A DNA stretch of 40,428 bases. Source: Nitrosomonadales bacterium. Its GTDB lineage: Bacteria; Pseudomonadota; Gammaproteobacteria; Burkholderiales; Gallionellaceae. Below the pieces are notes generated by a model. The model worked only from the letters and a program-made list of their open reading frames with translations, did not search any database and had not been told where the DNA came from. Shown one piece after another: positions 1 through 40,428 of the stretch. How positions within the stretch are numbered: position 1 is the first letter of the stretch; every line of letters begins with the position of its first letter. The DNA lies in the NCBI GenBank assembly GCA_016218475.1, contig JACREB010000102.1, positions 1 through 40,428 on the forward strand, in the 5' to 3' direction. Both the position numbers and the translations under genes were made by a program.

Positions 1-212
1 CGTTCTCCCGCGCGCTTCGGGCCATGCAGCGCGGCCAGTGAAAACACCGCGATGATGGCGATAAAAATCACCCGTTGCACCATGCACAGCGGGCAGGGGT
101 CTTGATGTTTGACATGTTGCAGAAACAGGCCGAAGCCCATCAGGCTGCCGGCGTATAGCGCACCGGCAAGGTACAGCCAGCGGTTGGAAATGTTTTGCCA
201 AAGATTGAGCAT
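1..212 (-). CDS. dsbB: Disulfide bond formation protein DsbB (N-terminal part, cut by window edge)
   Basis: Inner-membrane quinone reductase that reoxidises periplasmic DsbA. Translating the minus strand from ATG at 212 gives about 70 residues: MLNLWQNISNRWLYL, then a hydrophobic segment, then the DsbB signature CPLCMVQR (redox pair CxxC followed by QR, which contacts ubiquinone), then a second hydrophobic segment IFIAIIAVFSLAALHG. The reading frame runs off the window. The start lies 3 bases after the iscX stop, so it may be co-transcribed with the isc operon. The CPLC motif in this position after the first membrane helix is characteristic; residues beyond position 70 cannot be seen. Confidence 0.9.
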   Translation of the reverse strand, partial: MLNLWQNISNRWLYLAGALYAGSLMGFGLFLQHVKHQDPCPLCMVQRVIFIAIIAVFSLAALHGPKRAGE

Positions 213-215
213 GGG

Positions 216-410
216 TTATCCCATTTCCTCTATCCACGCCGCCTGTATCGCTTCGAGAATTTTTTCGCCGCCGTGTTTCGGGTCGTCGTGAAAATCTTTC
301 AGCGCCAGCACCCAATTGTGCAGGTCGGTGAAGCGCAAGCTCTTCGGATCGACTTCTGGATGCGCTTCCGACAGTTCGATGGCGATCAGCCTGACATCAG
401 TCCATTTCAT
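216..410 (-). CDS. iscX: IscX, small acidic Fe-S assembly protein
   Basis: Sixty-four-residue acidic protein, the usual IscX length. In the family it binds IscS and iron and tunes the rate of Fe-S assembly. MKWTDV at the start, the DLHNWVLAL stretch and the acidic surface around DFHDDPKHGGEKI match IscX/YfhJ. The frame is open 30 codons further upstream, but that part is encoded by a palindromic repeat. The ATG at 410 has a strong GGAGG six bases before it and is therefore the chosen start. Last isc gene, after fdx with a 105-base gap that holds the repeat. Confidence 0.93.
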   Translation of the reverse strand: MKWTDVRLIAIELSEAHPEVDPKSLRFTDLHNWVLALKDFHDDPKHGGEKILEAIQAAWIEEMG

Positions 411-435
411 TTTTTCCTCCAGATCAAACCCGTTT

Positions 436-494
436 GGTAGGTGCGAATCCATTCGCACAAACACCGGCCATGTGCGAATAAATTCGCACCTACC
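436..494. repeat. REP-like palindrome between fdx and iscX
   Basis: Outer arms ggtaggtgcgaat (436-448) and attcgcacctacc (482-494) are perfect inverted complements. Each half is itself an imperfect palindrome (gtgcgaat/attcgcac at 441-458 and 472-489). The element can fold as two small hairpins or one long one and may act as an mRNA stabiliser or attenuator between fdx and iscX. Confidence 0.85.
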
Positions 495-515
495 CATCAA
501 CTGCGTTTTCCAGAA

Positions 516-851
516 TTATTCTTCTTTCGCCAAATTGACAGTGTACTTCGGAATCTCCACCACCAGATCCTTATCCGCCACAACCGCCTGGCAGGACAGG
601 CGCGAATTGGGTTCCACTCCCCACGCCTTGTCGAGCATATCTTCTTCCATCTCGTCCGCCGGTTCAAGTGAGCCGAACCCCTCGCGCAATATGACATGGC
701 AGGTGGAGCAGGCACATACTTGCGCGCAGGCATGTTCGATCTCCACATCATGCCCTAACAGCGCATCACAAATCGAAATGCCCGGCTCGACATTGAATCG
801 CGTACCCTCGGGGCATAGCTCCGCATGAGGCAGCACGATGATCTGCGGCAT
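516..851 (-). CDS. fdx: ISC-type [2Fe-2S] ferredoxin
   Basis: Electron-carrier ferredoxin of the Isc system, 111 residues, acting in the cytosol with IscS/IscU. Cluster ligands C42, C48, C51 and C87 are present (motif HACAQVCACSTC, then RLSCQA), together with the extra C46 typical of adrenodoxin-like Isc ferredoxins. The DEMEEDMLDKAWG segment is the acidic partner-binding helix. Its ATG overlaps the hscA stop by one base (TAATG), which indicates translational coupling in the operon. Confidence 0.96.
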   Translation of the reverse strand: MPQIIVLPHAELCPEGTRFNVEPGISICDALLGHDVEIEHACAQVCACSTCHVILREGFGSLEPADEMEEDMLDKAWGVEPNSRLSCQAVVADKDLVVEIPKYTVNLAKEE

Positions 852-2740
852 TATGGTTTGACCTCAAGATCGGAAATATTCTTGCCCGCCAGAACACCCG
901 ACACGCTTTTGTCCATGCGTTTTTGCGCGAAACCGACGGTGGCATCGTTTAATGCGGCGGCGGCGCGTTTGATGGCAAGATGATCGGCAAGCTGCAGGGT
1001 ATCGCGCAACGCAACCATCCTGGTTTCGATCTTCTCGCGCCCGGCCTGGTCAAGCAGCCCGCCATCCAGCTCCAGCGCATGCTGCACGGCTTCGAGCAAC
1101 TGCTCCGCCTCGGTCTGCTGTTCGCGCAGGGCGCGCGCCTGCATGTCGTCCTGTGCGTGCTGCGTGGATTCCTGCAACATGCGCGTGATCTCGGTGTCGG
1201 ACAACCCGTAAGAAGGTTTGACGGTAATCGCCGCCTCGACCCCGCTGCCCATCTCGCGCGCCGACACGTTCAGCAACCCGTCGGCATCCACCTGAAAAGT
1301 CACGCGGATACGTGCCGCACCCGCCACCATCGCGGGAATGCCGCGCAACTCGAATTTCGCCAGCGAGCGGCAATCGCTCACCAGTTCGCGCTCGCCCTGC
1401 ACCACATGGATGCTCATCGCGGTCTGCCCGTCCCTGTATGTGGTGAATTCCTGCGCGCGCGCGGTGGGAATGGTGCTGTTGCGCGGGATTATTTTTTCCG
1501 CGAGGCCACCCATGGTTTCGATGCCGAGGCTGAGCGGGATCACGTCAAGAAGCAGCCAATCGCCGCCGCTGCGGTTGCCCGCGAGAAGATTGGCCTGGAT
1601 TGCCGCGCCCAGCGCCACGACCTTGTCCGGATCGAGATTGGTCAGCGGTGTTTGCCCGAAAAATTCCCCTACGGCGTGCTGGACTTGCGGCATGCGCGTC
1701 GCGCCGCCGACCATCACCACGCCCTTGATATCCGCGACGCCCAGCTCAGCGTCGCGCAATGCGCGGCGCAACGGTTGCAGGGTGCGCTGTACCAGGTTCT
1801 GCGACATCGCATGGAACTCGCTGCGCGCCAGCACGCTGTCGATCATTTCGCCCGTCGACAGCATCGCGGTGATGCGCGCCTCGGCATGTTCGGTCAACTG
1901 CTCTTTGGCTGCGCGTGCATGGGTCAGCAGCAGGCGTGTATCCCGCGGGCCGAGTGCGGAGAGATGGTTTTTCTCCAGCAGCCAGCAATGGATGCGGTGG
2001 TCGAAATCGTCGCCGCCCAATGCGGAATCGCCGTTCGCCGCAAGCACCTCGAACACGCCGCGCGACAGGCGCAGGATGGAAATATCGAAGGTGCCGCCGC
2101 CCAGGTCGTACACCGCATACACGCCCTCGGCGGCGTTATCGAGCCCATAGGCGATTGCCGCCGCGGTAGGTTCGTTGAGCAGGCGCAATACGTTCAACCC
2201 GGCCAGGCGCGCCGCGTCCTTGGTGGCCTGCCGCTGCGCATCGTCGAAATAGGCCGGCACGGTGATGACCGCACCGACCAGCTCGCCGCCCAAGGCAACC
2301 TCGGCCCGGCTGCGCAACACCTTGAGGATTTCCGCGGATACCTCGACCGGGCTTTTGATTCCCGCCACGGTGCGCAGTTGCAGCATGCCGGAGCCCGGCC
2401 CTGCAGAAGGAGCATCGGCAAAGCGATAAGGCAGGCGGCTGATCTCGCCGACATCCTTGAGGCCGCGCCCCATGAAGCGTTTCACCGAAACGATGGTGTT
2501 GGCGGCATCCTCGCTCTGCATGGCCTGCGCCGCCTCGCCCACCGCAACGCCGCCATCGGCCAGGTAGCGGACCACCGAAGGCAGCAAGGCACGCCCGTTT
2601 TCGTCGTTGAGTACCACGCTGATGCCGTTGCGCACCGTCGCCACCAGCGAATTGGTTGTGCCGAGATCGATGCCCACCGCCAGCCGGTGCTGGTGCGGCG
2701 CAGTGCTCATGCCAGGTTCGGAGATTTGTAGTAAAGCCAT
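851..2740 (-). CDS. hscA: Fe-S chaperone HscA (specialised Hsp70)
   Basis: Hsp70-class ATPase that with HscB releases or transfers the cluster from IscU, recognising the IscU LPPVK motif. 629 residues, close to the usual size. Seen: phosphate-1 loop GIDLGTTNS (23-31), [13 protein letters not shown] (161-173), NEPTAAA (189-195), phosphate-2 DLGGGTFD (212-219), adenosine motif VGGATRMP, then a substrate-binding domain beginning near [17 protein letters not shown] and a helical lid. Start ATG at 2740 has an AGG six bases upstream; ATG at residue 11 is an alternative. The gap to hscB is filled by a palindromic repeat. Confidence 0.97.
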
Positions 2741-2751
2741 TATTAGCCTGT

Positions 2752-2823
2752 AGCTGGTAGCGTGTGGCTTGTAGCCTGGGGCGTGGCTTGCAGCTACCCG
2801 CTACAAGCTACCCGCTACAAGCT
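2752..2823. repeat. Palindromic tagcgggtagc-type repeat, hscB/hscA gap
   Basis: The 83 bases between hscB and hscA consist mostly of alternating forms of gtagc/gctac: tgtagctggtagc and gtggcttgtagcc on the left, and two copies of gctacccgctacaagct on the right, which are reverse complements of each other. The same core is present between iscU and iscS (4376-4445), so this is a repeat family and not a gene. Confidence 0.75.
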
Positions 2824-3609
2824 TTAGTTGTCTATCTCGTCATATGCAGCATGAATTTCTTCCGCAAGCCGTTCCATGAAGCGCAGCTTGCGCACCAGTC
2901 CGGCGGCCGCCGCATAATCTTTTTCAGCGTCGATTTTAACCGCAAGCTGTGCTTCCATCTCGCGCGTTTCATGCTCCATGCGGGTTTCGAGTTTTTCTAG
3001 TGCCGTGGCATCACGCGCCTGCTGCGCTTCGTTGACCGCTTCGCGCCACTCCATCTGCGCCGTCAAAAAATCCAGCGGCATCACGTTGTTGTTTTCTTCC
3101 TGGATATCCACGCCGTGCAGCGACAACAGGTAGCGCGCGCGCCGAAACGGGCTGCGCAAAGTTTGGTAAGCCTCGTTCACCAGCGTGGCGCGCTGCATGG
3201 CCGCGCGTTGTCCGGCATCGGGCAAGTGGGCGGATTTGTCGGGGTGAAACTGCGCCTGCAAGGCGCGGTACTGCTGATCAAGTTGCGCCGTATCTATCCG
3301 GTAAGACTGCGCGAGGCCGAACAACTGGAAATGGTCAACGAGAAACTCGCGTAGCGAGTCCGCGTCCCTCTCTCCCGGGGATTCAAGATTGCCTTTCTCC
3401 TTTGTCCTTTCTCCCGCTTGCGGGAGAGAGTTAGAGAGAGGGGCTCTTTGCGGGAGATAACCAGCGGCTTGCCCGCTTGCGGGCTTAGTCGAATGGCTAG
3501 TTGTTTCACCAGAGTTAGGAGAGAGGGAAACGGGCATGGTGGGTTTATTATCATGGGCGGCATATTTGCCATGCCCGTTTTGCTGAAAGTCGAAACTGGA
3601 GGGCTGCAT
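2824..3609 (-). CDS. hscB: Fe-S co-chaperone HscB with repeat-derived N-terminal extension
   Basis: J-type co-chaperone that brings IscU to HscA. The normal HscB begins at DHFQLFGLAQSY (residue 92 here), with HPDK in the J domain and a C-terminal three-helix IscU-binding domain (MEWREAVNEA to the end). Family members are about 170 residues; this one is 261 from the ATG at 3609. That start overlaps the iscA stop (TGATG), the same coupling as hscA/fdx. About 90 N-terminal residues precede the J domain, low in complexity and Ser/Pro/Gly-rich, and are encoded by a mobile palindromic element read in frame. No ATG, GTG or TTG lies directly before the J domain, so translation must begin inside or above the element; ATG at 3537 is the alternative start. 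Confidence 0.9.
   Translation of the reverse strand: MQPSSFDFQQNGHGKYAAHDNKPTMPVSLSPNSGETTSHSTKPASGQAAGYLPQRAPLSNSLPQAGERTKEKGNLESPGERDADSLREFLVDHFQLFGLAQSYRIDTAQLDQQYRALQAQFHPDKSAHLPDAGQRAAMQRATLVNEAYQTLRSPFRRARYLLSLHGVDIQEENNNVMPLDFLTAQMEWREAVNEAQQARDATALEKLETRMEHETREMEAQLAVKIDAEKDYAAAAGLVRKLRFMERLAEEIHAAYDEIDN
3335..3579. repeat. Hairpin-ended mobile repeat, copy 1 (inside hscB 5' end)
   Basis: About 245 bp. The left end is tcaacgagaaactcgcgtagcga, with a ctcgcgtagcgag palindrome. The middle is rich in ctctctccc/gggagagag hairpins. The right end is a long hairpin, aacgggcatgg (3529-3539) paired with ccatgcccgtt (3569-3579). Related copies are at 8341-8494 and 17265-17450, with an end fragment near 23990-24017. 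It is read through in frame by hscB. Confidence 0.75.
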
Positions 3610-3932
3610 CAAACGCCGAAACTCTCGCCGCAACCGCATTGGTTCTTAATATTCGGATTGTTGAACCTGAACCCTTCGTTCAAGCCTTCCCGGGTGTAAT
3701 CCAGCTCCATGCCGTCAATGTATGGCAAGCTTTTCGGATCGACCAGCAACGTGACGCCATGGCTCGCAAACCGGAGATCGTCGTCGGTCGCTTCGTCGGC
3801 GAACTCCAGCTTGTAGGCCATGCCGGAGCAACCGCTGGTGCGAACGCCAATGCGCAAGCCGACGCCCTTGCCGCGCTTGGCGATAAAATTCCGCACATGC
3901 TTGGCCGCGTTTTCAGTCAGTGTGATGGCCAT
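3609..3932 (-). CDS. iscA: A-type Fe-S carrier IscA
   Basis: Fe-S/iron carrier that delivers clusters to apo-proteins. 107 residues, exactly the family length. The three ligand cysteines are C35 (TSGCSGMAY), C99 and C101 (QCGCGESF). Located 3 bases after iscU; its TGA stop overlaps the hscB ATG. Confidence 0.97.
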
Positions 3933-3935
3933 GCC

Positions 3936-4358
3936 CTATTCCTTGCATCTTTCGCCGCACGCGGGCGTTTCGACCACCGCGCTGTGTTTGTTCCTGTAAT
4001 CCGCCACCGCCGCCTTGATCGCATCTTCCGCCAATATCGAGCAGTGGATTTTTACCGGCGGCAACGCCAGCTCTTCGGCTATTTGCGTGTTCTTGATTTG
4101 CAGGGCCTGATCGACCGTCTTGCCTTTCACCCACTCGGTGACCAGCGAACTGGACGCAATCGCCGAGCCGCAGCCGTAAGTCTTGAACTTGGCATCCTCG
4201 ATCACGCCGTCCTTGCCGACCTTGATCTGCAACTTCATCACGTCGCCGCACGCAGGCGCGCCGACCATGCCGGTCCCCAGCCCTTCTTCGCCCTTGGCGA
4301 ACGAGCCGACGTTGCGCGGGTGTTCGTAGTGATCCAGTACTTTTTCGCTGTATGCCAT
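3936..4358 (-). CDS. iscU: Fe-S scaffold protein IscU
   Basis: Scaffold on which the [2Fe-2S]/[4Fe-4S] cluster is assembled from IscS sulfur. Ligands C37 (PACGD, with D39), C63 (YGCGSA) and C106, and the HscA-recognition loop LPPVKIHCS (99-107) are all in place. 140 residues; compared with typical 128-residue IscU it has a slightly longer tail ending PACGERCKE with two extra cysteines. GGAGAATTGA lies just upstream of ATG 4358 as ribosome site. Confidence 0.97.
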   Translation of the reverse strand: MAYSEKVLDHYEHPRNVGSFAKGEEGLGTGMVGAPACGDVMKLQIKVGKDGVIEDAKFKTYGCGSAIASSSLVTEWVKGKTVDQALQIKNTQIAEELALPPVKIHCSILAEDAIKAAVADYRNKHSAVVETPACGERCKE

Positions 4359-4375
4359 TCAATTCTCCTTAAGCT

Positions 4376-4445
4376 GGTAGCTCGTAGCCTGTAGCGGGTA
4401 GCAAAACCGGGTTAGCTACAAGCTACCCGCTACGAGCTACTCGCT
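4376..4445. repeat. Palindromic tagcgggtagc-type repeat, iscS/iscU gap
   Basis: Left half tagctcgtagcctgtagcgg and right half containing gctacccgctacgagcta are inverted complements around aaaaccgggtt. Same core as the repeat at 2752-2823. It fills almost all of the space between the iscS stop and the iscU start. Confidence 0.8.
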
Positions 4446-5654
4446 CTAATGTGCAGCCCACTGCACGGAATTCAAATCAACCCCGTCCTTGTACATTTCC
4501 CAAAGCGGCGATAGTTCGCGCAGTTTGCCGATCTTGTTTTTCAGCAACTCGACGGCGTAATCGACTTCCTCGACCGTGGTGAAACGCCCCATGCTGAAGC
4601 GGATCGAGCTGTGCGCCAGCTCGTCGCTGCGCCCCAGTGCGCGCAGCACGTAGGACGGTTCGAGGCTCGCCGAGGTGCAGGCCGAGCCGCTGGATACCGC
4701 GATATCCTTGATCGCCATGATCAGCGATTCGCCTTCGACAAAACTGAAGCTGACGTTGAGGTTATGCGGCACGCGATGTTCCATGTCGCCGTTGACATGC
4801 ACTTCTTCCATCGTCATCAGGCCTTTCAGCAGGCGGTCGCGCAGCATGCGTATCCGTTCGTTTTCCCGCGCCATTTCGGCCTGTGCGATGCTGAACGCCT
4901 CGCCCATGCCGACGATCTGGTGCGTCGGCAGCGTGCCGGAACGCATGCCGCGCTCGTGCCCGCCGCCGTGCATCTGCGCCTCCAGGCGCACGCGCGGCTT
5001 GCGCCGCACATACAGCGCACCGATGCCTTTCGGGCCGTAGGTCTTATGCGCGGATAGCGACATCAGGTCGACTTTCAATTGCCGCAAATCGATCGCCACC
5101 TTGCCGGTCGCCTGCGCCGCATCCACATGAAATAAAATACCCTTGTCGCGGCATATCTCGCCGATGGCTGCGATATCCTGAATCACGCCGATTTCGTTGT
5201 TCACCAGCATGACGGACACCAGCACGGTATCGGAACGCAATGCCGCCCTGAACTTGTCCAAATCGAGCAGCCCGCTCGGCTCGGGGTTCAGGAAAGTTGC
5301 GCTGAAGCCCTCGCGTTCCAGTTCGCGCACCGTATCCAGCACCGCCTTGTGCTCGATGCGCATGGTGACGATGTGCTTGCCTTTGCCTTGGTAGAAGTGC
5401 GCTATGCCCTTGATGGCGAGGTTGTTCGACTCGGTCGCGCCGGAAGTCCAGACGATTTCCTTGGGATCTGCATTCAACAGCGCGGCAACCTGCTCGCGCG
5501 CCAGCTCCACCGCCGCATCGGCTTCCCAGCCGAAGGCGTGGGAACGGCTGGCCGGGTTGCCGAATTTCTCGGTGAGATAGGGGATCATTTTCCCGGCCAC
5601 GCGCGGGTCAACCGGCGTGGTCGCGGAGTAATCCATGTAAATGGGGAGTTTCAT
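4446..5654 (-). CDS. iscS: Cysteine desulfurase IscS
   Basis: PLP enzyme that takes sulfur from L-cysteine to give alanine and a persulfide for IscU and other acceptors. 402 residues (E. coli length 404). The PLP lysine is K204 in [12 protein letters not shown]; the persulfide cysteine is C326 in [14 protein letters not shown]; the substrate-binding SGATESNN is at 71-78. The C-terminus ends NSVQWAAH, close to the usual IscS end. Second gene of the isc operon, 34 bases after iscR. Confidence 0.98.
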
Positions 5655-5688
5655 ATTATCCGTTGCACCTTCTTCTATCGGGCCGGGA

Positions 5689-6168
5689 TCACTGCGTATC
5701 GGCCATCTTTTTTATCACCGCAATATGCGCAGTTCCAGAATTTGCCCCGGTTTGGGTTTGGGCTTGGGTTTGGCTATCCACCAACTGCTGCAACGTGACA
5801 GAGGCCAAATAGTCGAAAATCTTTTCATTGAGCCCCATCCATAATTCATGGGTAAGGCATTGGCGGTCATCATGGCAATTGCCCTTCCCGCCGCAACTGG
5901 TCGCATCCAGCGGTTCATCAACCGCCAGGATAATTTCGGCTATCGTGATTTTTTCCGCAGGCCTGGCAAGGTAATAACCGCCGCCCGGGCCGCGCACGCT
6001 TTCCACAATCTTGCTGCGGCGCAACTTGCCGAACAATTGTTCCAGATAAGATAGCGATATTTTTTGCCGCCCGCTGATCGCCGCCATCGTCACCGGATTT
6101 TGTCCGCCACACATCGTCAGGTCAGCCATCGCCGTCACGGCAAATCGCCCTTTGGTGGTTAATCGCAT
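5689..6168 (-). CDS. iscR: Fe-S responsive regulator IscR
   Basis: Rrf2-family [2Fe-2S] transcription factor, 159 residues from ATG 6168; this start was chosen because GGAGG lies just upstream and [14 protein letters not shown] is the conserved N-terminus. Winged-helix recognition segment at [14 protein letters not shown] (37-50). Cluster ligands C92, C98, C104 and H107 match E. coli spacing exactly ([16 protein letters not shown]). The C-terminus contains a short Gln/Thr repeat (TQAQTQTG) encoded by a gggttt-type simple repeat, a likely lineage-specific tail. First gene of isc and probably autoregulated. Confidence 0.97.
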
Positions 6169-6244
6169 ACTATCCTCCAATCGTTGATTATGTCCGGATA
6201 GCTCGGGAAATAACCCGAAAAACCTTCCAGACTTCGATGGGCGA

Positions 6245-6273
6245 ATAATAGAATACCCGAATTATTTAGTCAA
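6245..6273 (-). promoter_or_regulatory. iscR promoter (sigma-70 type)
   Basis: On the minus strand, -35 TTGACT (6268-6273), a 17-base spacer and -10 TATTAT (6245-6250), about 77 bases before the iscR start. The -35 box lies inside the IscR site and overlaps the cysE stop codon. Confidence 0.8.
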
Positions 6274-6277
6274 CTAT
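6253..6277 (-). promoter_or_regulatory. Type-1 IscR binding site
   Basis: Minus strand reads ATAGTTGACTAAAT followed by AATTCGGGTAT. Compared with the known type-1 consensus (ATASYYGACTRWWW then YAGTCRRSTAT) the left half matches fully and the right half at 9 of 11 positions. It covers the -35 of the iscR promoter, as in E. coli, so holo-IscR should repress the operon. Confidence 0.8.
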
Positions 6278-6997
6278 TTTATTCAGGTGATTGGGGTCAA
6301 ATTTATCGGCGGTAGCGCGCTCCTCATCCACGCACACGCCCATTTTTTCGAGTTGTTGCAGGATAAAATCAATGCGCTGATCCACCGTTACGCTATGCCC
6401 GAGCAGGCCGTGCAGGGCTTTATTTACCGGGTCGTTTTGGTCGTTGCCGATACCATAGGCATTGAAGCCCCCGGCCTTTTTTTTCTCTTCGTCGAGAATA
6501 CGCGCAGGAATGCCCGCCGCAGTCGCCCCCGCCGGGACATCCTTTACCACCACCGCATTCGAGCCGATTTTCGCGCCGTCGCCGATGGTAATCGGGCCGA
6601 GTATCTTGGCGCCCGCGCCCACCACCACGCCGTTACCCAGCGTGGGATGCCGCTTGCCTTCTTTCCATGAAGTGCCGCCCAGCGTGACACCGTGGTAAAG
6701 CGTGACGTCGTCGCCGATCTCGGCGGTCTCGCCGATCACCACACCCATGCCGTGGTCGATGAAAAAACGCCGCCCGATGGAAGCGCCGGGATGAATCTCG
6801 ATGCCGGTAAACCAGCGCGCGATATGCGACAGAAAGCGCGCCAGCCATTTCAGGTTGGCGTGCCACAGGGTATTCGCCATGCGATGCAGGACGCGCGCGT
6901 GCAAACCCGGATAGCAGGTCAGCACCTCAAAGGTGTTGCGCGCCGCCGGGTCGCGGTCGAATACGCTGGCGATGTCTTCTCTAATGTTCTCGAACAT
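6266..6997 (-). CDS. cysE: Serine O-acetyltransferase
   Basis: Makes O-acetyl-L-serine from serine and acetyl-CoA, the first step of cysteine synthesis. 243 residues: N-terminal helical domain, then left-handed beta-helix hexapeptide repeats with catalytic histidines in [17 protein letters not shown] and LYHGVTLGG, then [15 protein letters not shown] longer C-terminal tail ([11 protein letters not shown] to NHLNKIVD) follows, as in the beta-proteobacterial form. The iscR promoter lies in its last codons. Its product feeds cysteine synthase (cysK at 36,507) and indirectly IscS. Confidence 0.96.
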
Positions 6998-7007
6998 CCT
7001 GGCACCT

Positions 7008-7132
7008 CTAAAAATCCAGATTTCATCCCAACTGCTGCGTTGCGGAAAAAATTTCTTGCTTACATATAATACATATGCGGCGCAGCGAAATTTTTTCCGC
7101 GCCTTGCATTTGGGCGAACTCTGAATTTTTAG
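7008..7132. repeat. 125-bp MITE-like palindrome, copy 1
   Basis: Runs from ctaaaaatccagatttc to gaatttttag, with 8-base perfect ends (ctaaaaat/atttttag) and internal pairing (ggaaaaaattt with aaattttttcc around tacatataatacatatg). A second copy of the same length in opposite orientation lies at 28158-28282. Its right end supplies the stop codon of trmJ. Confidence 0.9.
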
Positions 7133-7881
7133 GGGCGCCCGTCCGAATGCTCTTCCAAATAGCGTTTTGCAAGCCGCGCATTGTACTCGGTTGTCACGCT
7201 CAATATGCCGCGCAGGATATTGACCTCCTCCGGCTCCAGCCGCGCGCGGGCATACAGGCGGCGCAGGCGCTGCATCAGGCGTGCCGGATTCTGCGTGGTG
7301 AAAAAACCGATCTCCAGCAGGGTTTTTTCCAGATGCGAGAAATATCCCTCCACCTGCTCATGCGTGGCAGGCCGGATTTCCGGCGCGACCGGTATAGCGC
7401 CTTGCGCCGCCACATTCAACTCATAACCTATCACCTGCACCGCAGCCGCCAGGTTGAGCGAAGAAAAATCCGGGTTGGCAGGAATATTGGCCAGCACCTG
7501 CGCCTTGCCCATTTCCTCGTTGCTCAGGCCGGACATCTCGGTGCCGAACAGCAACGCCACCGGCTGCGCAGCCTGTTGCAACAGCAGCGGCATCGCCTCG
7601 CGCGGGCTTTTCACCTCGATGGAGATATCGCGCAGCCGCGCCGTCATCGCCACCGTGAACACCACGCCCTGCAATGCCTCGTCGATGGAACCGCACACCA
7701 CCGCATCGCGCAGCAGATCGTCGGCCCCGGCAGCCATCGCATCGGCCTGCGGGTCGGGAAAATATCTGGGATTTATCAGGTACAGATGGCGCAGACCCAT
7801 GGTCTTCATCGCGCGCGCCGCCGCGCCGATATTGCCTGGATGGGTGGTGTGGCTGAGCACAATGCGAATGTTATTGAACAT
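7129..7881 (-). CDS. trmJ: tRNA (cytidine/uridine-2'-O-)-methyltransferase TrmJ
   Basis: SPOUT-class enzyme that 2'-O-methylates position 32 of several tRNAs. 250 residues; the N-terminal fold starts [20 protein letters not shown], and the SAM-binding knot includes [16 protein letters not shown] and the segment [21 protein letters not shown] helical C-terminal region contributes to dimer/tRNA binding. The last residues SDGRP are followed by a TAA that belongs to the inserted 125-bp repeat, so the original C-terminus may have differed by a few residues. trmJ next to cysE and iscR is a common arrangement in this group. Confidence 0.95.
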
Positions 7882-7886
7882 GGTTT

Positions 7887-9284
7887 TTAGCCGTTAGACG
7901 TTAGTAGCGGGTCGTTAGTTAAATCATGCGGCTGCATCGACACAATCTCGCCCGCAACCGCATCGTACCGGTGCCGCAAGATAGAGCCATCGAGCAGCAT
8001 TGCAATGGCAGTCTCAATGACCGGAAGAGGCAGCAGAAACCATTCTCTAGGTCGGAATGGCTTGCCGAATCGATCCATAATTTCGATGTCCAGTCGCGCG
8101 TCGGCAAAAAACCGGTGCATCAGGCTCTCAAATTTATTGGCATTGAGATTGATCGCATCGTAACTGCGGACGGGATGAACCGGAGCCATCAGGAAAGTCG
8201 GATCGTCCTTCGCCCCGCGAATGCGGTCTTCAAATGAACCCGTGGTGAAACCGATCTTGAAAAGCTGGCCGTCAAGTTTAGCAATTTCTGGCGATGGCGG
8301 GAGGCTCCGCACGATGTAAATGCACCCTGTGATGCGCTCATTAACTTGAAGCTCGCGTAGCGACTCAGGGATTAACAATTGATTTTCTCGTTCGCTTCCT
8401 CGCCCGCTTGCGGGAGAGGATTGAGGTGAGGGCGCTCCAGGATGAGGGGAACGGGCATTTTCATCGACAGGGGTGGTAACTTTTCTATGCCCGTTCGGCC
8501 CGGCTTCCGTGGTGAAGGTCGGCGCAGGATCGAACAGCGGTCCGGCATTCGGCTCGGACAGGCGACGACCGCTGGGGTCTTTGTAAAGCTCCGTCGCCAA
8601 TGATCTGAGCAGGTTTTTCCCCTCGGTGCCGTTCTCGAAAATCAACCTGAGCCGCGCATTGCGCTTTCCGTTGCGGATATGGGGATCGTTTACTTCGGCG
8701 ACATAGACCATCACACCATGCAGTATGAAAAAACCTCCGGCCTCGATCTCCTGTTCGTTGGCAAACTTCATGCTCTTGCGCTTGCCCGTCACCAGATCTG
8801 CAGCAGCCTGATCGAACAGCGGTTTGAACTGCGCGAAATCCCCGCACGGTTTGCGCTCGGATATTTTGTCCGGGCGTGCTGCTGCCGGGCGGGCATGGCG
8901 GAAGGTAAAAATATCCTCGGCTGACTCGGAAAGTAACTCGTCATCCAGATCAAGAATATCGTCCAAGCTGGCCGGTGGCAGCGCTTCGGTTGCTTGGGCC
9001 AACAACCCATGGCGATCAAACTCTCTCAATTGCTCAGTGATGGCTGGATTTTCCCGGTAGGTTTTAAGTCGCACTTGCAGGGTGCGCTCGTTTACCGACA
9101 CTCTCTCGCCCGCTTGACCCTCGCCCGGTGCGTAATGTTGGCGATCAACAAACACGTTGATCTCTTCGAATGCCTGCTGAATGCGCACCGCCTCGGTGCT
9201 GGTGTTGACCGGGCGCGGCTTCACATCCAGCAAACCCAAGTCGTCACTCTCGGCCAGCAACTCGTCCAGTGTCAGGCGTGCCAT
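7887..9284 (-). CDS. GIY-YIG nuclease-family protein with in-frame repeat insert
   Basis: About 465 residues from ATG 9284 (MARLTLDELL); the longer frame to 9383 is repeat-encoded and was not used. The N-terminal 250 residues are Asp/Glu-rich and of no family I can name. The C-terminal part from GCIYIVRSL through LFKIGFTTGSFEDRI to RFFADARLDI and PREWFLLPL is a T5orf172/GIY-YIG-like nuclease domain. Between them (about residues 260-314) lies a Ser/Pro-rich linker with SPQSSPASGRGSERE and ESLRELQV, encoded by a mobile repeat. Proteins of this type often sit beside restriction-modification genes; here it follows a broken one. DNA cleavage is inferred from the fold only. Confidence 0.75.
   Translation of the reverse strand: MARLTLDELLAESDDLGLLDVKPRPVNTSTEAVRIQQAFEEINVFVDRQHYAPGEGQAGERVSVNERTLQVRLKTYRENPAITEQLREFDRHGLLAQATEALPPASLDDILDLDDELLSESAEDIFTFRHARPAAARPDKISERKPCGDFAQFKPLFDQAAADLVTGKRKSMKFANEQEIEAGGFFILHGVMVYVAEVNDPHIRNGKRNARLRLIFENGTEGKNLLRSLATELYKDPSGRRLSEPNAGPLFDPAPTFTTEAGPNGHRKVTTPVDENARSPHPGAPSPQSSPASGRGSERENQLLIPESLRELQVNERITGCIYIVRSLPPSPEIAKLDGQLFKIGFTTGSFEDRIRGAKDDPTFLMAPVHPVRSYDAINLNANKFESLMHRFFADARLDIEIMDRFGKPFRPREWFLLPLPVIETAIAMLLDGSILRHRYDAVAGEIVSMQPHDLTNDPLLTSNG
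8341..8494. repeat. Hairpin-ended mobile repeat, copy 2 (inside GIY-YIG gene)
   Basis: Left end ttaacttgaagctcgcgtag matches the left end of the hscB copy. The middle contains tcgcccgcttgcgggagagg. The right end is a hairpin, acgggcat (8451-8458) with atgcccgt (8487-8494). It is read in the same orientation and frame as in hscB, giving SLRELQVNE here and SLREFLVDH there. Confidence 0.75.
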
Positions 9285-9304
9285 GATTTTATTCCATTTC
9301 CAAA

Positions 9305-9754
9305 TCAAAAGCGGCGTAGGGTGGGCACGCCGTTGTGCCCACGCGGATTCAATACCGCGTGGGCAGATAAAATCCCTGCCCACCCTACCCGGCTAAAAAC
9401 TTGTCGCACCGGCGAAGGCCGGTGTCCAGTTAATTGAAGTGGGGTAAGCAGGCAAACCTCCTCACCGTCGGTCGCCAACAAGAAACGCGGAGAATGTTTC
9501 TTCGCCAGAGGATCGTCCGCCATGGCATCCACCGTCGCAGCGGCCTGCCCTTTTTCGGCGACACGGAAAAACAATTTATTTTTCCAGAGCAGCTCGCCCG
9601 GCTCCTTGGCATGATTGGTCGTGCCCTGCCGCAGCTTCGTTACCGCGGCTTTCGGCGCGTCGTAAATTTCTAAAAAACGGAAGATAAACGTGTCTGCATC
9701 AAACGGCGCTTCCACCAGTTCCTTGAGCGATGATTCGATTTCGGCGATGTTCAT
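9305..9754 (-). pseudogene. N-terminal fragment of a type IIG/class I DNA methyltransferase-like gene
   Basis: The first ~105 residues (MNIAEIESSLKELVEAPFD, DAPKAAVTKLRQGT, RVAEKGQAAATVDAM, SPRFLLATDGEEV) resemble the start of large restriction-methylase proteins that are normally several hundred to over a thousand residues long. After LLTPLQLTG the frame continues only into repeat DNA (a gccggtgtccag-type repeat and a REP pair at 9316-9388) and stops. The helicase/methylase/nuclease parts are absent. I recognise this from the N-terminal pattern only; a profile search is needed for the exact family. Confidence 0.6.
9316..9388. repeat. REP pair, gtgggcac family
   Basis: gtagggtgggcacgccg / tgtgcccacgcgg (9316-9345) is followed in inverted orientation by ccgcgtgggca / tgcccaccctac (9355-9388). 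Both halves are hairpins and together form a larger inverted repeat (BIME-like). It ends the methyltransferase fragment. Confidence 0.85.
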
Positions 9755-9782
9755 GTTGGGCGTATCACCAGTTTTCGCTGTT

Positions 9783-10709
9783 CTAGCACGTACGCCGGTT
9801 TATACCATGGCTCACGCACAAGCCGACTCGGTGCTGCTGAAGTGTCAGCAATTGGGATTCCCAAGAGCGTACCCCATCGCGCACATAGCAGTCGAATCCG
9901 CGTGGGCACAAAAACGTGCCCACCCACACGGCTGCGGAGTTCAATAAATCAGCAATTTCTTTGGCGATTTCCTCGACGGTATGTGTTGCCGTACTACGGG
10001 CAACCTTATCGGCCAGAGATGGACTGAAATTGACGACCTGTTGTTTTGTGATGTTGTGCCAGATTGGTAACAGAATTTGCTCACCAGATACAGTACGTGT
10101 AACGATTCCATCTAGCTCATAGTTCGTCCAGCCCTTGGCTATAAAGGAGGACGAAAGCACTACCAGACCAACGCGGCTATTTGCGAGGCCATGATCAATT
10201 TTTTGCCGGAGACTATCTCCTATCCGAAGCGTGAATTCATCATACCAAACGTCCAACCCTTCCTTTATGAGGGCGTTTGCCAAAGGCCTTACAATTTCAT
10301 CTTTATCTTCTGATGCATGAGAGATAAAAACATCATGAGTTTGACCGCCTGGGGCAACAGATGGTGGAACGTTGTCCCGAACAAGACTTGGCACAGAAGA
10401 CAGTGATGCTTCTCTAATTTCAGGTAAGGCACCAGGAAGAACTCTTACAGAAGCACGGGTACTACCTTGTAACCCTTGCATATCAATGGCAACGTGCCAG
10501 TGCCCAGAGTTTGGGATTTGAAGCCTAAGTGGTGATTGCTTTGCTAATCCGCCGATATAGTTATGACGTCGACCATTTTTGTAGTCGGAGAAATTAGAGT
10601 TGTCCATCAAGCGGACATTTGCTCCACTTGTAAGAGTTCCCTCTACGATTTCTCCACTTTTCCTTTGCCCCAAGTCGTTATGTATGAATTGCAATTTTAG
10701 ATACTCCAT
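9783..10709 (-). CDS. DUF1883-TIR domain protein with repeat-derived tail
   Basis: 308 residues. Residues 1-92 match the DUF1883 pattern (YLKLQFIHNDLG, NVRLMDNSNF, GRRHNYIGG, LQIPNSGHWHVAIDMQG). Residues 124-260 form a bacterial TIR domain: HDVFISHASEDKDEIVRPLA, DVWYDEFTLRIGDSLRQKI, LVVLSSSFIAKGWTNYELDG, with E198 as the presumed catalytic glutamate of NAD-cleaving TIRs. Likely a sensor-TIR defence effector: the DUF1883 part would bind a ligand and the TIR would consume or convert NAD. No partner gene is adjacent. The last ~48 residues, after EIADLLNS, come from a REP and a RAYT 3'-end fragment, so the native C-terminus is lost or extended. Confidence 0.8.
   Translation of the reverse strand: MEYLKLQFIHNDLGQRKSGEIVEGTLTSGANVRLMDNSNFSDYKNGRRHNYIGGLAKQSPLRLQIPNSGHWHVAIDMQGLQGSTRASVRVLPGALPEIREASLSSVPSLVRDNVPPSVAPGGQTHDVFISHASEDKDEIVRPLANALIKEGLDVWYDEFTLRIGDSLRQKIDHGLANSRVGLVVLSSSFIAKGWTNYELDGIVTRTVSGEQILLPIWHNITKQQVVNFSPSLADKVARSTATHTVEEIAKEIADLLNSAAVWVGTFLCPRGFDCYVRDGVRSWESQLLTLQQHRVGLCVSHGINRRTC
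9870..9931. repeat. RAYT 3'-end fragment plus REP hairpin
   Basis: taccccatcgcgcacatag (from 9870) repeats the RAYT coding end at 10832-10854 with one mismatch in 23 bases (peptide YVRDGV in both). It is followed directly by a REP hairpin ccgcgtgggcac / gtgcccaccca (9898-9931). It forms the C-terminal codons of the TIR gene. Confidence 0.75.
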
Positions 10710-10740
10710 GTAAGGCGTAACATTTTGGCTCAGTCAAGTG

Positions 10741-10771
10741 GTAAGGTGGGCACGTCTTTGTGCCCACGCGG
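10741..10771. repeat. REP hairpin downstream of RAYT
   Basis: gtaaggtgggcacg tcttt gtgcccacgcgg: one REP of the gtgggcac family, 7 bases from the RAYT stop, between the RAYT and TIR genes. Confidence 0.85.
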
Positions 10772-10777
10772 TCAGCC

Positions 10778-11320
10778 TCAATCATACCCCAGCACCATAC
10801 TATCCATCCCACCAGCCCAGTCATGCGCATATACCCCATCGCGCACATAGCGGTGAAATGTCGAATGCGGCCAATCAACCGCACGTTGCACATGCTCGTG
10901 TTTAACCGGGTTAAAATGAATGTAATCGACATGGCGGGCAAAATCATTTTCATCGCGGATTTGGTGTTCCCAGAATCGCCGTTGCCAGATTGTCGATTCG
11001 CGATGTTTGAGTTTTGATGCAGTCACCCAGTCGGCACGACGATAATTTTCTCTACAAACCAATGAAACCGCTCGTTTGATTTTCATCCAACGGGTGGAGA
11101 AATCGGCATCACCGTCAGGTAATGTCCACACGCAATGTAAATGGTCAGGCAACAATACCCATGCATCAATGACGAAAGGACGCGCCACACGCACCGTTTC
11201 AATCGCGGCGCGCAATGCGTCACGAATCGCTTTGTCACACAGAATCGGCTGCCGCCGGTAAGCGACCACCGTAAAGAAATAGCTTGAACCAGCAGCCGTT
11301 GCGCGGCGATAACGTGACAT
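10778..11320 (-). CDS. REP-associated tyrosine transposase (RAYT, TnpA-REP)
   Basis: 180-residue single-strand-processing transposase related to IS200/IS605 TnpA (Y1_Tnp). Seen: the HUH-type metal site PDHLHCVW (H60, H62) and the catalytic tyrosine Y133 in HVDYIHFNPVKH, followed by the family signature DWPHSTFHRYVRDGVY. It is bracketed by REP hairpins of one family (10741-10771 and 11346-11376) in opposite orientation, the classic REPtron layout. Presumed to bind and move REPs. The start ATG at 11320 gives the conserved SRYRRA N-terminus. Looks intact. Confidence 0.93.
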   Translation of the reverse strand: MSRYRRATAAGSSYFFTVVAYRRQPILCDKAIRDALRAAIETVRVARPFVIDAWVLLPDHLHCVWTLPDGDADFSTRWMKIKRAVSLVCRENYRRADWVTASKLKHRESTIWQRRFWEHQIRDENDFARHVDYIHFNPVKHEHVQRAVDWPHSTFHRYVRDGVYAHDWAGGMDSMVLGYD

Positions 11321-11345
11321 GGTTGGTTACTCTAAAATGTTGCAT

Positions 11346-11376
11346 CCGCGTGGGCACAAGGACATGCCCACCCTAC
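11346..11376. repeat. REP hairpin upstream of RAYT
   Basis: ccgcgtgggcac aagga catgcccaccctac: same REP family in inverted orientation to 10741-10771, 25 bases before the RAYT start codon. Confidence 0.85.
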
Positions 11377-11409
11377 ACGCTTTTGTGCCTACGCAATCAG
11401 CGTCGTGAT

Positions 11410-11562
11410 TCAAAACTTTTCCTTCTTTACTCTTTTTCGCGCTGTCGCTTCGGGGAGCTGCTTGTAGTTTTCTTTGCTGGCAATGCGCCTCCCGGATTTT
11501 TTCTCCAGGTCGCGCCGCGCACGCCCTAATTTTATGGAGTCAGGCTCGGAATGCCTTTTCAT
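11410..11562 (-). CDS. Small basic protein, possible tail of a DinD/BRO-type protein
   Basis: Fifty residues from ATG 11562, very basic, with SIKLGRARRDLEKKSGRRI and ASKENYKQLPE. The pattern resembles the C-terminal segment of phage antirepressor (BRO) or DinD-like proteins, but I cannot assign it securely. It lies 19 bases after the toxin gene. It may be the remainder of the dinD-like gene whose N-terminus is at 12241-12531, with the toxin-antitoxin pair in between, or an independent small gene. Confidence 0.35.
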   Translation of the reverse strand: MKRHSEPDSIKLGRARRDLEKKSGRRIASKENYKQLPEATARKRVKKEKF

Positions 11563-11581
11563 GAAAGGCCGCGTATGCGTG

Positions 11582-11929
11582 CTATCCCAAAATTTGCGCG
11601 AGCATCTGGCGCAGTGTGTGTTGGTCGCGGGGAGAAAAACTGCCCATGCGGCGGATAACAAGTGCTTGTTCGAGTGTGGTCAAGACTGGTTTGGCGAAGG
11701 ACGGTTTGAGCAGCCCGGCGGCTTGCCAGTCAACGACCGGGAAGGCGGCAAAATCCGGCGCGGTGTGCGCCTGGCTGGTAATTGCCATGATGAGCAAGTC
11801 CGGGCGGTTGGTGTGGTAAGCGGGGCTGGAGATAACTACAGCAGGTCGTTTTTTGCTCTCTGCCTGATTGGTGAACGGAAACGGCACGATGACAATCTCG
11901 CCAAACTGGTAAATGGATTCGGATGCCAT
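11582..11929 (-). CDS. PemK/MazF-family toxin
   Basis: 115 residues with the MazF/PemK core: GEIVIVPFPFTNQAESKKRPAVVIS near the N-terminus, LLIMAITSQ and LTTLEQALVIRRMGSFSPRD later. In the family this is an mRNA endoribonuclease. It follows the antitoxin gene by 18 bases. No clear ribosome site precedes ATG 11929, in line with translation coupled to the antitoxin. Confidence 0.85.
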   Translation of the reverse strand: MASESIYQFGEIVIVPFPFTNQAESKKRPAVVISSPAYHTNRPDLLIMAITSQAHTAPDFAAFPVVDWQAAGLLKPSFAKPVLTTLEQALVIRRMGSFSPRDQHTLRQMLAQILG

Positions 11930-11947
11930 TGGGGTAAGAGTGGGGAA

Positions 11948-12148
11948 TTACAGCGCGTCGTACACTGTGTCGGCATCGTTGTCCCAGATGGCGGCGAAGC
12001 TGGCTACGGAAGTTTGAGTTGCGGCCTGTACCAGCGCGCGGTCATTCTCACGGCTGCGTAAAAAATCCACGAAGTCGGTTACTTCTGCCAGACGTGTCGG
12101 CGGCAGTTGCAGAATTTTCTCGATCAACAAATGTTCGGCGGTGTTCAT
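11948..12148 (-). CDS. Antitoxin of the PemK/MazF-type pair (DUF2281-like)
   Basis: 66 residues: MNTAEHLLIEKILQLPPTRL, AEVTDFVDFLRSRE and a C-terminal ASFAAIWDNDADTVYDAL tail. This short helical domain plus acidic/aromatic tail is typical of DUF2281/VapB-like antitoxins paired with PemK toxins. A good AGAGG lies before ATG 12148. Likely neutralises the toxin and represses the pair. Confidence 0.75.
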   Translation of the reverse strand: MNTAEHLLIEKILQLPPTRLAEVTDFVDFLRSRENDRALVQAATQTSVASFAAIWDNDADTVYDAL

Positions 12149-12240
12149 GGCTACCTCTCAGAGAGAACGGGTGCAATGGATTATACGGAAAGCGGGCGGT
12201 TGTACAAAATGAGTTAAGGCAAACATGTGCATGTCGTTCG

Positions 12241-12531
12241 TCAATTCACCCGCAAGGGGTAGCGGGTGAGCATGAGATCAGGGACTTCTTTCTCCGCTCC
12301 TTTGGGCATGGCAATCGTTTTGTTGACGTCAACAAAATGATCCGCAACCGGATGCCCCGACACTTCGCACGATGTTTGTGCCTTGCTGATGACGGTCGTA
12401 AAGTTCCGCCATTCATCATAACCGAGCGGGTGTTGAAGGTCGCGGGCAAGCCAGAATTCGATACCGTTTTCCGCTTGCTGTGCGTGCGCTTCAAAGGTGT
12501 CGGTGAGTGTATGAATGAGATCGGTTTTCAT
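12241..12531 (-). pseudogene. DinD-like (DNA-damage-inducible protein D) N-terminal fragment
   Basis: 96 residues with the DinD/BRO-type start: TFEAHAQQAENGIEFWLARD, LGYDEWRNF, ISKAQTSCEVSGH, DHFVDVNKTI, EVPDLMLTRY. Full-length relatives are about 275-300 residues and continue after TRY with ACYLIAQNGDP; here the frame changes to PLRVN and stops. The breakpoint coincides with acccgcaaggggtagcgggt at 12247-12266, which looks like repeat DNA. Start ATG 12531 overlaps the HEPN gene by 4 bases (ATGA-type). Confidence 0.7.
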
Positions 12532-12920
12532 GGAAAATTTGCCAAGATTTTATCTGTCCAGGCAAGCACACGGGAGGTATACGAAATCGCCTGCTCGGGG
12601 GAGACGAGGGGCATCGGTTCGTCGTCATAACGAAACTCGACTGCATAAGGCGTCAGGCGGCGCAGCTCTTCTCCCTCCAGCGGAATGTTGACACCCGCAT
12701 CCGCCAGTGTGCCGGACAGTTCCTCCAGGTCGTGAGTGCGGCGAAACTCCAGCCCATGCAGAAACATGACCGCTTTCAACGCTTTTTCGACTGCCTGCTG
12801 GGCATGAAAGCAAGCTACGGCAAAGTCTACCGTTGCGGAATCCAGTAATGCGCGAAATGCGGCCTCATCGCGCCGGGCCAGACGCATGAAGCGCTCGGCC
12901 TCTTCACGCTGCGGTGTCAT
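12528..12920 (-). CDS. HEPN-domain protein (partner of MNT nucleotidyltransferase)
   Basis: 130-residue helical HEPN protein (PF05168-like). Seen: AERFMRLARRDEAAFRALL, FACFHAQQAVEKALKAV-type core (QAVEKALKA at 42-50), FRRTHDLEEL (59-68), and a C-terminal AISYTSRVLAWTDKIL helix. HEPN/MNT pairs act as toxin-antitoxin modules in which the HEPN protein is usually the RNase. The canonical Rx4-6H motif is not clear here, so RNase activity is uncertain. The gene overlaps the MNT gene by 17 bases. Confidence 0.8.
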   Translation of the reverse strand: MTPQREEAERFMRLARRDEAAFRALLDSATVDFAVACFHAQQAVEKALKAVMFLHGLEFRRTHDLEELSGTLADAGVNIPLEGEELRRLTPYAVEFRYDDEPMPLVSPEQAISYTSRVLAWTDKILANFP

Positions 12921-13239
12921 ATAACACCTTTCCTTCTATTTTCGCCCAGTACGGAACCGTGCCCGGCACTTGGCTGCGACGATCAAACTCTGCCTCCGAA
13001 TAAAGCAGCAAATCCACGCCTACGCCCACGCGCCCGATGGCTGCTTTCAAACGCAGATACTCCGCCGCCTTGTCCGGCAAGTCCCGCTCGATGACCATTA
13101 AATCGAGATCAGAATCCTTGTCCGCCTCTCCGCGCGCCTGTGAGCCGAATAAAATTACCCGTGCAGGCGAAGCTACGTTTGCGACGATGCGATCCACGGC
13201 AGACTGCAATTTTTCTGGTGTCAACGAATTGTTCTGCAA
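12904..13239 (-). CDS. MNT-type minimal nucleotidyltransferase (HEPN/MNT pair)
   Basis: 111 residues with the Pol-beta nucleotidyltransferase motif FGSQARGEADKDSDLDLMV (31-49; D44 and D46) and a third acidic position in GVDLLLY (D76). In MNT/HEPN modules this protein inactivates the HEPN partner by adding nucleotides. It starts with TTG at 13239; the start is supported by AAGGAGAG seven bases upstream and the absence of a better ATG. Confidence 0.85.
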   Translation of the reverse strand: MQNNSLTPEKLQSAVDRIVANVASPARVILFGSQARGEADKDSDLDLMVIERDLPDKAAEYLRLKAAIGRVGVGVDLLLYSEAEFDRRSQVPGTVPYWAKIEGKVLYDTAA

Positions 13240-13257
13240 AATTGCTCTCCTTGTTTA

Positions 13258-13373
13258 AACCCAGATTGTCCATTAGGCCATAAAACGCCTGTTTTGAATG
13301 GGTTTCTAATGGAATCCATTAGAGATTTTCCTTATTTTTCAATGAGGTGTTGTTCTAATGAACAATCTGGGTT
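13258..13373. repeat. 116-bp palindromic element upstream of MNT/HEPN
   Basis: Ends aacccagattgtccattag and ctaatgaacaatctgggtt are inverted complements with one unpaired base. The interior has further pairing, with cattag/ctaatg motifs. No other copy is visible in the window. It sits just upstream of the MNT start and may carry its promoter or be a small mobile repeat. Confidence 0.75.
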
Positions 13374-13383
13374 AAATATATCC

Positions 13384-13414
13384 ATCATGCCCCAGCACCG
13401 CACTATCAACCGCA
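13384..13414 (-). repeat. RAYT 3'-end fragment (second remnant)
   Basis: The minus strand encodes VDSAVLGHD, matching the RAYT end MDSMVLGYD at 10778-10800; at the base level atcatgccccagcacc is shared with one mismatch. It lies exactly where the nucleotidyltransferase fragment stops. Confidence 0.6.
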
Positions 13415-13606
13415 CTAGTTCATTCGAACATCAGCATCCTGCGTGAGATACGGTGTATCACTTTTCGGTACCGGGATTTTAAAATAATCGACCCAGAATG
13501 TCAGGGATTGTCCCCCAGCCAAAATGGCTGGACGAGTTGCTTTTTGAAGCGCGTGGAAAAATTTTGGGAGGTCGCTCGGTTGGAACCAATCGTAACCGGC
13601 AACCAC
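13415..13606 (-). pseudogene. Truncated nucleotidyltransferase-like gene
   Basis: 63 residues from GTG 13606: DWFQPSDLPKFFHALQKA, then RPAILAGGQSLTFWVDYF and SDTPYLTQDADV. The GGQ...(T/K)xDxD pattern is that of AbiEii-like or related nucleotidyltransferase proteins, which are normally over 180 residues. The frame ends in VRMN directly after the catalytic aspartates, where a RAYT 3'-end fragment begins. Presumably inactive. Confidence 0.6.
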
Positions 13607-13609
13607 GGC

Positions 13610-13837
13610 TTAGCCAGGCATGCGAACGATGCGAAATTCAGCGGGATTAACCTCTGGAATGAGCCTGGCACGAGACACCGCTTTTGCAACAGACAGGTGG
13701 CTGACCACCTTGCTGAATGCGGCTTGGCGAGCAGATTTGCTGTGGGAGGATTGTGCCGCTATTATTTTTGCAAGATGCGCGCGTACCTTGGCGGGCTTCG
13801 CTTCATCTACAACGTTATTGGCAAGTGCTTTTTTCAT
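13610..13837 (-). CDS. Hypothetical small protein upstream of the truncated nucleotidyltransferase
   Basis: 75 residues, Ala/Lys/Ser-rich, helical (MKKALANNVVDEAKPAKVRA, HLSVAKAVSRARLIPE). I do not recognise it. It ends 3 bases before the GTG of the nucleotidyltransferase fragment, so the two probably formed one operon; a DNA-binding or antitoxin-like partner is one possibility suggested only by position and size. Confidence 0.5.
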   Translation of the reverse strand: MKKALANNVVDEAKPAKVRAHLAKIIAAQSSHSKSARQAAFSKVVSHLSVAKAVSRARLIPEVNPAEFRIVRMPG

Positions 13838-13883
13838 AGGTGCATACTAGCACGTTAAAACTTAAGCATTCAATACCGCTGGT

Positions 13884-14340
13884 TTGTCGAGGCTTCTGAA
13901 TTCCTTGCCCAAAGGCCACACCATCGCGAACGTCCGGTTGGATTCTGCGGGTTATCAGGCGGGCATCTTCAATTACTGCGAAGATACCGGCAAAACCTTT
14001 GCGGTTGGCGGACGCTTGTGCGGCATCGCCATCCGCGACGATGCGTGGTTGTTGCCCCTTCAGCGGCTTTACAAACACGGCCTACCCCTTGCGGGTGAAT
14101 TGACCAACGAATGGAAAAAACGCGGCGTGAAAGAGCAGCGCGAATACTCCATCCTCACCGCTGGAATCAGCCGCGCCACTTTCGGCATGACGCTCGCCGA
14201 GTACATCCGCACTTCACAGGCTTTGATGAATTCGAGATTCTGCGTGGCGGGAGCAATGTTGCCTTTGCGAAATTCGTCATGGATGACAATACCCGCTTCA
14301 GCCAAGTGGCCGATCATGGGCATGTATTGGTTCATAAAAC
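13884..14340. mobile_element. Rearranged remnant of an IS1380-like transposase
   Basis: The plus strand at 13905-14070 encodes LPKGHTIANVRLDSAGYQAG and IFNYCEDTGKTFAVGG, typical of the central part of IS1380-family transposases. The minus strand at about 14335-14210 encodes MPMIGHLAEAGIVIHDEFRK and NLEFIKACE, which in intact elements comes directly before that part. The two halves are therefore in opposite orientation: the element was inverted internally and lost its ends. No terminal repeats were found. The open frame 13884-14510 (+) is a chance fusion of this material. Confidence 0.65.
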
Positions 14341-14470
14341 TTTCAATCGCGGGAATTGGGTGGTCTGCTCCCCGTTCTGTCCGCCGAGAGTGGCGATATA
14401 TTGTGAATCGGATGACGAGAGTTATGCTTCCAGCAACAGCGCCTTGCAGCCAGCTTGCTGAAAGTGGATG

Positions 14471-14854
14471 TCAGCCGCCAAAGCTGCCTGAATATCGCGA
14501 TGACGTATGACCACAAAAGACACATGTATGGCTATCGAAGGCCTCGTGGTCGGCTTGATCCGCGACGGGCGGATGCCGTAAAGAATCTCCGAGGGTAGCG
14601 CCATCGGAAGAGATGCAAGGTTCGCGCAGCATTATCGCCAGCGCTTTTGCCAGGCGCCCATGCTTTAACGCCAGCGATTCGCCGATGCGGAGCGCCGCCG
14701 TGCCGTGGTCGCCATCGCGCCATGCCTGAATAGCCCGGCAGGCCAGATTTTGCGCCCGTGTTTCGGCGCGGATGGCGAGGGTGAAATCGCAGCCGCAGCG
14801 CGGGCATAACGGCGTATCGCCCAGGCGGCTGCGGCAGGCCGGGCAGCACTCCAT
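14471..14854 (-). CDS. Zinc-ribbon protein of the Hsp70 operon
   Basis: 127 residues. The first 22 hold a zinc ribbon CPAC...CPRCGCD. A helical part follows (AETRAQNLACRAIQAWRDGD, AALRIGESLALKHGRLAKAL) that looks like a TPR-type hairpin. The C-terminus after about residue 85 (including HTCVFCGH) runs into the region next to the IS remnant and may not be original. It starts 2 bases after the Hsp70 stop, clearly the last gene of the chaperone operon. Possible role: adaptor or client-recognition factor; this is inferred from position only. Confidence 0.65.
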   Translation of the reverse strand: MECCPACRSRLGDTPLCPRCGCDFTLAIRAETRAQNLACRAIQAWRDGDHGTAALRIGESLALKHGRLAKALAIMLREPCISSDGATLGDSLRHPPVADQADHEAFDSHTCVFCGHTSSRYSGSFGG

Positions 14855-14856
14855 AG

Positions 14857-16596
14857 TCAGGCTTCCAGATAATAGAGCAGGTCGGCGAGAGTGTCCATGG
14901 CCTGCTGCAACGCTTCATCCGTCTTGTCCATGGCGTCCTTGACCGCTTCGATGCCGTTCACCAGATCTTCGGCATCTTCCGCGCCCGCTTTTTCCAGCAG
15001 GCGTTCGGCCTTTTCCACCAAAGCGACAGCCTCCACCCGGTGGCGGCGGTTTTCAGTCGCGGGGCCGGGCGCTGTCGCTTCCTCGCCGAACAGGGAGCGG
15101 ACGCGCGCTCTCGCTTCGTCGAGCTTGTCATTTTCGAAGCGGGTCATGGCGTTGTTGATGGTGATGGAGTGTTCGAGACCGGTGGCCTTTTCGCGCGAGG
15201 TGACGTGGAGGATGCCGTCCACATCAATCGAAAAGGTGGTGACGATGGGGTTGCCGGAAGGTGCGTCGCGCAGGCCTTCGATGGTGAACTGCCCGATTTC
15301 GATGTTGTTCAGGGCATCACGATCTTCGCCCTGGTAAACGCCGACATCCACCTTGTGCTGTCCGTCAAAGCTGGTGAAAAAAACCTCGCTCTTGGATACT
15401 GGTATCGGTGTGTTTTTGCGGATCAGCGGCACAAAACAGTAGGGGTAAATCTCGCCGTCCATGTCGCCGATGGCTGAGGTGCCAAAGGTATAGGGGGTGA
15501 CGTCCACGAGGACGGCGGAGGTTTTTGTGCCGCCGATGACCCCCGCCTGAATCGCGGCGCCCATGGCCACACACAAATCAGGATTCAGTTCGCCACGCGG
15601 CTGCATGCCCAGTTCTTCTTCCAGGCGGCGCGCCACCAGGGGCGTTCGCGTGGCGCCGCCGACCAGCAGGATTTCGTCGATGTCGGAAACGGTGAGATGC
15701 GCGCCGGAAAGGGCGACATGGGTCGCGATCAGGGTTTCGGCGATGTATGGTTCTATCATCGCCTCGTAGTCATCGCGCGAGATTTCCAGCGACAGATGCA
15801 CCGGTGCGCCCTGATGTTCCAGCAGATATTCCTCCATGATCGTTGCGAAGGGGCGGTCGGAAAGGGCGATCTTGGCGGCTTCGGCGGCGCGTTGCAGGCG
15901 CGCCATGGCGGTGGCCGACTGGCGGGCATCGACACCGTGTTTTTGCTTGATGTGTTCGAGGGCGAAGTCGATGATCTTCTGGTCGAAGTCGTCTCCGCCC
16001 AGATGATTGTCGCCGTGGCTGGCGAGCACTTCCACCACGTCGCCTTCCAGGTTGACCACGGAAACGTCGAAGGTGCCGCCGCCCAGATCGTAGACCAGCG
16101 CCGTGCGCGCGCCCTCGTGCCCGCTCTCGTAAGCCAGCGCGGCGGCGGTCGGTTCGTTGATGATGCGCACCACTTCCAGCCCCGCGATTTCGCCCGCTTC
16201 GCGGGTGGCCTGGCGTTGCGCATCGGAGAAATAGGCGGGCACGGTGATGACGGCCTTGTGTACCGGTTGCCCCAGATGATCCTCGGCGATTTTTTTCAGG
16301 CGGCGCAGGATCATGGCGGATATTTCCTGCGGGCTGTAATCCTTGTCGCCCATTGGAACGCGGGTGTATTCGCCCATGCGCCGCTTGATGGAGCGCACGG
16401 TGCGTTCCGGGCGCAGCACATACTGGTTTTTGGCAGATTCACCGATCAGCAGCTCGCCGTCGTCGGCGATTCCCACCACCGAGGGCAGGATGCGCGCCCC
16501 TTCAGAAACCGGGATCACTTCCACGCGCCCGTCGCGTATCACCGCCACCTCGGAATTGGTGGTGCCCAAATCTATGCCGACTATAATTTCGTTCAT
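14857..16596 (-). CDS. DnaK-like Hsp70 of the TPR/J-like chaperone operon
   Basis: 579-residue Hsp70 with complete ATPase signatures: GIDLGTTNS (7-15), VPAYFSDAQRQAT (119-131), NEPTAAALA (147-155), [10 protein letters not shown] (170-179), VGGATRTPLV near 315. The substrate domain is recognisable (VDVTPYTFGTSAIGDMDGEI, IRKNTPIPVSKSEVFF) and the lid is short. It is neither HscA nor the housekeeping DnaK (shorter, no EEVD-like tail). Flanked by its own GrpE-like factor (5-base gap) and a zinc-ribbon gene, so it likely works as a dedicated machine with the TPR protein. Confidence 0.93.
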   Translation of the reverse strand: MNEIIVGIDLGTTNSEVAVIRDGRVEVIPVSEGARILPSVVGIADDGELLIGESAKNQYVLRPERTVRSIKRRMGEYTRVPMGDKDYSPQEISAMILRRLKKIAEDHLGQPVHKAVITVPAYFSDAQRQATREAGEIAGLEVVRIINEPTAAALAYESGHEGARTALVYDLGGGTFDVSVVNLEGDVVEVLASHGDNHLGGDDFDQKIIDFALEHIKQKHGVDARQSATAMARLQRAAEAAKIALSDRPFATIMEEYLLEHQGAPVHLSLEISRDDYEAMIEPYIAETLIATHVALSGAHLTVSDIDEILLVGGATRTPLVARRLEEELGMQPRGELNPDLCVAMGAAIQAGVIGGTKTSAVLVDVTPYTFGTSAIGDMDGEIYPYCFVPLIRKNTPIPVSKSEVFFTSFDGQHKVDVGVYQGEDRDALNNIEIGQFTIEGLRDAPSGNPIVTTFSIDVDGILHVTSREKATGLEHSITINNAMTRFENDKLDEARARVRSLFGEEATAPGPATENRRHRVEAVALVEKAERLLEKAGAEDAEDLVNGIEAVKDAMDKTDEALQQAMDTLADLLYYLEA

Positions 16597-16601
16597 GGTT
16601 G

Positions 16602-17252
16602 CTATCCCTTTTTGTTAACGATAACTTCGGCGGCGCGCAACAGCTCGCCGCCATGAAAAAATCCGCGCCGCGCTTCGCGCAATACCGCGCCATCCGGCTT
16701 GCCGGCCACGGTTTCAGCGCCCACCGCACGCATCGTGCGTGGGTCGAGCGGTTGCCCGATCACTTCGAGCGGGCGCACCCGATAACCGGCGAGCGCATCG
16801 TCCAGGCGCTGGAGCGTGAGTGTCAGACCTTGCCCCAGGCTTCCGGCGAAGCGCGTTTCGCCGGGCGCCAGGCGGGCGAAAAAAGAAGGTCTGTGCGTTG
16901 CGGCGACGTCCGCGCCCGCCTGCAAGCGGTCGCGCAAATCGAGCATGTCCAGCAGCAGCCCGCGCTCGGCTTTTTGCCGGACTGCGGCGACCTGTTCCCG
17001 CGCCAGATCCAGATCGCGGTTGAGACGCTCATTCTGTTCGCGCAGGGCATCGCCGAAGTTGCGCATCTCTTCCAGCATGCTCTTGAACTGGCGCGATTCC
17101 AGGCGGATTTCATTTTTCAGCACAGCCATTTCGGCGAGCAGGGTATGCAGGTCGATGACGTTATCGCCGCCTTCATCGCTCTCCTCACAGGTTTCCATGA
17201 AGGCGCGAAATTCCTCGACCAGGCGTTCTTTTTCATCGGGGTCGAGCGACAT
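16602..17252 (-). CDS. Divergent GrpE-like nucleotide exchange factor
   Basis: 216 residues from ATG 17252 (a GTG directly before it is an alternative). The N-terminus is acidic, a long coiled coil follows (LLAEMAVLKNEIRLESRQFK to [18 protein letters not shown]), and then a small beta domain with PLDPRTMRAVGAETVAG and a C-terminal GELLRAAEVIVNK, which correspond to GrpE's FDP and VxPAxVxV motifs. GrpE would exchange ADP on the neighbouring Hsp70. Different enough from housekeeping GrpE to suggest specificity. Confidence 0.8.
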   Translation of the reverse strand: MSLDPDEKERLVEEFRAFMETCEESDEGGDNVIDLHTLLAEMAVLKNEIRLESRQFKSMLEEMRNFGDALREQNERLNRDLDLAREQVAAVRQKAERGLLLDMLDLRDRLQAGADVAATHRPSFFARLAPGETRFAGSLGQGLTLTLQRLDDALAGYRVRPLEVIGQPLDPRTMRAVGAETVAGKPDGAVLREARRGFFHGGELLRAAEVIVNKKG

Positions 17253-17264
17253 CACTTCGCGCCC

Positions 17265-17450
17265 AACGGGCGTGGCAAGCAGCCACCCCTGATGATGAAA
17301 CTTGCCATGCCCGTTTCCCCCTCCCCATCCCTCCCCCGCATGAAGCCCCTCTCTCTAACTCTCTCCCTCAAGCGGGAGAAAGGACAAACGTGAAAAACAA
17401 CCCTCAATTCTGGGGAGGGGGACAAGGTCTCGCTTCGCGAGTTTCATGTT
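17265..17450. repeat. Hairpin-ended mobile repeat, copy 3 (between J-like and GrpE-like genes)
   Basis: Hairpin aacgggcgtggcaag (17265-17279) with cttgccatgcccgtt (17301-17315). Then a pyrimidine-rich body with ctctctaactctctccctc, and the end ctcgcttcgcgagtttcatg. Opposite orientation to the hscB copy. Its last bases contain the TGA stop of the J-like gene, so insertion probably trimmed that protein. Confidence 0.75.
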
Positions 17451-17728
17451 AATACCCGGCGCAAGCGCCGCTCGTCCACGCGGCGCGGCTGGAACCCGGC
17501 GACAACCGCATCCAGAACATCTTCCGGCGACGGGACGGATTTGTCGAACAGCGCGTGGCTCAGCCGTCCCCGCACGCTGGACACGGCTTCATAGGCGGCG
17601 CGCACACGCTCGAAACGCTTGCGGTCGCGTTCGGGCGGGCAGTTGCGTATCGCCGCCAGATAAGCGGCGCGGATAGCCTCATCGTCCGCCGTGACGGGGA
17701 CGCCGAGGATGCGGTAGGGATCAGTCAT
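17444..17728 (-). CDS. J-like protein lacking the HPD motif
   Basis: 94 residues from ATG 17728, which overlaps the TPR stop by 8 bases (ATGACTGA). N-terminal DPYRILGVPVTADDEAIRAA and YLAAIRNCPPERDRKRFERV and RAAYEAV follow the J-domain helix I-III pattern, but the HPD tripeptide is replaced by CPP/ERD. It therefore should not stimulate ATP hydrolysis in the standard way. The C-terminal part (LFDKSVPSPEDVLDAVVAG) is not known to me. The stop lies in an inserted repeat. Probably an adaptor between TPR protein and Hsp70. Confidence 0.75.
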   Translation of the reverse strand: MTDPYRILGVPVTADDEAIRAAYLAAIRNCPPERDRKRFERVRAAYEAVSSVRGRLSHALFDKSVPSPEDVLDAVVAGFQPRRVDERRLRRVLT

Positions 17729-20201
17729 CGAACAAGTCCTTTTGAATTTCCGGGTGTGGGCGAGATTTTCCGCGCGGCGGCGGTGGCGGCAGATTAATCG
17801 GTGGCGGTAAAAAATCGGTCGGCTGCTGCCTCTTGATCCGCGCTTCATCCTCCACCATCATGTCGATCAAGCGGCGAGTGAAATCTTTCTGGTTGCCGCC
17901 GAATTGTTGTTTCAGATCGTTAAACGCCCGCTTGCCTATCGCCCTGCGCACCATATCGAGGAGGGCTTGTTCGCCTTTCATGGCCAAAAGCAATTCGAAC
18001 ATTGCGCGCGGGCTACCCGGCATATCACCAAATGTATCGAACGGGTCACCATCCGAAAATGGCATGTCATCCATAGGCGGTTCCAACAGGGTGAGGATGC
18101 GCTGGGCGGTGCGCTGGTCGCCCTGTTTTTTGGCGTCTTTGTACGCTTTATCCAGCGCATGCATATCCCGATCCGGAATGTTGTACGAGTCGTTTCCGTA
18201 ACGCGCCATCACTCTGAAATAAACAAATACCGGGCGTCCCGGCCAGCGTTTGAGCGCCGCCTCGGCGTAAGTAAAAAGCAGGTCTTCTTCATCGGAGCGC
18301 TGCCAGGCTTCGCACACCAACAGATGTTCCGCTTCGGAGAATCTGGACGTGGCCGCGCGCTTGAGCGAAGCGCGCAAAGGGGCAAGTGCGGCGCGTATCG
18401 CTTTTTTCCCATCCCGCGCTTCGTTCAAAGCCCGCGCCAGCACAACGACGGTTTCTGTAGCAGGCGTTGCCGCCAGATCGATCCCGGCGCACAGGAGCAA
18501 GGTTTTCGGGTTTGCGCCTACCTTGTCCGCTTCCAGAAGCAATTGGAATGCGCCCATCAGGGTGCCGCCAAAATCAGCCATCGCCTCGCGCAGTCTGGCG
18601 TTGGTGTCATCCGTTTCATCTCCGGCGAGCGCGCGCAGCAATTTGAGCGTAGCCCGATCCGATGGCGCCCGCAGCCATTCTTCCGCAGCATCCAGTTCCT
18701 TGCGCGCAGCGGGATTATTGCCCGCCTTGATCTGTTTGCGCGCGTGGGAAAAAAGAGCGTGAGCGATCAACTCCCGCACCTGCGGGTTGATGGGATCGAG
18801 CTCCAGCACCTGCTTCGCCAGCCCCACGGCCTTCTTGAACGCCTTGCCGGCCAGCGCGACCTCAACCGCTTCGAGCAAAACACCGGCGTCTTTGGGGAAA
18901 CGGGGCAGAGCTTTGTCGAGATAAGCGCGCGCCTGCGCGAGATCGTTACCGGAACGCAGCGCGCGGATCACCGTCAGGTAGCTGTCCCGGTCTTCGGGGT
19001 CGAGCTCCAGGCTTTTCTTGAGATACTCAAAGGCGTGTTTATCGAGCCCACCTTTGCGACTGGGATAAAGATCGGCCGCGTGGCGCCAGATTAAAGCGGC
19101 GCGCAGCCTTTGCTCGGGCCTGGCGCCCAGAAGTTCAGCCATCGCGCGCCAGTCAGTCCCGGCATCTTCAAGCTCGCCTAAAAGTTCGCCAGCCAATGCC
19201 AAAATATGCTTCATATTTTCTATTGGCAACTTGGCGTAGTCTGGATTTTTTAGTAAGCGTCTACCCAAGTGTGGCAACAGGCGATGATAAAGGCCGATAA
19301 ACTTGTCCTCGGGCATGGCGCGCCGGTAGCGCAGCAGGAGATCGATAAGAGGAATGGCGGCGGGCGCATCTCCCAGTTTGGCGAGTTCCAGCAGCAGCGG
19401 GCGCAGGGTGTCCGGGCAACCCTTGATATCCAGCACCATTTGCCGTCCGCCTTCGTCGAGACCGCGCAACGCGGCCAGCCACTCGCCCTCGGGCAGCACG
19501 GCGGCGCGCAACACCGCCATCAGCCGCTCGAACGGGCCGTCTGACGGCAGGCGGGCTATCGCCGCCTGCGCCGCTTCAGCATCGGTTTGCAGCAGCGCCA
19601 GCGCCTTGAGGGCCGGCTTCAGGTCGCGATAGGGAGAGCGGAACGGAATCATCTGGAGCTGTTCTCCCAGCGCCACAAAATCTCCCCGATGATACGCCGC
19701 CAATGCTTCCAGCACGGGTGCGCGGTGGCGCAGCAGTGCGCCGTCTGTGGGCAGACCGGCCAGCGTGTTGTCCGGCATCGCCAGCACGGTCGCGGCGAGG
19801 CGCGTTTCCAGTTCGGCGCGCGTCGCGTCGGGCAAGTTTTTATCGGCCAGAAGCCTGAACATCTCCCCCAACTCTCCCGCCTGCAAAAGCCAACCCAGAT
19901 AAGGTTCCTCGGCGAGCGGTTTGCCGCACAGTTGAGTGCGGTTGCGCCACAACACCAGAGCTTCCTTGACCATGCCCTTGCTGGCCAGGTCGCGGGCGCG
20001 CCCGGCGTAACACGACGCCAAACCATCAATCCAGTTTGGCTGGCGTTCGCGCTTGATTAGTTCCTTGTAAAGCTCAATCGCTTCCTTGTGGCGCGACGCG
20101 CCCAATGCCGCCTCGGCTTCCGCCGCCAACGCGACGCTATCCATGGCATGGGGAGAAACAGGTTTGGAGTGGGGTTTGTGTGGCTTGGTTTTGCGTGACA
20201 T
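17721..20201 (-). CDS. Large TPR protein, first gene of the Hsp70 operon
   Basis: 826 residues, helical throughout, with TPR-like repeats: AAEAEAALGASRHKEAIELY near the N-terminus and clear canonical repeats around 395-480 (AFEYLKKSLELDPEDRDSYL, AVGLAKQVLELDPINPQVRE). The N-terminus is basic (MSRKTKPHKPHSKP), with no signal peptide or membrane segment, so it is cytosolic. The C-terminus has a proline stretch (FLPPPINLPPPPP) and ends KDLFDD; such an acidic end could be a docking peptide. Probably the client- or partner-binding scaffold of the system. Confidence 0.85.
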   Translation of the reverse strand: MSRKTKPHKPHSKPVSPHAMDSVALAAEAEAALGASRHKEAIELYKELIKRERQPNWIDGLASCYAGRARDLASKGMVKEALVLWRNRTQLCGKPLAEEPYLGWLLQAGELGEMFRLLADKNLPDATRAELETRLAATVLAMPDNTLAGLPTDGALLRHRAPVLEALAAYHRGDFVALGEQLQMIPFRSPYRDLKPALKALALLQTDAEAAQAAIARLPSDGPFERLMAVLRAAVLPEGEWLAALRGLDEGGRQMVLDIKGCPDTLRPLLLELAKLGDAPAAIPLIDLLLRYRRAMPEDKFIGLYHRLLPHLGRRLLKNPDYAKLPIENMKHILALAGELLGELEDAGTDWRAMAELLGARPEQRLRAALIWRHAADLYPSRKGGLDKHAFEYLKKSLELDPEDRDSYLTVIRALRSGNDLAQARAYLDKALPRFPKDAGVLLEAVEVALAGKAFKKAVGLAKQVLELDPINPQVRELIAHALFSHARKQIKAGNNPAARKELDAAEEWLRAPSDRATLKLLRALAGDETDDTNARLREAMADFGGTLMGAFQLLLEADKVGANPKTLLLCAGIDLAATPATETVVVLARALNEARDGKKAIRAALAPLRASLKRAATSRFSEAEHLLVCEAWQRSDEEDLLFTYAEAALKRWPGRPVFVYFRVMARYGNDSYNIPDRDMHALDKAYKDAKKQGDQRTAQRILTLLEPPMDDMPFSDGDPFDTFGDMPGSPRAMFELLLAMKGEQALLDMVRRAIGKRAFNDLKQQFGGNQKDFTRRLIDMMVEDEARIKRQQPTDFLPPPINLPPPPPRGKSRPHPEIQKDLFDD

Positions 20202-20292
20202 GAAATTCCGGCATAAAAATTCGGTGTGGGATTCTATCGCGAATCACGGTTGCAGCCAATCGTGCAACATCCGGAGGACAGGATAAATTTGG

Positions 20293-20321
20293 TTTATACA
20301 AAGCGCGTTTCCAATTAGAAT
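20293..20321 (+). promoter_or_regulatory. Possible suhB promoter
   Basis: -10 TAGAAT (20316-20321), 17-base spacer, weak -35 TTTATA (20293-20298), 40 bases before the suhB ATG in the intergenic region divergent from the TPR gene. Confidence 0.4.
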
Positions 20322-20360
20322 GCGCGCTGAATTTCCCTGCTCATTAAAAAGGTCGTTTAT

Positions 20361-21158
20361 ATGCATCCCATGCTCAACATCGCGGTGAAGGCCGCGCGTC
20401 GCGCTGGCAACCTGATCCACCGTTCCGCCGACAAGGTCGATCACCTCACCATTTCAAAGAAATCCCATGCGGATTTCGTCAGCGAAGTGGATCGCGCCGC
20501 CGAGCAAACCATCATCCAGACCTTGCTGGAAGCCTATCCTGACCATGCGATTCTAGCAGAAGAGAGCGGCTCCCGAGGCGACTCGGAGTTCCTGTGGATT
20601 ATCGACCCGCTCGACGGCACGACCAATTTCCTGCACGGCCTGCCGCAATATTCCGTGTCCATCGCGTTGCAGCACAAAGGCATCGTCACCCAGGCGGTGG
20701 TATACGACCCGGTCAAAAATGAACTGTTCACCGCCACGCGCGGACGCGGTGCATTCCTCAACGACAAACGCCTGCGCGTCACCAAACGCCTGCACCTTAT
20801 CGACAGCCTGATCGGCACCGGCTTCCCATACACCCGCTTCGAGCACATGGATGCTTACATGGCGATCTTCAAAGAACTGATACAGAAGACCTCCGGCCTG
20901 CGCCGTCCCGGCTCCGCCGCGCTGGATCTGGCGTGGGTGGCTGCGGGACGCTACGACGGCTTCTTCGAGATCGGCCTCAAGCCGTGGGATATGGCCGCAG
21001 GCTGCCTGCTGATTACCGAAGCCGGAGGCATGGTCAGCGACATGCAAGGCAATGACACCTATCTCAAGACCGGCTACATCTGCGCGGGCAACCCAAACAT
21101 CCACCCGCTGCTGCTGCAAGTGATGGCACCGCATTTGACCCCCGCCCTGAAAAGCTGA
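20361..21158 (+). CDS. suhB: Inositol-1-monophosphatase family protein SuhB
   Basis: 265-residue Mg-dependent phosphatase; the bacterial homologue also takes part in rRNA antitermination complexes. Metal site motifs are seen: [17 protein letters not shown], and the second motif [11 protein letters not shown], with GNPN near the end. Length and motifs are standard. Located 10 bases before mutS on the same strand. Confidence 0.94.
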
Positions 21159-21168
21159 AAATCAAGCA

Positions 21169-23949
21169 ATGACCGCGCAACATCCAGACACACATAGCGA
21201 TGCCGCGATAGGGAGCGCAAAACAGGCCAGCGCCCAACATACGCCGATGATGCAGCAGTACATGGGCATCAAGGCACAGCATCCCGATATGCTGTTGTTC
21301 TACCGCATGGGAGATTTTTACGAGCTGTTTTTTGCGGATGCCGAACGCGCCGCCAAATTGCTGGATATCACCCTGACCCAGCGCGGCACTTCAAACGGAC
21401 GGCCGATCAAGATGGCCGGTGTGCCGTACCACGCCGCCGAGCAATATCTGGCGCGGCTGGTCAAGCTCGGCGAATCGGTGGCGATCTGCGAACAGATCGG
21501 CGATCCCGCCACCAGCAAAGGCTCGGTGGAACGCAAAGTGGTGCGCATCGTCACGCCGGGCACGGTCACCGACTCCGCATTGCTGGAAGAGAAGCGCGAC
21601 TGCCTGCTGCTGGCGATTTCGTCACCTCCCCTGACAAGGGGAGGCCGGGAGGGGTTTGGAGGAGTTAGGGTTGGTTTAGCCTGGCTGAACCTCGCCTCCG
21701 GCCAATTCTTTGTGTGCGAGACTGCCGCCGAAAATCTGCCCGCCGAACTGGAACGCCTGCAACCCTCCGAGATTCTGCATGCCGAGAACACTGCCCTGCA
21801 AGCCAATATCCATGCGGCTTACAGACCACTCCCTGATTGGCATTTTGACCTCGAAACGGCGCGCCGCGCGCTGTGCCAGCAATTCGCCACGCTCGATCTG
21901 GCCGGATTCGGTTGCGACGATTTCACTGCGGGGCTGGAAGCGGCGGGCGCGCTGCTCGGTTACGCGAAGCTCACGCAAGGCCAGGCTATCAGCCACATCC
22001 GCAGCGTGCAGGTGTACAGCGCCGACCGCTACGTGCGCATGGATGCGGCGACGCGGCGCAATCTGGAAATCACCCAGACCCTGCGCGGCGAACCCGCCCC
22101 CACCCTGTGCTCCCTGCTCGACACCTGTGCCACCAACATGGGCAGCCGCCTGCTGTACCACTGGCTGCACCATCCGCTGCGCGACCGGAATGTGCTGCGC
22201 GCGAGGCTGGATGCGGTGGATAAGCTGCTATCACCCCCTCTCCCCAACCCTCTCCCGCGAGGGGAGAGGGAGCTTTACCGGGGTGTATATGAACAGCTCA
22301 AACCCTGCGTCGATGTGGAGCGCATCACCGCGCGCATCGCCCTGCGCAGCGCCCGTCCGCGCGACCTCTCCGGCCTGCGCGACACGCTCGCGCAATTGCC
22401 GCAACTGCAAACCGCGCTGGCAACCTGCGATTCGCCCCTCATTCAAATATTGGCCGATGCATTACAAAATACCGTTCGCCCTGAGCTTGTCGAAGGGCGT
22501 GCTATTTCACCCTCGCCCGTTCACCCTTCGACATCGCCTTTAGTCCTGAGCGGGGTCGAAGGGTCAGGGCGAACGGAAAATGAGTTGGTCGATCTACTCC
22601 AGAAAACCATCAAGGCAGAGCCTTCCTCGGTGCTAAGAGAAGGCGGCGTGATCGCCGACGGCTTCGACGCCGAACTCGACGAACTGCGCGGCATCCAGAC
22701 CAACTGCGGCGACTTCCTGCTGGCGCTGGAGGCACGCGAACGGGCGCGCACGGGCATCGCCACGCTGAAAGTGGAATACAACCGCGTACACGGTTTCTAC
22801 ATCGAAGTGACGCACGCGCAGAGCGCCAACGTGCCGGACGATTACCGCCGCCGCCAGACGCTGAAGAACGCCGTGCGCTACATCACGCCGGAACTCAAGA
22901 CCTTCGAGGACAAGGCGCTGTCTGCCAATGACCGTGCGCTGGCGCGCGAAAAATTCCTCTACGAACAACTGCTCGATCAGTTGGCGCCGTTTATCCCGCA
23001 ACTGCAACGCATCGCCGCCGCGATCGCCGAACTGGACGTGCTCGCCACCTTTGCCGAGCGTGCCGCCACGCTGAACTTCAGCGCACCGCAATTCGGCGAC
23101 GACGCGCAGATCAACATCATCAAAGGCCGCCATCCGGTGGTGGAAGCGCAAGCCAAGGAAAAAAATCAAGGCAACTTCATCGCCAACGACACCGACCTGC
23201 ATGCCGCGCGCAAAATGCTGCTGATCACCGGCCCGAACATGGGCGGCAAATCCACCTACATGCGCCAGGTCGCGCTCATCGCGCTGCTCGCGCATGTCGG
23301 CTGTTTTGTTCCCGCGCAAGCGGCAACGCTCGGCGAGATCGACCAGATATTCACGCGCATCGGCGCATCCGACGACCTCGCCAGCGGACGTTCCACCTTC
23401 ATGGTCGAGATGACCGAAGCCGCCAACATCCTGCACAACGCCACCGAAAAAAGCCTGGTGCTGGTGGACGAGATCGGGCGCGGCACCTCCACCTTCGACG
23501 GCTTAGCGCTCGCCTATGCCATCGCGCGCCACCTGCTGGAAAAGAACCGCAGCTACACACTGTTCGCCACGCACTACTTCGAACTCACGCGCCTCGCCGA
23601 AGAATTCGCCCAGCTCGCCAACGTGCATCTGTCCGCCATCGAGCACCAGCACAGCATCGTGTTCCTGCACAGCGTCAACGAAGGCGCAGCCAGCCAGAGC
23701 TACGGCCTGCAAGTCGCCGCGCTGGCGGGCGTACCGAACGACGTCATCAAGGCGGCGAAAAAACAACTGCGCAAGCTGGAACAGAACAGCGCCGCGCAGA
23801 ACCCGCAGGGCGACCTGTTCGACCAGAAGCCGGAGATGCCGGAACCGGAAGAGCATCCGCTGTTGAAGTCACTGCGCGAAGTGCAGCCGGATGAATTGAG
23901 CCCGAAGGAAGCGCTGGAAAGGCTGTATCAGTTGAAGAAGCTGATGTAG
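21169..23949 (+). CDS. mutS: DNA mismatch repair protein MutS with three repeat-derived insertions
   Basis: Recognises mismatches and starts repair. 926 residues, longer than the usual ~860-880. Domain I mismatch motif [13 protein letters not shown] is intact; Walker [10 protein letters not shown] (~688-696), Walker B region [11 protein letters not shown] (~765-775) and FATHYFEL are intact, and the C-terminal [19 protein letters not shown] is present. Three stretches are palindromic repeats read in frame: ~153-166 ([11 protein letters not shown]), ~355-368 ([14 protein letters not shown]), ~435-469 ([10 protein letters not shown] to [10 protein letters not shown]). They lie in the connector, at the edge of the lever region and near the clamp, away from catalytic motifs, so the protein is probably active. 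Confidence 0.95.
21623..21664. repeat. cctcccc/ggggagg hairpin repeat inside mutS
   Basis: cctcccct gaca aggggagg (21625-21644) followed by ccgggaggggtttggagg. In-frame insertion into mutS at residue ~153. Confidence 0.8.
22233..22270. repeat. ccctctccc/gggagaggg hairpin repeat inside mutS
   Basis: accccctctccccaac then ccctctccc gcgag gggagaggg (22248-22270). In-frame insertion at residue ~355, encoding NPLPRGERE, similar to repeat-coded peptides in HscB and the GIY-YIG protein. Confidence 0.85.
22472..22576. repeat. 105-bp ccgttcgccctga palindrome inside mutS
   Basis: Ends ccgttcgccctga (22472-22484) and tcagggcgaacgg (22564-22576) are exact inverted complements; the interior contains gcttgtcgaagggcg and cccttcgac stems. 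105 bases is 35 codons, so the frame is kept. Confidence 0.9.
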
Positions 23950-23970
23950 CTCCAACTACTTGCCCTTACC

Positions 23971-24017
23971 CCTCGGAGTGAGAGGGGACGAATGAATCGC
24001 TGCGCGAGTTTCACGTT
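23971..24017. repeat. End fragment of the hairpin-ended repeat family
   Basis: ccctcggagtgagagggg hairpin, then aatcgctgcgcgagtttcac gttaa, which matches the end of the copy at 17430-17450. The rest of the element is missing here. Confidence 0.55.
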
Positions 24018-24078
24018 AAACGATGCAATCCGCGCAGGCGCAATCTCTGGTTTACTTCAATAGTTTTTGCAATTAAAA

Positions 24079-24098
24079 TTACTCACCTTATTGAGTAA
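24079..24098. promoter_or_regulatory. Inverted repeat before the AAA ATPase gene
   Basis: ttactca cctta t tgagtaa, 8 bases before the ATG of the downstream gene; possible operator. Surrounding bases are AT-rich, unlike the genes around it. Confidence 0.4.
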
Positions 24099-24106
24099 AT
24101 TGTTAT

Positions 24107-25291
24107 ATGAGCTTCCGACGCCCCCAATTCGCCATTCTTGCCAGCCGCCTTGATGAGCCACGCCGGTTCATTCAAGTTGTGGCAGGCCCGCGCCAAGTCG
24201 GCAAAACCACTTTGGTGCAGCAGGTGTGTGAAGCCAGCGGCCTGCCGGTGCAATTCGCCAGTGCCGACGAACCTACCCTGCGCGGGTCAGAGTGGATCGC
24301 CCAGCAATGGGAGATCGCCCGTTTGATGTTGGATAAGCGTGGTGCGGTGCTGGTGTTGGATGAAGTGCAGAAAGTCACCGGATGGTCGGAAGCTATCAAG
24401 CGGCTGTGGGATGAAGACACACGAAAAAAATGCCCGCTCAAAGTGATTCTGCTCGGCTCTGCTCCTCTGCTGATCCAGCGCGGGCTGTCGGAAAGTTTGG
24501 CTGGACGTTTCGAGGTATTACACCTGCCGCATTGGTCGGCGGAAGAAATGCGGCAAGCATTCGGCTGGACAATTCAGCAAAGCATCTTCTACGGCAGCTA
24601 CCCCGGTGCCGCATTCCTGATTTCCGATCATGACCGCTGGGTGCGTTATGTGCGCGACTCGCTTATCGAAACCACGCTCTCGCGGGATGTTCTGCTGCTG
24701 TCGCGGGTGGATAAACCCGCCTTGCTGCGCCGTATGTTCGAGCTGGGATGCCGTTACTCCGGGCAGATACTTTCTTACACCAAAATGATTGGCCAGTTAC
24801 AGGATGCGGGTAACACCACCACGCTGGCGCATTATCTCGAACTGCTCGGTGCAGCAGGTATGCTGACCGGTTTTTCAAAATATGCGGGCGAGGTTGTGCG
24901 CAGTCGCGGTTCCAGCCCCAAGCTGCAAGTGTTCGATACCGCACTGATTTCGGCTTTGTCCGGTTACCGCTTCGAGGAAGCGCAAGCCGACCGCGAATAC
25001 TGGGGACGGCTCACCGAATCCGCTGTAGGCGCGCATCTGGCCAATGCCGCTGCCGCCGGGAAATGCGAAGTGTTCTATTGGCGCGACCGCAACCGCGAAG
25101 TAGATTTCGTGGTGCGCGCCGGACGCCGCCTGACCGCCATCGAGGTCAAAAGCGGTCGCGCACTCGAAGTGTTGCCCGGTATGCAAGCGTTTAACGAAGC
25201 GTTCAAGCCGGACAGATTGCTGCTGGTGGGAGAAGACGGTATCGCCGTGGAAGACTTTTTACGCAAGCCGGTAGAGCATTGGGCGAGTTAG
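24107..25291 (+). CDS. AAA-family ATPase with DUF4143 C-terminus
   Basis: 394 residues. Walker A GPRQVGKTT (27-35), Walker B VLVLDEVQK (81-89), sensor-like ILLGSAPLL. C-terminal DUF4143 region with YLELLGAAGMLTGF, LQVFDTALISALSG and a restriction-nuclease-like E/D...IEVK pattern (FYWRDRNREVDFVV, LTAIEVKSGRA). Such proteins are frequent, often as solitary accessory genes, and their cellular role is not settled. No partner gene lies next to it. Confidence 0.88.
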   Translation: MSFRRPQFAILASRLDEPRRFIQVVAGPRQVGKTTLVQQVCEASGLPVQFASADEPTLRGSEWIAQQWEIARLMLDKRGAVLVLDEVQKVTGWSEAIKRLWDEDTRKKCPLKVILLGSAPLLIQRGLSESLAGRFEVLHLPHWSAEEMRQAFGWTIQQSIFYGSYPGAAFLISDHDRWVRYVRDSLIETTLSRDVLLLSRVDKPALLRRMFELGCRYSGQILSYTKMIGQLQDAGNTTTLAHYLELLGAAGMLTGFSKYAGEVVRSRGSSPKLQVFDTALISALSGYRFEEAQADREYWGRLTESAVGAHLANAAAAGKCEVFYWRDRNREVDFVVRAGRRLTAIEVKSGRALEVLPGMQAFNEAFKPDRLLLVGEDGIAVEDFLRKPVEHWAS

Positions 25292-25424
25292 CGGCTATTA
25301 CATTTTTGGCTCGATCAAAGTATGCGCTAAATTATATGTCGCTAAATTCGTTATACGTGACCATCTAGTGTCAGTTGGTTACTATCACAGAGCTACTACC
25401 CCGATGGCTTCGGCTGTCGGGCGC

Positions 25425-25452
25425 GGGGCCTCTTCGGAGGCCCCTGCTTTTT
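25425..25452 (+). terminator. Strong rho-independent terminator
   Basis: ggggcctc ttcg gaggcccc (25425-25444), a perfect 8-base GC stem with a UUCG tetraloop, followed by tgcttttt. It is 133 bases after the AAA ATPase gene and only 8 bases before the NYN fragment's start, so it would block transcription into that gene. Confidence 0.8.
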
Positions 25453-25459
25453 CCGGGAC

Positions 25460-25813
25460 ATGAATATGCAAAAACCACCCCACCGCACTATCGTTTACAT
25501 AGACGGCTTCAATTTCTACTACGGCGAAATAAAGGGTATCCAGTGGAAATGGCTTGACCCGGTGAAGCTGTTTCAGAACGTCTTGGGGGCACAAAACGAA
25601 CTGGTCAAGGTCAAGTATTTCACTGCGCGAGTGCGGCTCACACCCAATGACCCTGATGTAAATGTTCGGCAGGACACTTATTCCTGCTCAACCCCTTGGA
25701 TACCAAGTACTATGCCCGCGCCATGGGTAACCACCTTATCCTTTCTGGAGCCAGTCTTGCCCCAAGAAATTTACCCGACAATCCTGTTTGTTCGCCTTGG
25801 TGTTACGTCATAA
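25460..25813 (+). pseudogene. Truncated or frameshifted NYN-domain (PIN-like) gene
   Basis: Residues 9-72 match the start of NYN/LabA-type RNase-fold proteins: RTIVYIDGFNFYYG with D15, KWLDPVKLFQNVL, VKVKYFTARVRLTPNDPD, VRQDTY. Relatives continue with LxAL and further acidic motifs; here the frame goes to SCSTPWIPST and soon ends. Another frame of the same bases reads HLFLLNPLDTKYYARAMGN, which may be the original continuation or unrelated DNA. A terminator precedes it. Probably inactive. Confidence 0.65.
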
Positions 25814-26350
25814 GGAGTGCAACCCCGGCACCTTGGCGATTTTTGTAATTCGCCCCGCCCGGCGCTCATCTAATATCTTTACAATTCCAGCCTGCGCGAA
25901 ATCCTGAATGTCGTCATACACACGCCGGTAATTGCGGCCGATTCTCTTGGCTATCTGATAAATCGAATCTGTTCCGTCAGAGCGAATGACGGCGCGAAGA
26001 GTGGATATTTTCTTCGAATGAAATTTAGTGACCTGCGCATTTACCGGGAAAGATACGTCACCGGCAACATACAAGCTCCATGCTGCGTCCAGTATGGCGG
26101 CCTTCGACGAGCCGGAAGAAGGTTGAAGTTTGCGCCACTCCGGCCAGTATTTTTCGAACACTTTTCTGCCAACCAGATTGATGAAATCGGCGGCTCTCAT
26201 GTAGTTGACGCCCTGCTGAATGGCGCGCTGATCGTCCTTTTTAACAGAAGCAATCCACTGGGAGTAGGTGATCTTGCCCTGATCCCAGTACGCCATGCGT
26301 TTGGCGCGTTCCCATGCTTCTGGAGCCGGATTTTTAGCTATGCGTCCCAT
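25808..26350 (-). CDS. Winged-helix protein paired with AbiEii-like gene
   Basis: 180 residues. Residues 129-155 (SIYQIAKRIGRNYRRVYDDI, then QDFAQAGIVKI) form a clear helix-turn-helix/winged-helix of the HVO_A0114-like type. The N-terminal 100 residues (MGRIAKNPAPEAWERAKRMA, FEKYWPEWRK) are not recognised. It starts 9 bases after the nucleotidyltransferase stop, so it is the second gene of a two-gene module; likely the DNA-binding antitoxin. Confidence 0.65.
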   Translation of the reverse strand: MGRIAKNPAPEAWERAKRMAYWDQGKITYSQWIASVKKDDQRAIQQGVNYMRAADFINLVGRKVFEKYWPEWRKLQPSSGSSKAAILDAAWSLYVAGDVSFPVNAQVTKFHSKKISTLRAVIRSDGTDSIYQIAKRIGRNYRRVYDDIQDFAQAGIVKILDERRAGRITKIAKVPGLHSL

Positions 26351-26359
26351 CGTCTTGCC

Positions 26360-27073
26360 TTAGCCCTGAAGATTCTGTATCTGAATGGCGCCATTCACCA
26401 GTTCTTCCCTGACATCTCTCATGAATGTGGTCGAGTCATAAGGTGGAAGACGCTCAAGGCGATCAAACTCATCCATCAAGCCCACCCACGGCATGGAGAA
26501 AATGTTGGCACAGAATGCATCCTGCGGAAAGTTCGCTCCTGCGACATTGATTTCCTCAATGAAGGAATGCAACGGCTTAACCTTTTTGCTCAACACAAAG
26601 GTGTCGAACAAATCGCGCGCGGTCTGCCGGGCGCCCTTGGTTTCCTTGCCGTATCCGCTGCCGGAAATCGTCCGCAGTTTCCGGTGATACAAGCCTTCCA
26701 CTTTTTCGGTAATCACATGGTTGAAATTTTTCGTTGGCCACATTCCCTCATATACGTCCTCGACGAAAGAAATTTTGATGGTGGAGCCTGGCGCATCGGT
26801 ATAGCCGTGCAACTGGGTGACATAGCTTCCACCCTCTTCGGTTTGCACGTCGTGCATCACGATACCGGCTTTGGAAAGCTGCACTAACAGCCGTTCCGTC
26901 GAAAACCTCCCGGACACAAAAAAATCCAAGTCGTATGAAACCCGGTGATGCAGGTAATACCTGGCCAATGCCGTTCCACCGGCCAGTATGCAATTGGGTA
27001 TGCCGAACCGGTCAAGGTGTGCAAAGACCTTTTTCAAAACGGCATCCTGTGCTTTGTAAACATCCTTTTTCAT
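26360..27073 (-). CDS. AbiEii/AbiGii-type nucleotidyltransferase (toxin-like)
   Basis: 237 residues. Nucleotidyltransferase motifs: CILAGGTALARYYL (GGT at 32-34) and SYDLDFF (D48, D50), then the GARQTARDLFDTFVLS segment, which corresponds to the KxRDxxDLY motif of AbiEii. In the family these are abortive-infection or type IV toxins that modify tRNA or other targets. Here the toxin-like gene comes first and the DNA-binding gene second, the reverse of classic abiEi-abiEii. Confidence 0.82.
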   Translation of the reverse strand: MKKDVYKAQDAVLKKVFAHLDRFGIPNCILAGGTALARYYLHHRVSYDLDFFVSGRFSTERLLVQLSKAGIVMHDVQTEEGGSYVTQLHGYTDAPGSTIKISFVEDVYEGMWPTKNFNHVITEKVEGLYHRKLRTISGSGYGKETKGARQTARDLFDTFVLSKKVKPLHSFIEEINVAGANFPQDAFCANIFSMPWVGLMDEFDRLERLPPYDSTTFMRDVREELVNGAIQIQNLQG

Positions 27074-27089
27074 AACTCGATACTCAAAG

Positions 27090-27117
27090 TGTCATATATG
27101 TCATATTTAGTGACATA
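27090..27117. promoter_or_regulatory. tgtcata repeats before the AbiEii-like gene
   Basis: tgtcata (27090-27096), atgtcata (27098-27105) and tgacatat (27111-27118, inverted) lie 17-45 bases upstream of the minus-strand start. The inverted pair atgtca/tgacat is a plausible autoregulatory operator. Confidence 0.45.
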
Positions 27118-27248
27118 TTACGCAATAGCAGTGTGTAAGTCAAATTGGCAAGTTGTCGGTGTTGGCAAGTTGTCGGCAGCTTCGAGCCTGTTCGGAAATT
27201 TATTTTTTTGACCAATACCTTATGATTGCACCCGTTAAAAAACTTCCC
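27118..27248. other. Intergenic stretch with a short direct repeat
   Basis: Holds two copies of ttggcaagttgtcgg (27145-27159 and 27162-27176). Otherwise AT-rich, and no gene is seen. This is the junction between the AbiEii module and the ribosomal operon. Confidence 0.5.
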
Positions 27249-27276
27249 TTGCTTCTTTTTTTAAATTGCATATAAT
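27249..27276 (+). promoter_or_regulatory. spc operon promoter
   Basis: -35 TTGCTT (27249-27254), 16-base spacer with a T tract, -10 TATAAT (27271-27276). A leader of about 140 bases to rplN follows, with a small hairpin cgccg/cggcg at 27351-27364 and no open frame of note. Confidence 0.75.
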
Positions 27277-27425
27277 GCGCGGCTTCGTTGCAGGCGACCT
27301 TTGCCTCGACCCTCTCCTTGCAGGGGAAGGTTAAATGAAGAAAGTTTACCCGCCGCTCGCGGCGCCCTGACCCTGACGGGTTCCAAAACTGGCCGCTGTT
27401 GGCGGAAAAAGTTGGAGATTAAATA

Positions 27426-27794
27426 ATGATACAAATGCAGTCTGTTTTGGACGTGGCTGACAATACCGGTGCGCGCTCCGTGATGTGCATCAAGGTGTTG
27501 GGCGGCTCAAGGCGCCGTTATGCTTCCGTCGGCGATGTCATCAAAGTCAGCATCCGGGATGCGGCTCCGCGCGGTCGCGTCAAGAAGGGCGAAGTGTACA
27601 ACGCCGTGGTGGTGCGTACCGCCAAGGGTGTGCGCCGCTCCGACGGTTCGCTGATCAAGTTCGATGGCAATGCGGCAGTATTGCTGAATGCCAAGCTGGA
27701 GCCGATCGGCACGCGCATCTTCGGGCCGGTGACGCGCGAATTGCGTAACGAGAAATTCATGAAGATCGTTTCGCTGGCACCCGAGGTGCTGTAA
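27426..27794 (+). CDS. rplN: 50S ribosomal protein L14 (uL14)
   Basis: 122 residues, standard length and sequence ([33 protein letters not shown]). Binds 23S rRNA at the subunit interface. First gene of the spc operon here; GGAG lies 9-12 bases before the ATG. Unlike the common order, rpsQ does not precede it. Confidence 0.98.
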
Positions 27795-27835
27795 GCGGAA
27801 ACGGATCGAGTCCAACAGATCGGGTCAAGGAAAAC

Positions 27836-28150
27836 ATGAGCAAGATCAAGAAAAACGATGACGTTATCGTAATCGCCGGAAAAGACAAGGGCAGCCGCGG
27901 CAATGTGTTGCGCGTGATGGGTGAGTACCTGCTGGTAAGCGGCATCAATAAAGTCAAGAAGCATCAGAAACCCAATCCGGCAAAGGGTTTGACCGGCGGA
28001 ATCGTGGAGAAGGAGTTGCCTATTCATATTTCGAATGTGGCGATCTACAACACGGCTACCAGCAAGGGCGACCGGATCGGAAGTAAAACGCTGGAAGACA
28101 AGCGCAAAGTGCGCGTATTCAAGTCCAACGGCGAAATGATTGACGCATAG
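27836..28150 (+). CDS. rplX: 50S ribosomal protein L24 (uL24)
   Basis: 104 residues. The KOW motif near the start ([20 protein letters not shown]) is followed by NKVKKHQKP. Early assembly initiator of the large subunit. The MITE copy 2 begins 8 bases after its stop, so coupling to rplE is lost. Confidence 0.98.
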
Positions 28151-28157
28151 GGAGTCT

Positions 28158-28282
28158 CTAAAAATTCAGAGTTCGCCCAAATGCAAGGCGCGGGAAAAAT
28201 TACGCCGCGCCGCATATGGATAATATGTAAGCAAGGAATTTTTTACGCAACGCAGCAGTTGGGATGAAATCTGGATTTTTAG
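28158..28282. repeat. 125-bp MITE-like palindrome, copy 2 (inside spc operon)
   Basis: Same element as 7008-7132, same length, opposite orientation: ctaaaaattcagagttcgcc to ggatttttag. Only a handful of base differences are visible between the two. Lies between rplX and rplE. Confidence 0.9.
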
Positions 28283-28306
28283 AGATTTCCTTAAGGGGTA
28301 TAGGGC

Positions 28307-28846
28307 ATGGCTCGTTTATATGAATTTTACAAGGATAAGGTCACCAAAGACCTGATGAAACAATTCGGCTACAAGTCCGCCATGGAAGTGCCGCGCATCG
28401 AGAAAATTACCCTGAATATGGGTGTCGGCGAAGCGGTGGCCGACAAAAAAGTGATGGAGTTCGCGGTTGGCGACATGCAGAAGATCGCGGGACAGAAGCC
28501 GGTGGTCACGATGTCCAAGAAATCCATTGCCGGTTTCAAGATTCGCGAGGGCTATCCGGTCGGTTGCAAGGTGACATTGCGCAAGCAGCGCATGTATGAA
28601 TTTCTGGATCGCCTGGTTTCTGTCGCGATTCCGCGTATCCGCGATTTTCGCGGCATTTCCGGCAAGTCTTTCGATGGCCGTGGCAACTACAACATGGGCG
28701 TGAAAGAGCAGATCATTTTTCCGGAAATCGAGTATGAAAAGATTGATGCGTTGCGTGGCATGAACATTACCATCACCACCTCCGCGAAGACTGACGCAGA
28801 AGCCAAGGCGCTTCTGTTGGCATTCAAACTCCCAATAAAGAAATGA
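28307..28846 (+). CDS. rplE: 50S ribosomal protein L5 (uL5)
   Basis: 179 residues; [20 protein letters not shown] and [17 protein letters not shown] are typical. Binds 5S rRNA and the P-site tRNA region. In E. coli the start region of this gene is where S8 binds spc mRNA; the inserted repeat directly upstream may change that leader. A ribosome site (aaggggta) precedes the ATG. Confidence 0.98.
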
Positions 28847-28857
28847 GGGGCTGACTG

Positions 28858-29163
28858 ATGGCTAAGATGGCAATAATTAACCGCGAGCAAAAACGCCGCG
28901 ACACCGTAAAGAAGTTTGCGGCCAAACGCGCGGAATTACAGGCGGCGATCTCCAACATGAAACTCGGCGAGGAAGACCGCGCGGCAGCGCGCCTGAAGTT
29001 GCAGGCTTTGCCGCGCAATTCCAGCCCGGTTCGCCTGCGCAACCGTTGCGCGTTGACAGGCCGCCCGCGCGGAACTTTCAGGAAATTCGGTTTGGGGCGT
29101 ATCAAGGTTCGTGAATTCGCGATGCGCGGTGAAATACCCGGTATCGTTAAGGCCAGTTGGTAG
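28858..29163 (+). CDS. rpsN: 30S ribosomal protein S14 (uS14, zinc-free form)
   Basis: 101 residues, the long form without the CxxC zinc ribbon of short S14 proteins ([20 protein letters not shown] in its place). Assembles in the 30S head. 11 bases after rplE. Confidence 0.98.
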
Positions 29164-29173
29164 GAGAAATTAT

Positions 29174-29572
29174 ATGAGTATGAGTGATCCGATCTCCGAC
29201 ATGCTGACACGCATCCGCAATGCGCAGCTCGCGGAAAAAGTCACAGTGGTTATGCCTTCTTCGAAATTGAAGGTGGCGATTGCCGAGGTGTTGAAAGACG
29301 AAGGCTATGTGGATGGTTTCAACGTCGTCGCAGGCGAAGGCGGTAAAGCCACGCTGGAAATCGGCCTGAAGTATTACAGCGGTCGCCCGGTGATCGAAAA
29401 AATACAGCGTGTCAGCCGTCCCGGACTGCGTATTTACAAGGGCTCCAATGATATTCCCAAGGTGATGAATGGGTTGGGTATCGCCATTGTGTCCACTTCC
29501 AAAGGTTTGATGACCGACCGCAAGGCGCGCGCCAATGGTATTGGCGGTGAAGTGCTGTGCGTCGTCGCGTAG
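29174..29572 (+). CDS. rpsH: 30S ribosomal protein S8 (uS8)
   Basis: 132 residues from ATG 29174 ([18 protein letters not shown]), chosen because GGAG lies upstream and the longer frame overlaps rpsN. C-terminal [14 protein letters not shown]-type motif ([18 protein letters not shown]). Binds 16S rRNA and, in relatives, represses spc translation. Confidence 0.97.
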
Positions 29573-29582
29573 CGAGGTAAAT

Positions 29583-30116
29583 ATGTCCAGAGTTGCCAAG
29601 AATCCTGTTGTTGTGCCCAGCGGTGTTGAAGTTGCGCTGGCCGCAGGTGAAGTTTCGGTAAAGGGTCCGTTGGGCACCCTCAAGCAAGCCTTGTCGGGCG
29701 ATGTGAGCGTGGTGCGCGAGGGCGACAAGCTGTTGTGCAAGGCGCAGAACGATTCCACGCAGGCCAATGCGATGTCCGGTACGGTTCGCGCGTTGCTGGC
29801 CAACATGGTGCAGGGCGTGAGCAAGGGCTTCGAGCGCAAGCTGAGCTTGGTTGGCGTGGGATATCGCGCGCAGGCTGCCGGTGATACGCTGAGCCTGACT
29901 TTGGGTTTTTCCCATCCGGTCGCTTACAAGATGCCCGCCGGCATCAAGGTCGAAACCCCGACGCAAACCGATATTGTGCTGAAGGGCGCGGACAAGCAAC
30001 GGGTCGGACAAGTTGCCGCCGAGATCCGCGCTTTCCGCGAACCTGAGCCATACAAGGGCAAGGGTGTGCGCTACAGCGACGAAGTGGTGACCCTGAAAGA
30101 AACCAAGAAGAAGTAA
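29583..30116 (+). CDS. rplF: 50S ribosomal protein L6 (uL6)
   Basis: 177 residues from ATG 29583 ([17 protein letters not shown]). [10 protein letters not shown] and the C-terminal [13 protein letters not shown] signature are present. Located near the factor-binding site of the 50S subunit. Its last codons and stop belong to the first unit of a 16-base tandem repeat. Confidence 0.97.
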
Positions 30117-30168
30117 TTTAAGGCAGAAGTAATTTAAGGCAGAAGTAATTTAAGGCAGAAATAATTGA
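30110..30168. repeat. 16-base tandem repeat between rplF and rplR
   Basis: Three perfect copies of gaagtaatttaaggca (30110-30157), then a partial degenerate copy (gaaataattga). The first unit includes the rplF stop. It expands an otherwise short gap to 59 bases; probably slippage. Confidence 0.9.
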
Positions 30169-30175
30169 GGCTGAT

Positions 30176-30532
30176 ATGTTGATCAAAAAGGAAGCGCGTC
30201 AGCGCCGGGCACGCAAAACCCGTACACGCATTGCCGAAAAAAAATCGGTTCGCCTGGCGGTAACCCGCACTAATTTTCACATCTACGCGCAAGTGATTTC
30301 CGCTTGCGGCAGCAAGGTGCTGGCCAGCGCGTCCAGCGCCGAAGCGGATGTTCGCAAGGATCTGGCGAATGGCGGCAACAAGGCCGCTGCGGTTGTGGTG
30401 GGCAAGCGTATCGCCGAAAAGGCGAAGAGCGCGGGCATTACCCGGGTCGCGTTCGACCGTTCCGGCAACCGGTACCATGGCCGTGTCAAGGCGTTAGCCG
30501 AAGCCGCGCGCGAACATGGGCTACAGTTCTGA
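30176..30532 (+). CDS. rplR: 50S ribosomal protein L18 (uL18)
   Basis: 118 residues. [16 protein letters not shown] and [20 protein letters not shown] signatures. Binds 5S rRNA with L5. Confidence 0.98.
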
Positions 30533-30545
30533 TTGGAGTTGAGTG

Positions 30546-31067
30546 ATGGCTAAGCCGCAAGGAAAAATGCAACAGCAGGAAGCGCGCGATGACGGCATGA
30601 TCGAAAAAATGATCTCCGTGAACCGCGTCACCAAAGTGGTGAAGGGTGGCCGTATCATGGGTTTCGCCGCCTTGACCGTGGTCGGCGACGGCGATGGCCG
30701 CGTGGCGATGGGCAAGGGCAAATCCAAGGAAGTGCCGGTTGCCGTGCAAAAAGCCATGGAAGAAGCGCGCCGCAACCTGGCCAGGGTAAGCCTGAAGAAC
30801 GGCACGCTGCACCACACGGTGATCGGCAAGCATGGCGCGGCCAAAGTGCTGATGCAACCGGCATCCGAAGGTACCGGCATCATCGCGGGTGGCGCGATGC
30901 GCGCGGTGTTCGAGGCGGTCGGGGTGCGCGACGTGCTGGCCAAGTGCATCGGCTCCAGCAATCCTTACAACGTGGTGCGCGCCACATTGAATGGCTTGAA
31001 AGCGATGAATTCGCCGTCCGAGATTGCGGCCAAGCGCGGCAAGAATGTTGAAGAGATTCTGGGGTAA
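30546..31067 (+). CDS. rpsE: 30S ribosomal protein S5 (uS5)
   Basis: 173 residues from ATG 30546; GGAG at 30535-30538 fits that start, though the frame opens one codon earlier with GTG. S5 double-stranded RNA domain ([20 protein letters not shown]) and C-terminal [19 protein letters not shown]. Takes part in decoding fidelity. Confidence 0.98.
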
Positions 31068-31077
31068 GAGGTAAGAC

Positions 31078-31269
31078 ATGACTAAGGCTAAAACTAAAAC
31101 AATCAAGGTGACGCAGGTCAAGGGTCTGATCGGCACCAAGCGATCACATCGCGACACGATTCGCGGCTTGGGCCTGCGCCGCATCAACCATACCGCGCAA
31201 CTGGAAGATACTCCCTGCGTGCGCGGCATGATCAACAAAGTGTTCTATCTGGTTAAGTGCGAGGCATAA
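31078..31269 (+). CDS. rpmD: 50S ribosomal protein L30 (uL30)
   Basis: 63 residues: [30 protein letters not shown], and INKVFYLVK. Standard short bacterial form, here between rpsE and rplO with 10- and 1-base gaps. Confidence 0.97.
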
Positions 31270-31270
31270 A

Positions 31271-31705
31271 ATGCGGCTAAACAATATTCAACCTGCACAG
31301 GGAGCCAAGCACGCCAAGCGCCGCGTTGGCCGCGGTATCGGTTCCGGTTTGGGCAAGACTGCCGGTCGCGGTCATAAGGGTCAGAAATCGCGCGCCGGCG
31401 GCTTCCACAAGGTCGGCTTCGAAGGCGGTCAAATGCCGCTGCAACGCCGTTTGCCGAAGCGAGGCTTCGTTTCGCTGACACGCGATGACACGGCGCAGGT
31501 GCGTTTATCGGATTTGCAGAAAATGCCGGTCGACAACATTGATTTATTGGCGCTCAAACAGGCGGGCGTTGTTCATGCAAACGCCGTGGCCGCCAAAGTT
31601 ATTTTGTGCGGAGAAATATCCCGTGCGGTGAAACTGCAAGGTTTGCCGGTAACCAAGGGTGCTCGCGCAGCGATTGAAGCCGCCGGCGGCAGCATCGCCG
31701 AATAA
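31271..31705 (+). CDS. rplO: 50S ribosomal protein L15 (uL15)
   Basis: 144 residues. Gly/Arg-rich N-terminus ([20 protein letters not shown]), [18 protein letters not shown], and a conserved C-terminal domain. The start is one base after the rpmD stop. Confidence 0.98.
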
Positions 31706-31714
31706 GGCTGGCAC

Positions 31715-33031
31715 GTGAGCGCAGCGGCCAATAATGTAAGCAAGAGCAAGTACGGCGATTTGGGCCAGCGTCTCTGGTTTTTGCTGGGTGCGCTGGTGGT
31801 GTTCCGCGTCGGTGCGCATATTCCGGTGCCGGGCATCGACCCGGCGGTGCTGGCCGATTTGTTCAAGTCGCAAAAGAACGGAATATTGGGCATGTTCAAT
31901 ATGTTCTCGGGCGGCGCGTTATCGCGTTTCACCATTTTTGCGCTGGGGATCATGCCTTATATCTCCGCGTCGATCATCATGCAGTTGGCCGCGATAGCGG
32001 TGCCGCATATCGAGCAATTGAAGAAAGAAGGCGAAGCGGGACGCCGCAAGATAACGCAGTACACCCGCTATGGCACGTTGGCGTTGGCCTTGTTTCAGGG
32101 GTTCGGCATCTCGGTGGCGTTGCAGTCGCAGCCGGGGCTGGTGCCGAATCCCGGCACAATGTTCCAGTTGACCTCGGTGGTTACCCTGGTGACCGGCACG
32201 ATGTTCCTGATGTGGCTGGGCGAGCAAATCACCGAACGCGGTTTGGGTAACGGCATTTCATTGATTATTTTTGCGGGTATTGCGGCGGGGTTGCCCAACG
32301 CAATCGGCAGCACGCTGGAACTGACGCGTACCGGTGCTTTCTCCATCCCGCTGGTGCTGGTGCTGTTTTTCGGGGCGATTGCCGTCACGGCTTTGGTGGT
32401 GTACGTCGAGCGGGGCCAGCGCAAGATTCTGGTGAACTACGCCAAACGGCAAGTGGGCAACAAGGTGATGGGCGGACAAAGCTCCCATTTGCCTTTGAAG
32501 CTGAATATGGCCGGCGTGATCCCGCCGATTTTCGCTTCCAGCATCATCCTGTTCCCGGCGACGATTGCGGGCTGGTTTGGCAGCGGACAGGGCATGAATT
32601 GGCTGAAGGATATCAGCGCCATGCTGTCTCCCGGCCAGCCGATTTATGTGCTGACGTACGCGGCGGCGATTATATTTTTCTGTTTCTTCTACACGGCGCT
32701 AGTGTTCAGCCCGAAAGAAACGGCAGAGAACCTGAAGAAAAGCGGTGCGTTTTTGCCCGGTATCCGCCCCGGCGACCAGACTGCGCGATACGTCGAAAGA
32801 ATTATGTTGCGCCTGACCATGGTCGGTGCGGTTTACATTACCCTGGTATGTTTGTTGCCGGAATTTCTGGTGGTGAAGTGGAATGTGCCGTTTTACTTTG
32901 GCGGGACGTCGCTGTTGATCCTGGTGGTAGTAACGATGGACTTCATGGCTCAAGTGCAGTCTTATCTGATGACGCACCAGTATGAAAACCTGCTGAAAAA
33001 AGCCAATTTCAAGGGTGGGTTAACGCGCTGA
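31715..33031 (+). CDS. secY: Protein translocase channel subunit SecY
   Basis: 438 residues with about ten membrane helices; forms the inner-membrane SecYEG channel. Seen: [20 protein letters not shown] (first helix and plug entrance), [34 protein letters not shown], and the cytoplasmic [14 protein letters not shown] loop. Starts with GTG at 31715 ([17 protein letters not shown]); an AAGG lies upstream. Its stop overlaps the infA start (TGATG). Confidence 0.98.
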
Positions 33032-33249
33032 TGGCCAAAGAAGACGTGATTCAGATGCAGGGCGAGATAGAGGAATCGTTGCCGAATGCGACGTTCCGGA
33101 TCAAGCTGGAAAATGGTCATGTAGTATTGGGTCATATCTCGGGAAAAATGCGCATGCATTACATCCGCATCCTGCCCGGCGACAAGGTGACCGTGGAGTT
33201 GACCCCATATGATTTGAGCAAGGCGCGTATTGTATTTAGAGCGAAGTAG
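33031..33249 (+). CDS. infA: Translation initiation factor IF-1
   Basis: 72 residues, one S1-type OB fold: [58 protein letters not shown]. Placed between secY and rpmJ as in most beta-proteobacteria. Translationally coupled to secY. Confidence 0.98.
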
Positions 33250-33257
33250 GGAGGCGT

Positions 33258-33360
33258 GTAGGTTGGGTTAGGCGCGGGTTTTTGCGCCGTAACCCAACAA
33301 AAACTGGCGTTGAAGATTTTGTTTGTTGGGTTACGCGATAAAGCCGCTAACCCAACCTAC
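33258..33360. repeat. gtaggttgggtta-type palindromic repeat, infA/rpmJ gap
   Basis: Ends gtaggttgggtta (33258-33270) and taacccaacctac (33348-33360) are exact complements. Inside, a hairpin ggcgcgggtttttgcgcc and a second pair taacccaac/gttgggtta. A related element is at 37498-37613. Confidence 0.88.
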
Positions 33361-33386
33361 ATAATTCCCCAATTTAGGAGAAGCAA

Positions 33387-33500
33387 ATGAGAGTCCAAGC
33401 ATCGGTAAAAAAGATCTGCCGTAACTGCAAGATCGTTATTCGCAAACGCGTGGTGCGGGTGATATGCAAAGAGCCGCGCCACAAACAACGCCAAGGCTGA
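33387..33500 (+). CDS. rpmJ: 50S ribosomal protein L36 (bL36)
   Basis: 37 residues read directly from ATG 33387: [20 protein letters not shown], then [17 protein letters not shown]. Zinc-binding form with CxxC, C and H ligands. GGAG at 33377-33380 is the ribosome site. Confidence 0.95.
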
Positions 33501-33530
33501 TTGAACAAACAAGCCTGCGGGTGTTATAAT
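33501..33530 (+). promoter_or_regulatory. Alpha operon promoter
   Basis: -35 TTGAAC (33501-33506), 18-base spacer, -10 TATAAT (33525-33530), right after the rpmJ stop. Leader to rpsM is about 22 bases. Confidence 0.75.
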
Positions 33531-33558
33531 TTTCGACTTTCAAAGATAGGGTAGCTGC

Positions 33559-33924
33559 ATGGCACGTATTGCAGGGGTCAATATCCCCAACCATCAACAC
33601 GCCGTGATCGCGTTAACCGCGATCTACGGGATCGGGCGTATGCGTTCGAAAGATATTTGCGCTTTGGCCGGGGTAAATGCCTCCACCAGGATGAAAGACC
33701 TGACTGACGCGGAAGTTGAAAAACTGCGAGGACAAGTCGCCAAGTTTATGGTGGAAGGCGATTTGCGCCGCGAAACGACAATGAACATCAAGCGCCTGAT
33801 GGATCTGGGTTGCTATCGCGGCGTGCGCCACCGGCGCGGCTTGCCGTGCCGCGGCCAGCGCACGCGCACCAATGCGCGCACCCGCAAGGGGCCGCGCAAG
33901 GCGATTGCCGGCGCCAAGAAGTAA
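33559..33924 (+). CDS. rpsM: 30S ribosomal protein S13 (uS13)
   Basis: 121 residues: [26 protein letters not shown], then [20 protein letters not shown]. Sits in the 30S head and contacts P-site tRNA and the inter-subunit bridge. First gene of the alpha operon. Confidence 0.98.
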
Positions 33925-33958
33925 TTTTGCCATAACGCATTAGAGCAGAGGATCAGAT

Positions 33959-34348
33959 ATGGTTAAGCCAAGCACGAAAGTGCGCAAGAAAGTCAAAAAG
34001 AACGTAGCCGAAGGTATTGCGCATGTTCATGCTTCTTTTAACAACACTATCGTTACCATTACCGACCGCCAGGGCAATACCCTGGCTTGGTCCACCAGCG
34101 GTGCGAACGGGTTCAAGGGTTCGCGCAAGAGTACGCCGTTTGCCGCGCAGGTTGCGGCGGAACTGGTGGGCAAGGCTGCCGTCGAATGCGGCGTCAAGAA
34201 TCTTGAAGTGCGCATCAAGGGCCCGGGTCCCGGCCGCGAATCCGCGGTGCGCGCATTGAACGCGGCCGGTTTTAAAATCACCAGCATTTCCGACATTACG
34301 CCGGTGCCGCACAACGGCTGTCGCCCGCCTAAAAAGCGCCGTATCTAA
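33959..34348 (+). CDS. rpsK: 30S ribosomal protein S11 (uS11)
   Basis: 129 residues. [20 protein letters not shown] and the C-terminal [18 protein letters not shown] signature. Part of the 30S platform near the mRNA exit. Confidence 0.98.
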
Positions 34349-34378
34349 CTCGTATCTAATTTTTGGGGAGAGCCGATC

Positions 34379-35008
34379 TTGGCTAGAAATCTCGATGCAA
34401 AGTGCCGCCAGTGCCGCCGTGAAGGCGAAAAGCTGTTTCTGAAGGGCGAAAAATGTTTTACCGATAAATGCGCTGTCGAGCGCAGGGCCTATCCGCCCGG
34501 CCAGCACGGCCAAAAGAAAAATACCCGTTTGTCCGAATACGGCGGCCAGTTGCGCGAGAAGCAGAAAGTACGCCGTATCTACGGCGTGCTGGAGAAGCAA
34601 TTCCGCCTGACCTACAAGCAAGCGGAAAGCCAGCGCGGCATTACCGGCGAAAGCCTGTTGCAGATATTGGAATCGCGTCTGGATAACGTTTCGTACCGTA
34701 TGGGCTTTGGCGCATCACGTGCCGAAGCGCGCCAAACGGTGCGCCACAACGGGCTGTTGGTAAACGGCAAGCGCGTGAATATTCCTTCCTACCAGGTGCG
34801 CCCCGGCGACGTGGTTGAAGTGGCCGAAAAATCCAGGGTGCAACTGCGTATTAAAGCGGCACTGGCTGCTGCCGAGCAGCGCGGGTTCCCGGAATGGATC
34901 GAAATGGACACCAAGGCGTTCAAGGGAACGTACAAAGCCAAGCCGCAACGTGCCGAACTGCCCCCAACCATCAACGAGCATCTCGTGGTTGAGTTGTATT
35001 CCAAGTAA
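34379..35008 (+). CDS. rpsD: 30S ribosomal protein S4 (uS4)
   Basis: 209 residues. Start is TTG at 34379 ([16 protein letters not shown]), preceded by ggggag; no ATG or GTG fits. N-terminal cysteine pattern C..C...C, then S4 RNA-binding domain ([40 protein letters not shown]). In E. coli S4 regulates the alpha operon; the TTG start may lower its translation. Confidence 0.97.
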
Positions 35009-35025
35009 TCCACACGGAGTAGCGT

Positions 35026-35994
35026 ATGCCTAAGAATGAATTCTTGAAACCCCGCATCATTGATGTGCAAAAGATTTCCCCCACCCAGGCCAAGGTGGTG
35101 ATGGAGCCTTTCGAGCGCGGCTACGGCCACACATTGGGCAACGCATTGCGCCGCATTCTGCTGTCCTCGATGGACGGCGCCGCGCCGACCGAAGTGAAAA
35201 TGGCGGGCGTGCTGCACGAATACGCGACCATCGATGGCGTGCAGGAAGACGTCGTAGATATCCTGCTGAACCTGAAGGGCGTGGTGTTGCGGCTGCACAA
35301 CACGCAGGAAGTCGTGCTTAGCATCAAGAAAGAAGGCCAGGGCGTGGTGACTGCCGCCGATATCAGCGGCAACGCCGATGTCGAAGTGATCAACCCCGAT
35401 CACGTGATTGCGCATCTGACTGCCGGCGGCAAGCTGGACATGCAGATCAAGGTTGAGCGGGGCTGCGGTTATGTGTCGGCGATTTCCCGCCAGGCCTCGG
35501 ACGAAACGCGCGCAGTCGGCCATATTGCGCTGGACGCATCGTTCAGCCCGGTCAGCCGGGTCAGTTATGCTGTCGAAAGCGCGCGCGTGGAACAACGCAC
35601 CGATCTCGACAAGCTGGTGCTGCATATCGAGACCAACGGCGCCATCGATCCCGAGCAGGCGATCCGCAATGCGGCACGCATCCTGGTTGACCAGTTCTCC
35701 GTGTTTGCCGCGCTGGAAGGCACCGAGCCGGTCGTCGAGAAGGTGCAGGCGCCCAAGGTTGACCCGATCCTGCTGCGCCCGGTGGACGATCTGGAATTGA
35801 CTCCGCGTTCCTCGAATTGCCTCAAGGCGCAAAGCATCCATTACATCGGCGACCTGATCCAGTACACCGAAAACGATCTGCTGCGCACCCCGAACTTGGG
35901 CCGCAAGTCGCTCAACGAAATCAAGCAGGTTCTCGCCGAGCACAACTTGTCGCTGGGCATGAAGCTGGAAAACTGGCCTGTTGCCACCGTTTAA
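35026..35994 (+). CDS. rpoA: RNA polymerase alpha subunit
   Basis: 322 residues. N-terminal dimerisation domain ([20 protein letters not shown]), conserved linker, C-terminal domain with [20 protein letters not shown] and [16 protein letters not shown], which binds UP elements and activators. Standard length. Confidence 0.99.
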
Positions 35995-36034
35995 TATAGC
36001 GCAACTGAAAAAAGCAGTTTAAGAGAGGCAAATC

Positions 36035-36421
36035 ATGCGTCACCGTTCAGGTTTAAGAAAACTCAACCGCACCAGCAGCCACCGTCTGGCGATGTTCCGC
36101 AACATGACCGTGTCGCTGTTGCGCCACGAAGCCATCAAGACCACACTGCCCAAGGCCAAGGAATTGCGCCGTGTCGCGGAGCCTATCCTGACTATGGGCA
36201 AGACCCCGAGCCTGGCAAACCGCCGTCTGGCATTTGCCCGTTTGCGCGACCGCGAAATGGTCAGCAAGCTGTTCGACGAGCTCGGCCCGCGCTACGCGGC
36301 ACGCAACGGCGGCTACCTGCGCATCCTCAAATTCGGCTTCCGCCAAGGTGACAACGCCCCGATGGCGCTGATCGAACTGATGGATCGTCCGGCGGATGCG
36401 GTAGCGGTCGATGCCGAGTAA
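36035..36421 (+). CDS. rplQ: 50S ribosomal protein L17 (bL17)
   Basis: 128 residues: [40 protein letters not shown], and [20 protein letters not shown]. Last gene of the alpha operon, followed by a strong terminator. Confidence 0.98.
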
Positions 36422-36450
36422 CTGGTTGTGATGCGTATCAAGAGTTAAAC

Positions 36451-36477
36451 AAAAAGCCGGATTCGTTCCGGCTTTTT
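36451..36477 (+). terminator. Alpha operon terminator
   Basis: aaaaagccgga / tccggcttttt with loop ttcgt: 6 GC-rich pairs extended by 5 A-T pairs, ending in a T run. It can work on both strands and lies 29 bases after rplQ. Confidence 0.92.
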
Positions 36478-36506
36478 GCATTTCGACATATTTGGAGATG
36501 GAAATT

Positions 36507-37481
36507 ATGGCAAACTGGTTCGAAGACAACTCGCAATCGATCGGGCGCACTCCGCTGGTGCGTCTCAACCGTATCACCGATGGCGCGCCCGCTACCATTC
36601 TCGCCAAGATCGAAAGCCGCAATCCGGCCTATTCGGTCAAATGCCGCATTGGCGCGGCGATGGTCGCGGATGCCGAAAAGCGTGGCCTTCTCGGGTCGGG
36701 CAAACACATCGTCGAGCCGACCAGCGGCAACACCGGTATTGCGCTGGCCTTTGTCGCCGCCGCGCGCGGTATCCCGCTCACCCTGACCATGCCGGAAACC
36801 ATGAGCATCGAACGACGCAAATTGCTGGTCGCTTTCGGCGCCACACTGGTGCTGACCGAAGGGGCTAAAGGCATGAGCGGCGCCATCGCCAAGGCCGAAG
36901 AAATCGCAGCTTCATATCCCGGATATGTGCTGTTGCAACAGTTCAAAAATCCCGCCAACCCGGCCATCCACGAACAAACCACCGGCCCGGAAATCTGGAA
37001 CGACACCGACGGCAAGATCGACATTCTGGTGTCGGGTGTCGGTACCGGCGGCACGATTACCGGCGTATCGCGTTACATCAAGCATACCAAGGGCAAGGCC
37101 ATCACCTCGGTTGCGGTTGAACCGTCTGCCAGCCCGGTGCTCGCCCAGAAACGCGCCGGTGAACCGCTGAAACCCGCCCCGCATAAAATTCAGGGAATCG
37201 GCGCAGGCTTCGTGCCGGATACTCTCGATATGTCGCTGGTGGACGAAATCGAGCAAGTGACCAACGAAGACGCGGTGCTGTACGCCCGCCGCCTGACGAG
37301 CGAGGAAGGCATCCTGTCCGGCATCTCCTGCGGCGCGGCGGTCGCTGTTGCCGTGCGCCAGGCCAAGCGCCCCGGGAACGCGGGCAAGACCATCGTCGTC
37401 ATCCTGCCCGATTCCGGCGAACGCTATCTCAGCTCGATATTGTTCGAGGGAATGTTTGATGAAAAGGGTGTTGCCGTTTAG
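36507..37481 (+). CDS. cysK: Cysteine synthase A (O-acetylserine sulfhydrylase)
   Basis: 324 residues from ATG 36507 ([20 protein letters not shown]), supported by GGAGATGG upstream. PLP lysine in [11 protein letters not shown], substrate loop [12 protein letters not shown], phosphate loop [11 protein letters not shown], and [12 protein letters not shown], which together indicate CysK rather than CysM. Makes cysteine from O-acetylserine (CysE product) and sulfide. No promoter is obvious in the 29 bases after the alpha terminator. Confidence 0.96.
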
Positions 37482-37497
37482 GTGCGCGGCAAAGCCG

Positions 37498-37613
37498 TAG
37501 GTTGGGTTAGCGGCTTTTTAGTTCGACGGGCTCTGATGGAACTACTAAGTATTGACTAAGCACGATAACCCCGTGCTAAGTCACTACTTAACTACCGACG
37601 GACGTAACCCAAC
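37498..37613. repeat. gttgggtta-type repeat carrying a nested palindrome
   Basis: Outer ends gtaggttgggttagcgg (37498-) and cgtaacccaac (37603-37613) belong to the family at 33258-33360. The middle holds an unrelated palindrome, gactaagcacg ataacc ccgtgctaagtc (37554-37582), flanked by actactaagt/acttaactac. Looks like one repeat inserted in another. Confidence 0.75.
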
Positions 37614-37630
37614 ATTAAAAGACAATCTCC

Positions 37631-38995
37631 ATGCCCTTCGTGAGCCTCAATCCAACCACCAACCAGGTGATCCAGACTTATGCCAGTTGGGATATTGGTC
37701 ACCTGGAACAAGCACTGGGAAAAATCCACAGCGCGCAGCAAGCATGGGCGCAAACCTCTTTCATCCAGCGCGCCGAGGTGCTGCGCAATGTGGCAGCCCA
37801 GTTGCTGGCGCAACGTGACCGGTACGCGACTCTCATTACGCAGGAAATGGGCAAGCCGCTGCGCGAAGCGCGCGCCGAGGTCGAAAAGTGCGCCGGTGTC
37901 TGCGGCTACTATGCGCAACATGGCGAAGAATTCATGCGCAGCGAACCGGTGGCGTCGGATGCCGGAAAAAGCTATGTCGCGTATTACCCGCTCGGCGCGG
38001 TGCTGTCCATCATGCCGTGGAATTTCCCGTTCTGGCAGGTATTCCGCGCCGCCGCCCCGGCACTGATGGCGGGCAACGCGCTGGCGCTGAAACATGCGCC
38101 GAATGTGCCGCAGTGCGCGCTTGCCATCGAAACCATGTTCCGCGAATGCGGCTTGCCGGAAGAATTGCTTACCAGTCTGATGATCGAGGTCGGGCAAGTG
38201 GCCGATGCCATTGCCAGCCCGCACATCCATGCAGTCACGCTCACCGGCTCGGAAGCCGCCGGACGCAAGGTGGCGGCATGCGCCGGGCAGCACTTGAAAA
38301 AATGCGTGCTGGAACTGGGCGGCTCCGACCCGTTCATCGTGCTGCACGACGCGGATATTGAACACACCGTCAACATGGCAGTGGCTTCGCGCTTCCTCAA
38401 TTGCGGGCAATCGTGCATCGCCGCGAAACGTTTCGTCGTTGTGCCGCAAATCGCCGACGAATTTCTGCATCAATTCAAAACAAAAGTGGAAGCGCTCAAG
38501 CTCGGCGACCCGCTGGATGACGCCACACAAATCGGTCCGATGGCGCGCCTCGATCTGCGCGCTGAACTGCATCGCCAAGTCAGCGAATCCATCGCACAGG
38601 GCGCAGTGGCGCTGACCGGTTGCAAGCCGGTCGAGGGCGAAGGATTTTTCTATCAGCCCTCGATTTTGGATCATGTCACCGCCAACAACTGCGCCTGGCA
38701 CGAAGAGCTGTTCGGTCCGGCGGCCATCGTGATCCGGGCCGCGAGCGAAGAAGATACGTTGCGCATCGCCAACGAAACCCGCTTCGGACTCGGCTCATCC
38801 ATCTGGAGCAAAGACACGGCGCGCGCCGAACGGTTGGCATCTCATATCCAGGCCGGCTGCACCTTCATCAATGGCACGGTCAAATCCGACCCGCGCCTGC
38901 CGTTCGGCGGCGTAAAAGCCTCTGGCTACGGGCGCGAGTTGTCCAGGTTGGGGATGCATGAATTCGTGAATGCGAAAACGGTGTGGGTCAGATAG
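37631..38995 (+). CDS. NAD(P)-dependent aldehyde (succinate-semialdehyde type) dehydrogenase
   Basis: 454 residues. NAD fold with IMPWNFPFWQVFRAAAPALM, catalytic glutamate in LELGGSDPFIVL, catalytic cysteine in NCGQSCIAAKR, and C-terminal PFGGVKASGYGREL. The overall pattern is that of the short Sad/YneI-type succinate-semialdehyde dehydrogenases (~455-460 residues), which oxidise succinate semialdehyde to succinate; exact substrate is not shown by sequence. Stands alone after the repeat. Confidence 0.88.
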   Translation: MPFVSLNPTTNQVIQTYASWDIGHLEQALGKIHSAQQAWAQTSFIQRAEVLRNVAAQLLAQRDRYATLITQEMGKPLREARAEVEKCAGVCGYYAQHGEEFMRSEPVASDAGKSYVAYYPLGAVLSIMPWNFPFWQVFRAAAPALMAGNALALKHAPNVPQCALAIETMFRECGLPEELLTSLMIEVGQVADAIASPHIHAVTLTGSEAAGRKVAACAGQHLKKCVLELGGSDPFIVLHDADIEHTVNMAVASRFLNCGQSCIAAKRFVVVPQIADEFLHQFKTKVEALKLGDPLDDATQIGPMARLDLRAELHRQVSESIAQGAVALTGCKPVEGEGFFYQPSILDHVTANNCAWHEELFGPAAIVIRAASEEDTLRIANETRFGLGSSIWSKDTARAERLASHIQAGCTFINGTVKSDPRLPFGGVKASGYGRELSRLGMHEFVNAKTVWVR

Positions 38996-39064
38996 ATTTT
39001 CCATCTGGCGTGATTTGTTGACGGGATTCACGCAGCAATTGCACGCCGAGCACGCCGGTATAGT

Positions 39065-39205
39065 CTTACCGTGTCACAAAGCGATCAAGGGATGCAGTGC
39101 AAGGCAAAATCGGGCGAAAAAGCGGAGTTTACATGTAGTAAATGAGCATTTTGAGCCCGATTTTAACGCCGCAATGCGCCCTTCAGCGCTTTGTGACACG
39201 GTAAG
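39065..39205. repeat. 141-bp palindromic element upstream of thiD (copy A)
   Basis: Ends cttaccgtgtcacaaagcg and cgctttgtgacacggtaag are perfect complements (19 bases). Internal stem aaaatcgggc / gcccgatttt around tttac-atgta-gtaaa. A second copy in the same orientation starts at 40294. Confidence 0.93.
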
Positions 39206-39423
39206 AATAGAAAGCGAGCGATTTTTCCAGGCCGGTTACGCGTAGCATGGTATGCGGGATGCGCATCAGGATTCCGCCATTTCAATATCAACGCGTTAAA
39301 TAGCATCCGTAGGGTGGGCTTTGCCCACCATGTCGGGCGGAGCCAGACCTACATTTTGGTTCCGGCTCATCCGGCTTAGGGTAAAATGCCTGCCCGAAAG
39401 CGCATTTTACCATTACCCACATC
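39206..39423. other. Intergenic region before thiD
   Basis: No gene seen. It contains a short REP-like hairpin ggtgggc ttt gcccacc (39313-39329) and, directly before thiD, an inverted repeat ggtaaaatgc (39381-39390) / gcattttacc (39403-39412) with a 12-base loop, which may be an operator or a weak terminator. No TPP riboswitch elements (CUGAGA, ACCUG) were recognised. Confidence 0.5.
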
Positions 39424-40263
39424 ATGTCCGAATCGTTCCCGCTAGTAATGACATTCGCCGCATCCGACCCCAGCGGCGGCGCCGGTTTGCAGGCTGACCT
39501 GCTGACCATTTCCAGCATGGGTTGCCATCCGCTGTCGGTGGTCACGGCCATCACCGTGCAGGATACCAGCGGGGTGGACGATGTGCTGCCGATAGACCCG
39601 GAATGGGTGATAGACCAGGCGCGCGCGATGCTGGAGGATGTGCCGGTGGCGGCATTCAAGATCGGCCTGCTCGGCAGCGTGGAAAATATCGTCGCGATTG
39701 CCGAGGTGCTGGCGGACTACCCGGACATTCCTCTGGTGCTCGACCCGGTGCTGGCATCCGGGCGCGGCGACGAACTGGCGAATGAGGACATGCTGGATGC
39801 GATGCGCGAGATGCTGATCCCGCAGACCACCATCATCACGCCGAACAGCATGGAGGCGCGCCGTCTCGCGCTGGATGAAGACAACGAAGAGGACGACCCG
39901 ACCCTGGAGGAATGCGCCAAGCGCATCCTGCGAGTGGGTTGCGAGTATGTGCTGATTACCGGCACGCATGAGCAAACGCCCAAGGTCACCAATATTCTGT
40001 ACGGCGAGCAGGGTGTGGTGCGCAGCGACAACTGGGCGCGCTTGCCGGGAATCTATCACGGTTCCGGATGCACGCTATCCTCCGCGATCGCGGCTCTTTT
40101 GGCGCAGGGCGTGGACGTGCCCGAGGCGGTCAAGGAGGCGCAGGAATATACCTGGCAAACCTTGAACGCAGGTTTCCGTCCCGGCATGGGGCAGCATATT
40201 CCCGACCGTTTGTTCTGGGCGCGCGGCGAAGAGGATGAAGATCAACCCGAACGCCCGAATTAA
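39424..40263 (+). CDS. thiD: Hydroxymethylpyrimidine/phosphomethylpyrimidine kinase
   Basis: 279 residues, ribokinase fold. Phosphorylates HMP and HMP-P for thiamine synthesis. Seen: FAASDPSGGAGLQADLLTIS near the start, VLDPVLASGRGDEL, IITPNSMEARRL, and the anion hole/catalytic GSGCTLSSAIAA. An acidic insert DEDNEEDDPTLEE follows the NSMEARRL segment, and the C-terminus ends EEDEDQPERPN. Flanked on both sides by direct copies of a 141-bp palindromic element. Confidence 0.95.
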   Translation: MSESFPLVMTFAASDPSGGAGLQADLLTISSMGCHPLSVVTAITVQDTSGVDDVLPIDPEWVIDQARAMLEDVPVAAFKIGLLGSVENIVAIAEVLADYPDIPLVLDPVLASGRGDELANEDMLDAMREMLIPQTTIITPNSMEARRLALDEDNEEDDPTLEECAKRILRVGCEYVLITGTHEQTPKVTNILYGEQGVVRSDNWARLPGIYHGSGCTLSSAIAALLAQGVDVPEAVKEAQEYTWQTLNAGFRPGMGQHIPDRLFWARGEEDEDQPERPN

Positions 40264-40293
40264 CGAGTGCAGGAATACGCAGCAAGATTTAAT

Positions 40294-40428
40294 CTTACTG
40301 TGTCACAAAGCGATCAAGGGATGCAGTGCAAGGCAAAATCGGGTGAAAAAGCGGAGTTTACATAGCGTAAATGAGCATTTTGAACCCGATTTTAACGCCG
40401 CAATGCGCCCTTCAGCGCTTTGTGACAC
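40294..40428. repeat. Palindromic element downstream of thiD (copy B, cut by window edge)
   Basis: cttactgtgtcacaaagcg to gctttgtgacac; nearly identical to copy A. Differences are in the centre (atagc for atgta) and a paired change: cgggt / acccg in place of cgggc / gcccg. The last few bases lie outside the window. Confidence 0.93.

Follow-up and report, generated by a model that had tools for sequence, protein, structure and literature searches.

Three bacterial Hsp70 systems, DnaK-DnaJ-GrpE, HscA-HscB and HscC-DjlB/DjlC, provide the main points of comparison for the locus described here; of these, HscC has been linked to resistance to UV and cadmium. Pam16, a component of the mitochondrial import motor, is a J-like protein without HPD that stands beside an Hsp70, and SglK of Myxococcus xanthus reportedly has a GrpE-like partner, GrpS. 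Both HscA-HscB and HscC-DjlB/DjlC are reported to consist of a private Hsp70 with a dedicated J partner and to be sporadically distributed, and DnaK is reported to dismantle replication complexes (PMC8215388); for Pam16 and Pam18 of Trypanosoma, a role in regulating the replication of mitochondrial DNA has been reported (PMC11349236). SglK is described as an extra DnaK-type Hsp70 with special functions and no C-terminal tail, which can replace E. coli DnaK, and the available portion of that description mentions no TPR, GrpE or J partner (PMC8265645). HSP70, GrpE and DnaJ or TPR genes also share one neighbourhood in conflict systems that are centred on a GAP1-N2 GTPase and represent a theme found mainly in actinobacteria and firmicutes (PMC7159879). 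Several proteins reported to bind the DNA sliding clamp, i.e. PolC, Pol III, Hda, RecB and MutS, carry a short motif of the form QxxLF or Q-aliphatic-x-[L/M]-x-[F/L], which in PolC (QLSLF) is C-terminal (PMC13254535, PMC12309361). In this paper, we describe a gene set whose Hsp70 forms a further clade and is accompanied by a private exchange factor, a J partner lacking HPD and a scaffold that bears a motif of the sliding-clamp type.

The window, i.e. the whole stretch of 40,428 nucleotides of a Nitrosomonadales bacterium that was analysed, carries at 14471-20201 five minus-strand open reading frames (ORFs) that encode a TPR solenoid protein, an HPD-less protein with a J fold, a divergent GrpE, an Hsp70 of 579 residues and, last, a zinc-ribbon protein (Table 1). 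The five-gene operon proposed in a preliminary description of this DNA was confirmed by the ORFs and by the conservation of their order across genomes; the statement that most of the genes are joined by overlaps or gaps of 2-5 bases holds for three of the four junctions (in operon order an 8-nt overlap and gaps of 188, 5 and 2 nt) and fails for the J-GrpE gap, a spacer that the relative L010 lacks, its J and GrpE genes overlapping. Pfam assigns four of the products to HSP70 (517 bits over residues 5-572, above the cut-off), GrpE (65.6 bits against a cut-off of 25.8), DnaJ (31.1 against 27.8) and TPR_19 (30.1 bits). The zinc-ribbon protein has no significant Pfam family, and its search against the PDB gave one match, with an E-value of 0.16, and no homologue of known function; in the relatives its ORFs encode 81-160 aa, of which roughly the N-terminal 80-90 can be aligned. 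The sigma-70-like sites that precede the TPR gene were uninformative.

Table 1. Positions of the operon, its motifs and the surrounding segment in the window
Feature	Position	Strand	Remarks
TPR scaffold gene	17721..20201	-	ORF, Pfam; 826 aa
Candidate sliding-clamp-binding motif QKDLF, TPR residues 820-824	17730..17744	-	in tail predicted disordered; DD and stop come next
J-like gene	17444..17728	-	94 aa, J fold; ATG overlaps TPR stop
PPE codons replacing HPD, J residues 31-33	17630..17638	-	alignment to E. coli DnaJ, gapless here
J-GrpE spacer	17256..17443		188 nt, contains inverted repeats
Private GrpE gene	16602..17255	-	217 aa; GTG start, next ATG at 17252
Hsp70 gene	14857..16596	-	579 aa; separate clade, without long DnaK C-terminal tail
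Zinc-ribbon gene	14471..14854	-	127 aa, small CxxC-CxxC protein
Segment of ~12.4 kb holding the operon	7882..20286		26 of 29 genus relatives examined lack it between SpoU-methylase gene and suhB

Of the 47 non-duplicate TPR-gene loci examined, which come from a TPR-profile search within the window's own phylum, 28, from at least two classes and with the window included, have all five genes arranged as here on a single strand; the gene set is therefore not a product of chance. Two further loci (L025 and L086) show TPR-J-GrpE-Hsp70 as far as the contig end, GrpE is absent from the set in L091, and no Hsp70 is found near the TPR gene in 16 of the 47, so the genes do stay together, these 16 loci apart. 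The TPR counts exclude an ordinary grpE-dnaK locus (L014) and a TPR fragment of G513 (L062); L092, which shares a contig with L010, is counted only among the 48 of the shuffle test below, and the short loci L020-L062 were replaced by the longer L063-L101, L025 being kept as it was already a whole contig. The genomes are mostly drafts or MAGs, the exception being G249 (2 contigs, 100% complete). The operon is patchily distributed (3 of 121 relatives, its own genome counted), and in the window genome it lies in an inserted segment that also carries TIR, PemK, HEPN/nucleotidyltransferase and restriction-enzyme-like genes. A plasmid origin was rejected, as the TPR protein has no match in PLSDB and GrpE only three weak partial ones; the set was probably spread through horizontal transfer. 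We found no description of the gene set, of a bacterial J protein that lacks HPD and has an Hsp70 of its own, or of a clamp-bound chaperone or TPR protein in search listings of the open-licence PMC literature.

The Hsp70 resembles E. coli DnaK in its architecture, in the GrpE-contacting loop, which is retained in all six operon Hsp70s shown and lost or shortened in two HscAs and one HscC, and in residues R167, Q378, L391, D393 and P419 (DnaK numbering), which are retained in 30/30. Unlike the DnaK system, the operon has a TPR scaffold and a zinc-ribbon partner, and its Hsp70 has no long C-terminal tail, a lack that it shares with SglK as the latter is described. In a tree with DnaK, HscA and HscC, in which E. 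coli HscC is the only HscC and the root, and from which L025 (a fragment), L008 and L079 are omitted besides L092, all 30 operon Hsp70s form one clade (support 0.997) that contains none of the 29 DnaK-type sequences used. The Hsp70-like match of L079 is unrelated and lies far from its TPR gene. This tree position and scores below the NCBIfam DnaK cut-offs (PRK00290, 576 bits against 648; prok_dnaK, 559 against 822.55) argue against a canonical DnaK. An HscA identity was rejected because of a score of 420.7 bits against a cut-off of 708.55, the presence of the GrpE loop and the separate clade; another Hsp70 gene of the window, at 851-2740, scores better and is HscA by alignment and tree. HscC was rejected likewise, as E. 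coli HscC falls outside the operon clade and the loop is kept. Whereas HscA and HscC are reported, or can be expected, to work without GrpE, the operon encodes a private one, which scores below the cut-off of every NCBIfam GrpE model listed. The housekeeping DnaK whose existence had been presumed is present in the same genome on contig C213, where grpE precedes a DnaK gene that the contig end cuts off after 60 residues, and a second DnaK-type Hsp70 as well as a second GrpE-type factor were found in 23/23 tested of the 24 other operon-bearing genomes. The operon Hsp70 is therefore not the organism's only DnaK, and tree and genome search agree with the proposal that it is separate from both HscA and the housekeeping DnaK and has a GrpE of its own.

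The top Foldseek matches of the J-like protein are J domains (best E-value 8.9e-4). A longer listed ORF of its gene begins at 17848. The protein had been called HPD-less, and HPD is indeed found in 0/31 J proteins of this kind; its loss is not random, as the position reads [PS]P[ED] in 29/31, with an acid at the place of the aspartate in 30/31, while the histidine is always replaced (0/31). In four of the 31 a histidine stands one place ahead of the aligned triplet, which makes the gapless reading less certain there. Unlike DnaJ, the protein is too short for client-binding domains, and unlike Pam16, which partners an active J protein, it has no second J protein encoded in its operon; elsewhere the genome encodes HscB and, on contig C157, a further J-domain protein.

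The TPR protein is predicted to consist of an alpha-solenoid (residues 22-706), a linker, helices at 731-791 and a disordered tail (792-826), nearly all of which has a pLDDT below 50 in the AlphaFold model; in the PDB it matched only designed TPRs and other solenoids, and no homologue of known function. The QKDLF of its tail, which the predicted disorder would leave accessible, matches QxxLF and fails the strict consensus, having K where an aliphatic residue is required. A broad pattern (Q..[LM]F or Q[LVI].[LMFI].[LF] within the last 15 residues), written after the tails had been seen, is present in 31/47 TPR orthologues, the published consensus or QxxLF in 27/47 and the strict published consensus in 19/47, these orthologues being related and hence not independent. 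The motif occurs in 3 of 374 neighbouring proteins and in none of the 128 other operon proteins (J 0/36, GrpE 0/31, Hsp70 0/32, zinc-ribbon 0/29), and shuffled TPR tails show it in 0.22 of 48. Both known forms alternate among the orthologues (QLDLF, QLGLF, QKDLF; QLEMDL, QLEFDF, QLTLDF), some of which share only about 24-36% identity with the window protein; after clustering at 40% identity, the motif is found in a member of 13 of the 21 clusters and in all members of eight. It is missing in 13/31 TPR proteins with a linked Hsp70, within one genus in three of four (L063, L064 and L066, but not L065), and it is kept in 13/16 without a nearby Hsp70; thus the motif does not go with the Hsp70. MutS of the window carries QGDLF at 880-884, which we take to be its clamp site. 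The preliminary description regarded the TPR protein as a client receptor, a view that needs to be changed, since the recurring C-terminal feature is a clamp-type motif, which points to a DNA-bound clamp instead of a free cytosolic client. In 14 loci outside the class, which have TPR or TPR-J without Hsp70, mutM (L067, L069-L071) or mutL (L080, L081) adjoins or lies near the TPR gene in six, drawn from few genera; no consistent repair gene was seen in the flanks of the Hsp70-bearing operons.

The reading that we favour, with a probability of about 0.45, is that of a private accessory Hsp70 machine with a tether to the DNA sliding clamp. It might then constitute a fourth bacterial Hsp70 system, a proposal we hold just as tentatively, with the TPR tail on the clamp, a private chaperone cycle at sites of replication or repair and the histidine-less J protein as a tether. 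The flexible tail would dock in the ligand pocket of the clamp, and the solenoid would hold clients, the chaperone or both. The J-like protein, translationally coupled to the TPR protein, may dock on the private Hsp70 through its kept proline and acidic residue, which would face P419 and R167/Q378 of the Hsp70 (DnaK numbering), and, as it lacks the histidine for contact with the interdomain linker, we propose that it acts as a tether or as a trigger that is weak and gated by the client. The Hsp70 would be reset by the private GrpE, and the zinc-ribbon protein could be an assembly or client factor. By analogy with the dismantling of lambda O-P-DnaB by DnaK/DnaJ/GrpE, such a machine might act on proteins at the clamp, e.g. 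stalled polymerases, repair factors or blocks, by remodelling or removing them. The TPR protein resembles the clamp binders named above in its motif, and none of these is a TPR chaperone scaffold.

A client-specific cytosolic chaperone, in which the TPR protein is the client receptor, J and Hsp70 fold or activate the client and the tail binds Hsp70 or another partner, is rather unlikely. The large solenoid, the lack of the motif in 13 of the Hsp70-linked TPR proteins and the patchiness of the set, as expected if it tracks a patchy client, would fit such a chaperone; however, no conserved client gene was seen next to the operon, the neighbours varying from locus to locus, the tail fits both published forms of the clamp motif and not one arbitrary sequence, and TPR proteins without a nearby Hsp70 mostly keep it. 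We consider it improbable that the set is an anti-phage or plasmid-conflict system on defence islands that senses or remodels replication proteins of the invader. The genes of the island in the window, which speak for a defence setting and against the clamp reading, include those of a PemK-like toxin, a HEPN/nucleotidyltransferase pair and a TIR protein near ThsB, along with restriction-enzyme-like fragments. L068 adjoins a Gabija GajA/GajB pair, genes read by eye as toxin-antitoxin-like follow the operon in L007 and L012, and the chaperone and TPR genes of the GAP1-N2 systems are reported from a conflict setting (PMC7159879). Nevertheless, 0/5 operon proteins match a PADLOC model at an E-value of 0.01, which rejects a known anti-phage defence system; of ten candidate neighbours chosen by eye in eight operon loci, the window among them, PADLOC matches four, all from L068 or the window, and the operon has no evident effector and, unlike the GAP1-N2 systems, no GTPase, a Pfam scan of the window revealing no GTPase core gene among the five operon proteins and 11 neighbours. 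A duplicated stress-response DnaK system for redundant general folding is equally improbable, for although Hsp70 and GrpE are of the DnaK/GrpE type with their contact residues kept, the separate clade, the regular association with TPR and J-like proteins, the absence of HPD in 31/31 J proteins and of the DnaK tail, and the lack of the operon in most relatives all speak against it.

The operon offers a natural replacement of HPD in which R167 and its partners on the Hsp70 are kept, and hence a test case for the role of the histidine. If the TPR tail binds the clamp, the operon would provide the first known case of an Hsp70 machine held at that site and a simple route to Hsp70 roles at replication forks.

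We read the operon tentatively (probability about 0.45) as an Hsp70 machine tethered to the DNA sliding clamp DnaN, and the chief support for this sequence-based reading is the count of motifs in the C-terminal tails of the TPR proteins. The AlphaFold model of the window's TPR protein (mean pLDDT 85.0, pTM 0.55) consists of a solenoid over residues 22-706 and, beyond a linker, a short helical segment (731-791) that leads into a disordered tail (792-826); its matches among PDB structures, TPR superhelices with low TM-scores, gave no hint of function. The tail ends in QKDLFDD, and those of orthologues in QRNLFDD, QTDLFDD, QLGLFK, QFELF, QLDLF and QDELF, or, outside the class, in RQLEMDLFE, QQLTLDFDEP, RQLEFDFDD and RQLELDLSLE. 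These ends look like the bacterial clamp-binding motif in its five- and six-residue forms, described in excerpts of two papers as QL[S/D]LF, more generally QxxLF, and in revised form as Q-aliphatic-x-[L/M]-[F/L] and Q-aliphatic-x-[L/M]-x-[F/L] (PMC13254535, PMC12309361). Within the last 15 residues, 31 of 47 non-duplicate TPR proteins matched our own pattern, composed after the tails had been seen, 27 of 47 the published pattern or QxxLF, and 19 of 47 the strict published pattern. Each of the three patterns matched 3 of 374 neighbouring ORFs; the other operon proteins gave no match (J 0/36, GrpE 0/31, Hsp70 0/32, zinc-ribbon 0/29), and shuffled tails 0.22 matches in 48.

The chief objection to clamp tethering is that the motif is missing from 13 of the 31 TPR proteins linked to an Hsp70 (it is present in the other 18, and in 13 of the 16 without Hsp70). 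Three of the sixteen motif-less proteins end in a basic tail, and those of loci L095 and L096 are near matches. Taken without the clamp, the operon would encode a cytosolic client-specific chaperone, as the preliminary description had proposed, a reading that we consider less likely. The window's MutS (21169-23949, 926 aa) carries QGDLF near its C-terminus; its domain III match spans 336 residues for 194 profile positions, and the additional stretches have the look of dispersed repeats inserted in frame. At locus L085, whose TPR protein lacks the motif, the protein just downstream of the operon (13629-14402) ends in QLGLF.

The J-like protein has predicted J-type helices (AlphaFold, mean pLDDT 77.8), and its top Foldseek matches are J domains. 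The HPD motif was said to be missing from it, and in 31 aligned operon J proteins these columns indeed hold no histidine (PPE 21, PPD 4, SPD 2, SPE 2, PAE 1, PPS 1), the acidic residue being kept in 30; four have a histidine one position earlier. In the five loci that have a J protein and no Hsp70, the J proteins have drifted further. On the Hsp70 side, the J-receiving residues R167, Q378, L391, D393 and P419 (DnaK numbering) are kept in 30/30 operon Hsp70s and N170 in 28/30; according to an excerpt of a review (PMC8215388), DnaJ H33 is hydrogen-bonded to the carbonyl of DnaK L391, P34 contacts P419, and D35 contacts R167 and Q378. We infer that docking on Hsp70 is kept and the trigger lost or changed. 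As the genome encodes another J-domain protein (contig C157) and HscB, the trigger could come from elsewhere.

The DnaK-GrpE contact loop is present in all six operon Hsp70s shown, whereas it is shortened or missing in two HscA sequences and one HscC; this is consistent with the operon GrpE being a private exchange factor, as had been suggested. In a FastTree phylogeny of 65 sequences rooted on the single HscC, all 30 operon Hsp70s fall into one clade (support 0.997) containing no DnaK, HscA or HscC. The separation from HscA and a housekeeping DnaK, the latter previously unseen, was borne out in the 2.3-Mb draft genome (221 contigs, 86% complete), of which the window is contig C49: HscA lies at 851-2740 of this same contig, and contig C213 ends with grpE and the first 60 residues of DnaK, which rules out the operon Hsp70 as the organism's only DnaK. 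Besides this genome, 24 carry the Hsp70 operon, including G075 with a version lacking GrpE; in all 23 tested (G366 was left out) the operon Hsp70 is outscored by at least one other Hsp70, and a second GrpE scores far above that of the operon. Given the separate clade of the operon Hsp70s, a redundant DnaK copy is improbable. At locus L007 (987-3778) a further grpE-dnaK pair, of DnaK type, stands next to the operon in divergent orientation.

The expected tight junctions hold at three places (an 8-nt overlap of TPR stop and J start, and gaps of 5 nt for GrpE-Hsp70 and 2 nt for Hsp70-zinc-ribbon) but not between J and GrpE, where a 188-nt spacer contains inverted repeats.

Operon proteins and features of the adjacent island stretch (window 7882-14400)
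Feature	Position	Strand	Length (aa)	Translation order
TPR protein		minus	826	first
J-like protein		minus	94	second
GrpE		minus	217	third
Hsp70		minus	579	fourth
Small protein with two CxxC pairs (zinc-ribbon)		minus	127	fifth
T5orf172/MUG113 ORF	7887-9383			
MmeI-N fragment	9305-9754			
TIR + DUF1883 protein, near ThsB	9783-10709			
IS200-type transposase match, below cut-off	10778-11320			
PemK-like toxin gene	11582-11929			
Bro-N piece, weak	12241-12531			
HEPN/nucleotidyltransferase pair	12528-13239			

All five genes co-occur in the same order on one strand in 28 of 47 non-duplicate TPR loci, and the flanking genes vary. L025 and L086 show four operon genes up to a contig end, GrpE is missing from L091, five loci have TPR and J only, and 11 TPR only (one of them, L093, with part of a J-like gene before the contig breaks off). 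A scan of named genomes gave at least nine loci, all from MAGs, including Gallionella, Rubrivivax, Thiogranum and an Ectothiorhodospiraceae bacterium; seven of nine have the five genes in order, and an eighth is truncated, its contig beginning within the J gene. The closest among the matches listed was L010, from a Gallionella MAG; L014 was rejected as an ordinary grpE-dnaK locus. Counting the window's own genome, the TPR profile was positive in 3/121 relatives, all three of the window's genus, 11/369 genomes of the class and 27/398 of the phylum, 12 of these 27 lacking a linked Hsp70; in the order of one hit, that hit itself was the one positive among 13 genomes. Genomes G525 (L067, L101) and G562 (L075, L100) each have two TPR paralogues, one with the Hsp70 operon and one without, all four with the clamp-type tail.

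Among 14 loci outside the class whose TPR gene lacks Hsp70, mutM adjoins it in L069-L071 and is one gene off in L067, and mutL adjoins it in L081 and lies ~1.7 kb off in L080 (calls by Pfam, L070 by eye). As L069-L071 share one genus and L080-L081 another, this is a weak hint; the remaining eight loci, L072 left out, showed no mutM/mutL-type neighbour by eye (L072 and L075 are short contigs).

In the genus, suhB was found in 56/61 genomes. Among the best 30 of 57 matches, counting the window's own, suhB adjoins the SpoU-methylase gene in 26 of 29 other relatives and lies 12.4 kb from it in the window; of the other three, L150 breaks off at a contig end, and L141 and L143 have other DNA there. 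The genus's other two carriers have suhB and the operon on separate contigs. We conclude that the operon was either gained at this site or relocated to it. The extra segment holds, besides the operon, a TIR protein, a PemK-like toxin, a HEPN/nucleotidyltransferase pair and restriction-enzyme-like fragments, company that might suit a conflict system, a reading we regard as improbable. Near suhB in L141 (genome G387), a genus relative where no TPR gene was found, lies a piece sharing 93% identity with window 12255-12532, which may mark the site as a hot spot of insertion. Elsewhere, a suhB-like gene (L091:3392-4174, different genus) adjoins the TPR gene on the same strand, not divergently, and a Gabija pair, GajA and GajB, lies directly upstream of another operon copy on the opposite strand (L068:1948-5873).

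The role of a clamp-tethered Hsp70 machine would be modelled on the disassembly of replication complexes by DnaK, which, according to an excerpt of PMC8215388, dismantles lambda O-P-DnaB and replication initiators. The literature searched, mostly without subscription papers, described neither the five-gene set nor any clamp-bound chaperone; the parts of the operon are of known kinds, and what is new is their combination.
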